Of a DNA stretch of 47,620 nucleotides, positions 1 through 47,620 are shown piece after piece. The translations under genes were made by a program, and so were the position numbers. The notes beneath the pieces are model-generated. The model was not told the DNA's origin. It did not search any database and saw nothing but the letters and a program-made list of their open reading frames with translations. Origin of the DNA: a virus; the IMG/VR virus record IMGVR_UViG_3300027969_000152, positions 1 to 47,620 of that record, one strand, 5' to 3'. Numbering within the stretch: position 1 is the stretch's first letter; every line of letters begins with the position of its first letter.

Positions 1-1564
1 CTGTACTATCTAAAATGTTGCCACCAACCGGTAATGTTAAGTTACCAGTTTTGCCAAATGTCCATTGATTTGTACCAGTGTATAAAGATATTGCTCCGGG
101 TGATGTTACAGCATTACCGCTGTGAATTTGAACATCACTACCATGATAAGGTCTTGAGGAATTTCCACCTCTTATAACAAGAGTACCCCCTATCTCTCCC
201 CAACTTGGGTTACCTATATCAGAACCAGCATCACCTGCAGTGATTGTTAGATTACCACCTGCCCCAGCATTAACGCCGGTAGCCGCAATGCCGCCATCAC
301 CTGCACCGATTGTTAATGGTGCACCGGCACCACCGACAGCCACTGGACTTGCCACAGCGGGTGAGCCGTTAGTTGCTTGTACATTGCTAGTGATTACACT
401 ATTAAATGTAACATTGTTAGTTGTATTCAAGTCTTGATTGAATATATTTGTGATAGTTGTTAAATATCCTGCACTCGTCCAAGGTGTACCTGTTACAAAC
501 CCACTAACATCAGGTATATCAGTAGATAATGCAAATCCACTAACATCAGGTATATCAGTAGATAATGCAAACCCACTAACATCAGGTATCACCGGTGGAG
601 TATATGTGAATACACCGGTTGTATTTGCGTATGATAAGCTACCACCGCCACTCGCTGAATTTGGTGCACCAACACTTATATCTGTTAATGCTATACCGCC
701 GGCACCCAATCCACTTAGTATACTAGTACCATTAGCATAGTTAATGCTAGAACTATTAGTTGGTAATGTTATATTCCCATTATCATCTAAGGCCCAAACT
801 TTGTCAACTACTGTTAGATTCAGTATTTCCAATATTTCTGGAGTACCAACCGGTGCAGGTAATGCACCACCAAGTGCTGTCCAAGTTATAAGGTCTAATG
901 ATTCATAATAAACAGAAACCCCAACTGCAAGTTTCCAAAGTCCACCAACCAATCCCATAGTTGGTCCACTTGGTAATGCTTGATATAATGTGTCACTGAG
1001 TTTGGTGAACACCTGTGTGCCGGGATAGCCGCCGTCAGTGAACTGGTCTAATGTAACAGTAACAATATTTGTTGCTTCACTTATAGTAGTACCTTGTGGC
1101 AGTGTTAAATCTCCATCGCTGCCAAATTGCCATTCATAGGTTCCGTCTGTGCTTATTACTATATTACCGGTGGCGCCAGCTTCTAATTTAAGATACTTGT
1201 CATCATTGCCGAAGAATTGGTCATATATTGTGTTGTTGCCTGTGTCCAAATGAATGTGACCACTGTCATCTCCACCACGCACTCTGAGATATTGTAGATT
1301 AGCTGTGCTGTTAGCGCCCGGAGACAAATATAATCCGCTACCACCACCATCAATGTCGCCGGTACCTACTATAACTTGGTCACTGAATGTAACATTACCT
1401 GTACTAGAACTACTATAAGATAAGCTAGTCCAAGTGTTTGTCCCATCACCGATCTTAATTTGATTGTTATCGTAATTTAATCCTAGTTCACCGTCAGACA
1501 ACGTTGGATTTATTCTCTCCCAGTTATCTTCACTGTCTCGTCTTATTTGAATTCTATTTGCCAT
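1..1564 (-). CDS. Tail-fibre-like virion protein, N-terminal part (3' end outside window)
   Basis: An open frame of at least 521 codons runs from the ATG at 1564 leftwards off the window. The start overlaps the upstream stop as TAATG, so the two genes are translationally coupled. Residues 1-50 (MANRIQIRRDSEDNW..., then GELGLNYDNNQIKIGDGTNTW) resemble the N-terminal domain of Mtd-type phage fibres, which attaches a fibre to the particle. The rest is Gly/Ser/Thr/Asn-rich beta-type sequence with recurring 'W.F..DG.L.LP' units and a 12-residue repeat DVSGFALSTDIP in about 2.5 copies. A module starting TDISVG.PNSASGGG is shared with the next gene upstream. The role is inferred as a receptor-facing fibre or fibre-associated protein; the receptor-binding end is not visible. 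Confidence 0.75.
   Translation of the reverse strand, partial: MANRIQIRRDSEDNWERINPTLSDGELGLNYDNNQIKIGDGTNTWTSLSYSSSSTGNVTFSDQVIVGTGDIDGGGSGLYLSPGANSTANLQYLRVRGGDDSGHIHLDTGNNTIYDQFFGNDDKYLKLEAGATGNIVISTDGTYEWQFGSDGDLTLPQGTTISEATNIVTVTLDQFTDGGYPGTQVFTKLSDTLYQALPSGPTMGLVGGLWKLAVGVSVYYESLDLITWTALGGALPAPVGTPEILEILNLTVVDKVWALDDNGNITLPTNSSSINYANGTSILSGLGAGGIALTDISVGAPNSASGGGSLSYANTTGVFTYTPPVIPDVSGFALSTDIPDVSGFALSTDIPDVSGFVTGTPWTSAGYLTTITNIFNQDLNTTNNVTFNSVITSNVQATNGSPAVASPVAVGGAGAPLTIGAGDGGIAATGVNAGAGGNLTITAGDAGSDIGNPSWGEIGGTLVIRGGNSSRPYHGSDVQIHSGNAVTSPGAISLYTGTNQWTFGKTGNLTLPVGGNILDST
501..589. repeat. 36-bp in-frame tandem repeat in fibre gene
   Basis: A 36-bp unit starting ccactaacatcaggtatatc is repeated about 2.5 times (501-536, 537-572, 573-589) with a single base change between the full copies. 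It encodes the 12-residue unit DVSGFALSTDIP on the minus strand. Near-identity at the DNA level suggests recent expansion of the fibre shaft. Confidence 0.85.
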
Positions 1565-4500
1565 TATGCTTGACCTCCGTCTAATATGTTATTAAATTGT
1601 GTTGTGGTTGAACCACCATCAGTGCCGTCATATATGTCTTGTGATAGAATGCCGCGCAAGAAACTTCCTCCACCATCAACGTATGCCATGTCAATTTCAA
1701 AAACTGTACTTGCACTACCACCATCTAAGTTTAAATTGTTTAGAGGTCTGTTTCTGTATGCAGTGGTTTGTACTGTGTTGTCTGGGAACTCTACTTCTCC
1801 GTTGTCTTTGAATGCCCAGGTCTTGTCACCAGTAGTACCTTTAGAACGAATATTTACCCTAGCGTCACCGGTTTTATTAGTGTACAACTGTACATTAGCG
1901 GCTTCGGAATAAATTGCACCATTACCTGCACCATCATTTGGTATAGTTAATTTACCATTAGGATCAAACAACCATTGACAACTATCACCCGATGTACTAA
2001 TAGACACGCCCTGCTCTGCTACTCTAACCTTAGCGTTATATGGTATTACGCCATTTATGTCATTTACATATTCAAGGGTAGTTGCACCGTATGCACTACC
2101 TGAAGTGCGTATTCTTAATGCTGTGTTGTCCGGTGCTGATACAACAGTATTACCTGGCATTGATAAATTACCATCATCACCGAATGTCCAGGTATTTTCT
2201 GTGCCATCATCTGTTTCAATATACGCACCATTACTATCAACCCAGATAAAATTATTAAGTGCATTGTCGGCTAACACAGCCTGTCCATTTGCAGTCGCTG
2301 TTATTTGTCCATTTTCAAATGTTTCACCACCTGGGAATGTTAGCGCGCCATTTGTGTCAAAGGTCCATTGTTTAGTATTTGTATTAGTACCAATAAGAAC
2401 ATTACCACCGTTTCTTTCAATCTTAACATACTGGTCATCATCACCTAGATATATGTCAGTAATTGAAGGATCACCTGCTATCAAGTGAATATGATGGTCT
2501 TCAGTACTACCAGATGTTGTTAATGTAAGGGGTGAATTTTGTAATCCAACAATACTAAACCCTACAGCATTGCTAAGGGTGATAGTGAAAGTTGTCATAG
2601 TACTTGAAACTGGTATGGTCCAAGTTATTTGTTTAGAAGGCTCACTAGTAAATGTCAATGTACCTGTTAACGCACGACCCAATTGTTGACTAGTAGCTCC
2701 GGTAAATGTATAATCTACTGTTCCAGTAACTTGGGCAAGGTTATAATCAGGAATTATAGTTATAGTTATAGTATCACCGTCAGCAAATCCACCTGGATGA
2801 TCGGAAGCAATTCCTTGAGACCCTGTTAGGCGAACTACTAAACCCTGCCCAGACAATGCATTCGGTGGTGTGATGGTTGTTGAGTTGGCTGTTTCACTTA
2901 AGATAGTACCTTGGGGTAATGATAAGTTACCACCCTTATCAAATGTCCATGTAGAAGTTACAGTAGGACCACCATCAGAATTAGCAGTTTGTAATCTAAT
3001 ATCACCGTCAACTGTTACTACTTCAAAATCACTAGTGTCAGGTGGTGTGATATTAAATGTTTTTTGTCCACCATTATCCGTCGTTTGAGAAATATTAGCA
3101 CCATTAGCAATTGTCAATACAGCATCATCATGGAAAGTCCATTCATAATCATTAACTGCTATAGCGGCATAAGTTTCTTCTACCCAGATAAAATTTTCAT
3201 TGCTTTCTAATTGTGCATAGTTATTACCAACGATATTAACAACATCATTACTGGATCCTATATTATCACCGTCAAATGTAATATTGCCTGTACTTGCACC
3301 ACCGCCTGTGCTATCAGTATCATTTACCCAAGCAGTACCGTTATATTTTAATACTTGTCCGCTACTAGCACTAGTAATAGTAACATCACTTAAACTATCT
3401 AAATTAGTAACTAATGTAGGTTTGTTCTTAATATAGTCTAATTCTGTATTAGTTGCTTGTGTCCAGTCACTTTGAATTTGTGCTGCAGGTATGACCGGTG
3501 GAGTATACGTAAATACACCGGTTGAATTGGCGTATGACAAACTACCACCGCCACTTGCTGAATTATCAGCACCAATACTTATATCTGTTAAAGCTATACC
3601 ACTAGTCAATAAATTAGTTGCATCTGCTAAATTAGCAATATCTGTTGGAATATCACTGGCTAATGCAAACCCAGTAACATCAGGTATTACTGGTGGAGTA
3701 TATGTAAACACACCGGTTGTATTATCATAAGATACATCACCGCCGCCGCTTGCTGTATTAGGTGTACCAACACTAATATCAGTTAATGCTATGCCACTAG
3801 CAGTCAATAAATTAGTTGCATCTGCTAAGTTAGCAATGTCTGTTGGTATCAATAAAGTTGTATCTGTTAAATCAGCCAAATCAGTGGGTATGTCAGTCGT
3901 CAATGCATAACTACTTAAACTGCTTGTTGTTGCATAGTCACTCAAATCACTTGAAACTAGATAATTGCTATCATTAATAATATTACTAGTATGAGTTGGA
4001 ATAATTGGTGTACCACTTAAATTAGCATAAGTTACATTGGCAATTTTGTTGTCTACATAAATTTCTGTAGCTAAACCACTAATGCTAGGGATGCTTGGGC
4101 GATTTGATAAGTCATTGTAGTTACCACTTAGTGCTACTCCACTTAAACTTGGTAGGTTAGATAAATCATTGTATGCACCTGTTGTGGCAACTGTTGCTAA
4201 TGTTGGGGTACCACTTAAATTTGCATATGTAACGTTAGCAATTTTGTTATCTACATAAGTTGTACTAGCCATTCCAGTTGGAATATTTGCTAAGTCATTA
4301 TAATTACCTGACGTTGCAACATTCGCAAATGTGGGTTTACCGGTTAAACTAGACCAAGTTGTAGTTGCAACTTGCTGACTAATCCAACTTAAATTACCAG
4401 AACCATCTGTACTAAGAACATAACCAGAACTACCACCAGTAATTGAAACACGTGACGCTAGACCTAAATTAGCCTTTACGGCTACATTAATACGACCGAC

Positions 4501-4767
4501 ACTTAATGTTTCAGCAGTTAATATATTTGTATTTGCATCATAGGTAAGTTCTTCATCACCGGCTGCTTCATTATTTCTATTAATTAATACTTGGTTGTTT
4601 GCACCAATCGTATTTAAGTTATATTGAACGATGTTGACAATAGTTGTAGGTGCAACTTCTTCAGTTGGATATCGTACATTATCAATATAGGGAGTAGAGC
4701 TTGAACCTACTACTAGTCCCGGATCTGCGCCCGAGTTTACGAATACTTGTTCTGGATCTTGTGGCAT
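1564..4767 (-). CDS. Large modular tail-fibre-like virion protein (1067 aa)
   Basis: This is a low-complexity, beta-rich protein typical of a phage fibre shaft. The N-terminal 60 residues (MPQDPEQVFVNSGADPG...) have no match I can name. Residues about 130-300 repeat the motif YANLSGTPTLA/NYNDLSNLP. Residues about 320-480 carry two copies of the module with SASGGG..SY.N.TGVFTYTPPVIP that is shared with the downstream gene. The C-terminal half repeats 'W.FD..G.L.FP' units. The RBS AAGGAA lies 6 nt before the ATG, and the gene sits 12 bp after the upstream nucleotidyltransferase-like gene. Its role as receptor-contacting fibre or fibre-associated protein is inferred from composition and neighbours only. 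Confidence 0.7.
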   Translation of the reverse strand: MPQDPEQVFVNSGADPGLVVGSSSTPYIDNVRYPTEEVAPTTIVNIVQYNLNTIGANNQVLINRNNEAAGDEELTYDANTNILTAETLSVGRINVAVKANLGLASRVSITGGSSGYVLSTDGSGNLSWISQQVATTTWSSLTGKPTFANVATSGNYNDLANIPTGMASTTYVDNKIANVTYANLSGTPTLATVATTGAYNDLSNLPSLSGVALSGNYNDLSNRPSIPSISGLATEIYVDNKIANVTYANLSGTPIIPTHTSNIINDSNYLVSSDLSDYATTSSLSSYALTTDIPTDLADLTDTTLLIPTDIANLADATNLLTASGIALTDISVGTPNTASGGGDVSYDNTTGVFTYTPPVIPDVTGFALASDIPTDIANLADATNLLTSGIALTDISIGADNSASGGGSLSYANSTGVFTYTPPVIPAAQIQSDWTQATNTELDYIKNKPTLVTNLDSLSDVTITSASSGQVLKYNGTAWVNDTDSTGGGASTGNITFDGDNIGSSNDVVNIVGNNYAQLESNENFIWVEETYAAIAVNDYEWTFHDDAVLTIANGANISQTTDNGGQKTFNITPPDTSDFEVVTVDGDIRLQTANSDGGPTVTSTWTFDKGGNLSLPQGTILSETANSTTITPPNALSGQGLVVRLTGSQGIASDHPGGFADGDTITITIIPDYNLAQVTGTVDYTFTGATSQQLGRALTGTLTFTSEPSKQITWTIPVSSTMTTFTITLSNAVGFSIVGLQNSPLTLTTSGSTEDHHIHLIAGDPSITDIYLGDDDQYVKIERNGGNVLIGTNTNTKQWTFDTNGALTFPGGETFENGQITATANGQAVLADNALNNFIWVDSNGAYIETDDGTENTWTFGDDGNLSMPGNTVVSAPDNTALRIRTSGSAYGATTLEYVNDINGVIPYNAKVRVAEQGVSISTSGDSCQWLFDPNGKLTIPNDGAGNGAIYSEAANVQLYTNKTGDARVNIRSKGTTGDKTWAFKDNGEVEFPDNTVQTTAYRNRPLNNLNLDGGSASTVFEIDMAYVDGGGSFLRGILSQDIYDGTDGGSTTTQFNNILDGGQA
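3491..3848. repeat. Two diverged direct copies of a fibre module, related to 588-740
   Basis: Copies start near 3491 and 3686 with (a)t.accggtggagtata.gt and run through caataaattagttgcatctgc. A third relative lies at about 588-740 in the neighbouring fibre gene. All encode TGVFTYTPPVIP-type modules on the minus strand. This indicates module duplication and exchange between adjacent fibre genes. Confidence 0.7.
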
Positions 4768-4779
4768 TTCTTTTCCTTA

Positions 4780-5649
4780 TTATGACCTTAGAAGTGGGGG
4801 TATACCCGCACGACTTATCTTACTACCTAGCTTGCTAGCATTTTGTTGCATAGTTGTTGGACCAATGTCAACTGTTAATGCTGTCTTGTATCTAGGATCA
4901 TTTCTTTCTTTATAGCTAGGGATATATCCACTAGCACTTTCTGGTAAACTTAATCTTTCACTATGTAGAATGTTGAGTCTGTCAAACAATTTTTTAATAA
5001 TACCTTTACTACGCAAGGCTTTAAATGCTAAATTCTCAGGACCAAACTCACCGTGTAAATGTAATCCGTTTTTGCGATATTTCTTAATCTTGTCTATTAC
5101 ATTTTGTATCTTGTTTGGATCATTGTGTTTTAATGCTACTTTAGCCAAGTCACGCATTTTATTAAACTTTAACTTTGCAGATATTTGGTCTAGATTAGCA
5201 CGTGATTTTTTGGGTAGCTTGAGCCATTTGTCATTTAAAATACTATACTCACCCAAGCTGATAACGGGTTCATTAGCGTCTTGTATATATAATTCTACTT
5301 CATATCCATTTACTAGAATGTTGTGTGTATCGTTATATAATGTTTTTTTAGCGTGAAACAATTCACGGTAAACTAATTCGTCATTTAATTTACTCATATC
5401 TACTAAGATATGCAAATCAATATCGCTGTGTTTTGTATAAGTAAAGGCAGCATTACTACCGGACAATGTAATGTCCATTACTTGTAGATTGTCAAGTCCT
5501 AGATGGTCAATGAAGTCTCCCGCAATTAACAATAATTGCTCTCTTACGTCATCACGCATAATATCACCCGCAAAAATCGCATGATTTAAGTTATCATGGA
5601 AATATATTGCGTCATGTAGCTTGAAACTGTCTAATTCTTTTAAATTCAT
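4780..5649 (-). CDS. Predicted nucleotidyltransferase (Pol beta-type fold)
   Basis: This 289-aa protein has the nucleotidyltransferase signature GSNAAF...HSDIDLHI at residues 64-80: the GS motif, then D76-x-D78 as metal ligands, with a later acidic strand YEVELYI (E117/E119). The family transfers nucleotides to proteins, RNA or small molecules; the substrate here is unknown. The C-terminal half (about 150-289) is Lys-rich and helical and has no match I recognise. The start is ATG 5649; there is no Shine-Dalgarno sequence, and a CATAAATAC late-promoter motif ends 4 nt upstream, so the mRNA may be leaderless. A strong terminator insulates it from the glycosyltransferase gene upstream. Confidence 0.7.
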   Translation of the reverse strand: MNLKELDSFKLHDAIYFHDNLNHAIFAGDIMRDDVREQLLLIAGDFIDHLGLDNLQVMDITLSGSNAAFTYTKHSDIDLHILVDMSKLNDELVYRELFHAKKTLYNDTHNILVNGYEVELYIQDANEPVISLGEYSILNDKWLKLPKKSRANLDQISAKLKFNKMRDLAKVALKHNDPNKIQNVIDKIKKYRKNGLHLHGEFGPENLAFKALRSKGIIKKLFDRLNILHSERLSLPESASGYIPSYKERNDPRYKTALTVDIGPTTMQQNASKLGSKISRAGIPPLLRS

Positions 5650-5653
5650 ATGT

Positions 5654-5662
5654 GTATTTATG
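5654..5662 (-). promoter_or_regulatory. Late-promoter-like motif CATAAATAC
   Basis: It matches 7 of 8 bases of the T4 late consensus TATAAATA. It lies just downstream of a terminator and 4 nt before the start codon at 5649. Confidence 0.6.
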
Positions 5663-5663
5663 C

Positions 5664-5694
5664 AAAAAGGCTAACACAGTTGCCTGTGTTAGCC
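5664..5694 (-). terminator. Intrinsic terminator after glycosyltransferase gene
   Basis: A perfect 11-bp stem (ggctaacacag / ctgtgttagcc) with a 4-nt loop is followed on the minus strand by TTTTT. It ends the transcript from the gene at 5717-6637, and a late promoter follows at once. Confidence 0.9.
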
Positions 5695-5716
5695 CTAGGG
5701 GGTAAGAAGTCTACTA

Positions 5717-6637
5717 TTAAGCGGCTGCTTCTATAGTAGTTTCTTGAGGTGTTGCATCAACTGTTGTAGCTGAGATGGCTTGTTGTTCTTGTTGCTTCTT
5801 CTGTACATCTTGAACATACATAGGACCGATTGTGTCCATTAAATGTTGTTGATTTTCCATACAGAATACATATGAACCTGAGTGGCGTAGTAATACACGT
5901 TTATCAACATATACTTTACCTGCGATATCACGCCAGTTTTCACAGAATGTCCAGTCTTCACTGTAGTAACGATTTTGACGAACTGCTGTGTCAAAGTATG
6001 TCTTTAAGTGTTGGTCGTATTTTGGATCTAATCCAATGTCATTTTTGTATTGCTTAACAGCTGGATGAGATTTAAGTTTCTCAAATACATGACGTTTCAT
6101 TAACAAAAATCCTGTACCTGCTTTACTTACTTCTTGGAATCCATCAGTACCTTCTTCAGCACCTTCAAATCCATTAACTACCCACTTGATAGGCATAGTC
6201 TTCATCGGATACAATCCACCGATAACGTCTACATCACGGTTTAGCAATACTAACAAGTGCCATGGTTCCCAACCAATATCAGCATCAATGAACATTAAAT
6301 GTGTTGAATCTTTTTGTTCTAGGAATTTAGCTGTTAGTGTGTTACGGGCACGACTGATAAGACTCTCGTTAACCATTGTTTCCAATGTCCAGTCAATACC
6401 AAGTTGACGGGCGGTGTTAGCCCACTTGATGAATGACATGAAAGTTGATTCAGTCAACATACCACCGTAACATGGCATAGCGATATGCACACGGGTAGTA
6501 CGCAAGAAATCAACGTTAACTTGAACTTGATTTCCTTGAGCTTGTGTTTGCTCTGCTGCCGCTTTTTCAGCGATTTCCTGTACCATTTCTACTGGTACAG
6601 TTTTCTCTTCGGTTTTTTTGGTTTTCTTTGTTGCCAT
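5717..6637 (-). CDS. GT-A fold glycosyltransferase-like protein
   Basis: This 306-aa protein has a Lys/Glu/Gln-rich tail (1-45), then a GT-A-like core beginning VHIAMPCYGGM (about 50-60). MFIDADIGWEPW at about 115-126 carries the D118-A-D120 metal/sugar-nucleotide motif. Similar proteins are common in T4-like phages and are thought to glycosylate DNA, virion or host surface molecules; the substrate here cannot be told. A GAGG ribosome-binding site precedes the ATG (ACGAGGACCAAATG). The gene is followed by a strong terminator and preceded by a 57-bp AT-rich gap containing a weak late-type TGTAAATA near 6662. Confidence 0.7.
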   Translation of the reverse strand: MATKKTKKTEEKTVPVEMVQEIAEKAAAEQTQAQGNQVQVNVDFLRTTRVHIAMPCYGGMLTESTFMSFIKWANTARQLGIDWTLETMVNESLISRARNTLTAKFLEQKDSTHLMFIDADIGWEPWHLLVLLNRDVDVIGGLYPMKTMPIKWVVNGFEGAEEGTDGFQEVSKAGTGFLLMKRHVFEKLKSHPAVKQYKNDIGLDPKYDQHLKTYFDTAVRQNRYYSEDWTFCENWRDIAGKVYVDKRVLLRHSGSYVFCMENQQHLMDTIGPMYVQDVQKKQQEQQAISATTVDATPQETTIEAAA

Positions 6638-6694
6638 TTGGTCCTCGTTAAAATGTATAATTATTTACACACTGAGGAGCAGTACGAAATATTT

Positions 6695-8923
6695 TTATTT
6701 TTCGTCTAAAAAATCAGATGATTCGTTAATTCCCGCTTTTTTAGGGCGATTGACAGTAATCTTAACAAACTCTTTGTCGTCTTGTTTAGGTGACGGTTTA
6801 TCTTTATAATTCTGAACATCCTGATATTGCTTAATAGCAGATTGTTTGGTTACTTCGTTGACTTCACCTTCTTCGTTAGCCAATAATTGTTGTAATTCCT
6901 CATCGCTAGCTAGTTCCAAATCACTTGCATCGTAATTTCCAGTACTAACTAACTTACGAATCAATGCCATACGTTCATCAAAACCCTCTTTTAATGCAAC
7001 CTTCATTAACTTAACAAATTGAATTTTCTTTTCTAATGATGCTTCTTTAAGTAGTGGCTTAGCTTTACGAACAATATCAATAACACTTTCTTTCAGTGCT
7101 TTGTCTTTGATTTGTTTAACTGCTTTTTGTTTTGGTTCTTTTACTTGTTTAGGTACGTTTAGTCTTGATTTTGCTCTGTTCATAAATTCTAATACCTCTG
7201 CGTCACTTAATGCATCGGGCATTGCTTCACGCCAGTATGCAAATTGTTGTTCTTCTGTTGCGTTAGGTTCTTTTAATATCTCACGCATTGGTGTTGCTCT
7301 TGGTCCTTCTTCACTTTGTGCAGGATCATTTACTTGTTGTCGCGGAATGATTTGTAGACTTTCTAGTCCATAGCTTTGATAAGGAACAGCTCCAGATTTG
7401 TCTGGTCTAACTAACCATTGAAATTCTGGTACTTCAGCCTTACCCAAAACTAAAATAATATTTTTATACTGACTGCTTAAACTAGGAAATATCTGATTCA
7501 AACTTTGACCAGTATGAAATATGCCTGCATGTTGCGGGAAATTTTTCTTGTATATATAAAGTTTTTCTTCTGGAGTTAACGGGTCATCTTTCCCCATCTT
7601 TTGTGACACAAAGAAAAATGGTGTTGCCTTTGATTCTTGTGCTTGAACAATAACTGCTTGTGCTAATAACATGTGACCTTTATGTCCCATGCCACGTCCC
7701 CAACCAACTACCGCATCTACCTTAGGTTGTGCAGGTTTTGCTACCGCTTCAGTAATCTTCTTTGGCGCCCAGTTTTGTTGGTCAATTAATTTTAAGAATT
7801 GTCCGGGAAGTGGATTATCAAAACTAATTTCAGGGTGTGCTTGTACGTATCCTTCTGGATTAGTTTGCATAATCCCACCATGTAATCCAATACTTAGTGA
7901 CTTGATGATTTGCATCTTAGCATTAGTAAGTCCTTCAACCGCACCTAATGTTGCTTCATAACCTTTTTGGTCTGCTAACATTCCTTGTGCTTGACCTTCG
8001 CTTAGATTAGCTTGTGCCCATGCTGGGAAATCTTGTACTAGTCCTTGTGTTCTTAAATGAGTGTTAAGATATGTGTATAATATTCCACCTGGTTTGCTTA
8101 GTCCCTTTTTAGGTGCAAGATAATTATCAATGACATTAGCGTTACTACTAATAAAGCTACCAACTTTGTCAATATAACTTGTGTCAACACCGGGCATTTC
8201 TTCCACGTATGTAGTGCCTTGTACAATGATGCCTGGCTTAGATAAATTCTCTGCATTTGGATATCTACCTTCGTCACTGCTACCCAATGTAGGGAACCAA
8301 CCAGTAGAAGCAACCATTAACTTTGCATTTAGTTGTTCAGGTTTACCTATTTGTTTACCTAATTTACTATTTGCTGGAATATGAAACCCAGTAATGTTTG
8401 GTTTAAAGTCAAATGTTTTTGTGTTTTTATTATACACAGGCATTGCAGTTTCCCCGTCCGGCTTGACACCGGGATAAAACAATAAACCACCTTCTAAGTA
8501 ACCTGAATCAGGACTAATCTGTTCAAACAACGGCCACAAGTCTGCTACTTGTTTAGCAAATTGTGTACGACTAGCATCTGCACCGCCACCTGTACCCAAG
8601 ATAAAATTCATAATATCTTGTGGATTGTTTGGTAATGTATTTACACCTGCTTTAGTTTGCATTGAACCTCGACCTAGATAAGCCCACGCATTCTTTGGTA
8701 TCAGTCTAAAGACACCTTTTTCATCACGACCCCAATACATAACTGGCATGCCGTCCCATTTTAATTCAATTGAATCATAGTTGTCGACCATGTGACTCAT
8801 ACGCTCAACTGCATGTAGTCCGCCGCTACTACCATTTGAAATGACGAGGTCCTCTATGTGTTGGTACTTACGTCCAACGCCCGGTGCTGCCGCTTCAAAT
8901 AATAATACGTCTGATAATTTCAT
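6695..8923 (-). CDS. Fusion: ligase-like KxDG domain (DUF6267-like) plus HxGH nucleotidyltransferase
   Basis: This 742-aa protein appears to have two catalytic domains. Residues about 18-270 resemble the cyanophage DUF6267 family and contain ELKWDGMP (K55), the lysine motif of nucleic-acid ligases and capping enzymes, and later YLEGGLLFY (142-150), like ligase motif III/IV. Residues about 400-560 look like a cytidylyltransferase/NMNAT-type domain: GRGMGHKGHMLL with H414-K-G-H417, DPLTPEEKLYIY (447-458), and ATPMRE (543-548), like the family's SATxMRE motif. The C-terminal 150 residues are charged and helical. The leader MKLSDVLLFE-AAAPG resembles a T4 capsid-targeting sequence, and an ITE-A site (390-393) lies between the domains. 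The start overlaps the upstream stop by ATGA. Confidence 0.65.
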   Translation of the reverse strand: MKLSDVLLFEAAAPGVGRKYQHIEDLVISNGSSGGLHAVERMSHMVDNYDSIELKWDGMPVMYWGRDEKGVFRLIPKNAWAYLGRGSMQTKAGVNTLPNNPQDIMNFILGTGGGADASRTQFAKQVADLWPLFEQISPDSGYLEGGLLFYPGVKPDGETAMPVYNKNTKTFDFKPNITGFHIPANSKLGKQIGKPEQLNAKLMVASTGWFPTLGSSDEGRYPNAENLSKPGIIVQGTTYVEEMPGVDTSYIDKVGSFISSNANVIDNYLAPKKGLSKPGGILYTYLNTHLRTQGLVQDFPAWAQANLSEGQAQGMLADQKGYEATLGAVEGLTNAKMQIIKSLSIGLHGGIMQTNPEGYVQAHPEISFDNPLPGQFLKLIDQQNWAPKKITEAVAKPAQPKVDAVVGWGRGMGHKGHMLLAQAVIVQAQESKATPFFFVSQKMGKDDPLTPEEKLYIYKKNFPQHAGIFHTGQSLNQIFPSLSSQYKNIILVLGKAEVPEFQWLVRPDKSGAVPYQSYGLESLQIIPRQQVNDPAQSEEGPRATPMREILKEPNATEEQQFAYWREAMPDALSDAEVLEFMNRAKSRLNVPKQVKEPKQKAVKQIKDKALKESVIDIVRKAKPLLKEASLEKKIQFVKLMKVALKEGFDERMALIRKLVSTGNYDASDLELASDEELQQLLANEEGEVNEVTKQSAIKQYQDVQNYKDKPSPKQDDKEFVKITVNRPKKAGINESSDFLDEK

Positions 8924-9753
8924 TTTCTGTTTTTTTGCACAAACTGTTCGGCAAGCATTACTAATTCTTGCAATTCTTCTATACTCTCACAATTCCATCT
9001 GCGTAGTGCCAATGCTTTGGGGGTAGGTTTACCATTAGGCTTTTTCATAGGACCTTTGTTGCCGCCCATTCTAGCACAGAAACTTTTACGACGGTTGGCA
9101 GCTTTGCTGCCTTTCTTTAATTTACTTGGCTTAGTTGTTACCGCAGTCTTTAACTTACTACCTGGATTTTCTCTACGATAAGCATTCACAGCCTTTTGAC
9201 TCATTCCGGAAGTCTTGTCTTTCTTATTAACTTTGTTCCAGTCTTCCGCCACACCTTGCTGACCTGTCAATGCTTGTAATAATGCTCTAGCAACTACACG
9301 ATCCTTTTCTTGTTCTTCATCAGACAACTGTGCATATCCAATGTTCATTAACTTTTCTCGTTGTTGAAGTTTTGCTTCTAGTTTGCCAGCAGCCTTTAAT
9401 TTTTCTGTGTCGTCAAATTGATCTGGATCTTGCACGAATGCTCTTGCTGTTACATTCCAACCTTTATGGATAGCATCACTGATTGCTTCAATATCAGTAA
9501 CACCCTTATCAATCATTTGTTTAGCATAAGCGGCTGATTTCAAGTTAGCTTGCCATCCAAATGTATTACCTGGACTGCTACGACCATATCCATAGGCTGC
9601 ATCTAAGGCTGCATCACTAATTGCGGCTAATTGATTAATATCTAGTTGGCTGTCTGAGCCTTCTGAAACTCTTTTTTTCTTTTTCTTAGCAATAGCAATT
9701 GCTGCCTGTTGTGCAGGATTAACCGCTTCAGTTATAATCTCAGTTATTCTCAT
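8920..9753 (-). CDS. RyR-like domain plus DUF6321-like basic domain protein, candidate packaged protein
   Basis: This 277-aa protein starts MRITEIITE-AVNP, a capsid-targeting-like leader ending in ITE. Residues about 88-162 (AISDAIHKGWN...GYAQLSDEEQEKDRVVARALLQAL) resemble the RyR repeat, a small helical module. Residues about 184-255 (AVNAYRRENPGSKL..., RRKSFCARMGG..., ALALRRWNC) resemble the phage DUF6321 domain, a Lys/Arg-rich module with two conserved cysteines that may bind nucleic acid. It overlaps both neighbours by ATGA, so the three genes are translationally coupled. The biochemical activity is unknown, and the domain assignments are from memory of the families. Confidence 0.55.
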   Translation of the reverse strand: MRITEIITEAVNPAQQAAIAIAKKKKKRVSEGSDSQLDINQLAAISDAALDAAYGYGRSSPGNTFGWQANLKSAAYAKQMIDKGVTDIEAISDAIHKGWNVTARAFVQDPDQFDDTEKLKAAGKLEAKLQQREKLMNIGYAQLSDEEQEKDRVVARALLQALTGQQGVAEDWNKVNKKDKTSGMSQKAVNAYRRENPGSKLKTAVTTKPSKLKKGSKAANRRKSFCARMGGNKGPMKKPNGKPTPKALALRRWNCESIEELQELVMLAEQFVQKNRK

Positions 9754-10511
9754 TTTAATATCTCCAATATATTACGAAACCATTCATTTACGTTTGGTGT
9801 AGCTTGTTGCCAACTACGTCCAGCACGTGCTGAACTCATAATTTCTTCTTTGCGCTTAGGATCAGGTATCTTTGCCATCATTGATTCTACACTACCTAAG
9901 TCAGCACCTTTTGCACCTCTACCTAATAGGTACTGTGCAATAGTATCCCAATCATCACTTAGTAATTCAGCTTTTTTACCAGCCGAATCACGCTTATATA
10001 ATCCTTCGTCAGGACTCCATAGCATACCCTGTGTACTAGCAAGTGCATTCATAACTAGTTGTTTGTTCACACCCTTATAAGGACTACCTTGTGGAATTTC
10101 ATGTCTATGATATACTGCAACTTTGTGAGCATTTTTTACAACTTTAATGTCAACTTGATAGAACTTATTATCCATTGGGATTTTAGAATGTACAGTTACA
10201 CCTGCCAATCTTGTTTCAATGTTTTGTTTATTTAAAAAATCTGCCAATGCTCGGCGAGTATCTGATGCATCTTTTGTTTGAAACTGTTGCATTAAAGTAG
10301 ACAATTCTACCATTGAATCTAAATCATTTGATGGGACAACATTGCCATTTGCATCTTGTCGAGGCTTCCAGCATGAACCAATTACTTCTAATGTAACTCC
10401 CAATGGTGCTAGGTATTGTTGCGTAGTATCAGACAGTGGCTTTCCGACAACAGACGGATCAAAGTTAGTCTCAACGTCTGGCCAAATGTTTCCACCTTCA
10501 AATAATTTCAT
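9750..10511 (-). CDS. Second nucleotidyltransferase-fold protein, candidate packaged protein
   Basis: This 253-aa protein has IGSCWKPR (44-51, GS motif), NDLDSMVEL (62-70, D63-x-D65) and FYQVDIKVV (D121), the arrangement of metal-binding acids in Pol-beta-type nucleotidyltransferases. The spacing between GS and DxD (about 17 residues) is longer than usual. The leader MKLFE-GGN carries an LFE site like the prohead-protease consensus. The substrate is unknown. It follows the 112-aa virion-type gene by 1 bp and overlaps the RyR-like gene by 4 bp (ATGA), so it belongs to the same cistron group as the ligase-like fusion. Confidence 0.5.
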   Translation of the reverse strand: MKLFEGGNIWPDVETNFDPSVVGKPLSDTTQQYLAPLGVTLEVIGSCWKPRQDANGNVVPSNDLDSMVELSTLMQQFQTKDASDTRRALADFLNKQNIETRLAGVTVHSKIPMDNKFYQVDIKVVKNAHKVAVYHRHEIPQGSPYKGVNKQLVMNALASTQGMLWSPDEGLYKRDSAGKKAELLSDDWDTIAQYLLGRGAKGADLGSVESMMAKIPDPKRKEEIMSSARAGRSWQQATPNVNEWFRNILEILK

Positions 10512-10512
10512 T

Positions 10513-10851
10513 TTAGTAACTTACCTTAATACTTTGAATTGTTCCTTGACTGAACATATTTATTTGCGCTCTCATCCAAACAAAGTTGCCTTGAATGTTA
10601 GCATAACTGATTTGTGTTAGATTAGTTGCTTGGATAGTATGTACAGTGAACCAATCACTACCTAATGGATTTTCTACTAATGTAGCTTGAATAAGGATTC
10701 TACCACTTACATTACTTAAATTCCACAACAGTGTTTGTGTATCTCTGTTGCCTAAATGATAATTGGCTGCTGGTTTTCTTTCACCAGTTACTGTTGATAC
10801 GTTATTATACACTGTTTGCGGGAACAGTATTTGTGTAGTGATTTGGCTCAT
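10513..10851 (-). CDS. Small beta-rich virion-type protein
   Basis: This 112-aa protein is rich in Asn, Gln, Thr and aromatics, with alternating beta-strand pattern, e.g. TLLWNLSNVSGRILIQATLV (41-60), then GSDWFTV and NFVWMRAQI. Similar small proteins occur near structural genes of marine T4-like phages; I know no defined function. The ATG overlaps the upstream stop as TAATG, so it is coupled to the 141-aa gene. Confidence 0.55.
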   Translation of the reverse strand: MSQITTQILFPQTVYNNVSTVTGERKPAANYHLGNRDTQTLLWNLSNVSGRILIQATLVENPLGSDWFTVHTIQATNLTQISYANIQGNFVWMRAQINMFSQGTIQSIKVSY

Positions 10852-11276
10852 TATGCTACCTCAGCAATTGTTCCAACACCAGATACAAAAGCTGTGTTTC
10901 CGGAAGCTGTTGAAACAAAAGATACTGATGAATCACTACATGTAACTACTGTAAAGGTGTCATTGTATTCTATCGGGGTAACTTGAGTAACTAATATACT
11001 CTGTCCTGGTAAAAAGGGCGCATCTGCTTGTGTGTCAAATGTTAATGTAGCAATGTCACCAGTACCAGAAGCGCCGGTTACCGCTACAGAGTTACCAACC
11101 AATGTAACATTAGCAGTATTTGTAATTTCTACGATAGTATCTGTGCCAAATAGTCCCTGAATGATACCTTCCATTGAGGTTTTTAATGCGGCTGACGATA
11201 CAAAAGATGGACTATCGTCCGATGCAATAACTTTTGTGAATTTGATAGTAACTATCTCTTGGGCAATTTTAGCCAT
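10851..11276 (-). CDS. Small virion-type protein, longer paralogue of the 55-aa gene upstream
   Basis: This 141-aa protein starts MAKIAQEIVTIKFTKV and continues into a Thr/Val/Ala-rich beta region. Its first half aligns with the adjacent 55-aa protein (MAKI..., IKF(S/T)K, ending VVVEV / TIVEI), so the pair looks like a tandem duplication with an added C-terminal beta domain here. The RBS GGAG lies upstream of ATG 11276, and a GATAAATAT late motif sits 25 nt before the start, directly after the stop of the 55-aa gene. Confidence 0.55.
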   Translation of the reverse strand: MAKIAQEIVTIKFTKVIASDDSPSFVSSAALKTSMEGIIQGLFGTDTIVEITNTANVTLVGNSVAVTGASGTGDIATLTFDTQADAPFLPGQSILVTQVTPIEYNDTFTVVTCSDSSVSFVSTASGNTAFVSGVGTIAEVA

Positions 11277-11300
11277 ATTGTAATACTCCGTTTTTATAAG

Positions 11301-11309
11301 ATATTTATC
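11301..11309 (-). promoter_or_regulatory. Late-promoter-like motif GATAAATAT
   Basis: It directly follows the TAA stop of the 55-aa gene (TAAGATAAATAT) and precedes the 141-aa gene by 24 nt, leaving room for a short leader with GGAG. Confidence 0.65.
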
Positions 11310-11477
11310 TTAGGCTTTTACGACCTCAACGACTACGGAGTCGCCAACTAACTCTTGTGCGACTTGTTCTAGTGCTTGTTGAACCTCATGGTTAGCTACG
11401 CTTGTAACTTCCCCTTCACTATCCTTAACGATTTTGCTGAATTTGATGACTAATACATCTTCGACAATCTTTGCCAT
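11310..11477 (-). CDS. 55-aa conserved small protein (paralogue of 141-aa neighbour)
   Basis: I place the start at ATG 11477 (MAKIVEDVLVIKFSKIV), not at a TTG 15 bases earlier, because GGAG lies at the right distance and the N-terminus then matches MAKIAQEIVTIKFTKV of the neighbouring protein. The protein is acidic (E/D/V-rich) and ends VVVEVVKA. No domain is recognised. It has its own late-type promoter, and its leader can fold into a 9-bp hairpin. Confidence 0.6.
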   Translation of the reverse strand: MAKIVEDVLVIKFSKIVKDSEGEVTSVANHEVQQALEQVAQELVGDSVVVEVVKA

Positions 11478-11480
11478 GGT

Positions 11481-11507
11481 TAAATACTCCAATTAATAGA
11501 GTATTTA
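11481..11507 (-). promoter_or_regulatory. Perfect 9-bp inverted repeat spanning late motif and RBS
   Basis: taaatactc (11481-11489) and gagtattta (11499-11507) are perfect inverted repeats around a 9-nt loop. The right arm contains the late-promoter core and the left arm contains the GGAG of the ribosome-binding site. If transcribed from upstream, the hairpin would hide the RBS; if transcription starts at this promoter, the arm is removed. Confidence 0.5.
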
Positions 11508-11509
11508 TC
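11501..11509 (-). promoter_or_regulatory. Late-promoter-like motif GATAAATAC
   Basis: It lies just after the stop of the 233-aa gene and 23 nt before ATG 11477. It has the same 9-mer as the motifs at 17740, 28181, 44086 and 45953. Confidence 0.65.
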
Positions 11510-11510
11510 T

Positions 11511-12212
11511 TTAATCCTGACGCTTCTCTAGTTTGAATCTGCGCTTAATCATATCCCCAAACATCATTGAAAGTAATGTATTGGTGCTTTCTTCGTCAAA
11601 TTCAATATAATAATGTGCTGAACAGTAGTTTATATGCCAAGATTTATAGTGCCCTTTTAGCCAATGACGTAGGGCATCACTAGGGACAATAACAGTTTTG
11701 GTGTTCTTATATCTGTGTATGAACTCTGATAATTCATCTTTAAAAGTATCCTTGACACGCTTACTTTTAAGATAAACACGATATTTATGCTTGGGCTCTT
11801 TTACGAAGGTTTTGATACCTGTAGGAGCAATATCAATGATTTCGCTCACATCTATATTAGATGTCATTCCCCTCAATGTTTGTAACAAAGTCAAATCATT
11901 GCTAAAAACACCAGCAGTATTACTCTCAACTCTGATGGTGCATGTTTTGTTTGTTTTAACATTAACATTGCGCCACTCAATAAAACTCTCAATATCATCT
12001 AGGTCAATTGCGGCTATTCGGCTAGAATCATAATATCTACGATTATTATCTAATCGTTTTAAATAGTCTAGCATTGTATCACATCCATGTATCCATGCTA
12101 GTCCCGGCATTGTTACTCTAGCACGGTATCTATACTTACCGTAATACAATACATCCCGATAGTCAATTAAATCTATATCTGGTAATTTAGCTGACGACAT
12201 TAATGAATCCAT
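11511..12212 (-). CDS. Conserved phage protein of unknown function
   Basis: This 233-aa protein is rich in Tyr, Arg, Lys and Asp. Features seen are YYGKYRYRARVTMPG (28-42), a central acidic/hydrophobic part and a C-terminal region HWLKGHYKSWHINYCSAHYY. The style recalls unnamed T4-like cyanophage proteins, but I recognise no catalytic motif. It overlaps the ClpA-like gene by 26 bp if the first ATG (12212) is used; the in-frame ATG at 12200 is an alternative. Neither has a strong Shine-Dalgarno sequence, so translational coupling to the unfoldase gene is likely. Confidence 0.5.
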   Translation of the reverse strand: MDSLMSSAKLPDIDLIDYRDVLYYGKYRYRARVTMPGLAWIHGCDTMLDYLKRLDNNRRYYDSSRIAAIDLDDIESFIEWRNVNVKTNKTCTIRVESNTAGVFSNDLTLLQTLRGMTSNIDVSEIIDIAPTGIKTFVKEPKHKYRVYLKSKRVKDTFKDELSEFIHRYKNTKTVIVPSDALRHWLKGHYKSWHINYCSAHYYIEFDEESTNTLLSMMFGDMIKRRFKLEKRQD

Positions 12213-14463
12213 TACTATCTACTTCTACATTGATTTTTTGTGTTACGTCAAACACAATTACATTGTCTACTAAGTTTACCGTAACGGTGCTACTCTTAAT
12301 CTTCTCAAAAAGAATCTTCTTACTCAATGGTACACGAATCAACTCATCAATTTTACGACTTAGAGGACGTGCGCCCATCTTGCTATCATAACCGTGTTCT
12401 GCAAGATATTCAACAACCGGTTCGCTTAAGTTAAGAGTAATGTCATGTACATTTCTGAGGCTTTTCTTCAATTCATCCGTGAACTTAATAACAATCTTCT
12501 TAATAGCCAACATATCTAGTTTGTTGAACTTACAAACCATGTCAATACGATTTCTAAACTCTGGCTTAAAGAACTCTTTCAATGCTTTATCATCATCACC
12601 ACTACGTTCTTGTGCTCCGAAACCAATTTGATTGCGTTCACCGTCACTACTGCCCAAGTTACTGGTCATAATAATGATACAGTTTTTAGCATTGACTTCT
12701 TTACCGTTGCTACCTGTAACTCGACCTTCATCAAGCAATTGTAAGAATACGTCAAAGACTTCTGGATGTGCCTTTTCAACTTCATCAAACAACAAAATTG
12801 AATATGGGTTCTTGCTCAAGTCATTGATAAGCTTACCGCCACCTAATTCACCTTCACCAAAGCCAACATATCCTGGGGGTGCACCAATGAACTTAGCAAT
12901 AGCATGTTTCTCACTGAACTCACTCATGTCGTACTTGAGTAATGGCATATCAAGGTTCTTAGATAGCAACTTAGCTAACTCTGTTTTACCTGTACCAGTT
13001 GGACCTAAGAACAAGAAACTACATGTTGGTTTAGTTTCGTTACCGATACCAGCAAATGATACATATACACGCTCAAGTACTTTATCTACTGTTTCATTCT
13101 GACCATATAGTTTGTCTTTGATGTTAGATTCAAGGTTTTTGATTCTATCGTCTGTAACATCACTCATCTTATCAGCAGGAACACCTGTATATCGTTCAAC
13201 TTGTTCGTGTATCAACTCTTTAGTGATTAATGCACCAACATTCTCAAGCACACGTTGTTTAGCACATGCCGCATCCAACAAGTCAATTGATTTATCTGGA
13301 TTCTTGCGGTCGTGAATATAACGAATAGCACATTCTACACTTGTATTGATTGCATCATCTGTAATCTCTACACTATGGAAGTCATTCAGTCTAACACTAA
13401 GACCTTTAAGAATACGAACTGTACTTTCTTTACTTGGTTCATCAATAGATACACGATAGAACCTACGCATTAATGCACGATCCTTCTCAAAACTCTCGTA
13501 GAATTCTTCCCAAGTTGTACTTGCTATGACTTTTAGTGTACCTTTAGTAATTGCGGGTTTAATCATATTGGCAAAGTCAACACCACCACCGCTAGCATTT
13601 CCAGAACCCTTCATGGTATGTGCTTCGTCAATGAATAGGATAGCTTTACGTTTTGTATTCAATGCTTGCAATACATTTTTAATCTTTTCTTCAAAGTCAC
13701 CGCGATATTTACTTCCAGCAAGTAGATTAGCAACTTCAAGTGAATATAATTCGTGATCCTTTAAGAATTCTGGAACTTGTTCATCTACAATTTGCTGTGC
13801 TAGACCTTCTGCAATAGCAGTCTTACCTACACCGGGGTCGCCAACCATTAATACGTTTGATTTGAATCGCTTAGCCAATACATTTACAATGTCATCAACT
13901 TCTTTACTACGACCAATCATTGGTTCAAGCTTACCATCTTTAGCTAACTGTGTTAGATTAGTAGTGTATTCTTCTAAAATATCATCTGCTTGATTATCAC
14001 TTAGTGCGGAAGTATAATTACCACCTTTGTAATGTTTCTGCCAGAATGGAACAAATTCATTTTTAACAATGCCATACTTCAATAAAAAGTAATGTGCATG
14101 ACTGTTTGTCTCTGCACTTATGCTTAAGTATAAATCAATGGTTGTAATTGTCTTACGACCAGTAAAAAGAACTTGTGTAACACCACGATTGATAGTGCGT
14201 TCTAAACTATTAGTCTTTCTAGGTTGAACTTCTTCACCAGGATTAACATTAACTTGGATAGCACGTAAGCTGTCTAAATAAATACCTATTTCTTTGGATA
14301 GATTAGTTACGTCAGCACCATACTGGTCTAAACATTTATTAAAGGGCGGGTGATTGACTAACGCCAACAACAAATGCTCTACCGTGCAATATTGATGCTT
14401 GCGTTGTTTAGCAAATTCAATAGCCTGTTCGATAATTGCTTCTATTTCTACTGAACTGTGCAT
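12187..14463 (-). CDS. clpA-like: ClpA-like AAA+ unfoldase
   Basis: At 758 residues it has the length of E. coli ClpA. It shows a Clp_N-like start (EHLLLALVNHPP), a first AAA+ module with Walker A GDPGVGKT (208-215) and Walker B LFIDEAH (276-282), a second with GPTGTGKT (487-494) and LLFDEVEKAHPEVF (557-570), pore loops KYRGDFEEK (252) and GYVGFGEGE (531), and no ClpB-type middle coiled coil. NQIGFGAQ (611-618) occupies the position of the IGL/IGF loop by which ClpA and ClpX dock on ClpP, so partnership with host ClpP is likely. The RBS AAGGAA precedes ATG 14463. It is co-transcribed behind the dnaJ-like gene. Confidence 0.9.
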   Translation of the reverse strand: MHSSVEIEAIIEQAIEFAKQRKHQYCTVEHLLLALVNHPPFNKCLDQYGADVTNLSKEIGIYLDSLRAIQVNVNPGEEVQPRKTNSLERTINRGVTQVLFTGRKTITTIDLYLSISAETNSHAHYFLLKYGIVKNEFVPFWQKHYKGGNYTSALSDNQADDILEEYTTNLTQLAKDGKLEPMIGRSKEVDDIVNVLAKRFKSNVLMVGDPGVGKTAIAEGLAQQIVDEQVPEFLKDHELYSLEVANLLAGSKYRGDFEEKIKNVLQALNTKRKAILFIDEAHTMKGSGNASGGGVDFANMIKPAITKGTLKVIASTTWEEFYESFEKDRALMRRFYRVSIDEPSKESTVRILKGLSVRLNDFHSVEITDDAINTSVECAIRYIHDRKNPDKSIDLLDAACAKQRVLENVGALITKELIHEQVERYTGVPADKMSDVTDDRIKNLESNIKDKLYGQNETVDKVLERVYVSFAGIGNETKPTCSFLFLGPTGTGKTELAKLLSKNLDMPLLKYDMSEFSEKHAIAKFIGAPPGYVGFGEGELGGGKLINDLSKNPYSILLFDEVEKAHPEVFDVFLQLLDEGRVTGSNGKEVNAKNCIIIMTSNLGSSDGERNQIGFGAQERSGDDDKALKEFFKPEFRNRIDMVCKFNKLDMLAIKKIVIKFTDELKKSLRNVHDITLNLSEPVVEYLAEHGYDSKMGARPLSRKIDELIRVPLSKKILFEKIKSSTVTVNLVDNVIVFDVTQKINVEVDSNGFINVVS

Positions 14464-14485
14464 ACTTGTTTCCTTAAAATCTTAT

Positions 14486-15304
14486 TTACTTGTTTCGGGA
14501 TTGCAATATAGCATCTAATATTGCGTTATCTATTTTATCAGGAACTATGGGTTTGAGCAATACATATTGGTCACCCATTTGACCATTTACTTGCAACCCT
14601 TGACCGGCTACACGCACTTTAGTGTTAGGTTGTGTTTTGGGTTTAACACCTAAATTGAATTTGGTACCAGCCAATGAAGTGAATTCAATGTCAGTACCTA
14701 CAATCAAGTCTAATACTGATATATCTACATCACTATATAAATCTAAACCTTCTCGTCTGAATTTGTCATTAGCATGTACTCTAAATTCAATGATTAACAC
14801 ACCATCGGGTATAAGATTGTCATAGCGCATTTGTCCACCGTTATCTATACCTTTTGGAATGTCAACACGGATTGTTTGATTACCTGAATGTGTTCTAAAC
14901 TGTAATACTTGTTCACCACCGGTTAATACTTGTTCTAATGTGATCCAAATTGTAGTTTTAAATGTTGGACGTTGTTGTCTTTGATGCCCAAACATTTGTC
15001 CAAACATATCATTTATGTCCATTCCACTTCTTGGATCAAAGTTAAAATTGAATCCGCCACCGAAAGGAGTTCCTGTAGTAAAGTGAAAGCCTCCTGGACC
15101 TCCACCACCAAACGGATTTGGAGTATCGTATTGTTGTTTCTTTTGTGGATCGCTTAGTGTTTCATAAGCAGTTTGAATCTTTTGAAACATAGCAGTATCA
15201 CCACCTTTGTCAGGATGATGTTGATTTGCTAGTTTGCGGTATGCTCGTTTGATATCTTCGGGGGTAGCAGTTTTGTCTACCCCCAGGGTTTGATAGTGTT
15301 CCAT
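14486..15304 (-). CDS. DnaJ/CbpA-like co-chaperone
   Basis: This 272-aa protein has an N-terminal J domain (MEHYQTLGVD..., HPD at 30-32, DPQKKQQYD), a Gly/Phe-rich linker (about 68-100) and two C-terminal substrate-binding beta domains. There is no Cys-rich zinc region, so it is of CbpA (type II) rather than DnaJ type I. J proteins stimulate DnaK ATPase; the phage version could redirect host DnaK, in line with the adjacent ClpA-like unfoldase. The J domain begins at ATG 15304, only 6 nt after a TATAAT box, so the transcript is predicted to be leaderless. Confidence 0.9.
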   Translation of the reverse strand: MEHYQTLGVDKTATPEDIKRAYRKLANQHHPDKGGDTAMFQKIQTAYETLSDPQKKQQYDTPNPFGGGGPGGFHFTTGTPFGGGFNFNFDPRSGMDINDMFGQMFGHQRQQRPTFKTTIWITLEQVLTGGEQVLQFRTHSGNQTIRVDIPKGIDNGGQMRYDNLIPDGVLIIEFRVHANDKFRREGLDLYSDVDISVLDLIVGTDIEFTSLAGTKFNLGVKPKTQPNTKVRVAGQGLQVNGQMGDQYVLLKPIVPDKIDNAILDAILQSRNK

Positions 15305-15310
15305 AGATTG

Positions 15311-15340
15311 ATTATAGCACAGTTAGTATGCTGTTGTCAA
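15311..15340 (-). promoter_or_regulatory. Strong sigma70 promoter (TTGACA-N18-TATAAT), leaderless geometry
   Basis: The -35 TTGACA (15335-15340) and -10 TATAAT (15311-15316) are both perfect, with 18-bp spacing and an extended TGC before the -10. The gap from -10 to the ATG is 6 nt, so the start nucleotide is at or next to the A of ATG. It drives dnaJ-like and clpA-like genes. An AATAAATAT late-type motif (15340-15348) touches its upstream edge and might add late expression. Confidence 0.85.
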
Positions 15341-15356
15341 TATTTATTATGCAATA

Positions 15357-15941
15357 TTAAATAGCTAAATTAATTCCCACGCCAGCATAAGAACTTCTCA
15401 TTGATTCAGCAGCCAGTTGCATTAATCTATATTCTCTTGCCCAATATATATAAGTTTGTCCATTAAATTTAAAAATAACAGTACCTTCACTTTCTTTATT
15501 GGTTACAATAGCATTTCTTTCTGCAACAACCCCTCCTGGCGGACCATATATTGGGCGACTAGGAATAACCATGCCAAAGCCACCACGGATGACAGGCGTC
15601 ATCCCTACAATTTGTGGCGTTGAATATTTATTTTTTAATGAGGCTTCTAGTATAGTCATAGCCTGTAACGGAACAGAGGCATCTGCTAAAATTATTCTTG
15701 GTAATTGTACACTCTTTTGGCGAGCAGACATAATTGCCGCTGAAGATCCGCTACTTCCAAATCCAAATCCACCAAATCCAGTACGTGAAGCAGTAGTAGT
15801 TGCTCTGAGTGTATTCACCGAAGGTAAACCTGCCTTAGTTTCCCAGGTTGTAATCATTGCTTGCATTGCAATGCCCTGAGTAGTTGATCCAAATAGTTCT
15901 GTATCTGTTAAACTGTATGGGTTATATGTAAGTAATGCCAT
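15357..15941 (-). CDS. Unknown protein, probably virion-associated
   Basis: Start ATG 15941 (MALLTYNPYSLTDTELFG) has GGAG 10 nt upstream and follows the holin-like stop closely. This gives 194 aa; the longer frame upstream of it is Cys/Arg/Ser-rich and overlaps the holin gene, so I rejected it. The protein has a Gly/Phe/Ser-rich stretch (TGFGGFGFGSSGSS, about 54-67) and a mixed alpha/beta C-terminus (FNGQTYIYWAREYRLMQLAAES). No family is recognised. It is last in the late operon that starts at 17733. Confidence 0.5.
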   Translation of the reverse strand: MALLTYNPYSLTDTELFGSTTQGIAMQAMITTWETKAGLPSVNTLRATTTASRTGFGGFGFGSSGSSAAIMSARQKSVQLPRIILADASVPLQAMTILEASLKNKYSTPQIVGMTPVIRGGFGMVIPSRPIYGPPGGVVAERNAIVTNKESEGTVIFKFNGQTYIYWAREYRLMQLAAESMRSSYAGVGINLAI

Positions 15942-15943
15942 TT

Positions 15944-16531
15944 TTATGCTACTCCTGCTACTTTTTCTTTTGTACGACCGTATGCGGCAATACCTAGAAC
16001 TGCACCCATTGCAATGTGATACAATCCTGCTCCTTGCAATGTTAATGGTTGCCATTGACTTGTTACTGAACCATGACTCATTGCTTGTAATACAGACCAT
16101 AGTACTGGGAAAATTACAAAGTCACAAGTACATGTCAACATATAAATCCAACCCATCATAGGTCGCATTTTTTTGTTGATCCAATCTGTTGCGTCTTTGT
16201 CTAATGCTACAGTGGATTCTCCACCTTCGCTCATTGCACCGCCACCACTCTTTAGTGACTCTGCTTGATTTTGTGTTACTGTTACTGTACTTGCCATATT
16301 AGAACTTCCTTGATTAGTTGGGGGTGTCATCACTGATGGACCTTGTGCGCCTGGAATTACATTTCCAAAGCTACCAAATCCACCTGCAGCAGGAGCTGGT
16401 GATAAACTACCAAAACTGCTACCTGCAGGGAATGCCGATACTGTTGGATCTGCTGCCATTGCTTCGTGATGGTCATCTGTCTTTGCTAATGGCATAGAGC
16501 CATCTGCTTTTTTTGCTAATAATGTTGCCAT
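15944..16531 (-). CDS. Holin-like membrane protein
   Basis: ATG 16531 (MATLLAKKADGS) with AGGA upstream gives 195 aa; the first 110 residues are Gly/Ala/Pro/Ser-rich. The C-terminal part has two hydrophobic membrane-type segments: a GWIYMLTCTCDFVIFPVLW stretch, and LQGAGLYHIAMGAVLGIAAY. Phrases such as RPMMGW, QWQPLTLQGAGLYH and AYGRTKEK match the pattern of the three-TM holins of T4-like marine phages and gene-transfer agents. A holin makes the inner-membrane hole that lets the endolysin (here the GH19 enzyme at 25497) reach the wall. The long low-complexity N-terminus is unusual. Confidence 0.7.
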   Translation of the reverse strand: MATLLAKKADGSMPLAKTDDHHEAMAADPTVSAFPAGSSFGSLSPAPAAGGFGSFGNVIPGAQGPSVMTPPTNQGSSNMASTVTVTQNQAESLKSGGGAMSEGGESTVALDKDATDWINKKMRPMMGWIYMLTCTCDFVIFPVLWSVLQAMSHGSVTSQWQPLTLQGAGLYHIAMGAVLGIAAYGRTKEKVAGVA

Positions 16532-16532
16532 T

Positions 16533-17114
16533 TTATAATCCTGCCTTTGCAATAAAATCTTTTAATAAACTATCTTTTTCTTTATAAACATTTGCATTGG
16601 GTAATCCAGCAATGTTTCTCATTTCGTTTAAATCAACGTCATCAATATCTGCCATATCAACAACTTCTTCTTCACCATCTTCATGTTGTTCACGATATTC
16701 TAATGGTATGGTAATCATGTTTTGCTTTAATGTGTTTAAGTCTGGTTCGTATTCTTTACCATTGATTTTAACTGTCCATTGATCCACTGATAAGCCAGTC
16801 AATGTTTCTAAATCTTCTAATATCTCTAATAATCTTTCTGGTGCTTTGCTTCTACGATTTGTTTCTACAAACACAACAAAGCGATTAGCCATTAGCTCAC
16901 CTTCGCTGACTTCACAATCATTTACGTAATCATATCCCTTAATGATCCAATCACATAAATCTTCACCAATTGCTTTACCTTTAACTATAAAAGAAAAAGT
17001 AATAATTTCATCGTTCTCACCGGATTTAGCTTCATATTCATCAACTGATACTGTTGGAATAATTTGATTTTCAAAATCTAAGTGGTCTAAACCTTCAACA
17101 AGTACTTTTCTCAT
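16533..17114 (-). CDS. Unknown acidic phage protein
   Basis: This 193-aa protein has a strongly acidic C-terminal third (EDGEEEVVDMADIDDVDLNE, about 145-164). The body alternates strands and helices (NRFVVFVETNRRSKAPERLL, then DLETLTGLSVDQW). No known domain is recognised. AGGA precedes ATG 17114, and the gene lies 1 bp after the 205-aa gene and 1 bp before the holin-like gene, so all four genes of this operon are tightly packed. Confidence 0.5.
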   Translation of the reverse strand: MRKVLVEGLDHLDFENQIIPTVSVDEYEAKSGENDEIITFSFIVKGKAIGEDLCDWIIKGYDYVNDCEVSEGELMANRFVVFVETNRRSKAPERLLEILEDLETLTGLSVDQWTVKINGKEYEPDLNTLKQNMITIPLEYREQHEDGEEEVVDMADIDDVDLNEMRNIAGLPNANVYKEKDSLLKDFIAKAGL

Positions 17115-17115
17115 A

Positions 17116-17733
17116 TTACATTCCTAGAGGTTGTCCGCCCGGGACTGCACCTGGTGCTGGGGGAGGTACACCTTGACCACCCAATGTTTGTTGACTCATA
17201 TCACCTTCTTGATCCTGACCTTCTTTGTCATAGTCTTTTTCGTATGCGTCATCCAACTCGTCCAACTCAATGTTCTGACCAGCTAAGTCAATACTACCTT
17301 CTCGGATATCATTCATTAACTGTTTTGGAATCTCAATACGAACTAACCAAACTTCACGTTTAATCATCTTAGGGAAATGTGTTCCGGCTTTGTAATCGTC
17401 AGGGCTATCAATCTTGATAGGTACTTTAATTTTTGTCTTTTTAAAGTGAATTGTGCAACCCAACTTGATAATTCTTTTGCCTGCTCTTGGGTCGGGCATT
17501 AGTTTGACTGGGTACATAAAAATACATGCCACCGTGTATTTTTTAATCTTTGGACCGTCAACTAATTCACCCAAATCCCAGTTCTGAAAAGCGTACATAT
17601 CTGCTTCATCTATAACTCGTTCAAAGTCTAGTAATGTGGATAAGGAAGCATCGCTGGTGAAAATACCCTTGATACTGTCAATAATACTAGGATAATCAAT
17701 ATCTGTGAAAAAATCGGTTGTTGGTGACTTCAT
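17116..17733 (-). CDS. Unknown protein with Pro/Gly-rich tail, first gene of late operon
   Basis: This 205-aa protein has a mixed alpha/beta core (KKYTVACIFMYPVKLMP, KKTKIKVPIKID), an acidic segment (ELDELDDAYEKDYDKEG) and a Pro/Gly tail (GVPPPAPGAVPGGQPLGM). I do not recognise the family. ATG 17733 has no Shine-Dalgarno sequence, and the late motif GATAAATAC ends 6 nt before it, so a leaderless late mRNA is predicted. A second GATAAATAT lies 48 bp further upstream and would give a longer leader. Confidence 0.5.
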   Translation of the reverse strand: MKSPTTDFFTDIDYPSIIDSIKGIFTSDASLSTLLDFERVIDEADMYAFQNWDLGELVDGPKIKKYTVACIFMYPVKLMPDPRAGKRIIKLGCTIHFKKTKIKVPIKIDSPDDYKAGTHFPKMIKREVWLVRIEIPKQLMNDIREGSIDLAGQNIELDELDDAYEKDYDKEGQDQEGDMSQQTLGGQGVPPPAPGAVPGGQPLGM

Positions 17734-17739
17734 AATAAA

Positions 17740-17748
17740 GTATTTATC
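17740..17748 (-). promoter_or_regulatory. Late-promoter-like motif GATAAATAC (proximal)
   Basis: It lies 6 nt before ATG 17733 with no RBS between them. Confidence 0.65.
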
Positions 17749-17795
17749 ATTTAAAAACTTATTATGTTGATTTAAGAAATGCCGGGGTTAGCCTA

Positions 17796-17804
17796 ATATT
17801 TATC
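17796..17804 (-). promoter_or_regulatory. Late-promoter-like motif GATAAATAT (distal)
   Basis: A second copy 62 nt before ATG 17733. The region 17734-17904 between this operon and phoH otherwise holds no gene I can support. Confidence 0.5.
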
Positions 17805-17904
17805 ATAATATGTGTGAGAAATACATGACTACTATACGCACTACCAAAAGTCTTAAATAAGTGTGAGAGGACATCAAACTCTCATTTCAATAGGAGAATT
17901 TAAC

Positions 17905-18680
17905 TTGAGCAAAAGAAAAACTGGTGCTCTCCGACAGGAGCAAGAAGCTAGAACGTCATATTCTAAAAACAAGAAAACACATACTACACACAGGAATCAA
18001 AAACAATCAACTTTAACTCGTCAAAACCTAAATCAACTAACAGGCATATAGAACTAATACCCAAATCAATCAATCAGGAAAAATACATCTTAGCATTACT
18101 AGATCCAAAAACGGATATAGTAGTGGTTAGTGGTCCTGCGGGTACTGGTAAGACTTATCTAGCTATGCAAGCGGCGATTAAGGCTATGAAAGCTGGAGAA
18201 TGTGAACGGATTATTCTGACACGTCCTGCAGTGGGCGTAGATGATGAAAAGCATGGGTTTTTACCAGGAGATTTGAACGCAAAAATGGAGCCATGGACTC
18301 GTCCATTGCTTGATGTATTACGTGAATACTACACAGCAAAAGAAATTGCGTACATGCTGGAAGAACAGGTAATTGAAATTGCACCACTAGCTTTCTGTAG
18401 AGGTCGCAACTTTAAAAGAAGTTACGTAGTATTAGATGAAGCTCAAAATTGTACACCTAGTCAACTCAAAATGATTATGACTAGAATCGGCATTGGCAGT
18501 AAGATTGTAGTTACTGGCGATATTGAACAAGCCGACAGAAAATCAGCCGACAACGGGCTACTAGACCTACAAAATCGTTTGGGGAAGGGGGTGATACCAG
18601 GTTTGCAGTTATGCAAGTTTGAACGGAAAGACGTTCAACGACACAAAATTATTGAACATATTTTGGGTCTATATCAGTAA
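17905..18680 (+). pseudogene. phoH: PhoH-like ATPase, apparently interrupted by a -1 frameshift
   Basis: The ATPase core is clear: GPAGTGKTYLAM (Walker A), RPAVGVD...HGFLPGD, a VVLDEAQN Walker B, and VVTGD.EQ.D. PhoH proteins are P-loop ATPase/helicase-type enzymes common in marine phages; their role is unsettled. No ATG opens the core frame: homology-like sequence (ELIPKSINQEKYILALL...) begins near 18050, and the first standard start is an internal GTG at 18123. A basic N-terminus (TTG 17905, SKRKTGALRQEQEART, with AGGAG 8 nt upstream) is open in the +1-offset frame to a stop at 18049-18051. Joining the two needs one -1 shift and gives about 258 aa, a normal PhoH length. Confidence 0.75.
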
Positions 18681-18969
18681 CCTGGTCATCTGAGTCAGAG
18701 GGGGAGAGTACTTCCCCTCTCCAGCCATTCTCTTCGGACAATCTATCAACGATAGCAGGATAAACACCTTTGTAATATGCAAACAATTTATCCCAATCAG
18801 TATCAACCTGATTGCCGTCAATAATACACTTATCAACTACACGTTCTTTAAAATCCATAATGATGTTGACTGTTTGATGGTCGGCTCTTTTAATTTTCTT
18901 ACCTATACCAACCAACTCATCAATCTTGCCGTCGGCTTTTTTTACGTAAGTTACTAATAGATATCTCAT
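18649..18969 (-). CDS. Conserved small phage protein beside clamp loader
   Basis: This 106-aa protein (MRYLLVTYVKKADGKIDELV..., then IIMDFKERVVDKCIIDG, then WDKLFAYYKGVYPAIVDRL) resembles an unnamed small protein that accompanies clamp-loader genes in T4-like marine phages. The acidic tail (SPSDSDDQVTDIDPK) overlaps the 3' end of phoH by 32 bp on the other strand. The start overlaps the clamp-loader stop by ATGA. Confidence 0.6.
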   Translation of the reverse strand: MRYLLVTYVKKADGKIDELVGIGKKIKRADHQTVNIIMDFKERVVDKCIIDGNQVDTDWDKLFAYYKGVYPAIVDRLSEENGWRGEVLSPSDSDDQVTDIDPKYVQ

Positions 18970-19889
18970 GTTGTTAGTTCTGCTAATGTTGCTGCCAAGC
19001 TAATTTCAGGAATGCCAACCATTGATAGATTGACTAAACCATTACGAATCACAATGATTGCTTGGTCTTTTTGTTCTGGGGATTTGCCCCACAAGTCTAA
19101 GTTATTGTACATCCAACGATATGTATCTTCAATACGTGTTGGATATAATGCAAGATGTTGCATTAGTTGTTGACGACCCTCAATGACTTTACCAGTCTTA
19201 AACAAACTAGTGGCTTCAAGCAACAATTCATCTTCACTATTACCAATACTGACTGGAGGAAGCAATGTTCCTGTACTGCTATTGACTTGAACTTGATTCA
19301 AACACTTACGCAAGTCAGGATATGTAGCACGAACATAACTGTCCAGTGTGTCCAAATCAAATTGAACGTTCTCAGTGACCAATACAGTTGCCGCACGTGC
19401 AGTAAATTCTGTCATATCAGTTTTAGTGATATGAAATTCGTGACAACGACTCTTAAGTGCAGGGATAATCTTATGTTGATAGTTACAAGTTAGAATATAA
19501 CGAACAGTTCCTGCATAAGCTTCCATGTCATTACGCAATGCCGCTTGTGCTGCCGCTGTAAGATAATCTGCCTCGTCTAACAATACGACTTTAAAGTTAC
19601 CAAAGGGCATTGTTTGTACAAACCCATTGATTTTATCACGCATGTTATCAATACCGTTTTCACGACTCGCATTAATTTCTAGTACATCATACTCTTGTAC
19701 GTCCAATTGATGAATCAATACTTTTGCAAGAGTAGTCTTGCCTGTACCGGGGTCACCGCTTAGTAACAGATGCGGGATAGTACCAGAACTGATCCAGCCT
19801 TCTACTTGTTGTTTTTGTCGTTCATCAACAAAAACATATTCTTCTACTGTTGTGGGACGATACTTTTCTACCCAGAGATTGTTCTTCAT
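18966..19889 (-). CDS. 44: Sliding-clamp loader large subunit (gp44-like)
   Basis: This 307-aa AAA+ protein starts NLWVEKYRPTTVEEYVF, the hallmark of RFC-small/T4 gp44 subunits. Walker A is GDPGTGKT (45-52), Walker B VVLLDEAD (101-108), sensor 1 YILTCN (131-136) and the SRC arginine finger lies at 147-149. The complex opens the trimeric clamp and loads it on primed DNA for the phage polymerase. The clamp (gp45), gp62 and the polymerase are not in the window. It is the third gene of an operon that begins with the groES-like gene at 20588. Confidence 0.92.
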   Translation of the reverse strand: MKNNLWVEKYRPTTVEEYVFVDERQKQQVEGWISSGTIPHLLLSGDPGTGKTTLAKVLIHQLDVQEYDVLEINASRENGIDNMRDKINGFVQTMPFGNFKVVLLDEADYLTAAAQAALRNDMEAYAGTVRYILTCNYQHKIIPALKSRCHEFHITKTDMTEFTARAATVLVTENVQFDLDTLDSYVRATYPDLRKCLNQVQVNSSTGTLLPPVSIGNSEDELLLEATSLFKTGKVIEGRQQLMQHLALYPTRIEDTYRWMYNNLDLWGKSPEQKDQAIIVIRNGLVNLSMVGIPEISLAATLAELTT

Positions 19890-20218
19890 CGCTTCAATGC
19901 TTCGTATGTGATAATGTGGTTAAGTGATTCACCTAGGTCTTTGTCATGGGGTACGATATGTAATGAGTTTTTCATTCTGTCTGATTTTTCATCATAGTGA
20001 CGCAATTCAACTACATGCCCGCCGTTAGCAGAATATAGATTGAAACAAGTGCCACGACTTTCCAATTCACCAGAAGAATCATGTCTTGATGGATTAGCAC
20101 GAACGGTGTTTTGTCTTTTACTACCAGTCATAATAAGAGTAGGTCCCTCATCTTCTTCTTGAGAAACACTCCAAGCCCAACGAGATTTCTTTAAAAACCA
20201 ATTGTCAAACCATTTCAT
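19886..20218 (-). CDS. Conserved phage protein of unknown function
   Basis: ATG 20218 (MKWFDNWFLKKSRWAW), 1 bp after the groES-like stop and with AAGGTG upstream, is preferred over an upstream alternative codon. This gives 110 aa. The N-terminus is aromatic and basic, followed by EEDEGPTLIMTGSKRQNTVRA and a C-terminal GGHVVELRHYDEKSDRMKNS. I recall similar unnamed proteins in T4-like cyanophages, but no function. It overlaps the clamp-loader start by ATGA. Confidence 0.55.
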   Translation of the reverse strand: MKWFDNWFLKKSRWAWSVSQEEDEGPTLIMTGSKRQNTVRANPSRHDSSGELESRGTCFNLYSANGGHVVELRHYDEKSDRMKNSLHIVPHDKDLGESLNHIITYEALKR

Positions 20219-20219
20219 A

Positions 20220-20588
20220 TTAATACACCTTATCACTCATTGTATCATCATTAGGAAGTTCATCACTAACTAATAGTATATCGTTAGGGTCAACTTTGCG
20301 AATTGTTTTCTTACCAGTTTCATCTTCAATATCAATGCCCCTAGTCCAACGACCATGACTAACTAGAATCCATTTACCAATTTGAATTTCTTCGTCATTA
20401 TGATCTGGGCCCACAGCATAGACCTGTGCCCAACGGGGTCTAATACCCGAACTTTTACCGTCATCACCGGGAATAATAATTCCACTTGATGTAATACGTG
20501 TTTCAAAACTCATTTCAGTAACAATAATTGTTTTACCAATAGGTTTGACTGCTTTAACTTGATGTGGTTCAAATGCTAATTTATTCAT
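20220..20588 (-). CDS. 31: GroES-like co-chaperonin (gp31-type)
   Basis: This 122-aa protein has a Cpn10 pattern: VKPIGKTIIVTE (start of the barrel), a mobile-loop-like stretch SFETRITSSGIIIPGDDG (27-44), WAQVYAVGPDHNDEEIQIGKWILV and a C-terminal VDPNDILLV strand. Phage gp31 replaces host GroES so that GroEL can fold the large capsid protein. ATG 20588 is 6 nt from a TATAAT box and lacks a Shine-Dalgarno sequence, so a leaderless transcript is predicted. It heads the operon with the clamp loader. Confidence 0.75.
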   Translation of the reverse strand: MNKLAFEPHQVKAVKPIGKTIIVTEMSFETRITSSGIIIPGDDGKSSGIRPRWAQVYAVGPDHNDEEIQIGKWILVSHGRWTRGIDIEDETGKKTIRKVDPNDILLVSDELPNDDTMSDKVY

Positions 20589-20594
20589 GTGTTT

Positions 20595-20623
20595 ATTATA
20601 TGTGATTGTTTAAATGTTTTCAA
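20595..20623 (-). promoter_or_regulatory. Sigma70 promoter (TTGAAA-N17-TATAAT), leaderless geometry
   Basis: -35 TTGAAA (20618-20623) and perfect -10 TATAAT (20595-20600) are spaced by 17 bp. The -10 ends 6 nt before ATG 20588, the same geometry as the dnaJ-like promoter. The -35 overlaps the end of the upstream gene. Confidence 0.8.
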
Positions 20624-21024
20624 GGCTTTTGGCTAACTACTTTAACAATGTCATCAACCGAAAAGTCATCGGCTACTTCATCATCATTTAACAATTCCAT
20701 TTCCTCTGGCGTAACAATATCTACTTCTTCTTCTACGGGCGGAGGAACATACATTGGCTCATCGGGAACTAAATCTGATTGTTTAATCTCTGCTTGTTCT
20801 TGGTCAGCATTACTCATGGTTGTACCATGCATTTTACTAGCAAGGGTTTTATTGTAAACCCCACCTATACGTTGATTGTTATCCATAATAACTTCATTCT
20901 TGCTATCAATAATGTCACCACGTGCATTAACACCCATATTACCTGCGGCTCTTACGTGTTCATGCTTGCTAACTAATGCTGACATATCAATTTCTTTTCC
21001 GATTGCGGATCTTATTCTAGACAT
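20620..21024 (-). CDS. Conserved acidic phage protein of unknown function
   Basis: This 134-aa protein carries MSALVSKHEHVRAAGNMGVN at 14-33, followed by ARGDIIDSKNEVI. This pattern is familiar from unnamed T4-like cyanophage proteins. It continues into an acidic, Pro-rich C-terminal half (PMYVPPPVEEEVDIVTPEE). The RBS AAGGAG precedes ATG 21024. It is probably co-transcribed with the DnaE-like gene 11 bp upstream. Confidence 0.55.
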   Translation of the reverse strand: MSRIRSAIGKEIDMSALVSKHEHVRAAGNMGVNARGDIIDSKNEVIMDNNQRIGGVYNKTLASKMHGTTMSNADQEQAEIKQSDLVPDEPMYVPPPVEEEVDIVTPEEMELLNDDEVADDFSVDDIVKVVSQKP

Positions 21025-21035
21025 TTTCTTACTCC

Positions 21036-21542
21036 TTATTTTAAAAACTCGTCAATGGACAAGTCATAGTATAAACTATTTATCCGATGTACTCCTAATA
21101 GAAATAATACAAAACTAGCAATACTGCTACCTCGTCCTACACCCCATACTACGTTATTTGCTCTCATTGTATCAACCAAATATTTAAGATAACACAATAA
21201 TGGAAACAATTCACGTTCTTGGAACAATATCAATTCTTGCCCAGCACGTTGTAGTTCAGCGTATCCATTTGTTTGGTCAAGAATGAACTTAGCAATGTCC
21301 ATCTCGTAGTATTCTTTTGGCATGAACCATTTACTTTGATTCTGATTGTCAAATTCTTTTACAGATAATTCAGGTTTCTTATAGACTACAAATTCCGTAT
21401 TATTAATAAGTTCTAATGACTCATTGAATATAACAGGCTTGTCCACCAGTGCCCGTTTTAATTGTGCTTCTGGATCAGTTAGATAGATATTGCAAATGTC
21501 ATCGTGTGACAATATTTGCTGACCGAATTCATCTGTATACAT
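21036..21542 (-). CDS. Truncated DnaE-like (PolIII alpha, C-family) palm fragment
   Basis: This 168-aa protein has a C-terminal half that matches one segment of bacterial DNA polymerase III alpha: VVWGVGRGSSIASFVLFLLG (131-150), then VHRINSLYYDLSIDEFLK (151-168), parallel to DnaE 'GPGRGSAAGSLVAY.LGIT.IDPL.Y.L.FERFLN'. It ends just before the place where DnaE has its catalytic PDxDxDF acids, so it cannot be an active polymerase alone. The N-terminal half (MPKEYYEMDIAKFI..., ELQRAGQELILFQERELFP) may match the preceding DnaE helices. It has its own strong, leaderless-type promoter. It may act as an accessory or a decoy for host replication; that is inference. Confidence 0.65.
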   Translation of the reverse strand: MYTDEFGQQILSHDDICNIYLTDPEAQLKRALVDKPVIFNESLELINNTEFVVYKKPELSVKEFDNQNQSKWFMPKEYYEMDIAKFILDQTNGYAELQRAGQELILFQERELFPLLCYLKYLVDTMRANNVVWGVGRGSSIASFVLFLLGVHRINSLYYDLSIDEFLK

Positions 21543-21548
21543 TTTGAT

Positions 21549-21577
21549 ATTGTAACAGATAAACTAGCTATTGTCAA
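21549..21577 (-). promoter_or_regulatory. Sigma70 promoter (TTGACA-N17-TACAAT), leaderless geometry
   Basis: -35 TTGACA (21572-21577) and -10 TACAAT (21549-21554) are spaced by 17 bp. The -10 is 6 nt from ATG 21542. The promoter occupies the whole gap after the upstream gene's stop at 21578. Confidence 0.82.
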
Positions 21578-22201
21578 CTATGATTTGTCCGTTTTGTTGT
21601 CAAAGTTAGCAAACATAACTTCATTAGATGGGCCGATTGTAATAGCACTTATGGGTGTTTCTTCCCAACTCAAATACAACTCTTCCCAAGTTATGTTGTT
21701 CTTAACTAATTTAACAATCTTCTTAGACTTGTTCTTCTTGGATATTGTAGTAATCTTAGTAGAAGAATCGTTCCACCATCCTGGTTTATTAAATGGTCCT
21801 AAGTTTTCTTCTATTGAATGCTTACACCATACACCGTCACTCATACTAGATGATATAGTAATATCCGTTACAACTAATCTACCTTCATTTATTGAATTTA
21901 GTTTAGAGATTAACATAATACCAATGATTTGGTCATATGGTTCTTCGGGTAATGTACACACTTTTAAATCAGCATCCAAATACTTTTGTATTGTTTCATC
22001 TTCATCTTCACAAATAAAAATCGAATTTTGTAAACAGTGATTTAAAAAGTATTTAATTCTTTCTAGTGCGATATTTTGTTCACGTATGATTTCGGATTCA
22101 ACATTAAAGTCTACATCAATCTCATAGTTATTTAAAATAAATTCGTTACTAAAATATACGCCGGTTGTAAATGCAAATGCACTATTAATTCTTGCTGTCA
22201 T
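21578..22201 (-). CDS. Unknown phage protein
   Basis: This 207-aa protein starts MTARINSAFAFTTGVYFSNE and is acidic in the middle (ICEDEDETIQKYLDAD). It has a GVWCKHSIEENLGPFNKPGW segment (about 122-141) and a Lys-rich KKNKSKKIVKLVKN stretch. No family is recognised. It overlaps the 85-aa gene upstream by 17 bp, so it belongs to the late transcript from 23288. Confidence 0.5.
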   Translation of the reverse strand: MTARINSAFAFTTGVYFSNEFILNNYEIDVDFNVESEIIREQNIALERIKYFLNHCLQNSIFICEDEDETIQKYLDADLKVCTLPEEPYDQIIGIMLISKLNSINEGRLVVTDITISSSMSDGVWCKHSIEENLGPFNKPGWWNDSSTKITTISKKNKSKKIVKLVKNNITWEELYLSWEETPISAITIGPSNEVMFANFDNKTDKS

Positions 22202-22442
22202 TGGATATGTTTATCTGTTGGTCGATGTTTTGTTTTTTATACATCTCATCCATGCGCTTCTTTAACTCAATGTTATAGCTGTTGATTACCATTTGAATTT
22301 GGTTAGCCATATTTTGATTGTTCATACGACTAGCAAAGGTCATCTTTTGATACAAACTGGTAATAGCAGTTTGTAAATCTTCAGATGATTTTTTTGATAA
22401 GTCGCTTAAATCTAAGAACGGATGAGTAATATGATTATTCAT
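22185..22442 (-). CDS. Small helical phage protein
   Basis: ATG 22442 (MNNHITHPFLDLSDLSKKS) gives 85 aa; a TTG one codon earlier is less likely. After a short N-terminus it is almost wholly helical and charged (SSEDLQTAITSLYQKMTFAS..., ELKKRMDEMYKKQN), with coiled-coil potential. No function is recognised. It lies 12 bp downstream of the 277-aa virion protein gene, on the same late transcript. Confidence 0.5.
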   Translation of the reverse strand: MNNHITHPFLDLSDLSKKSSEDLQTAITSLYQKMTFASRMNNQNMANQIQMVINSYNIELKKRMDEMYKKQNIDQQINISNDSKN

Positions 22443-22454
22443 CAACTTATTTAC

Positions 22455-23288
22455 TTAGATACTAGCCAGTGTGATTTTTTTCCAAATAACTGTGCTACCG
22501 TCATAGTTTCCAGTACATAGATACAGATTTGTACCATCACTGCATATTGTACCCGCTGTATCACCTTGTGCTCCAGTATTAATTGGTGTTCTCGTGGTGA
22601 TTTGGTTAGATTTTTGATTTCTATTGATTGGGTGAATTTCTAATGTAGTACCGCAATCCTCAGTTGATATCATATACTGTAGTTTTGCTACACCACCACT
22701 AACTTGGAATGCATCTTTTGGTAAAGAAACAGTGTTTGTATAAACTGTACTAATTGCGGGGCTACCGTTGCTAGAATAATTTTCTAATGCTCTTGCACTA
22801 TATCCCATACCAGCAATAATGTTACCTGTACTATCAATAGTTGTATCAGGAAACTTAATAGTAGCTTGAGTATTAGCAACAGTCAATATTAACTGAACAT
22901 TACTTTGTGTACCGCTTGGAGCCCATGCACCAAAGTTGATAGTTGTATTGCCGGTTATTGTGCCATATTGCACATCACCTTGACTTACATTAATTAATTT
23001 AACATCAGAACCAGAGGTAGCAACGTTGTTACCTAAATTGAATGTACTTGCTCTAAAACTCTTAACCAATACATTACTAATCAATGTATTAGCCATATCA
23101 TTGTTTAGTGTTGCTCCGTTCAATGCTGATTTAACAATAACCTTATTTTGCAGGTCAGTTATCTCAGTACCCGCAGAGTCAATATTATTCTTAATACTAG
23201 TAAAGTTATCCCTGAATCCTTGACTATCATTGTTGATACCGGGAACTGGATAATTTGTTTTAATGCCGTTTGTGTTGATTGCGCTCAT
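22455..23288 (-). CDS. Virion protein with fibre-adaptor-like N-terminus
   Basis: This 277-aa protein opens INTNGIKTNYPVPGINNDSQ, then GFRDNFTSIKNNIDSAGTEI, a pattern common in fibre/adaptor-type structural proteins of T4-like marine phages. It continues into Thr/Asn/Gly-rich beta sequence (VQYGTITGNTTINFGAWAP) and ends with a GNYDGSTVIWKKITLASI strand. Its exact place in the tail is not known to me. A CATAAATAC late motif lies 17 nt before ATG 23288, and CGGAAA provides a weak RBS. Confidence 0.6.
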   Translation of the reverse strand: MSAINTNGIKTNYPVPGINNDSQGFRDNFTSIKNNIDSAGTEITDLQNKVIVKSALNGATLNNDMANTLISNVLVKSFRASTFNLGNNVATSGSDVKLINVSQGDVQYGTITGNTTINFGAWAPSGTQSNVQLILTVANTQATIKFPDTTIDSTGNIIAGMGYSARALENYSSNGSPAISTVYTNTVSLPKDAFQVSGGVAKLQYMISTEDCGTTLEIHPINRNQKSNQITTRTPINTGAQGDTAGTICSDGTNLYLCTGNYDGSTVIWKKITLASI

Positions 23289-23305
23289 AGTTTTATTTCC
23301 GTAAT

Positions 23306-23314
23306 GTATTTATG
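23306..23314 (-). promoter_or_regulatory. Late-promoter-like motif CATAAATAC
   Basis: It sits in the 33-bp gap between the Ig-like gene and the 277-aa virion gene, 17 nt before ATG 23288. Confidence 0.62.
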
Positions 23315-23321
23315 ATTCAAT

Positions 23322-25493
23322 TTACTTGGGTAAAATTGTTTTTCGTGGAAACAATACATAAAAATCACGTGAATCAATTGGGTCAGGAGTAGGGGTAGCA
23401 CTTGGTAGATTCTCCCAACTAGGAGTAGATAGATAATCGTTGTAATCAAACGTAGAACTCTTGTCCACAGTATAACGATCAATCAAGAAATAAATTTGAT
23501 TGAGTTTGTAACCCCAATTATTGTTAATGTTATTTTTAATCGTTTCTGAATACCCAGGCTTAGTATAACATATTACCCATGCTGATTTAAATCCTAAAAT
23601 GCTACCACTTAGTTGTTGACTTGACATCCATTTTGGTAACAACTTGCTGTCATAGTTTTCTGATAGTACACTTGAAATTTGCTTTCTCATGTTATCAAAG
23701 CTTGCAGGATATACATGCTTTACTAAATTACTTCCTACACTATCATAATATGATTTATTAGCGTTTTGGTCAAATTCATAACTAGTGTAAACGTCAGCAC
23801 GACTACTAATGTTTTCTCCAGCAGAAATATCAATTACTTTAGGTAACGTAATATCTTTGGCAACACTCTTACCATCATTATTTACTAAATCGTCAATAAT
23901 TTCACTGTATACTACTTCATATACTATGTTGCCATTATCATCTCTTGCTACCGCAGTTTTCAAATTACCTAGTATAATTTGTCTCCAGTAATGATTTTGA
24001 TTTATGGCTGAAATATATTTTTCAATAGTACTTGAATCGATACCATATACTTGTACGAACTTAACATCATTTGCTTTACCAAAATTATTATCTTCTGGTC
24101 TATATAGATAATTATACGGAATAAGTGTATTGTTATTCAATAAGTCTCTAATTATTGCTCTATCATTTAGATTAGGGGTTGCTTTGAAATACATTGTTTC
24201 CGTAGGCACTTCATAGTATTGATTTACCTTTAACGTAAATGTTCTTCTGCCTATCAATGCAGGGAATATCTTACTATATGCTTCTACTTCAAATGTAAAT
24301 GTGTTAAATGATCCAACTGGAGTCAAAGTTGATTTAGGTTGATTAGCTACTTTGCCTGCCAACTCTCCTGTTTGTAATAATATTAAGTTAGGTGGTAAAC
24401 TTCCTGATATTAACCTATAGTTTAGTGCATGTGATGAAGTTGCAACTATACTTAAATCACTGATAGTGTTATTGTTAATGGACCCTAAATTAGCAGGACT
24501 AGACCAGTTAATAACGGGGTTTATATTTCTTATTACTCTTAATTTAAATTTAGTTATATCACTAACAATGCCAGGTTTGTTTCTCTTTTTTACACGCACA
24601 CTAAAATCATAGTCACTTAGACCGGTGCTTCCCAATGTAGGGGCTCCGCTTATCCAACCTGTAGTAGCATATCCAGTAACTCCGGGCGGCAAATCTATAA
24701 ATTCATAATCGATAGGATCATTTTCAAAGTCATAACCAATAACTTTAAAATTGAAATTAGACCCGCTTGTCACTGTGGGTATTATGTTGTTAGGTGCATA
24801 ATATCCATAATTATTATCAGTATCAGATATAATTAATGACAACGGACGATTATTTAATATTGCCGGTATTCTTGTATTTTTTGCCTTTTTCAATTCTTGA
24901 TTAAGAACAGTAATTGAATATGTACTAGATGCAACACCTAAATCATTTTCAAGTTTAACAGTAAATGAATATTTTTTAGTTGTTGGATTGCGAATATCAG
25001 TGATAGGAGGTTTAGCATAACCCTTAATTACTCCTAGATTAGTAATCTCTAACCCAGGCGGTAATATACCTGTAGCAAGTGTAATGTTAGTTGAACTAGC
25101 AATAGCTGCCTGAGTGTATTGTAATTGAAATTCTACCCAAGTACTATCGTTGATAGTAAGAATGTTACCAGCCTTAGTTGTAAATGATGGTTGCAATGAT
25201 CCTAATACTTTAAGAGAAAAGGTACGGTCAGCAACTGAACCAAACATATCATAAGCACGGACTGTGAAAGTATAGGTAGTATCATTTGGTATTAATGTTG
25301 CTGTACCATCAACAATACCAACTTCGTTCTTGCTAGTTAATGTAATTCCATTAGGTAAACTACCGTTTAATAATTTATATTTTACCTCTGTTCCTATATT
25401 AGGTGGTTTGGCAAAAAGAGTGACATGAAGGTACTTACCTGGTAAATAAGTACCTAATGAACCTGCGGCTGTAACCCATATTGGCTGTACCAT
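23322..25493 (-). CDS. Large Ig-like (cadherin/He_PIG-type) tail-associated protein
   Basis: This 723-aa protein has repeated Ig-like units, each with a 'L.G.LP.G..L...G...G' phrase: LLNGSLPNGITLTSKNEVGI (41-60), then ATGILPPGLEITNLGVIKG, LPPGVTGYATTGWISGAP and LISGSLPPNLILLQTGELAG. These are putative-Ig domains of the type phages use on tails to stick to surfaces. The last 250 residues have no repeats and are Tyr/Asp/Asn-rich. AGGA precedes the ATG. It is placed 3 bp after the GH19 endolysin, between virion genes, so a structural role is likely. Confidence 0.7.
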   Translation of the reverse strand: MVQPIWVTAAGSLGTYLPGKYLHVTLFAKPPNIGTEVKYKLLNGSLPNGITLTSKNEVGIVDGTATLIPNDTTYTFTVRAYDMFGSVADRTFSLKVLGSLQPSFTTKAGNILTINDSTWVEFQLQYTQAAIASSTNITLATGILPPGLEITNLGVIKGYAKPPITDIRNPTTKKYSFTVKLENDLGVASSTYSITVLNQELKKAKNTRIPAILNNRPLSLIISDTDNNYGYYAPNNIIPTVTSGSNFNFKVIGYDFENDPIDYEFIDLPPGVTGYATTGWISGAPTLGSTGLSDYDFSVRVKKRNKPGIVSDITKFKLRVIRNINPVINWSSPANLGSINNNTISDLSIVATSSHALNYRLISGSLPPNLILLQTGELAGKVANQPKSTLTPVGSFNTFTFEVEAYSKIFPALIGRRTFTLKVNQYYEVPTETMYFKATPNLNDRAIIRDLLNNNTLIPYNYLYRPEDNNFGKANDVKFVQVYGIDSSTIEKYISAINQNHYWRQIILGNLKTAVARDDNGNIVYEVVYSEIIDDLVNNDGKSVAKDITLPKVIDISAGENISSRADVYTSYEFDQNANKSYYDSVGSNLVKHVYPASFDNMRKQISSVLSENYDSKLLPKWMSSQQLSGSILGFKSAWVICYTKPGYSETIKNNINNNWGYKLNQIYFLIDRYTVDKSSTFDYNDYLSTPSWENLPSATPTPDPIDSRDFYVLFPRKTILPK

Positions 25494-25496
25494 TAA

Positions 25497-26114
25497 TTAT
25501 CCTAATAGTTTTAATGCTAGTTCGTAATGATGTTTTCTATCTTCAATACCAATAGTACCACCGTTGATGCGTTTTGTAAGTCCTACAAAATCATCATTGT
25601 CACAGAACTTATTTAAATCGTTGTTGTCCCAAAACCAACCTGCACTAGATACTGCACCTTCAGGTGTCTCTAAGTATGCAACTGTTTCTTCAATGCTAAT
25701 ACCCAAATCTTCTGCAAACTTTGTATAGTTAGCACGACCGGTCAATTGAATCAATCCACGACCACAGAAACGATATCCATCACCCGATGCCTCGTCACCA
25801 TTAGCCATACGACTAGCATAAACACGGTTAGCAATCTTTTCTGGCTGACGTTCATATGCTTTGGCTGTTGCTTCGTCTTTAAAATACTTCTTAAATGTAC
25901 CCATTAAACCTTTTGCACTGTAGTTTAGATTTTCTTTAACAAAATTAAATCCACCTGACTCATGTGCAGTTTGTGCTATGAATGCGGCTGCTCGTTTGTG
26001 GTTATCATACATGTCATAGTACTCAGCAACTTCGTGTAATGCTGTTGCGTATTTTTTCAATACAGTTTCTTTAGTCTTTGGGCATAATGCCTTTAAAATT
26101 TCTAATGTTATCAT
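25497..26114 (-). CDS. GH19 endolysin (chitinase-family lysozyme)
   Basis: ATG 26114 (MITLEILKALCPKTKETV) with AAGGAA upstream gives 205 aa; an upstream TTG extension was rejected. GH19 features are AQTAHESGGFNFVKENLNYS (48-67, catalytic acids likely E52 and E61), LMGTFKKYF, ANRVYASRMANGDEASGDGY, and RFCGRGLIQLTGRANY. In phages this family cuts the glycan strands of peptidoglycan at lysis. There is no signal peptide, so export through a holin (see 15944-16531) fits. It sits among virion genes, so a virion-bound role is also possible but less likely. Confidence 0.9.
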   Translation of the reverse strand: MITLEILKALCPKTKETVLKKYATALHEVAEYYDMYDNHKRAAAFIAQTAHESGGFNFVKENLNYSAKGLMGTFKKYFKDEATAKAYERQPEKIANRVYASRMANGDEASGDGYRFCGRGLIQLTGRANYTKFAEDLGISIEETVAYLETPEGAVSSAGWFWDNNDLNKFCDNDDFVGLTKRINGGTIGIEDRKHHYELALKLLG

Positions 26115-26124
26115 AATATTTCCT

Positions 26125-28164
26125 TTATAATCTTCCAATTGCTATTTCAATGACGCCGATAGCGCCGTCAAAGTTTTCTAAACTCTTACCAATAACAGTA
26201 CCTATCTTAGGGGATTCTTCCGCTCTTGCTCTTCCGCCACCGGCTGATATTAACATATCACCTTTATTTATTTTTCCAATTACTTTACATGGTACACGAC
26301 CTTGTAATGCAACCATTGTAGGGAACTCGCACACCATTGCTGAGTTTAATACATATGCAGGATCAGTTGAAACTACGCCAGCAACCTTACTTGACATGAT
26401 TCTATACGATTCCATCACTTCATTATTACCGTCAAAGTCAACTACCGTGCCAGGTTCGATATATTTGTCACCGGCATATATTTCTGCTAAGTCGGCAAAT
26501 GTAGCAGTCAATCTAGAACCATCACTTAATCCCCAGTTACCAGTGATAGTTCCAGTGCCGGAAACTGTACCGGTAGTTAATAACGGTGTTCTAACATATC
26601 CCGTGCCTATAACTCCACCAGCAATGACATTGGTAGGTGTTGTAATATCTGCTGTAGAATTTAATCCCGATGTTACTGATAATCCAGATACAGTAAGACT
26701 ACTGGTTGAACGTAAACTACCTGCAACTAAACTTCCTGTTGCATTTATTGTTCCATTAGTTACTAAATTACCAACACTTGCATCAGCAGTAATTGATAAA
26801 GTAGATGCATTGACTGCACTTAATGCTACAAAATTATTTGAATTCAATGTACCTGTATCAGCATTAAATCCAAAACTACTATTAGTAAATAATCTTACGT
26901 TACCAGTTACTGTTGAAGTCATCGCTAAGAAATATGCACCTGTGCTAGCACTTGCTGGAATATTTGCAAAATAACTAACATTTGCAGAAGTGACATTACC
27001 AACAACATTTCCACCACGTAAATTATTTAAATTACCACCTCCACCAATAAATTGTGTTGCAGTAATATTACCTGTACTTATATTTTTAGCACCTGTTATA
27101 TTATTAATTACTGAAAAGTTATTCGCATTGATATTAGTATCAGATGTGATATCACCGTCAGCAGTGATTACGTTACCGGACAACACACCCGATACTGTTA
27201 AACTTGTTAATGTACCTGTACTTGTGATGTTTGGCTGGGCATTTTGTGTAACCGTCAATGCAACAGTAGCAACATTTGCTAAGGCTGCTGTTCCACTATA
27301 TGTGCTATAATTTGCATTAGCTGATTCACCTGTAATATTAGTTCCACTTATATTACTTAATAAATACCCATCACCGTTGAAGAAATTAGCAGTAACTAAA
27401 TTACCCAATCTTGCATTACCTGAAGTAATATTACCAGTAACTGCTAAACTTGTTAACGTACCTGTACTTGTGATGTTTGGTTGTGCGGCTGTTGTTAATG
27501 TACCTGCAAAATAATTAGAAGTTGCTAAATTACCTAAGGTGGCATTAGTTGTCTGAATATTTCCTAGGACCGTTAATAACGTTCCATTAAATGTAAGATT
27601 AGAACTAGCGCCCACTAATGAATTGTTATTAAATAAAATTTGTGTATTTCCGCCAGTAGCTGATATATTAGGAGAAGTAATAGTATTGGCTACTATAGTA
27701 TTAGCAGTTACTCTAGGGGTAGTTAATCCAACGCCGCTAACATTTAATGTCAAATTAGCTAATGTGCCTACACTAGTAATTATAGGCTGTGCGGCTGTTC
27801 TAATTGTTCCTGTCAAATTGGCAGCTACAATGTTAGAAGTACTTAATGTATTTGCAATCTTAAGGGAGAAGATGTTGTTACTGCTATTTGCTGTAGCCGC
27901 ATTTCCAGTAGCAGTTCCAATACCAACTAAAATATTGTCATCAGTATTAATTGTTACTTTAGCAATACTTGCTCTTAGTGTTATTATACCAGTTTCTGAT
28001 GACGGTATTATACCAGCACCGCCTACGATTCTAACTACACCCGAAGCAAATGTAGTTTCATACAGTTCTGCAAAATTGTTTTGAGATTTTAAAAACGCAA
28101 TTCTAACTGGATCCGCTGCCGGATCGTTTGGATATGCGCCTACGTTGATATTTTCTTGTGCCAT
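26125..28164 (-). CDS. Tail-fibre-like protein with repeated shaft and conserved C-terminal domain
   Basis: This 679-aa protein starts MAQENINVGAYPNDPAADPV and NNFAELYETTF, an adaptor-like head. The shaft has several 'AQPNITSTGTLTSL.V.G.I' repeats, visible in DNA as near-identical stretches near 27199-27235 and 27446-27483. The C-terminal 120 residues (ADLAEIYAGDKYIEPGTVV, GVVSTDPAYVLNS, VALQGRVPCKVIGKINKGDM) match a domain found at the ends of marine phage fibres, perhaps a folding or self-cleaving chaperone cap. A late promoter GATAAATAC lies 16 nt upstream. Confidence 0.75.
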   Translation of the reverse strand: MAQENINVGAYPNDPAADPVRIAFLKSQNNFAELYETTFASGVVRIVGGAGIIPSSETGIITLRASIAKVTINTDDNILVGIGTATGNAATANSSNNIFSLKIANTLSTSNIVAANLTGTIRTAAQPIITSVGTLANLTLNVSGVGLTTPRVTANTIVANTITSPNISATGGNTQILFNNNSLVGASSNLTFNGTLLTVLGNIQTTNATLGNLATSNYFAGTLTTAAQPNITSTGTLTSLAVTGNITSGNARLGNLVTANFFNGDGYLLSNISGTNITGESANANYSTYSGTAALANVATVALTVTQNAQPNITSTGTLTSLTVSGVLSGNVITADGDITSDTNINANNFSVINNITGAKNISTGNITATQFIGGGGNLNNLRGGNVVGNVTSANVSYFANIPASASTGAYFLAMTSTVTGNVRLFTNSSFGFNADTGTLNSNNFVALSAVNASTLSITADASVGNLVTNGTINATGSLVAGSLRSTSSLTVSGLSVTSGLNSTADITTPTNVIAGGVIGTGYVRTPLLTTGTVSGTGTITGNWGLSDGSRLTATFADLAEIYAGDKYIEPGTVVDFDGNNEVMESYRIMSSKVAGVVSTDPAYVLNSAMVCEFPTMVALQGRVPCKVIGKINKGDMLISAGGGRARAEESPKIGTVIGKSLENFDGAIGVIEIAIGRL

Positions 28165-28180
28165 AATTGTGCCCTATAGT

Positions 28181-28189
28181 GTATTTATC
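28181..28189 (-). promoter_or_regulatory. Late-promoter-like motif GATAAATAC
   Basis: It lies between a terminator (28202-28230) and the fibre gene start at 28164. Terminator followed at once by a late promoter repeats the arrangement at 5654-5694. Confidence 0.7.
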
Positions 28190-28201
28190 GTTTTTACAAC
28201 C

Positions 28202-28230
28202 AAAAAAATAGCCCGAGAACATCGGGCTAT
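28202..28230 (-). terminator. Intrinsic terminator after the 1538-aa gene
   Basis: A perfect 9-bp stem atagcccga / tcgggctat with a 5-nt loop (gaaca) is followed on the minus strand by seven T. It lies 17 bp after the stop codon of the large gene. Confidence 0.9.
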
Positions 28231-28246
28231 TAAATGCGTGAATTAC

Positions 28247-31200
28247 TTAGATTCCGCTTAGTTTTCTAAAATCAGACAACAAATCGGTGCTATCTTTCAT
28301 TAGTGTACCTTCTGCTGTAACAATTTTAATGATTGGAGCTGTAGATTGACTGCGTTTTTCGCCCATGCCACCACCGCCACTTAGTGTTCTCATCATAAAT
28401 TCTAAGTCTTGGTCTGCTGTATCATCAGCATCATTAGCATATTCTTCTAATTGTCTTGACAACTCGGCTTTAGCCTGCTGAAGCATTTTTAGTTCGTGTT
28501 CATAATGAGAAGGATCGCCGCCAAATTCATAAGCCATCTGACTCAATTGTTTTGGAGTGGCTGCTTTGATTCTTTCCTGTGTCTCTGAATCGTATTGAGA
28601 GGCTGCGCTTTCATTTACTTCTTCGTAGTCACATCCACATGATTCCATTGGGTAACCGCATTCATTACAAGTTTCTTGTCCTTCATCGACTTCTTCTTTG
28701 CCACCTTGTTCGTCTTGTCCTAGACGTCCGGATACTACATCACCTTGAGTGACTTCATCATACGGTTTAGCATTATTTGCTAAGTTACCATCATTAGCTT
28801 CTTGAACTGGATATTCTTTACCGTCTACTTCAAAACTGCTTTGGTGATTTTTTACAGCCTCAGCACGGTTTCCACTGAATTCGTTACCTTCTTCCACACC
28901 AGCTTCATCTACTTTTTCAGGTTCATCGTCACATGCACATGGACTCTCTCCGCATGTTTCGCATTCACCTTCATGTTCTTCGTGGTTATGTTCTTCACCA
29001 CTATCTTCAATGCCAGTCATTTTCTTAATCAACGCCATCATGTCATCGCCGCCTTCATCACCCATTGAATCATGTGCGTGAGGGTCACCAACTGCAATTA
29101 ATTGTGCTTCTGGGCCTTGATGTTCATCACCTGACATTGGAAGACCATAGTTGTTAACTTCTTGACCGTGTTCTTGTTTAGCACCACCTAAACCACCTAA
29201 ACCTGCGTTACGCAATAGTTCAATGATTTCGTGTGCATTACCTTCAGTAGCACTTACATTAACACTGTCATGACCTTGGTCATCAATTGTTGTGCTGATT
29301 GTAAGATTCTCATTCAATAATGAATCCAATTCTTTGTCCCAGCTTTCTAATTGTAGGTCTTTCATATTTTTTCCTTCAAATGCTCTACGTGAGCTTGCTA
29401 AGTTTCTAATGAAACTACCTGCTTCTTTAACACCTTCTGGATCTCCGCTTGGTGCCTTAACTGTTCCTCTTGGATTAGATTGCCATGTACCTTGCACAAT
29501 ACTACCCATACCATTTTCTGGCTTCTTAGGAGGCATATAAGGTGGAGTTTGCCCCATTCCGTTTGTATTAGTTTTAGCTTCATCAACTGTACCTTGACCT
29601 AAATAATGGTGATAAGCTGTAACAACTTCACCTAAGAAATCTGGATCATGGTTTAATTTGTAATGTGCAGACTTAGGTGTCATGCCCATTTGAATCATTT
29701 CGTGATATACTGCATTAGCAAATTCATCAGAGTCAGAAGCCAATGTAGGATTTTCTTGCGCTAAAATTTTACCAATTTTCTCGTAAGTATATTCGCTTTC
29801 TTCCATTACACGTGCTTCAGAAACTTTCTTCTTGTCACCTAATGCTTTGAAGTCAGCACTAGTTAATTTACCTTTTGGTGGTGCAACATCTAAGTCATCT
29901 TGGTCGCCCGGTAAATCTTTTGTCTCTTTAACTTTCTTAGCAACTGGATTCTTTTTCTTGAAGGACGGATAAGGTGCTGTCTGCGTGAATGCGTTGGAGG
30001 TTTTAGCTGGCTTCCACTTGTCGCCAATGGCTTTTTTCATTGGCTCTTCTTTGTCACCATCAATTTCTGATTCATTAATCATGTTATCAGAAACTACTTC
30101 CATCCAATCTTTTAGACTATGCTTAACAGACTTCTTACCAACTTCACCTTTTGGTTTGCCACCTAACATGCCTTGTAAGCCTGATGTATCAAACTTGGTA
30201 TCATTACCGTGTTCGTCTTTATCACCTTTTGTTGGGCGACCACGACCACGTTTTGGCGCGTCTTTTTTAGCTTCTGAGCCTTTATCAACTTTGCCAATCT
30301 TATGTCCATATTGGTCACGAACATCTTCTTTGCCATAGCTGTTACCATAAGTACCTTTGTGTACAGTAACTTCTGATTCTGTTAGTTCAGGTAGACCTGA
30401 AAATTTTCTTAGTTGATTTAGTTCCATAGTTGATTCTCTCATAATTGATTCTTCAAAGTCACGTGTTGCCTGAGTTTCAGGTCCACCTTGATTTGGTTGT
30501 ACACCTTTACCAAGCATATCTGCTTTATCACGTTGAAATTCTGCCATGTCAGCATCGCCCGAAGTTGTTGGGGCAGGTGATTTAACTCCTGCCATTGGGC
30601 TACCTGAGCCGGCTGGTCCTGCAGTTGTTCCTGTCTGTGAACCTGCATTATTTTGTGCTGTTCTTAATGAAGATGCATTACTGACACCTGCCATTGGACT
30701 ACCTGATGTTGTTGCGGCTTGTGTATTGCTTGATTGATTCATTGCTGATTGAGCAGGTGCTTGTTGTGGTGCCATTGTAGTATTGTTAGCAGTACCTGAA
30801 CCAGCATTGACACCTGCCATTGGGCTACCTGATGTTGGTTGTGTCGCAGGTGCTCTTGTTCCTAAAGCTCCTTGATTAAATGCTGACGGAGTTTCTGCCG
30901 GTGCTCTTGTTCCTAAATTACCTTGATTGAATCCAATACCTGCTGACTGAGTTCCTGGATTAGCTGGAGCTGCTGTTGGTGCAGGTTGTCCGCCCATGAT
31001 GCCTGTCTTAGCTAATTCATTTGCACCGCCTGCTGTTTGTGCTTGACTACCTACTGCTGGACCTTGTGGTTGAGGTTTAGCCGCCGGTGCTGTTGTTGCT
31101 GCCTGTGTCTTTGGCATTGTTGGATTAACAAATCCTCTTCCGCCGCCTGCTGATGGAGGTTGTTTTGCAGATGTGCCACCTGCCGCTGCCATTGCTGCTC

Positions 31201-32863
31201 CCATGTTGGGCGGGGTTGTTGTTGCAGTCTGTGTGGGTGCCGCACGTCTTGCCGCTAATTCTGCTTGTGCATTGCCTCTTCCGCCACCAACAGTAGCGGC
31301 TTGTATACCAGCACCACGTTGAAATGATCCGGGAGGACCTGATGCACCAGCAGATGTTACTGCCGGAGTCGCTGCCGGTGGTTTTACTTGATTCATTGCT
31401 GATTGAGCAGGTGCTACTTGCGGAGTAACTTTAGCTGATCCTGCGCCAGCTGGTTGACCTACTGGAGCTGCTGGTCCAGTAGTTCCTTTTTGTGTCCCTG
31501 CTTGATTTTGCATTGCTCTTAGTGATGATGCATTAGTAGCAGTTGTTGGTGCCGTTTGAGATACCGGTGCTTCTGTTAGTTGAGACATACCTGAAAGTTC
31601 CCTTATTCTGTTTAATTCTTCTTTGATGCCAAAGAAGTTCTTAAGACCTTGTAAATTCTTTTCACCCTGTGCTCTATTCTTATCATAGCTACCAGGAGTT
31701 ACTTTACCAAATCTATCAGTATCACCAATCTCAGCATCGCTACGTGTTCTGATAGCATTACCTTCACGGTCTTTCCATGTTTCACCTGAAGCATTCTTAA
31801 CTTCAGGACCTTTGTCATACGGATTTTCTGGAGTACCTTTAACTGGTTCTGGAGCAGGGGTAGTAGTTGCAGCCTGAGTTGGTTCAGGAGGTTTTGTTAT
31901 TGCTTGAAGAATATTGGTATTTGTTTGATTTACTGCGTTTTGTCCTGCTGGATCAACAAAAGCATTTGCTCTTGCATCGTCACTATCATCCATTGAAGTT
32001 ACAGGTGGTGCTACCGGTTCTGGTTTTACTGGTTCTGGAGCCGGAGCTGGTGGTTTTTCTAATTCTCTAGGTAGTACTGAATCTGGTTTGTCTAATTCTG
32101 CTCTAGGTTGACCTGATGGTCGTGTCATTCTTTGTGCAATTTTGTCTAGTGTGTCGCCTTTTTGTATCTTATACATATTGCCGCCACCTAAATCAATACT
32201 GTCACCTGCTTTAATTTGATTAACGTTTTTAATTTTATCTGGGTTCAATGCCATCAATGATTGAGCACCTTGATTACCTTTGTAGCCTAAGTTTTGCTGT
32301 GGTTTATTTCCTGTAGTAGTTGTTGCTGGATTAGTGTTTGGTTTAGTAACTGTGTTGCCAGATGAATCTATATCTTTACCACCTAGAATTTCTGAATTAC
32401 GTCTTTCGATTTCGGCTGGTGTTAGTTTATTGCCAGGAGTAGTTGTTGCTGGACTTGTTTTATCAGCAGATGGCTTCAATGCTAACCCACCGGCTGTAAG
32501 ACCTGCGGCTGCAACAGTACCACCGGCTACTTTTGTACCAGTTGACACACCTTTTTTCGGCGGAGGTGCCTGAGTAAATCTTGGCTCTGCACCTCTTGGT
32601 GCATTACCCTTTGCCGCGGCTGCGGCATTTTGAGCTTTTAAGTCAGCCTGTTGTTTTATAAAATCTTGGGCTTCTTTACTTTGTCCTGGCTTTGGTACAT
32701 TTGGATTAGCAGATGCCGCTCTTAACTTGTCTGCTTGAGACAAAGTTTTTACTTCTTTTCCTGCAATACTTGTTGCAACATTTGGCTTAATACCAATCTT
32801 TTCTAAGCCTGCTGGATTTACTGGAAGAGCCTCATCCAAGTTTTTTAATTCATTAATTTTCAT
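28247..32863 (-). CDS. Giant low-complexity protein with LysM-like domain and Cys clusters, candidate capsid-internal protein
   Basis: This 1538-aa protein has a leader MKINELKNLDE-ALP like a capsid-targeting sequence, a hydrophobic Gly/Ala stretch (107-131) and a LysM-like segment (YKIQKGDTLDKIAQRM, 231-246). A long Ala/Pro/Thr/Gln-rich region contains SGSPMAGV and PAQSAMNQ repeats, and charged blocks follow (KRGRGRPTKGDKDEHGN). Near the C-terminus are two Cys clusters (CETCGESPCAC and CNECGYPMESCGC) that could bind zinc. The motif ELNxxRxxSG with LTE after it recurs (RIRELSGMSQLTE, QLRKFSGLPELTE) and the protein ends DFRKLSGI. The LTE/LNE/INE sites fit a prohead-protease consensus. It could be an internal/core or ejected protein; the function is inferred. 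Confidence 0.55.
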   Translation of the reverse strand: MKINELKNLDEALPVNPAGLEKIGIKPNVATSIAGKEVKTLSQADKLRAASANPNVPKPGQSKEAQDFIKQQADLKAQNAAAAAKGNAPRGAEPRFTQAPPPKKGVSTGTKVAGGTVAAAGLTAGGLALKPSADKTSPATTTPGNKLTPAEIERRNSEILGGKDIDSSGNTVTKPNTNPATTTTGNKPQQNLGYKGNQGAQSLMALNPDKIKNVNQIKAGDSIDLGGGNMYKIQKGDTLDKIAQRMTRPSGQPRAELDKPDSVLPRELEKPPAPAPEPVKPEPVAPPVTSMDDSDDARANAFVDPAGQNAVNQTNTNILQAITKPPEPTQAATTTPAPEPVKGTPENPYDKGPEVKNASGETWKDREGNAIRTRSDAEIGDTDRFGKVTPGSYDKNRAQGEKNLQGLKNFFGIKEELNRIRELSGMSQLTEAPVSQTAPTTATNASSLRAMQNQAGTQKGTTGPAAPVGQPAGAGSAKVTPQVAPAQSAMNQVKPPAATPAVTSAGASGPPGSFQRGAGIQAATVGGGRGNAQAELAARRAAPTQTATTTPPNMGAAMAAAGGTSAKQPPSAGGGRGFVNPTMPKTQAATTAPAAKPQPQGPAVGSQAQTAGGANELAKTGIMGGQPAPTAAPANPGTQSAGIGFNQGNLGTRAPAETPSAFNQGALGTRAPATQPTSGSPMAGVNAGSGTANNTTMAPQQAPAQSAMNQSSNTQAATTSGSPMAGVSNASSLRTAQNNAGSQTGTTAGPAGSGSPMAGVKSPAPTTSGDADMAEFQRDKADMLGKGVQPNQGGPETQATRDFEESIMRESTMELNQLRKFSGLPELTESEVTVHKGTYGNSYGKEDVRDQYGHKIGKVDKGSEAKKDAPKRGRGRPTKGDKDEHGNDTKFDTSGLQGMLGGKPKGEVGKKSVKHSLKDWMEVVSDNMINESEIDGDKEEPMKKAIGDKWKPAKTSNAFTQTAPYPSFKKKNPVAKKVKETKDLPGDQDDLDVAPPKGKLTSADFKALGDKKKVSEARVMEESEYTYEKIGKILAQENPTLASDSDEFANAVYHEMIQMGMTPKSAHYKLNHDPDFLGEVVTAYHHYLGQGTVDEAKTNTNGMGQTPPYMPPKKPENGMGSIVQGTWQSNPRGTVKAPSGDPEGVKEAGSFIRNLASSRRAFEGKNMKDLQLESWDKELDSLLNENLTISTTIDDQGHDSVNVSATEGNAHEIIELLRNAGLGGLGGAKQEHGQEVNNYGLPMSGDEHQGPEAQLIAVGDPHAHDSMGDEGGDDMMALIKKMTGIEDSGEEHNHEEHEGECETCGESPCACDDEPEKVDEAGVEEGNEFSGNRAEAVKNHQSSFEVDGKEYPVQEANDGNLANNAKPYDEVTQGDVVSGRLGQDEQGGKEEVDEGQETCNECGYPMESCGCDYEEVNESAASQYDSETQERIKAATPKQLSQMAYEFGGDPSHYEHELKMLQQAKAELSRQLEEYANDADDTADQDLEFMMRTLSGGGGMGEKRSQSTAPIIKIVTAEGTLMKDSTDLLSDFRKLSGI
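30540..31560. repeat. Imperfect short-peptide repeats within the giant gene
   Basis: Within this stretch the minus strand encodes several copies of SGSPMAGV, PAQSAMNQ, NASSLR..QN.AG.Q.GTT and FNQG.LGTRAPA. The DNA copies (e.g. attgggctacctgatgttg, gcaggtgcttgttg) are diverged. The region is likely to vary in length among relatives. Confidence 0.7.
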
Positions 32864-32864
32864 T

Positions 32865-34196
32865 TTAATTCCTATATCCCATTAAGTATTTAACTCTTTC
32901 CAATTCGGTAGAGCTTTCTTTAAATGTATCTTTACTAAACATACTGCCGTTGTCAGTATCTGTATTTTGCGGTTTGCTGTTTGGATTTTCTGTTGGTTTT
33001 TCTGCTGGTTTTTCTGCATCTTGTTTTGCTTTATAGGCAGCATCCCATTTCTTAGCAGAATCACTATCATTATATTTTTTTGTATGTGGGCCTGAATCGT
33101 CAGGAGAAAAAGCATATTTTTCAGCACCTTTAATAGCAGCGTAAGTTAGTGCGCCACCTACCGCCAGATTGCCTGCTGTTCTTCCCGCCCAATTACCTAC
33201 TCTTCTACCAATACTAGGGTTTACTGTTTTATCAATGTCACCTACAGTTTTTTCTACTTTTGCTAAACGTTGTTCAGCATCTGTTGCTGAAGTCTTTGGT
33301 TGTGTATCTGTAGTCTTTGGCTTAGGTGTCGGTGTCGGTGTCGGTGTCGGTTTTTTAGTAGGGATAGAGCTTGTTGGTCCTTGACCTCCAGACATTTTTG
33401 GTGGCTTTAATGAACCGGGTGTGGGTGTTGAAGCTGAACGTAATTTGTTCGACAAAGAAGTAGTACCTGCGGCTTTACCACCGAATCCGCCACTGCCGCC
33501 CTCTAAATCACGTGCAAGAACATTTGCACCTTTATCAAATTTACCTTCATCTACATAAGGATTGTTAGGGTCTACTTTTTTTGCACCTGCGGCTGCTGCC
33601 TTATCTGCGGCTATGCCACCTCCTATAGCTCCTGTACCTTTTACAACTTTACCTGCAACTTTACCTGCCTTATTTGTTGCAACTGCTGATGGTACAACTT
33701 TAGATAATCCTTTAGAGATTAAGTTAGCACCTTTCATTCCTGCATTGAATACACTAAGTGGTGCAAAATAAGAACCTATTTCTCCTACTTTACTTGCAAT
33801 CGGACTACGGTCTAATGCGTCAGCAGATGCGGCATATGTGTTTTTTAATTCGTCATCATAGTTGTTACTACCCATCATTGATTTCATTTTTGCGTCAAGT
33901 TTATCAGCATATCCAAATGTCAATGTATTGGTGCCTGCTCTTACTGCATCATCCACTGCTTGTGCGGTATTGTAAGCCGCTTGTCCTGGATTGTTTACTG
34001 CAAATTTAGCACCGGCTGCAATATCACGACCGGCTTGTTTATATGTTTCAGGATCAATTGCGGCTTTACCTGCTCTCGTGGCTACATCACCAACGGCAGA
34101 AGCAACATTTTTTCCATAATCAACTATATCATCCCCCCAACCTTCAGTAGTGGGACGAGATTTAGATTCACTGACTATGATTTCTTTTATGTTCAT
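32865..34196 (-). CDS. Low-complexity Ala/Gly/Lys-rich protein, candidate internal/ejected protein
   Basis: This 443-aa protein starts MNIKEIIVSE-SKSRP, a leader that only approximates the T4 capsid-targeting pattern (VSE, not L/IxE). It has long Ala/Gly helices (GKVVKGTGAIGGGIAADKAAA), a Pro-Thr repeat PTPTPTPTPK, a possible membrane segment (WAGRTAGNLAVGGALTYAAI) and a C-terminus ELERVKYLMGYRN that resembles the recurring EL..(R/K)..SG motif of the adjacent giant protein. Function is unknown. ATGA overlap couples it to the 70-aa membrane protein gene upstream, and the giant gene begins 1 bp after its stop. Confidence 0.5.
   Translation of the reverse strand: MNIKEIIVSESKSRPTTEGWGDDIVDYGKNVASAVGDVATRAGKAAIDPETYKQAGRDIAAGAKFAVNNPGQAAYNTAQAVDDAVRAGTNTLTFGYADKLDAKMKSMMGSNNYDDELKNTYAASADALDRSPIASKVGEIGSYFAPLSVFNAGMKGANLISKGLSKVVPSAVATNKAGKVAGKVVKGTGAIGGGIAADKAAAAGAKKVDPNNPYVDEGKFDKGANVLARDLEGGSGGFGGKAAGTTSLSNKLRSASTPTPGSLKPPKMSGGQGPTSSIPTKKPTPTPTPTPKPKTTDTQPKTSATDAEQRLAKVEKTVGDIDKTVNPSIGRRVGNWAGRTAGNLAVGGALTYAAIKGAEKYAFSPDDSGPHTKKYNDSDSAKKWDAAYKAKQDAEKPAEKPTENPNSKPQNTDTDNGSMFSKDTFKESSTELERVKYLMGYRN
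33325..33348. repeat. Hexanucleotide microsatellite (ggtgtc)x4
   Basis: Four perfect tandem copies of ggtgtc encode the PTPTPTPT stretch of the 443-aa protein. A length-variable locus is likely, and changes would stay in frame. Confidence 0.9.
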
Positions 34197-34405
34197 TTTC
34201 TTTTATCTAGCTTGTTTTCAATACGTTGTAATTGTGATTGTAGTTCTGCTACCTTTTCAGACACGTTGTCCATTTTAGTACTATTAATTTCAACTTTTTT
34301 ATCAATGGCTGACATGTTAGAATTGACGGTAAGATAACCTGTACCACCTAGACTACATGCACCTATTACTATCCAAGTCAATTGGCTTGTATTAAAATCG
34401 ATCAT
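34193..34405 (-). CDS. Small membrane protein with coiled coil
   Basis: This 70-aa protein has one N-terminal membrane segment (LTWIVIGACSLGGTGYLTV, 9-27) followed by a coiled-coil helix (NVSEKVAELQSQLQRIENKL). Such single-TM, coiled-coil proteins occur in T4-like marine phages near head or core genes; the role is unknown, and spanin- or holin-like functions are only guesses. It overlaps both neighbours by ATGA. Confidence 0.6.
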   Translation of the reverse strand: MIDFNTSQLTWIVIGACSLGGTGYLTVNSNMSAIDKKVEINSTKMDNVSEKVAELQSQLQRIENKLDKRK

Positions 34406-35004
34406 TTATTAGCTCCAGTAGATGGCTTTGGTGGACGTTTCATGTTAGACATTGGACTCTTTGTTTGAATTCCGTCTTTTGATGTGTTCTTGATTGTTGC
34501 TGTTTTCTTACCAGAGTAAGGAATGTCTACACTTGGTTTCTTTGGAAGTACTTTATCTAAGTACTGATTTGCATATTCTTTGCTTGCTTCTTTGCCGTTA
34601 TCTTCTAGTTCAGGTTTGTCTAGTAGAGCTTTCTTATCATCACTCATTTGATTTGCATACTTGTCATTTTCTGCATTGATACTGTCATTGAAGTCAGTAG
34701 TTATAACTCTAACTGTATTGATATTCTTACCTAACAATTGAGCGATTTGTTGAATCATTGGCTCAGTAGCTGGATACTTGAATTCTGCTTTAATGATGTG
34801 TACTGCCTCATTGTGCAAGTCAGGGAATCCAAATGGGTCTTTAGTTATTGGTGTAGATTTTGGGTCACTGACTGAGACAGGATCAAATTTGTTCAAGTTA
34901 TACTTAAACATTTCGATAAAGTTTTTGTCCACATCACCGGCGATTTTGATAGTGTAACGGTATGTACGTACACTTTCCATTAGATAAGAGCGAAGGCTTT
35001 TCAT
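34402..35004 (-). CDS. Conserved protein with capsid-targeting-like leader
   Basis: This 200-aa protein starts MKSLRSYLME-SVRTYRYTIKIAG. The leader ends in LME before Ser, like T4 internal-protein leaders, and the following KIAGDVDKNF...TPIT..P.GFPDLHN..VHII pattern resembles unnamed T4-like marine phage proteins with the same type of start. The C-terminal third is Lys/Pro/Ser-rich and looks disordered. The late motif GATAAATAT and a TAGGAAAA RBS lie upstream. Function is unknown; capsid-internal location is inferred. Confidence 0.55.
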   Translation of the reverse strand: MKSLRSYLMESVRTYRYTIKIAGDVDKNFIEMFKYNLNKFDPVSVSDPKSTPITKDPFGFPDLHNEAVHIIKAEFKYPATEPMIQQIAQLLGKNINTVRVITTDFNDSINAENDKYANQMSDDKKALLDKPELEDNGKEASKEYANQYLDKVLPKKPSVDIPYSGKKTATIKNTSKDGIQTKSPMSNMKRPPKPSTGANK

Positions 35005-35022
35005 ATTATGTTTTCCTATGTA

Positions 35023-35031
35023 ATATTTATC
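35023..35031 (-). promoter_or_regulatory. Late-promoter-like motif GATAAATAT
   Basis: It lies 5 bp after the stop of the 161-aa gene and 18 nt before ATG 35004. A 6-bp inverted repeat (35003-35008 / 35021-35026) joins it to the start codon. Confidence 0.65.
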
Positions 35032-35035
35032 TTTT

Positions 35036-35521
35036 TTACGTTTTTTTATTATTAGCTAGGATAGACTTTAGTAGTTCATTTCTATCTACTAAGTTGCCTT
35101 CTCCTAACGGAGTAGACTCAATTTCTTCAGTTTTGCTAGTTATCTTGTGGTCTAATTGTGCTTTCTTTAGCTGTAAATCAAGCATTTTCAACTTTTTATT
35201 AATCTTAGCGGTCTTAGCAGTAATAGCATGTCCTAGCATACTGCTGGCACTATTGAATATTTCGGCTGCAAAACGACTATCTACTTGCATACCTAAATCC
35301 ATCAAGTCTTTGTAGCTGGCTGTGGCTGTTTTAGCTAACTCATCCATCTCATTGTCACTAGCTTCTAATCCACGTACTTGAGGTAGTGCATTTTCAATCT
35401 TAGATAATGTGTCGTATGCTTCTGTTGTGATGATATCCATCTCGGCATGCTGTATCAACTCCTCGTTTACTGAGGAAGCATCTTCCGCTAATTCAAATAG
35501 TTCTGTTAATTTTTTGGTCAT
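35036..35521 (-). CDS. Helical protein, possible small terminase (gp16-like)
   Basis: This 161-aa, nearly all-helical protein (EAYDTLSKIENALPQVRGLE, then ATASYKDLMDLGMQVDSRFAA, then KINKKLKMLDLQLKKAQLDH) recalls the central helices and length of T4 gp16, the small terminase that regulates gp17 packaging. The match is from pattern only. The N-terminus MTKKLTELFELAE-DASS also resembles the leader of T4 Alt (LAE before an acid), so a packaged helical protein is an alternative. It lies next to gp4 and is preceded by a late promoter and a hairpin that includes its start codon. Confidence 0.45.
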   Translation of the reverse strand: MTKKLTELFELAEDASSVNEELIQHAEMDIITTEAYDTLSKIENALPQVRGLEASDNEMDELAKTATASYKDLMDLGMQVDSRFAAEIFNSASSMLGHAITAKTAKINKKLKMLDLQLKKAQLDHKITSKTEEIESTPLGEGNLVDRNELLKSILANNKKT

Positions 35522-35542
35522 ACTGCTTCCATATAGCAGTAT
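35520..35542 (-). promoter_or_regulatory. 7-bp inverted repeat enclosing RBS and touching start codon
   Basis: atactgc (35520-35526) and gcagtat (35536-35542) pair perfectly around a 9-nt loop that holds GGAA. The start codon overlaps the left arm and the late motif overlaps the right arm, as at 11481-11507. Confidence 0.45.
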
Positions 35543-35547
35543 TTATT
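35539..35547 (-). promoter_or_regulatory. Late-promoter-like motif AATAAATAC
   Basis: It overlaps the TAA stop of the gp4 gene and precedes ATG 35521 by 17 nt. Confidence 0.58.
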
Positions 35548-35983
35548 ACTTGTTTTTGCCGTTGAAAAACAAGTCATTTTCGGTAATTACTCTAAAGCTA
35601 AACCCTTGTGCTTTACAGTATGCGTTTGCCGCTTGCCACTTAGAATGATTAATTGCAACTACCATCTTATCTCTTGCGCTTGCTACTTTGCTTTCAATAA
35701 GACTTTGTTTCTTAGGTTTGATTTCAACTACTTCTGCTATCGTCTTACCGTATTTGTTTTGATATACAATAAAGAAATCAGGAATGTACGTAGTTACTTT
35801 TCCTGTGAATGGATGACGATATGGTATTCTGATTGACTCACTTGCCCATTTAATAACACTCTTATTGTTATCACAGAACATCATAAATGTCATTTCCCAA
35901 CCCGATCTGTATCTAGGTTTGCCGTTACCCAAATACTTTTCAGGGTTTCTTACTTCAAAGATACCTTGGGCAAATTTGCTCAT
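35546..35983 (-). CDS. 4: Head completion protein gp4-like, PD-(D/E)xK nuclease type
   Basis: This 145-aa protein contains YRSGWEMTFMMFCDNN (25-40), WASESIRIPYRHPFTGK (46-62), TYIPDFFIVY (65-74; P68 D69) and VVEIKPKKQ (85-93; E87-I-K89). This is the conserved layout of T4 gp4, which readies packaged heads for tail joining and resembles restriction-type nucleases. All candidate active-site residues (E30, D69, E87, K89) are present. ATGA overlap couples it to the 116-aa gene upstream. Confidence 0.85.
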   Translation of the reverse strand: MSKFAQGIFEVRNPEKYLGNGKPRYRSGWEMTFMMFCDNNKSVIKWASESIRIPYRHPFTGKVTTYIPDFFIVYQNKYGKTIAEVVEIKPKKQSLIESKVASARDKMVVAINHSKWQAANAYCKAQGFSFRVITENDLFFNGKNK

Positions 35984-36330
35984 ATCACTATGTTGCGTTG
36001 AACAGGTTGATTAGGAGTTGGTAACTGAGTAATACCATACAATGTAGTATTAGACTTCATTGTGTTAAGATAATATGCCATTTCACCTGTAACTGCGAAT
36101 GTAGGCTTACCTCTGAAGTTATCTAACAATTCAATTACTGATATTCCTGTTGCGGCAGAAATTCTAAACAAATATAAAGTAAAATTACTTGCAATTATAC
36201 TTGTAGTAGATATAGTTTTAAAATAACTATACACAATATCATACTCGGCACCGTTAATATTCAATGAATCATTATATACTTCATCAAATGTTTTGATTGT
36301 TTTACTAGCTGAATCTACTGTATTTGCCAT
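35980..36330 (-). CDS. Unknown small virion-region protein
   Basis: This 116-aa protein has a helical, Ile/Ser/Thr-rich core (YFKTISTTSIIASNFTLYLF, then RISAATGISVIELLDNF) and a C-terminal LPTPNQPVQRNIVI. No family is recognised. It lies between a tail-tube-like gene and gp4, 9 bp after the former and overlapping the latter by 4 bp, so a role in head or tail completion is plausible from position only. Confidence 0.5.
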   Translation of the reverse strand: MANTVDSASKTIKTFDEVYNDSLNINGAEYDIVYSYFKTISTTSIIASNFTLYLFRISAATGISVIELLDNFRGKPTFAVTGEMAYYLNTMKSNTTLYGITQLPTPNQPVQRNIVI

Positions 36331-36339
36331 AATGTTAAA

Positions 36340-37455
36340 TTACTTTGATGAGTTGTTTGTACTATTTTTTCCCGAGGGAAATATTACCTTAGCACCGTTT
36401 TGCGCTTGTTGAGTTAATGCGGGTGCAACAAACCCTTTTACGTCACTCTTAATAGCATTAACAATACCGGATTTACTATTGAATGTTTGCGCTATGCCAC
36501 CTGCTTTTTTTAATGCACCCAAATAATTACCATTTTGTATATCTGATAGAACACCGCCGGCACTATCTAATAAACCATTAGGACCCATGATGCTTGAAGA
36601 AGTTGCTGTACCTAATGGGCTTGCTGTTTTATCGTATCCGCCACCAGTAACAAAGTCATCAGTAGTAGCATTGCCACCACCTCCACCAGATAGTAATGCC
36701 TTACCATCAATACCACCTTCGTAATATTTCACTGACTCATATGCAATAGTCATTGTATTGGTCATTGTGCCATTAGCTTGACTATAGTCATAATTATCAT
36801 GTTTAAAACTTGTAATAATAGGATTAATTAATTGATAGCAAACAAAACTATTTTGATTAAATCCATAAATATTAATTACATTAAAGAAATCTTGTTTAAA
36901 GCCGTCTCCGTTTTCACTGCGGCTACCATCATATCCCCAAGAAATACCTTCATTAGCTGTATCTAATTTTTTATAAATATTTCGTTCTTGATTTAATTTA
37001 GGATTATTTTGACTAGTCTTAGTCTTACCATCAGTCGTAAAATTGCCAGGATCTTTATAGTTATAAGTGTAGTAATTGTACCATAAGTTACGCACTGTGT
37101 TAGCGTTGTCATCATGGAATGTTATATTGATATCACTATATTTAATTTTAGTTTGTACTACACGCTTGCGGTTGTATTGATTCATTACATGCGTATCAAA
37201 AGTATAACTAGGTAAATCAACTGTTTTTACTGTTAATCCATAAGGAATTTTAGTAGCATTCAATTGAGGGTTTATATCAAAGTATACATGGAAGAGAAAT
37301 TTGAATTTAGGACTGTTTGCATACCCTGCTGTTCTGAATGTTTTTGATGCGTGTTGGTAATCACGCTGATAGTCAGTACTGAAAAATCCCTTAGAAATTC
37401 CGTTAACGAAACTACTAGGGGATTCTCCTATGATTTGCTCAAAAAGACCAGCCAT
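36340..37455 (-). CDS. Tail-tube-like structural protein (gp19-related, extended)
   Basis: This 371-aa protein has a tube-type core: FKFLFHVYFDINPQLN (51-66), TVKTVDLPSYTFDTHVMNQY (75-94), VVQTKIKYSDINITFHDD, RNLWYNYYTYNY, then SFKHDNYDYSQANG and a final strand TIAYESVKYYEG. The C-terminal 120 residues (Gly/Ser/Ala-rich) have no counterpart in gp19. It directly follows gp19 and is probably a tube cap, terminator or baseplate-proximal tube homologue. No Shine-Dalgarno sequence is obvious before the ATG. Confidence 0.65.
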   Translation of the reverse strand: MAGLFEQIIGESPSSFVNGISKGFFSTDYQRDYQHASKTFRTAGYANSPKFKFLFHVYFDINPQLNATKIPYGLTVKTVDLPSYTFDTHVMNQYNRKRVVQTKIKYSDINITFHDDNANTVRNLWYNYYTYNYKDPGNFTTDGKTKTSQNNPKLNQERNIYKKLDTANEGISWGYDGSRSENGDGFKQDFFNVINIYGFNQNSFVCYQLINPIITSFKHDNYDYSQANGTMTNTMTIAYESVKYYEGGIDGKALLSGGGGGNATTDDFVTGGGYDKTASPLGTATSSSIMGPNGLLDSAGGVLSDIQNGNYLGALKKAGGIAQTFNSKSGIVNAIKSDVKGFVAPALTQQAQNGAKVIFPSGKNSTNNSSK

Positions 37456-37471
37456 TTGATGTGATTAAGTA

Positions 37472-38101
37472 TTAAGTACCAAAACCAGTAACTGATGTTC
37501 CAACACCTCTACCAACAGTAATACCAACACCAGATGAATCAACTGGAGATTGAATTGCGTTATCAAAGCGAACTGTTAGAGCAATAGTTACCGCTTCGTT
37601 TGTTGCATAGTTTAATGTGTTGTAGTTAACTGTCTGTAAGAAACATCCATATAGTTCCCATGTTTCTAATACACCAGGAGCACTTGCACCGTTGTTACCA
37701 TCAAGTACTTGATAACGAACTGTGAACTTATAGTCTTGTCCGCTGCCTGCACTTGCTTGATTAACAAAGTCCATTTGTTTCTGTAATTGTTGTCCAACTA
37801 ACTTAGCAACGTTGCCTTGAGCATCATCACGTAAATTGATTGTAGTCGTTTGCCAAGTATGTTTACCAGCCAAATACAATGTTGAGTTGTAGATTGGGAT
37901 TGTTACTTCTTGGAACTGAACTTGAGGTCTAGCAACATCAATAACCTGTTTTGTTAATTCTGATGTTGCACCACCTAATCCAAATCCATCAAACAATACT
38001 CTGAAGCGATATTGTAATTTGGGCATCAACAGACCCTGGGCGCTCGGCGCATTGTCTGCCCCCACTGTCATGTTAAATAATGCCGCTGATACTGATGCCA
38101 T
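37472..38101 (-). CDS. 19: Tail tube protein (gp19-like)
   Basis: This 209-aa protein has the tube signature: MPKLQYRFRVLFDGFG (26-41), TKQVIDVARPQVQFQEVTIP (50-69), YLAGKHTWQTTTINLRDD, QKQMDFVNQASAGSGQDYKF and VLETWELYGCF. Tube subunits stack as hexamers inside the sheath and form the DNA channel. It lies just downstream of the sheath gene, as in T4. GGAG precedes ATG 38101, and a GATAAATAT promoter lies in the short gap. Confidence 0.88.
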   Translation of the reverse strand: MASVSAALFNMTVGADNAPSAQGLLMPKLQYRFRVLFDGFGLGGATSELTKQVIDVARPQVQFQEVTIPIYNSTLYLAGKHTWQTTTINLRDDAQGNVAKLVGQQLQKQMDFVNQASAGSGQDYKFTVRYQVLDGNNGASAPGVLETWELYGCFLQTVNYNTLNYATNEAVTIALTVRFDNAIQSPVDSSGVGITVGRGVGTSVTGFGT

Positions 38102-38119
38102 GTTTATGTCTCCTTAAAT

Positions 38120-38128
38120 ATATTTATC
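38120..38128 (-). promoter_or_regulatory. Late-promoter-like motif GATAAATAT
   Basis: It follows the sheath TAA directly and lies within the 12-bp palindrome taaatatattta (38115-38126), 18 nt before ATG 38101. Confidence 0.7.
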
Positions 38129-41100
38129 TTATTTTAATTTAGCGATTCCACCAGTATTCAAAATACGAACTGGAATGTAAATAAATTCTGCTGCCTTGAC
38201 TGGTTCGATTGCAATATCAATATACAATTCGTTACGGTCAATACGGTCAGCAGTATTATTACTGTCATCACATACAACTAAGAAGTCATATAAACCACGT
38301 TTTGCAATTAAGTCAATAAACAATGTTTGTACAACACCTTGTATTTGACTACGTGTTAGTGCATCGTTTGGTTCAAATACAAACGGACGAGCAACAACTT
38401 GTAGACGTTCACGGATATAACATATCAATCTAGCTACGTTAATACGATCCAATGCACTCATTGTATCTTTACTTGTTTTGTTACCATAATTTAGTAAACC
38501 AACACCTGTGAAGAATGCCATTGGGTTAATCTGATTAGTGTACAATACATCACGGATACTGTTACGATTTTTAACTACTTGGAACTCACCACTAGCCGCA
38601 TCAATGTAACCAATATTAGTACAATTATCAATTGTACCTCTACGTGTGCCTGCTGGAGCTAACCAAGGATAAGAGATTGTATCACTGCGTAGAATTGTAC
38701 GTAGAATCATATGACTTGCTGGAACAACTGCTTGTGCACCTGTCAAATCTGTAGCAATTCCACTTGGGTAGAATATGCCCATGTACTCACTGCGTCCTAC
38801 CAAGCCATCTTCACCGGTAGCAGTTGCATTCTTGGTGTTGTTAGCCCATGCTGTAATTTCAGTAGCAGAGTCTGGTAAACGCATTGGTGTATCACCAATA
38901 ACGAATGCAGTATTGTTTCTTTCATTACTTAATTCAACCATATCAGGTTGTAATTCTGGATATCCAGGAGCTGCGATTAAATTCAAGAATGTATCTTCTT
39001 CACGCACTGCCATGTTAGTACCGATAGCTGCCTTCATAGCCTGAACGATTAGATTACGCTGTGCCTTACGACCCATGTATGCTGACCCGTCTGCCTTCAA
39101 TCCGCTTACGCTTACCCATGCATTATTAATTACAGGTAAAACTGTATCGGGATATTTGGCTGCAGTGAACCAATCTTTCTTAAATGTTTTTACATTATAG
39201 CTTGAACGGCGTGTATTGAATAATAACATACCTTGTGGGTATGTTGTTGCTAACGGTGCATCTAAATCTAAGTAATTACTTGTTAATAAACTCTTAGTTG
39301 TTGGGATAGGATCATTTACTGGATCTGTTGTGCCGTTTGGTGCCCACCGTGCGTCAGCAAATAGTATACCTGCTGAACTTGTTTGGTCTGTGTTATCAAT
39401 AGCTACCCATTTATCAACACCTTCAACTCGTTGCCAACGATACAATGCTGGATAGTTTTCTAAATCATTGCTATCTAACCACAAATCACCATAAGCTAAT
39501 GCTGTTAAGCCATTGCTTTGTGTTTCTGGGGCATCTGTTGCAATAATTACACCATTTACATCGGTTGTGTTGGGTGATGGATTGCCAGCAGATACAGGCT
39601 GACCTGTACTTTCATATGCTACATTTCTATAACCTCTCCATACACCATTACGTTGAACCATGACATCAACTTGGTCAACTGCACTATAGTACCAATTAGT
39701 ATTATTTGGGGGATTTGCATAAGGAGCACCTTCATTTGCAGTATAAGTGATTCTTCTCCAATTGGTTAATTGATACAAGTAACCCATGTTAGGCGCACCT
39801 GATACATATGCTACAGATTGAATTGTTGTAGTAGTTGGAACTAATTCCATAACTTTAACTATTAAATCATGTGTACCATTAGTACCAAATAAACTACTTC
39901 CCCTGATTGTAATAGTATCGCCGATACCATAACCTGTACCGCCGGAAACAACACTGTTTACATTGTAATAATTACCAATTGCAGTAATATTGAATGATGC
40001 GCCCGAGCCAGAATTGTTAGATGTATACTGAGCAGCAGCTGGGGCATTTCCTCCAGCAACAGTTCCCCTGATAACTTTAGGATTTACTCCTGGTTGAAAT
40101 CCTGCTGTGTTTAATACTGCTGGATTAGTAGTATTACCAGACAGACCCATTAAAATTTCACCACCTGCAGTATGTTCTAATTGAATATATCCACTTACTA
40201 CCTTAGCAGTAGTATAAGGGATATTTTGTTGTGTCCATGCAGTAACAAATTCGTTTGGTCCGGGTGTACCTGATGCGGGTAATGTAACTGTATATATACT
40301 AGAACCATTAATTGAATTAGGGACAGTAACACCAACAATAAAACTAGCACCTTGAGCAAATACTGGATTTGGTGTTGTGCCAGTAACAATTGTAGTACCT
40401 GCAAATGCTCTCTCATAGAAGTACATAGGACTTCCAGGAGACACCGCTTCATATCCAAAATCACCAATCAATGTTCCGGCGGCAATATTTTTGCCACCAG
40501 TTGAATCCAATTTATAATTAGCTTCATCAATTGAATTAAAAACAGTTAGTTGCTTAGAAAGAAAAGCGGCTGATGTTCTGCTATATTGAGACAATACTAA
40601 GTTAACACCTGCACCAGCTGAACTTGTTTTAATCCATACACTACCTGTTGGTCTTGGTGTATCTTGTCTAGCTGTCCATAATGGCATTTGACTAGATGTA
40701 CCGTATTGAACTGCTGGTTGCCAGTAATATAGGGTTGAGTCAATTCCTAAATAATCTGAATCTAATATGTTAGGAGAAGATGCATCGGCTGCAAAAGTTA
40801 ACTTAGTAAATGATTCTGGACTACTAGAATAAATGCACAAACGCCCTTGAACTATGTTAGCACTTAAATATCCAATACCTAAACCATTGATAATATCTGC
40901 AACATCAGTTACTGTAGTTCCTGATCCAATATCTACCGTAGCAGTAAATGCAACCACATTGTTAATTGTATATGTAATTGTAAAAATACCATTCACTAAT
41001 GAATTTAACGGTACTGCTGAAGTTACTGCCGGAATTGATTTTTTCCAATCAGCAGAACCTAATCGTACCCATACATTACTTGGAGCTTTATACCAGTACT

Positions 41101-41707
41101 GACCTTCTTCAATTGGATTAGTACCTGTTCTATACAATGAATTGATTGCATAATTACCGATATTACCTAAACTAGTTATTGGAAAACCAGCAGGGTCTAG
41201 CAATTCTGTTTCTGTAATTACAATAGGTCCGGTATTTGTAAATCTGCCCGTTGCCGCATTAAAGCCATATATACCCCATGCTGAACTAGTTGTATTTAAC
41301 CAATATGTACCATCTGCTGGATCACCCTTAGGACGAACCAATGTACCAACTAAGCTACCTAAGTCAATATTTGCACGTAGAACATAGCAACGATTTGATA
41401 TACCCATTAATGAGTAAGCAGCTAACAAACCATATTCGTTTAATTCGTAACCATGAATTGGTGTTCCACCTGTTGTTTTATAGAAGAAAGGATTACCAAA
41501 TAATGTAGTCAAATCACGTTGACTTGTAATCTGGTATAACTTGCCTGCATTAGCCGGTGTTGTTCCTGCTGCCACTGCTGTTCCGGCAGCATTTAATTTG
41601 TTTGTAGCTGTTGCCACTAATAATAAGGGTACTGAATTGGAAGCGGCTGGTAAATACTGACTTTGGTCAATGATTGTTACTTGCACTCCTGGTGATACTA
41701 ATGCCAT
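38129..41707 (-). CDS. 18: Tail sheath protein (gp18-like) with large insertions
   Basis: This 1192-aa protein is about 1.8 times the length of T4 gp18 (659 aa). The N-terminus (MALVSPGVQVTIIDQSQYLP) and the C-terminal third (RPFVFEPNDALTRSQIQGVV, then LYDFLVVCDDSNNTADRIDR, then DIAIEPVKAAEFIYIPV) are sheath-like. The middle (about residues 120-800) is rich in 'YW......W', 'W......G..W' and Gly/Thr/Asn beta units (QYWYKAPSNVWVRLG, LWLDSNDLENYPALYRW) that look like inserted surface domains. RBS AAGGAA; promoter GCTAAATAT upstream. Confidence 0.88.
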   Translation of the reverse strand: MALVSPGVQVTIIDQSQYLPAASNSVPLLLVATATNKLNAAGTAVAAGTTPANAGKLYQITSQRDLTTLFGNPFFYKTTGGTPIHGYELNEYGLLAAYSLMGISNRCYVLRANIDLGSLVGTLVRPKGDPADGTYWLNTTSSAWGIYGFNAATGRFTNTGPIVITETELLDPAGFPITSLGNIGNYAINSLYRTGTNPIEEGQYWYKAPSNVWVRLGSADWKKSIPAVTSAVPLNSLVNGIFTITYTINNVVAFTATVDIGSGTTVTDVADIINGLGIGYLSANIVQGRLCIYSSSPESFTKLTFAADASSPNILDSDYLGIDSTLYYWQPAVQYGTSSQMPLWTARQDTPRPTGSVWIKTSSAGAGVNLVLSQYSRTSAAFLSKQLTVFNSIDEANYKLDSTGGKNIAAGTLIGDFGYEAVSPGSPMYFYERAFAGTTIVTGTTPNPVFAQGASFIVGVTVPNSINGSSIYTVTLPASGTPGPNEFVTAWTQQNIPYTTAKVVSGYIQLEHTAGGEILMGLSGNTTNPAVLNTAGFQPGVNPKVIRGTVAGGNAPAAAQYTSNNSGSGASFNITAIGNYYNVNSVVSGGTGYGIGDTITIRGSSLFGTNGTHDLIVKVMELVPTTTTIQSVAYVSGAPNMGYLYQLTNWRRITYTANEGAPYANPPNNTNWYYSAVDQVDVMVQRNGVWRGYRNVAYESTGQPVSAGNPSPNTTDVNGVIIATDAPETQSNGLTALAYGDLWLDSNDLENYPALYRWQRVEGVDKWVAIDNTDQTSSAGILFADARWAPNGTTDPVNDPIPTTKSLLTSNYLDLDAPLATTYPQGMLLFNTRRSSYNVKTFKKDWFTAAKYPDTVLPVINNAWVSVSGLKADGSAYMGRKAQRNLIVQAMKAAIGTNMAVREEDTFLNLIAAPGYPELQPDMVELSNERNNTAFVIGDTPMRLPDSATEITAWANNTKNATATGEDGLVGRSEYMGIFYPSGIATDLTGAQAVVPASHMILRTILRSDTISYPWLAPAGTRRGTIDNCTNIGYIDAASGEFQVVKNRNSIRDVLYTNQINPMAFFTGVGLLNYGNKTSKDTMSALDRINVARLICYIRERLQVVARPFVFEPNDALTRSQIQGVVQTLFIDLIAKRGLYDFLVVCDDSNNTADRIDRNELYIDIAIEPVKAAEFIYIPVRILNTGGIAKLK

Positions 41708-41759
41708 TTTGAATTTCCTTTATGTTATGATTGTGAGGGTTAACGCCCTAGTCGTATTA

Positions 41760-41768
41760 ATATTTAGC
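41760..41768 (-). promoter_or_regulatory. Late-promoter variant GCTAAATAT (sheath)
   Basis: It lies 52 nt before sheath ATG 41707 and is identical to the plus-strand motif at 41815-41823. The leader carries a weak hairpin (aggg..ccct). Confidence 0.6.
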
Positions 41769-41814
41769 AATAATAATAAAAAACGGTCAATTAGCGTACC
41801 TTCGAAGGTTCCTA

Positions 41815-41823
41815 GCTAAATAT
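41815..41823 (+). promoter_or_regulatory. Late-promoter variant GCTAAATAT (HNH gene)
   Basis: It ends 3 nt before ATG 41827 with no RBS between them, so a leaderless mRNA is likely. A 12-bp palindrome accttcgaaggt lies just upstream (41799-41810). Confidence 0.55.
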
Positions 41824-41826
41824 AGT

Positions 41827-42168
41827 ATGAGACCAATATGCAAGACCTGCGGTAAGAACAATACTGCCGTAAATTACAAACGTGACGGTGTCACACATTA
41901 TCGTAGCATGTGTGATGAATGTGGTCGTAAGAAAAATAAACTTAAGCCAAGAGAACCCAGTTGGCAAAAAGCTGGATACAAGAAAAAAGCCACATGTGAT
42001 TTATGTGGCTTTAAAAGTTTATACCCTAGTCAAATGACAGTGTTTCATATTGACGGTAACTTAGAACATACTACCTTTAATAATTTAAGAACAGTATGTC
42101 TTAACTGTATTGAAGTAGTTAAGCGGAAAGACGTTCCTTGGCGTCGTGGAGATCTAGAAGTTGACTAA
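41827..42168 (+). CDS. HNH endonuclease-like zinc protein
   Basis: This 113-aa protein has a CKTC...CDEC pair, then CDLC and CLNC, with HIDGN and NNLRTVCLNC between the latter, typical of HNH/recombination-endonuclease-VII-like nucleases with a treble-clef zinc site. A basic middle (KKNKLKPREPSW) may hold DNA. It could be a free-standing (homing) nuclease or a domesticated phage enzyme. It is one of only three plus-strand genes, sits between the sheath and dNMP kinase genes, and its last 50 bp overlap the 3' end of the kinase gene on the other strand. Confidence 0.75.
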   Translation: MRPICKTCGKNNTAVNYKRDGVTHYRSMCDECGRKKNKLKPREPSWQKAGYKKKATCDLCGFKSLYPSQMTVFHIDGNLEHTTFNNLRTVCLNCIEVVKRKDVPWRRGDLEVD

Positions 42169-42781
42169 TCCTGGTATGTAAGTCATCAATTGACCCATTA
42201 TTATCAATCTGGTAATCATAATTTAATCCTACACTAGAATATTCACTAGCATGAATCTTAGCTTTGTCTAATTTAGCTTTACTCAGTGCCCAAAGACTAT
42301 TACCATCAGGTCCCCGATTATATGCTTTTGCCGCATCATACCATTCAGGTTCAGGTCCTCGATTAGCTCTTAGTGTAATTCCACCTGCATTTTTAATAGC
42401 ATTAACTTCATTGAGAAATCTACAATCAGTAATAACGATATCATCTTTTGTTTGTCGCAATTTGTTCTCTACGCTTGCTACCCAGATATCATCATGGAAG
42501 TTAGCACGACAAACTTCTGTGCCCCATTGTTGTAAGACCCAGCGAGGAGTGAGTTCAGGAATGCCTAATCGGACACTCCACCAGGGATCAACTTGTTCAC
42601 GCCATTTACGGCTACTTTTAGTTGTACCCTCAAGCATTTCACGTTCCCAGCCAAAAACATTTGCTACTGCATCCTTTAAACTTGATGCAAAACTAATACG
42701 TTTAAACTTGTGATTTGTTACTAGATAGTCGGCAATAGTATCTTTGCCGCTTCCAATTAATCCAGTTACTCCTATAATCAT
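42119..42781 (-). CDS. 1: Deoxynucleoside monophosphate kinase (T4 gp1-like)
   Basis: ATG 42781 with AGGAG upstream gives 220 aa; a longer frame start was rejected. MIIGVTGLIGSGKDTIADYL holds the P-loop (G7-T15). FKRISFASSLKDAVANVF and DDIVITDCRFLNEVNAIKNA are typical of phage dNMP kinases. The enzyme phosphorylates dNMPs, including those freed from host DNA, to dNDPs for phage DNA synthesis. A TATAAT box at 42801-42806 may be a weak promoter. Confidence 0.88.
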   Translation of the reverse strand: MIIGVTGLIGSGKDTIADYLVTNHKFKRISFASSLKDAVANVFGWEREMLEGTTKSSRKWREQVDPWWSVRLGIPELTPRWVLQQWGTEVCRANFHDDIWVASVENKLRQTKDDIVITDCRFLNEVNAIKNAGGITLRANRGPEPEWYDAAKAYNRGPDGNSLWALSKAKLDKAKIHASEYSSVGLNYDYQIDNNGSIDDLHTRISQLLDLHDAKERLSA

Positions 42782-42838
42782 GCGATCTCCTGTATTTGTA
42801 ATTATATTACTAAGAGATGACATATGCTAGCATTTAGG

Positions 42839-43315
42839 TTAATTTTGTTTTGGATTAGATAATATAAATCTTAACCCTAATTCTGGATTATAGTCTTGTT
42901 CTAATTTCCAATTGGGTATTAAACGGTTTACCATTCTTGTGTATAATCCTATGCGACTGTTTTCTTTTGCATCAAATATAATTTGTTGTACATTATCACC
43001 GTAGTCTTGTAAGAATTCACGCATTATATCTACTACAATTGACATTACTTCTGCTGAGTTGCCTGTACCTGTTGTGCCATATAGTGATAATTTTTCAGGA
43101 TCTAACGCCTCTCTAATTAAACGAAATTGTATTTCCCATGTTTCTGGCTTATCATCTTGGTGATGACTGTAGGCTGACCATACATACTTTCTTTCACCTA
43201 CTGTAAAATTTGCAACTGCCTCTTCCTGAGATTGGCGATTCCACTTCCAGTTTTGATTACCGGGGCGAAATAGTTCAGTAACAAATTCACCTGCTCTCAT
43301 TAACCTTGAATCCAT
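42839..43315 (-). CDS. Unknown phage protein next to neck gene
   Basis: This 158-aa protein (MDSRLMRAGEFVTELFRPGN...) has WSAYSHHQDDKPETWEIQFR in the middle, then VVDIMREFLQDYGDNVQQI and IFDAKENSRIGLYTRMVNRL (113-132). The layout 'I.F.A.E.SRI.LY.RM' is common in small unnamed phage proteins, and a GNAT-like fold is possible, but I cannot assign activity. It overlaps the gp13-like gene by 16 bp, so it is on the same late transcript. Confidence 0.5.
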   Translation of the reverse strand: MDSRLMRAGEFVTELFRPGNQNWKWNRQSQEEAVANFTVGERKYVWSAYSHHQDDKPETWEIQFRLIREALDPEKLSLYGTTGTGNSAEVMSIVVDIMREFLQDYGDNVQQIIFDAKENSRIGLYTRMVNRLIPNWKLEQDYNPELGLRFILSNPKQN

Positions 43316-44064
43316 GTCATTGGTTGACTATGGTCAACATATCGTTTCAATTCATCAATGAGTTGTGTTTGTAATGCAGTTCCTTCTGCTTTCAATGCAG
43401 TTCCGTTCAGTGTTGTACCACCACCGGGACCTGCTAAACTAGCATATTTTTCACGTGCTTCACCCAATGTTAATTTTAAATTTGCAAATGTAAAGTCACT
43501 TATCCAAACACCTGACCCCGGATCTTGTAACAATTCTGATTCAGGACGTTGTAGGTCTCCCCAAATTAATATCTTTTCACCTGTAGCTTTAACATCACGA
43601 ACCAATTTAATCTGTTTTGTTACTGGATTAAATGTATAGATAACATACCCGCCGAACATACGTGCGGCTAATTCAATGTATCCTGCATAAAAATCATAAG
43701 TGGCTAGACCACCTGCATGATTATAGTTAAGCAAATAAGTGTTAAGAATAGCACTAGAGAACGGATCAAAAGAACTAGAACTAGGTCCTGTTTCTAATCC
43801 AATTGTTCTACGAAACACTTGTCTTACTCCAATAAACTCGTCGGGAAGAGTATAAGTGTTCACGTGAGCAGTTAATTCCATTAATGTATAGGATTCTACA
43901 GTTGAATTTTGAGCACGTTGACGATATACTTGAAGCGCATATTTATACGAAGTCTCATAGTGCGCAGGATCTAATTCAATGTCTATCATTCCGCCGCCAA
44001 GACGTAATTCTAGACTTTTGAATAATCCTTCTTTTAATTCATGTAGGGAGAGTGCTGTTGCCAT
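43300..44064 (-). CDS. 13: Neck protein gp13-like
   Basis: This 254-aa protein shows the gp13 pattern: LKEGLFKSLELRLGGGMIDI (9-28), YALQVYRQRA, TYTLPDEFIGVRQVFRR, an RPESELLQDPGS stretch and the C-terminal FANLKLTLGEAREKYASLAG, then LIDELKRYVDHSQPMTWIQG. gp13 joins the portal end of the head to gp14 and the tail. A GATAAATAC late motif within a perfect 12-bp inverted repeat lies upstream. The partner gp14 is on the opposite strand at 45969. Confidence 0.75.
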   Translation of the reverse strand: MATALSLHELKEGLFKSLELRLGGGMIDIELDPAHYETSYKYALQVYRQRAQNSTVESYTLMELTAHVNTYTLPDEFIGVRQVFRRTIGLETGPSSSSFDPFSSAILNTYLLNYNHAGGLATYDFYAGYIELAARMFGGYVIYTFNPVTKQIKLVRDVKATGEKILIWGDLQRPESELLQDPGSGVWISDFTFANLKLTLGEAREKYASLAGPGGGTTLNGTALKAEGTALQTQLIDELKRYVDHSQPMTWIQG

Positions 44065-44068
44065 ATTT

Positions 44069-44102
44069 GTTTACCTGATATGTATGTATTTATCAGGTAA
44101 AC
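44069..44102. promoter_or_regulatory. Perfect 12-bp inverted repeat with late motif GATAAATAC (44086-44094)
   Basis: gtttacctgata (44069-44080) and tatcaggtaaac (44091-44102) pair perfectly with a 10-nt loop. On the minus strand the late motif overlaps the loop and one arm, and the AGG of the ribosome-binding site is in the other arm. ATG 44064 follows. It could be an operator or an RBS-masking hairpin in read-through RNA. Confidence 0.65.
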
Positions 44103-44109
44103 AAGGATA

Positions 44110-44544
44110 TCATATATCGTTAGATTTGCGATTTTCGCTGTTGAACACGTTAAACTCACCACCGGGATATCGTGCTTTTAGTTTCTCTACGTTCTCAGCA
44201 ATCACATCATTAGGATCTAGACGAAGTGCCCTGCAAGCATTGATCCAGTACCACATGATATCACCGAGTTCACGTTTCATGTGAAACACATTATCATCAG
44301 TAAGTGCTTTACCTTGAAAGAAAATCTTCTTTGGAATCTCAATAAACTCACCTGACTCTGCGGCTAATCCTAGACATGCAGTAAGCAATAAAGGTACATT
44401 GATATCAGGGCCGTGCGTACACACTGTAGCATCAAAGTTAGCGTCTAATTCATCACACCGATCCATAAAAGTTGTCAAGTCATTGCTCGGTTGACTTGTA
44501 ACAGCCTTAACAAAATCACTATATTTGTTTAAATCTACACTCAT
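44110..44544 (-). CDS. mazG: MazG-type nucleotide pyrophosphohydrolase
   Basis: This 144-aa protein has CLGLAAESGEFIEIPKKIFF (57-76) and MKRELGDIMWYWINACRAL (88-106), the E-x2-E...ExxD metal site of all-alpha NTP pyrophosphohydrolases, and ends LKARYPGGEF as in the MazG-like group. Such phage enzymes hydrolyse dNTPs or NTPs, and have been linked to (p)ppGpp control. It is the last gene of the early operon from 45877, overlapping the 60-aa gene by ATGA. Confidence 0.85.
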   Translation of the reverse strand: MSVDLNKYSDFVKAVTSQPSNDLTTFMDRCDELDANFDATVCTHGPDINVPLLLTACLGLAAESGEFIEIPKKIFFQGKALTDDNVFHMKRELGDIMWYWINACRALRLDPNDVIAENVEKLKARYPGGEFNVFNSENRKSNDI

Positions 44545-44723
44545 GCTTTATCCTTTAACATTGTTTTTCTACCTTCTTCCCCGATAAGCATATCAAAGAG
44601 TTCAATCACTCGTTGTAACATAGCGCAATTAAGCATAAGCAAATCACGCCGGTCATCGCACATCATAATTTGTTTGTCGATAGGTTCTATCAACTCCGAC
44701 ATTCGTTTTTCAATATCTTTCAT
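44541..44723 (-). CDS. Small helical early protein of unknown function
   Basis: This 60-aa protein (MKDIEKRMSELIEPIDKQIM..., then LNCAMLQRVIELFDMLIG, then KTMLKDKA) is wholly helical and charged. It overlaps the upstream stop (TAATG) and the mazG start (ATGA), which supports its reality. No family is recognised. Confidence 0.55.
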   Translation of the reverse strand: MKDIEKRMSELIEPIDKQIMMCDDRRDLLMLNCAMLQRVIELFDMLIGEEGRKTMLKDKA

Positions 44724-45877
44724 TAAAACGCTTTCAGTATTAGCATATTCTCATTGAACCTACCATTAGGCGCAGTTGCTACTGCTTTAATTTCTTTAAA
44801 GTACTTACGTGCCGCAGGCTTGCTGCCCATTAGTTCTTTAATTTGCTCACCCGGCTTACGCAATGTTTTGACTTCACTTGCGTTACTATCAAAGCCTAGG
44901 ATCGTATTGCCCTTAACTGTAAAGGACTTGCTGTACTCGTCAGCAATATAATGATGCACTTTGCGTTTTGCAGTGTCATAGACCCACGCCTCGCTTGCAC
45001 CGTGCAACTTAGTTGGATGCACACTAATTAAATCAAGTTTGTTAACTGGATCTTTGAATTCTTTCAAGTACTTGAGTTTGCTAACAATCTTTTCTACAGG
45101 GACTGCTTTCTTTTTGCGAGGTGCTTTGCTTGCTTTCTTAATTGAGATATAGCTGTTCAGATCACCTAGAACACCATCTACAAATTTGATAAGATTACGC
45201 ACTTGTACTTTACCTAGGAACGCATAAGCCTCGTTCAGGTCTTTGTCTGTACCTTCACTTAGTTCATTAAATTCTTCTGCTTTGCGCTTCCAAATCTCGA
45301 CAATGATAGGTATATGTTGAGGCATGACATTGAATTTAGCAACAATGTCAACTGTTTTTTGTGAAGTCTTACCTGTAGTCATATACTCGTCAAGCAAACC
45401 TTCAAGTTCACCTGCGGCTTCTCCTGCTTTCTCACGCATCAATTCCTGAATATTAGGACGGTTGCTAGGTGCTACTTCTTTTACTACTTCCGGCTTGTGA
45501 ACCAGTTTCAGCAATCGGGAGATTTCGTTTTGTAAGGTAAGTTCTTCATGCTCGTTCAATTCAAGACCTCGCAGACTCATACGTGCTAACCAGCACAATG
45601 TCATAATATATTCAGATTCATGGACTCTACGCAAATACTTAGCATCGGCAGTTCGTTCATGGCTATCTAAATATTGACATAGCAATTCTTTAGCATCCTT
45701 TTTACCATAGAACCGATTGTACCAAGTGAAACTACTAGTCAGTGCTAACTTACGACCATCACTATCAGGTTGCAATGGAAAGTAGGGCTCATCACCCATA
45801 TACTTTTGATCTGCATCTTTTGGATTAAGTGCTTTAATAAAGTGGTCTGATGATACTTTGGGTTTACGTGTTACCAT
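44723..45877 (-). CDS. Conserved early phage protein of unknown function
   Basis: This 384-aa protein resembles an unnamed family in T4-like marine phages. The C-terminal part (LKYLKEFKDPVNKLDLISVH..., GASEAWVYDTAKRKVHHYIA, then LRKPGEQIKELMG and APNGRFNENMLILKAF) is the most recognisable; the basic linker SKAPRKKKAVP (about 252-262) precedes it. The N-terminal half is helical. It heads an early operon (60-aa gene, mazG) under a consensus sigma70 promoter, with AGGAG before ATG 45877. Nucleic-acid binding is a guess. Confidence 0.6.
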   Translation of the reverse strand: MVTRKPKVSSDHFIKALNPKDADQKYMGDEPYFPLQPDSDGRKLALTSSFTWYNRFYGKKDAKELLCQYLDSHERTADAKYLRRVHESEYIMTLCWLARMSLRGLELNEHEELTLQNEISRLLKLVHKPEVVKEVAPSNRPNIQELMREKAGEAAGELEGLLDEYMTTGKTSQKTVDIVAKFNVMPQHIPIIVEIWKRKAEEFNELSEGTDKDLNEAYAFLGKVQVRNLIKFVDGVLGDLNSYISIKKASKAPRKKKAVPVEKIVSKLKYLKEFKDPVNKLDLISVHPTKLHGASEAWVYDTAKRKVHHYIADEYSKSFTVKGNTILGFDSNASEVKTLRKPGEQIKELMGSKPAARKYFKEIKAVATAPNGRFNENMLILKAF

Positions 45878-45901
45878 GATTACTCCTGTTACGATTTCAT
45901 T

Positions 45902-45930
45902 ATTATATATGATTATCCATTATTTGTCAA
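45902..45930 (-). promoter_or_regulatory. Consensus sigma70 promoter (TTGACA-N17-TATAAT)
   Basis: -35 TTGACA (45925-45930) and -10 TATAAT (45902-45907) are perfect, with 17-bp spacing. Unlike the leaderless set, there is a 24-nt gap to ATG 45877 with an AGGAG site. It drives the early operon 45877-44110. Confidence 0.9.
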
Positions 45931-45952
45931 GCACAGAATGGTAATACTTTAC

Positions 45953-45961
45953 GATAAATAC
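45953..45961 (+). promoter_or_regulatory. Late-promoter-like motif GATAAATAC (gp14)
   Basis: It ends 7 nt before ATG 45969 without an RBS. It is back to back with the early promoter on the other strand, so the 91-bp gap 45878-45968 is an early/late divergent control region. Confidence 0.68.
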
Positions 45962-45968
45962 TAGTAAT

Positions 45969-47609
45969 ATGCCGAAACTATCCCTTTACCGTAGCCAAAA
46001 ATCCAATGATTACCGATTTTTTGATAGAAATATCTCAGAAATGTTTGATGTTGGTGGCACCGACTTGTATATACACAAATACTTAGGGATAACAGACTCT
46101 GGTCCTAGTAGAGATTATTCGCAACCTCAATACGACAAACTTGATCCTACAAACATACAAGACCTGTTATTCTTGGAAAATCGTGACCGCAAGTACGATA
46201 ACAACATCTATAGATTGCGCGGTCATTACAATGTACAGAATTTAGACTTTGATCTAAGTCAGTTTGGATTGTTTTTGAATAACGATGTTATTTTTGTTAC
46301 AGTTCATTACAATAAGATGATTGAATTGATTGGTCGTAAGTTAATGGTTGGTGATGTATTTGAACTACCTCATCTAACAGACTACCATCCATTAAATGAA
46401 TTGGTTCCTACATCATTGCGTAGATATTATCAGATAACAGACGCTAACTTTGCAAGTGAAGGTTTTAGTAGCTCATGGTATCCACATCTATGGCGTATCA
46501 AATGTGAGCCGTTAGTAGACAGTCAAGAATTTAGTAATATATTGAAACAACCTACTAATACAGATACTTACTTAGGTGATTGGGATAAGACAACAATATA
46601 CCCTGCAGGATATGTAGTTAGCTTTGGTGACAAAAATTATGTTGCTAAATCAAATGTACCAGTTGGTATACCTTGTACCAACACAACCTACTGGGAGTTA
46701 GATGTTGTTGACAACTTGAAAGATATATTGGGTCGGTATAATCAAAACATTTCAGTTAATCAATCAATGATTGATGAGGCTAAACGTCAATTACCTACTT
46801 CAGGTTATAATCGTAGTCAGTTATATGTTGCACCAACTGATGCTAGCAATAAACCGGCAGCACCTAAAAATCTTACATTACCCAAGCTTGCACCTAGACC
46901 GGGTATTGTTACTTTGGATCAATATAGTGATGCACCTATCATAAGAATTACAATAGCTGCCTTAAAAGATATTAATGGAATGGCTAAAGCTTCGAATTTA
47001 CTAAAAGCATTTGTTAAGTTAAGTTTAGAATTGGCTAAAATTGAACCAGACAAAACAGCAAGTGGAAGTGGTAGTTTAGAACCTACGATTGTATTAACTG
47101 CAAAAGCATTAGGTGATATTATTGCACCTTATGGTACAAGTGATAACACATATTCTACTGCTGACCAAGATCCAACATTAACTAGCTTTACTGGTACTAT
47201 TGTTGATAGCAACATCATGGACTTTAGAGCAGACGCTGACCCAAGATTCAACTTTGTTCCGGAAGCTACACCAAGAGGATTAGGATATACAAGTGGTTAT
47301 ATGGTAGGAGATGGCACAGCACCAAATGGTGTACCTTTCGGATCGGGCATTACATTCCCATACAACCCTACAACAGGAGATTACTTCTTACGACTAGACT
47401 ATGCACCACAAAAACTATTCCGTTGGGATGGTAGCTTATGGGTAGGCATATCTGAGAAGGTACAAACAGATACTGGCTTCGGCAGTACAGATAATCAGAG
47501 CCTAATGAATAGCTTTATAAATAACACTAATCAAACAACATTGATTGATGGTAGCACTGTATCTGAGTTACAGGGTCTATCAACAATTCTAACTATTACG
47601 CCTGATTAA
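45969..47609 (+). CDS. 14: Neck protein gp14-like with inserted carbohydrate-binding-type module
   Basis: This 546-aa protein matches gp14: DYRFFDRNISEMFDVGGTDL (14-33), IHKYLG, NNDVIFVTVHYNKMIELIGR (104-123), GDVFELPHLTDYHPLNE, GFSSSWYPHLWRIKCEPLVD (165-184). T4 gp14 is about 256 aa, so this is twice as long. Residues about 200-245 (TYLGDWDKTTIYPAGYVVSF, GDKNYVAKSNVPVGIP, TTYWEL) look like a CBM5/12-type chitin-binding module. The C-terminal 250 residues are probably extra as well. gp14 seals the neck and joins head to tail. Confidence 0.82.
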   Translation: MPKLSLYRSQKSNDYRFFDRNISEMFDVGGTDLYIHKYLGITDSGPSRDYSQPQYDKLDPTNIQDLLFLENRDRKYDNNIYRLRGHYNVQNLDFDLSQFGLFLNNDVIFVTVHYNKMIELIGRKLMVGDVFELPHLTDYHPLNELVPTSLRRYYQITDANFASEGFSSSWYPHLWRIKCEPLVDSQEFSNILKQPTNTDTYLGDWDKTTIYPAGYVVSFGDKNYVAKSNVPVGIPCTNTTYWELDVVDNLKDILGRYNQNISVNQSMIDEAKRQLPTSGYNRSQLYVAPTDASNKPAAPKNLTLPKLAPRPGIVTLDQYSDAPIIRITIAALKDINGMAKASNLLKAFVKLSLELAKIEPDKTASGSGSLEPTIVLTAKALGDIIAPYGTSDNTYSTADQDPTLTSFTGTIVDSNIMDFRADADPRFNFVPEATPRGLGYTSGYMVGDGTAPNGVPFGSGITFPYNPTTGDYFLRLDYAPQKLFRWDGSLWVGISEKVQTDTGFGSTDNQSLMNSFINNTNQTTLIDGSTVSELQGLSTILTITPD

Positions 47610-47617
47610 GGATATCA

Positions 47618-47620
47618 ATG
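47618..47620 (+). other. Start codon of next plus-strand gene (cut by window end)
   Basis: The last three bases are ATG, with AAGGA 5 nt upstream and 8 bp after the gp14 stop. This probably begins the next gene of the gp14 operon; nothing more can be said. Confidence 0.4.

Follow-up and report, generated by a model that had tools for sequence, protein, structure and literature searches.

Nucleotidyltransferase-type genes beside leader-bearing, seam-joined proteins in a T4-like phage: a probable part of a cargo island

The internal proteins of phage T4 (IPI, IPII, IPIII and Alt), processed by the prohead protease gp21, are among the closest described counterparts of the gene cluster considered here. 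They share its leader ending, x-E|A (the bar marks the putative cut), and an S77 protease is likewise encoded by relatives of the cluster-bearing phage (passages on T4 leaders in PMC3012670 and PMC9026906). According to the same passages of PMC9026906, a protein needs no more than the 10-residue T4 leader to be packaged, and gp21 cleaves behind L/I-x-E. Polyvalent proteins (Iyer et al. 2017, PMC5512222) are a second such system; the sections of that paper on domain content present them as likewise multi-domain, predicted to be injected and carrying ART, kinase, GNAT and Pol-beta nucleotidyltransferase domains, and by term count 'capsid targeting' and 'linker' are absent from its text. The enzymes of the cluster can be compared with family X DNA polymerases (beta, lambda and mu) and with cyanophage proteins in which the same two families, DUF6267 and cytidylyltransferase, adjoin or are fused (S-8S55; S-PM2 A0A0M6VVW4). 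Covalent nucleotidyltransferases and ligases share a motif scheme in which KxDG (motif I), EG (motif IV) and K (motif V) follow in that order. Modules of T4-type phages are shuffled by mobile regulatory cassettes, in which short conserved DNA stands at the module borders, between genes.

The window (the whole stretch of DNA analysed, 47,620 nucleotides of IMG/VR virus record IMGVR_UViG_3300027969_000152) holds the five-gene cluster listed in Table 1. The open reading frames, the positions of the Pol-beta-type motifs and the ATGA overlaps reported by a first-pass annotation were all confirmed, and its three nucleotidyl-transfer-type proteins were borne out, the domains of this type being in fact four. 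GT306, the leader sequences and the seam do not figure in it.

Table 1. Coordinates of the cluster genes, their domains and related features in the window
Feature	Positions	Strand	Description
NT289	4780..5649	-	289 aa; Pol-beta-superfamily-type nucleotidyltransferase domain; G64-S65...D76-I-D78
GT306	5717..6637	-	306 aa; phrog_1574; glycosyltransferase-like by inspection only; without leader
LIG742	6695..8923	-	742 aa; DUF6267 (ligase-like motifs) and HIGH-superfamily nucleotidyltransferase
HIGH-superfamily adenylyl/cytidylyltransferase domain of LIG742	7166..7726	-	residues 400-586; GRGMGHKGH; phrog_3041, 2.2e-18
DUF6267 domain of LIG742	7754..8875	-	invariant K55-x-D57-G58, E357-G358, K378
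LIG742 leader-like start MKLSDVLLFE|A	8894..8923	-	a residue too long for the fixed regex, which it does not match
RYR277	8920..9753	-	277 aa; leader, weakly RyR-like domain, seam and DUF6321 domain
DUF6321 domain of RYR277	8995..9222	-	residues 178-253; Pfam PF19846, 58.9 bits, cut-off 28.5; 8e-16
Coding DNA seam CAAGGTGTGGCGGAAG, read QGVAE	9243..9258	-	between the RyR-like and DUF6321 domains of RYR277; exact, sole copy in the window
RYR277 leader MRITEIITE|A	9727..9753	-	capsid-targeting-like; matches the fixed regex
NT253	9750..10511	-	253 aa; family-X-polymerase-like nucleotidyltransferase; G45-S46...D63-L-D65; start MKLFE|GGN
Further ORF with leader MKSLRSYLMES	34402..35004	-	matches the fixed regex

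The neighbourhood is conserved in IMG/VR, where the NT253 protein was found at 24 loci, LIG742 at 14 and NT289 at 85 (80 kept); in 85 of the 92 testable cases GT306 was the gene immediately upstream of NT289. Four-base ATGA overlaps join LIG742 to RYR277 (8920-8923) and RYR277 to NT253 (9750-9753), and they survive changes of gene order, being present in 31/31 junctions from NT253 to LIG and in 32/34 between the two halves of LIG, counts in which one contig may recur under several locus ids. Gene calls made for the analysis were a simple greedy choice of ORFs, not the output of a trained gene finder. A joint pathway had been proposed from this tight coupling; the functional link between NT253 and DUF6267 is real, because both domains form one polypeptide in six relatives (a single ORF in each of 6 genomes), and it is these fusions, not the ATGA overlaps, that show it. 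An NT253-like protein is present in 10 of 21 records, in all 10 fused to, adjoining or one gene away from DUF6267. A search of four cultured Kyanoviridae records gave no NT253-like match.

We propose, with a probability of about 0.6, that the cluster belongs to a cargo island carried by a T4-like phage. A leader at the N-terminus, some 9-10 residues long (M[KR]..EF[IL]xE|), would guide cargo proteins into the prohead core, an S77 prohead protease of the T4 gp21 type would remove the leader and may also cut QGVAE seams between domains, and the enzymes would be injected together with the DNA. The NT253 and DUF6267 pair would then most likely fill gaps and seal or adenylate nucleic-acid ends, aided by the fused HIGH-type adenylyltransferase, with protection or repair of the incoming genome or of host RNA in the first minutes as the result, and the cargo genes would evolve through cassette exchange at a coding seam of 16-18 bp. 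The counter-defence role suggested in the first-pass annotation would fit this reading. PADLOC gave weak matches only.

RYR277 and many of its relatives share the leader MRAxEFIxE|, which resembles the T4 capsid-targeting sequence. With alternative starts within 45 residues allowed, the fixed leader regex was matched at the gene start in 83 of 1176 dereplicated genes (117 loci) versus 6 of 6642 internal methionines. Among the five cluster proteins it matches RYR277 only; LIG742 misses it by a single residue, in NT253 there is no more than LFE|G, and NT289 and GT306 show nothing comparable. As a positive control, the regex matched two of 230 gene calls in T4 (positions 1-150000), ipII and ipIII, and it matched none in T7 (0/42) or lambda (0/70). 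The leader is not exclusive to cargo, because in a single relative (G002) the fixed regex was found in 4/306 genes but also at 4/1197 internal methionines; in the shuffled-start test a looser regex gave 11 matches, against a shuffled average of 4.7 (at most 12). Fifty-three representatives, chosen from the 83 matches with the LIG family and near copies left out, have MRAxEFIxE and nothing else in common (mean column identity 7%), although the regex itself in part imposes the E of the leader. The T4 internal proteins, too, have mature parts that are not related to each other; the present system differs from them in its much larger arrays, in holding enzymes and not small inhibitors, in its multi-domain proteins and DNA-level seam, and in that its packaging is a prediction.

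A T4-type S77 prohead protease scored above the Pfam cut-off in 10 of 17 relatives; none was found in the window, a fragment without head genes. The major capsid protein of one relative shows LLSE|SS. The virion proteome of cyanophage S-CREM2 (Table 3 of its description) includes three of the four homologues found in that phage, namely those of NT289 (gp156), of the cytidylyltransferase (gp154, with the leader MKNFSSFLTE) and of DUF6321 (gp137). The virion lists of S-CREM2 and S-SZBM1 do not include their DUF6267 proteins (gp87 and _141), and both proteins are without a leader; the DUF6267 proteins of cyanophages S-8S55, DSL-LC02 and S-SZBM1 start without one, whereas LIG742 has a leader-like start. 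For S-CREM2, a looser leader pattern was not enriched among detected proteins (5/16 vs 45/199, p 0.30), and a narrower pattern, chosen afterwards, gave 4/5 vs 46/210 (p 0.011). The S-CREM2 authors remark that highly expressed proteins may co-purify.

The two domains of RYR277 are joined at a 16-bp seam, CAAGGTGTRGCGGAAG, read as QGVAE. The 'RyR/DUF6321-like' label of the first-pass annotation stood firm for DUF6321; the RyR likeness is weak, since Pfam RyR reached just 12.9-16.3 bits (cut-off 27.4) in three of six proteins and was unreported for the window stretch. In relatives the seam is 16-18 bp long and hardly varies at the DNA level, and the cassette enclosed by the same pair of seams differs from one orthologous gene to another. 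The putative cargo proteins of relatives appear to have been cut and re-joined at it. The cassettes formed 114 clusters, of which 86 representatives were aligned and scanned, most without a Pfam match. Unlike the mobile regulatory cassettes of T4-type phages, with which it shares short conserved DNA at module borders, the QGVAE seam is coding and in frame. In contrast to polyvalent proteins, many modules here are encoded by genes of their own, each with a leader, or else are linked through QGVAE seams. The seam was found neither in T4 nor in four cultured relatives, and QGVAEG did not occur in the literature searched. A role in internal initiation was dropped on inspection, there being no regular start codon after the seam.

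The seam could be a protein-level feature only, in which case selection would preserve QGVAE as a flexible linker or a site for a protease, and it would have no function in recombination. Its position between domains and the likeness of VAE|G to the L/I-x-E rule of T4 gp21 speak for this, but the spelling of the seam speaks against it. Where loci had been selected without regard to the element, 20 of 29 QGVAE stretches use one of 256 possible spellings (expected 0.4% each), although a binomial test here presumes independent copies, which copied seams are not. The preferred spelling includes the rare alanine codon GCG (7.7%), while third codon positions are unconstrained in the leaders, with 51 distinct MRAxEF or MKAxEF starts. 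Moreover, in 58 of 65 comparisons, segments similar over their full length were followed or preceded beyond the seam by sequences with no relation to each other. We thus regard a purely protein-level seam as unlikely, and we infer that shuffling occurs at the DNA level. The wider proposal is that a group of T4-like phages builds injected effectors from interchangeable cassettes and that the seam, read in one frame throughout, is both a recombination site and the point at which the prohead protease parts the modules within the capsid (QGVAE|G). Such a cassette system for virion cargo is put forward tentatively, at somewhat less than even odds.

As for the enzymes, the AlphaFold model of NT253 (pLDDT 80.9) has a predicted palm and thumb fold of family X polymerases (VIA Z 11.2, rmsd 3.6, 173 residues to 9y1h_A; Foldseek 3.0e-06; further matches to pol beta and lambda) with a conserved G[ST]..DxD..D triad. 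G45, S46, D63, D65 and D121 are invariant in 24 homologues; a broader set of 14 likewise retains the metal-binding residues, with G45, D63, D65 and D121 invariant and position 46 S or T. Unlike the polymerases it lacks the N-terminal 8-kDa part, its core comprising some 200 residues, and it has no sequence-profile match: the NT253 profile retrieved no PolX chain from the PDB at E values up to 10, and the best E value of DNA_pol_B_thumb on the homologues was 0.13, in 2 of 14 only. Likeness to MNT or CD-NTase proteins was not upheld for NT253, which resembles family X polymerases instead, and no HEPN family was reported among the neighbours scanned.

In the DUF6267 half of LIG742, K55, D57, G58, E357, G358 and K378 are invariant in a 20-row alignment reaching down to 19% identity, so that KxDG, EG and K stand in the ligase motif order I, IV, V. 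All 20 members matched Pfam PF19782 (DUF6267) and no ligase family in a Pfam scan. Profile comparison failed to support ligase membership, hhalign giving probabilities of 0.1 and 2.7% against 10 phage DNA ligases, and in a separate comparison T4 rnlA, rnlB and gp30 did not rise above noise; therefore only motif likeness is claimed. PDB profile searches with alignments A1, A2, A3, A6 and A7 (the last being the 20-row DUF6267 alignment) yielded no relevant relative. In the structural model the KxDG stretch and residues 344-398 have pLDDT below 50, and the fold-search list was filled by the HIGH domain. The fusion with the nucleotidyltransferase, described by the first-pass annotation as one gene, is so in the window and in some genomes, but many others have two overlapping genes, split near residue 390.

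A different use of this chemistry would be the modification of proteins, as the first-pass annotation suggested: once injected, NT289, NT253 and the HIGH domain would attach AMP or another NMP to proteins of the host. NT289 matched phrog_36119 (1.7e-38), with Pfam NTP_transf_2 below cut-off, and 20 of 73 distinct homologues have its C-terminal ASGYIPS tail. In relatives it forms the N-terminal domain of proteins up to 2082 aa, where a scan of five found Amidoligase_2 in four, and M78 or DUF5661 in one case each. Pol-beta nucleotidyltransferases are named among the protein-modifying domains in the sections of PMC5512222 on injected polyvalent proteins, and Pfam domains of the 53 leader proteins include GNAT (4), GH19 (2) and ART-PolyVal, Kinase-PolyVal, RegB_T4 and deaminase (1 each). 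By this analogy NT289 may have a protein-modifying role. NT253, however, carries a polymerase-type thumb, and its fusion partner is a KxDG domain, not a protein-binding one, and the MntA model scored 13.9 bits on NT289 (cut-off 60), so that we give NMPylation as the role of the whole cluster roughly one chance in four. T4 nrdC.11, annotated as a nucleotidyltransferase, showed no significant match to NT289 or NT253.

The HIGH domain could also be read as part of nucleotide or NAD metabolism, in which case it would be an NMNAT-like enzyme restoring NAD and the other genes mere neighbours. It matches PPAT and NadD in its Rossmann-type fold (VIA Z 10.2, rmsd 3.1, 146 residues to E. coli PPAT 1h1t_A), and NMNAT-like or cytidylyltransferase homologues occur in the virion proteomes of S-SCSM1, S-SZBM1, S-CREM2 and S-CBWM1, whose authors interpret them in this way (proteome sections of PMC9602691, PMC10665884 and PMC9146016). 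Its signature GRGMGHKGH (HxGH-type motif GRGMGHxGHM in 19/19 rows) nevertheless departs from the usual NMNAT one, which is GRFNPPxxGH in cyanophages, and in the window phage and S-PM2 it is fused to DUF6267 with its KxDG, EG and K motifs, which makes a role in NAD metabolism improbable, about one chance in five. Finally, it is very improbable that the seam arose artificially, from library adapters or during metagenome assembly, for although every copy comes from assembled environmental contigs and named phages gave chance-like matches only (6 records), it is in frame in 100/101 cases in one count and 238/238 in another, unlike an adapter, it was found at 80 loci from 71 samples, and the same 18-mer occurs just 26 times, in scattered frames, in 257 Gb of bacterial contigs.

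Most cargo domains of this phage group are without known function. If the cargo-island reading is true, a 9-residue regex and a 16-bp seam would permit the direct listing of injected proteins in a large, mostly uncultured phage group. It would also explain the quick change of early weapons in these phages, and the cluster would represent a compact polymerase-like, ligase-like and adenylyltransferase module.

The four ORFs that the first-pass annotation had placed at 4780-10511 were all found on the minus strand, with the nucleotidyltransferase signatures at the residues named, and the LIG742/RYR277/NT253 junctions are the four-base ATGA overlaps it described. GT306, between NT289 and LIG742, is a fifth minus-strand gene there. 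The 47,620-bp virus record also carries T4-type tail sheath and tube genes, a ClpA/B-type ATPase and DnaJ. These last two genes regularly precede the island: in all 70 cases that could be tested, Clp lies upstream of NT289.

Features of the window (slash, expected cut)
Feature	Position	Strand	Start or sequence
NT289, Pol-beta-type nucleotidyltransferase	4780-5649	-	
NT289 conserved C-terminal tail	4780-4935		ASGYIPS...KTALTVD
GT306, glycosyltransferase-like	5717-6637	-	
LIG742, DUF6267 and HIGH-superfamily fusion	6695-8923	-	MKLSDVLLFE/A
LIG742 C-terminus	6695-6730		[FY][LI]DE[KE] in many relatives
RYR277, RyR-like/DUF6321 protein	8920-9753	-	MRITEIITE/A
Seam, read QGVAE; one exact copy in RYR277	9243-9258	-	CAAGGTGTGGCGGAAG
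NT253, family-X-polymerase-like	9750-10511	-	MKLFE/G
Clp-type ATPase and DnaJ pair	12187-15304		
Large ORF outside the cluster, leader-like start	28247-32863		MKINELKNLDEA
Large ORF outside the cluster, leader-like start	32865-34196		MNIKEIIVSES

A Pfam scan assigned NT253 to no family, and its structure model (pLDDT 80.9) resembles those of polymerases beta and lambda (Foldseek 3.0e-06; VIA Z 11.2, rmsd 3.6 over 173 residues, model residues 10-208, rows at most 1 from this Z counting as ties); G45, D63, D65 and D121 are invariant among 14 diverse sequences. Two alleles of NT253, one sharing 69-96% and the other 30-35% identity with the protein of the window, occupy the same site in otherwise similar gene orders (window, L026, L028, L036-L038, L046, L055 and L075). 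The N-terminal part of LIG742 is DUF6267 (residues about 17-390), in which K55, D57, G58, E357, G358 and K378 are invariant among 20 sequences with identity down to 19%; behind it lies a HIGH-superfamily nucleotidyltransferase, which matches PPAT with a Z of 10.2. DUF6267 was found in 16 of 21 searched records and NT253-like proteins in 10, all 10 of which have both. The two form a single ORF in G006, G007, G008, G010, G012 and G014 and are adjacent, or separated by a single gene, in G001, G002 and G003; in G009 the arrangement is interrupted, the first DUF6267 piece lying in the NT253 frame and the remainder in a second ORF. The window and cyanophage S-PM2 share the DUF6267-HIGH fusion. NT253, DUF6267 and the HIGH domain are therefore a linked set, so the tight coupling proposed earlier holds, on the stronger basis of gene fusions rather than ATGA overlaps. 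In many relatives the LIG/HIGH protein ends in [FY][LI]DE[KE], whichever cassettes precede (alignment A3); this C-terminal motif may serve as a signal for processing or binding.

NT289 matches phrog_36119 (1.7e-38) and, under the cut-off, NTP_transf_2. Relatives have this domain at the N-terminus of proteins up to 2082 aa, with Amidoligase_2 also present in four of five scanned; such proteins of 1699-2082 aa occur in L088, L086, L066 and L078. AMPylation by the cluster enzymes is a less likely reading. The C-terminal tail of NT289, present in 20 of 73 distinct homologues, is kept behind inserted cassettes, twice immediately after QGVAE. RYR277 joins a weakly RyR-like part to DUF6321, and its seam copy lies where the two domains meet.

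Leaders, short capsid-targeting-like N-termini, were searched with the fixed pattern M[KR].{1,4}[DEQNS][FILVYH][FILVM].E, which matched 83 of 1176 dereplicated genes at starts (alternative ATGs within 45 residues allowed) versus 6 of 6642 internal Met in 117 loci. In G002 it matched 4 of 306 genes at starts versus 4 of 1197 internal Met, a background that calls for caution. Unchanged, it matched 2 of 230 gene calls in T4 1-150000, ipII and ipIII, both internal head proteins, missing ipI and alt; T7 (0/42) and lambda (0/70) gave none. The leader is the sole common feature of 53 chosen representatives, whose domains include GNAT, GH19, ART-PolyVal, Kinase-PolyVal, RegB_T4, deaminase and GP88. 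In this they resemble T4-type internal proteins, which according to PMC3012670 are diverse and share the leader alone. The T4 leader is cleaved by the prohead protease gp21 after L/I-x-E (PMC9026906). Of 17 relatives, 10 encode an S77 protease that scores above the cut-off; in G002 the capsid protein has LLSE/SS near residue 45.

The seam 18-mer occurs in at least 120 IMG/VR stretches. Among the matches listed, 80 loci from 71 samples were kept, in which 100 of 101 copies read in the QGVAEG frame and information, fixed inside the element by the query itself, drops sharply outside it. Bacterial contigs hold it in 26 stretches with scattered frames (QGVAEG in 9/26). With near copies included, 108 ORFs carry 238 seams in frame and none off-frame, and the distance between seams, 79.5 aa in the median, is divisible by three in all 130 cases. 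Eight of 22 records contain the 16-mer, with 11 copies in total, 8 of them inside or <6 kb from the NT289 locus; its reversed pattern occurs 0 times. A role at the protein level only is improbable, since 20 of 29 distinct QGVAE contexts (loci fetched for other reasons) use one of 256 spellings, versus 0.4% expected from codon usage, whereas third codon positions vary freely in leaders. From this we infer that selection acts on the peptide at leaders and on the DNA at the seam. When segments with similarity over 80% of their length were compared, what follows on the other side of the seam was unrelated in 58 of 65 comparisons. The most telling seam evidence comes from the closest LIG742 orthologues: between KVALKE and EVTKQSA, one and the same pair of seams encloses four different contents in five contigs; LIG742 itself has none there. 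Neither QGVAEG nor DUF6321 was found in the literature searched, subscription journals excluded, and the titles and abstracts that broader searches brought up describe no seam-like module shuffling.

Virion data come from three cyanophage reports. The 52-protein S-CREM2 list (PMC10665884) includes homologues of NT289 (gp156, 31%, E 2e-28), the HIGH domain (gp154, E 2e-4, leader MKNFSSFLTE) and DUF6321 (gp137, 50%, E 7e-24); leaderless DUF6267 gp87 is absent from it. The fixed pattern matched 3 of 215 S-CREM2 gene calls at the first start, all virion-listed, as is a fourth match with alternative starts, a baseplate protein; looser patterns gave no enrichment among virion proteins. By eye, virion-listed gp14, gp136 and gp12 also have leader-like starts, that of the Cas9-like gp12 (L143, 7704-10313) being RFASFMAE/A, about 26 residues from the annotated start. 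In S-SZBM1 (PMC9146016), cytidylyltransferase _140 (MRFRQFIIE/A) is in the virion list and the adjoining leaderless DUF6267 _141 is absent. The S-SCSM1 virion also contains an NMNAT (PMC9602691). NAD supply by the HIGH domain is likewise a less likely reading. The authors of two of these proteomes caution about co-purification (PMC10665884, PMC9602691).

We favour, at a probability of about 0.6, a reading in which the cluster proteins would be packaged as virion cargo, processed by the protease and injected into the host, NT253 and DUF6267 would perform nucleic-acid repair chemistry, and modules would be exchanged at the seam.

What the first reader, a model, noticed from the sequence alone, without database searches (positions are those of the whole stretch)
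6695..8923. Fusion of a ligase-like KxDG domain and an HxGH nucleotidyltransferase, with a possible protease site between
K55-W-D-G and EGG motifs suggest covalent nucleotidyl-enzyme chemistry; H414-K-G-H417 plus ATPMRE suggests NMNAT/cytidylyltransferase chemistry. ITE-A at 390-393 fits the T4-type prohead protease consensus, so the protein could be cut into two enzymes in the capsid. Possible jobs are RNA or protein nucleotidylation coupled to cofactor (NAD or CDP) synthesis.
Basis: partly seen in the sequence, partly recalled or inferred. Interest (0 to 1): 0.72.

Follow-up and report, generated by a model that had tools for sequence, protein, structure and literature searches.

The report
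Protease-cut two-enzyme phage cargo protein
A T4-like phage has welded two neighbouring genes for nucleotide-transferring enzymes into one protein that still carries the cut sites a phage-head protease would use, and close relatives swap whole extra protein modules in and out of the same gene at a repeated DNA word that also spells such a cut site.

Summary
In detail: a 742-aa ORF on the minus strand (8923..6695) has K55-W-D-G, EGG 144-146, ITE|A 390-393, HKGH 414-417 and ATPMRE 543-548. In 40 of 43 distinct related viral loci the halves are separate, adjacent, mostly overlapping genes; the window and three others are fused. The junction carries an ITE|A site, which fits the T4 gp21 rule (L/I-x-E|). 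A second such site (LFE|A) forms a capsid-targeting-like propeptide at residue 10. An [LIVM]xE[AGS] site precedes the first domain in 91/93 relatives, including those fused to an upstream Pol-beta-like enzyme. I read it as a head-packaged polyprotein of two nucleotidyltransferases. The KxDG half is probably a divergent ligase-type enzyme (top ten PDB fold matches all ligases, but E>0.1). The HxGH half is a nucleotidyltransferase of unknown substrate. Cleavage, packaging and enzyme activity are inferred, not shown.

The parts
6695..8923 (-). 742-aa fused cargo polyprotein (P0001)
   Evidence: ORF; translation
8894..8923 (-). Residues 1-10, MKLSDVLLFE: capsid-targeting-like propeptide ending LFE|A
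   Evidence: LxE|A site upstream of VGRKYQHIE in 91/93 relatives; gp21 rule L/I-x-E in PMC9026906
7748..8893 (-). Residues 11-392: DUF6267/PHROG 455 domain, ligase-like
   Evidence: Pfam 2.5e-5 (below its cut-off); PHROG 455 in 50/51 relatives; model pLDDT 86.8; fold matches
8750..8761 (-). K55-W-D-G, putative covalent nucleotidyl-lysine motif
   Evidence: invariant in 51 relatives; KWDGAP in four deposited phages
8486..8494 (-). E144-G-G (LQGDLLF in cyanophage S-8S55), possible motif III equivalent
7745..7756 (-). I390-T-E|A393, predicted protease site at the fusion junction
   Evidence: gene boundary in relatives
7124..7747 (-). Residues 393-600: HxGH nucleotidyltransferase core
   Evidence: PHROG 3041 2e-18; core pLDDT mostly >90; fold search
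7673..7684 (-). H414-K-G-H417
   Evidence: H414, G416 and H417 invariant in 33 relatives, K415 in at least 90%
7280..7297 (-). ATPMRE 543-548, second nucleotidyltransferase motif
   Evidence: ATPMR invariant in 33 relatives
6698..7123 (-). Residues 601-742: Lys/Ala/Glu-rich tail with four further [LIV]xE[AGS] sites (610, 625, 644, 732)
6872..6985 (-). Residues 647-684: position occupied by QGVAE-bounded cassettes in L001-L004 and L010; here an untagged 38-aa stretch
8920..9753 (-). Upstream gene with CTS-like start MRITEIITE|A, one QGVAE tag and a DUF6321 domain (8995-9222); overlaps P0001 by 4 nt
9243..9258 (-). The one exact 16-nt tag in the window, CAAGGTGTGGCGGAAG (QGVAE|D)
9750..10511 (-). 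Pol-beta-like nucleotidyltransferase starting MKLFE|GGN; its homologues are fused to the KxDG domain in relatives with an NE|A site between
   Evidence: invariant G45 S46 D63 D65 D121; weak Pfam NTP_transf_2 in 2/15

Best explanation
The gene encodes a virion-cargo polyprotein. The first ten residues act as a T4-type capsid-targeting propeptide that takes it into the prohead core. The T4-type prohead protease (gp21, Peptidase_S77) then cuts after E10 and E392, and perhaps in the tail, releasing a ligase-like KxDG enzyme and an HxGH nucleotidyltransferase that enter the host with the DNA. With the Pol-beta-like enzyme encoded just upstream, they would form a three-nucleotidyltransferase set, most simply for mending host or phage RNA ends cut by host defences. 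Shown by sequence comparison: fusion, boundary, conserved sites and motifs. Inferred: cutting, packaging, ejection, chemistry and the repair role (the repair role alone I put at about 0.3).
For: Halves are separate adjacent genes in 40 distinct loci and fused in the window and three others. An [LIVM]xE[AGS] site precedes the KxDG domain in 91/93 relatives, both at true N-termini and after unrelated fused proteins. L267 is a triple fusion with xE| sites near each boundary. In P0001 the pattern occurs only once inside the two enzyme cores, otherwise at residue 8, at the junction and in the tail. Tag-bearing relatives encode Peptidase_S77 in 8/20 records, and all eight of those have gp23 whose N-terminus carries LLE|G. 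The published gp21 rule is L/I-x-E, and a ten-residue CTS suffices for packaging in T4 (PMC9026906). Enzyme folds. The KxDG and HxGH genes are adjacent or near-adjacent in four deposited phages, three of them Kyanoviridae.
Against: No cleavage or virion data. Only 17 of the 40 separate HxGH genes show an xE|-type site at their start; others begin MIQRTG or MLLREFLNRTG, so the second enzyme may not always be cargo. The cyanophage KxDG proteins of S-8S55 and MED4-213 lack a propeptide. The window is a 47.6-kb fragment and its own protease was not seen. The ligase fold match is weak (E>0.1). The RNA-repair role rests only on the company of enzymes.
Confidence: 0.68

Rival explanations
1. An ordinary bifunctional enzyme made by gene fusion, acting uncut in the infected cell; the ITE|A is the leftover start of the second gene.
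For: Fusion is common where genes overlap; some cyanophage homologues have no propeptide and lie beside replication-type genes.
Against: The site is kept at several independent junctions, and the N-terminus is CTS-like as well.
Confidence: 0.2
2. The KxDG half is not catalytic but a head-structural protein that reuses the motif by chance.
For: No significant PDB match by sequence or fold.
Against: K, D, G invariant in 51 relatives and in deposited phages at about 25% identity; ligases fill the top of the fold list.
Confidence: 0.2
3. The HxGH enzyme is an NMN adenylyltransferase that restores NAD after defence systems deplete it, and the KxDG enzyme serves another task.
For: HxGH fold family; phage NAD-reconstitution pathways exist (PMC12774641).
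Against: The named fold match is phosphopantetheine adenylyltransferase, and PHROG calls the family cytidyltransferase; no substrate residue was tested.
Confidence: 0.25
4. The module tags are only protein linkers; their DNA identity reflects recent shared ancestry, not exchange.
For: Tags occur in related phages, and synonymous variants exist.
Against: One of 256 synonymous words is used at 23/33 sites against 0.09 expected; modules recur in different contexts between tags; flanks 97.8-100% identical around unrelated cassettes.
Confidence: 0.2

Closest known systems
T4 internal proteins IPI-III and Alt (CTS plus gp21 processing)
   Same: Short N-terminal propeptide ending L/I-x-E, gp21-type protease in relatives, predicted ejected enzymes
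   Different: Two or more enzymes in one chain with a cut site between; T4 cargo is single proteins
Polyvalent proteins of phages and plasmids (PMC5512222)
   Same: Many enzyme domains in one injected polypeptide; GNAT modules found here too
   Different: There, release is ascribed to embedded peptidases; here it is predicted by the head protease, with a shared DNA tag at module borders
DUF6267/PHROG 455 and 'cytitidyltransferase' gene pair of Kyanoviridae and MED4-213
   Same: Same two families, adjacent or near-adjacent, in S-8S55, MED4-213, Melnitz and C48C1
   Different: Separate genes there, and the tag polyproteins have no match among deposited phages
Rickettsia palindromic elements (from general knowledge; literature lead)
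   Same: In-frame insertions into many genes
   Different: Here bounded by direct repeats that spell a protease site, with variable contents

Membership tests
Covalent nucleotidyltransferase (ligase) superfamily | KxDG motif I | tested here: met
   invariant K55 D57 G58
Covalent nucleotidyltransferase (ligase) superfamily | Motifs III to V | tested here: inconclusive
   EGG / LQGDLLF may be motif III; IV and V not identified
Covalent nucleotidyltransferase (ligase) superfamily | Adenylation-domain fold | tested here: inconclusive
   top 10 PDB matches are ligases, best E 0.12, TM about 0.2
Covalent nucleotidyltransferase (ligase) superfamily | Lysyl-NMP intermediate | not testable with these tools
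   needs an enzyme assay
HxGH nucleotidyltransferases | HxGH motif | tested here: met
HxGH nucleotidyltransferases | Rossmann-type nucleotidyltransferase fold | tested here: inconclusive
   phosphopantetheine adenylyltransferase prob 0.97, TMt 0.51, E 0.016, but third in the list
HxGH nucleotidyltransferases | Substrate (NMN, CTP or other) | not testable with these tools
   needs an enzyme assay
T4-type CTS cargo | N-terminal propeptide ending L/I-x-E | tested here: met
   MKLSDVLLFE|A
T4-type CTS cargo | gp21-type protease in the same phage | tested here: inconclusive
   present in 8/20 tag-bearing records; not found in the window fragment
T4-type CTS cargo | Cleavage and presence in virions | not testable with these tools
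   needs virion proteomics
Polyvalent proteins | Several disparate enzyme domains in one injected chain | tested here: inconclusive
   two enzyme domains here; injection not shown

The most novel reading that the evidence does not exclude
A group of T4-like phages, some with records of 260 to 520 kb, keeps a cassette system for head-delivered proteins. A 16-bp DNA word (CARGGTGTGGCGGAAG) marks the borders of in-frame modules. It serves both as the place where modules are exchanged between genes and genomes and, once translated as Q-G-V-A-E|G, as the cut site by which the head protease frees each module.
Probability: 0.55. Interest if true: 0.87.

Novelty: new variant of a known kind. Interest (0 to 1): 0.7.

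Why it matters
If right, phages can assemble injected multi-enzyme chains from exchangeable parts, using one short sequence as both a recombination border and a protease site. It would give a simple sequence rule for predicting which uncharacterised phage proteins are head-delivered, and it puts three nucleotidyltransferases into the first wave of proteins entering a host.

Tried and rejected
Sequence search of the PDB with single proteins and profiles gave nothing useful. Pfam did not classify the HxGH half. Programmed frameshifting at the junction was considered and rejected: relatives show ordinary ATGA overlaps with a start codon. Host assignment failed: one bacterial bin contig only. A joined-flank search for cassette-free alleles gave mostly self-matches; only L002/L003 and L256/L273 look clean. 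Literature searches for the tag and for DUF6267 found no paper in the held library. Tag polyproteins had no match in 50,697 deposited phages.

Full report
Observation. The ORF lies on the minus strand, 8923 to 6695, 742 aa. The window is a 47,620-base virus record of T4-like gene content: tail sheath and tube, head closure, clamp loader, endolysin.

The fusion. Relatives in viral contigs show the two halves as separate adjacent genes in 40 distinct loci, mostly with an ATGA overlap, and fused in L001, L209, L267 and the window.

The sites. In 91 of 93 relatives an [LIVM]xE[AGS] tetrapeptide stands just before the first domain. This holds whether the protein starts there (MKFSDILFE|AAAPSVGRK) or is fused to an upstream Pol-beta-like enzyme (QPVNE|AATPAVGRK, QPINE|AADVGRK). 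These sequences are related, so the count is not 93 independent events; the different upstream contexts are the stronger point. T4 gp21 cuts after L/I-x-E and ten N-terminal residues suffice for packaging in T4 (PMC9026906). Eight of 20 tag-bearing records encode Peptidase_S77; all eight have gp23, whose N-termini carry LLE|G; a neighbouring ORF of about 370 aa, gp22-like by position only, is full of such sites.

The enzymes. The first domain belongs to PHROG 455 (50/51 members) and weakly to Pfam DUF6267. Its model is confident (pLDDT 86.8, pTM 0.83). The ten best PDB fold matches are all ligases, though none is significant; in the viral library the family's own members come first, some named cytidyltransferase-like, then RNA ligases at E 0.02. 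The second domain is PHROG 3041; its fold list is not significant at 0.001 and includes phosphopantetheine adenylyltransferase at probability 0.97. The same two families lie side by side in cyanophages S-8S55 and MED4-213 and nearly so in Melnitz and C48C1. The gene upstream (9750-10511) has the Pol-beta pattern GS...DxD...D, invariant in 15 relatives, with only weak library support.

The tags. The tail of this gene in L001-L004 and L010 carries different in-frame stretches bounded by QGVAE. L003 and L004 are 97.8% and 100% identical in the DNA flanks but carry unrelated cassettes; L002 has L003's cassette plus one more. In loci fetched by protein, not by the tag, 23 of 33 QGVAE sites use one of 256 possible words, 0.09 expected from codon use (relatedness not corrected). 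Conservation falls off outside the 16 bases. Modules recur between tags in different contexts. Ends of shared DNA stretches fall at tags 97 times against about 8 expected from shifted positions (pairs not independent). Tag ORFs more often have a CTS-like start, 72/107 against 479/1382, with control patterns flat; this was one pattern definition, chosen after looking at the sequences. Several records end within 200 bases of a tag, as expected if the same module occurs in several contexts in a sample.

What is not shown. No cleavage, packaging, ejection or enzyme activity has been measured, and the exchange mechanism (recombinase, endonuclease, or plain short-homology recombination) is unknown. 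The window itself holds only one exact tag, in the neighbouring gene, and the tail of its own fusion gene holds none.

Noticed in passing
window 28247-32863, 32865-34196, 34402-35004 (-): Further CTS-like starts (MKINELKNLDE|A, MNIKEIIVSE|S, MKSLRSYLME|S) suggest more head cargo, including a 1538-aa protein.
   Followed up: no
window 4780-5649 (-): A second possible Pol-beta-type nucleotidyltransferase (Pfam NTP_transf_2 at 0.0025, below cut-off).
   Followed up: no
window 8995-9222 (-): DUF6321 domain: its gene has matches in 99 deposited phage records, mostly cyanophages and pelagiphages; in two cyanophages read the module begins right after an E as DWQKVN.
   Followed up: partly
L005:1724-2941 and L017: C-terminal stretch with HELVHHRQ in L005, zinc-protease-like by eye; L017's different tag protein ends in a similar stretch.
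   Followed up: no
L116 and L123: A 149-aa module (GKVINTYLWHGSRQ...) lies between tags in different surroundings.
   Followed up: partly
records G002, G008, G009, G010, G012, G013: Contigs that end within about 200 bases of a tag.
   Followed up: no
window 12187-14463 and 14486-15304 (-): Phage ATP-dependent protease homologue (PHROG 4871, 1e-233) next to a gene whose start resembles DnaJ by eye.
   Followed up: no
L322: The only relative in the bacterial and archaeal genome collection, a 4.2-kb contig of a Bacteroidetes bin, probably phage DNA.
   Followed up: no
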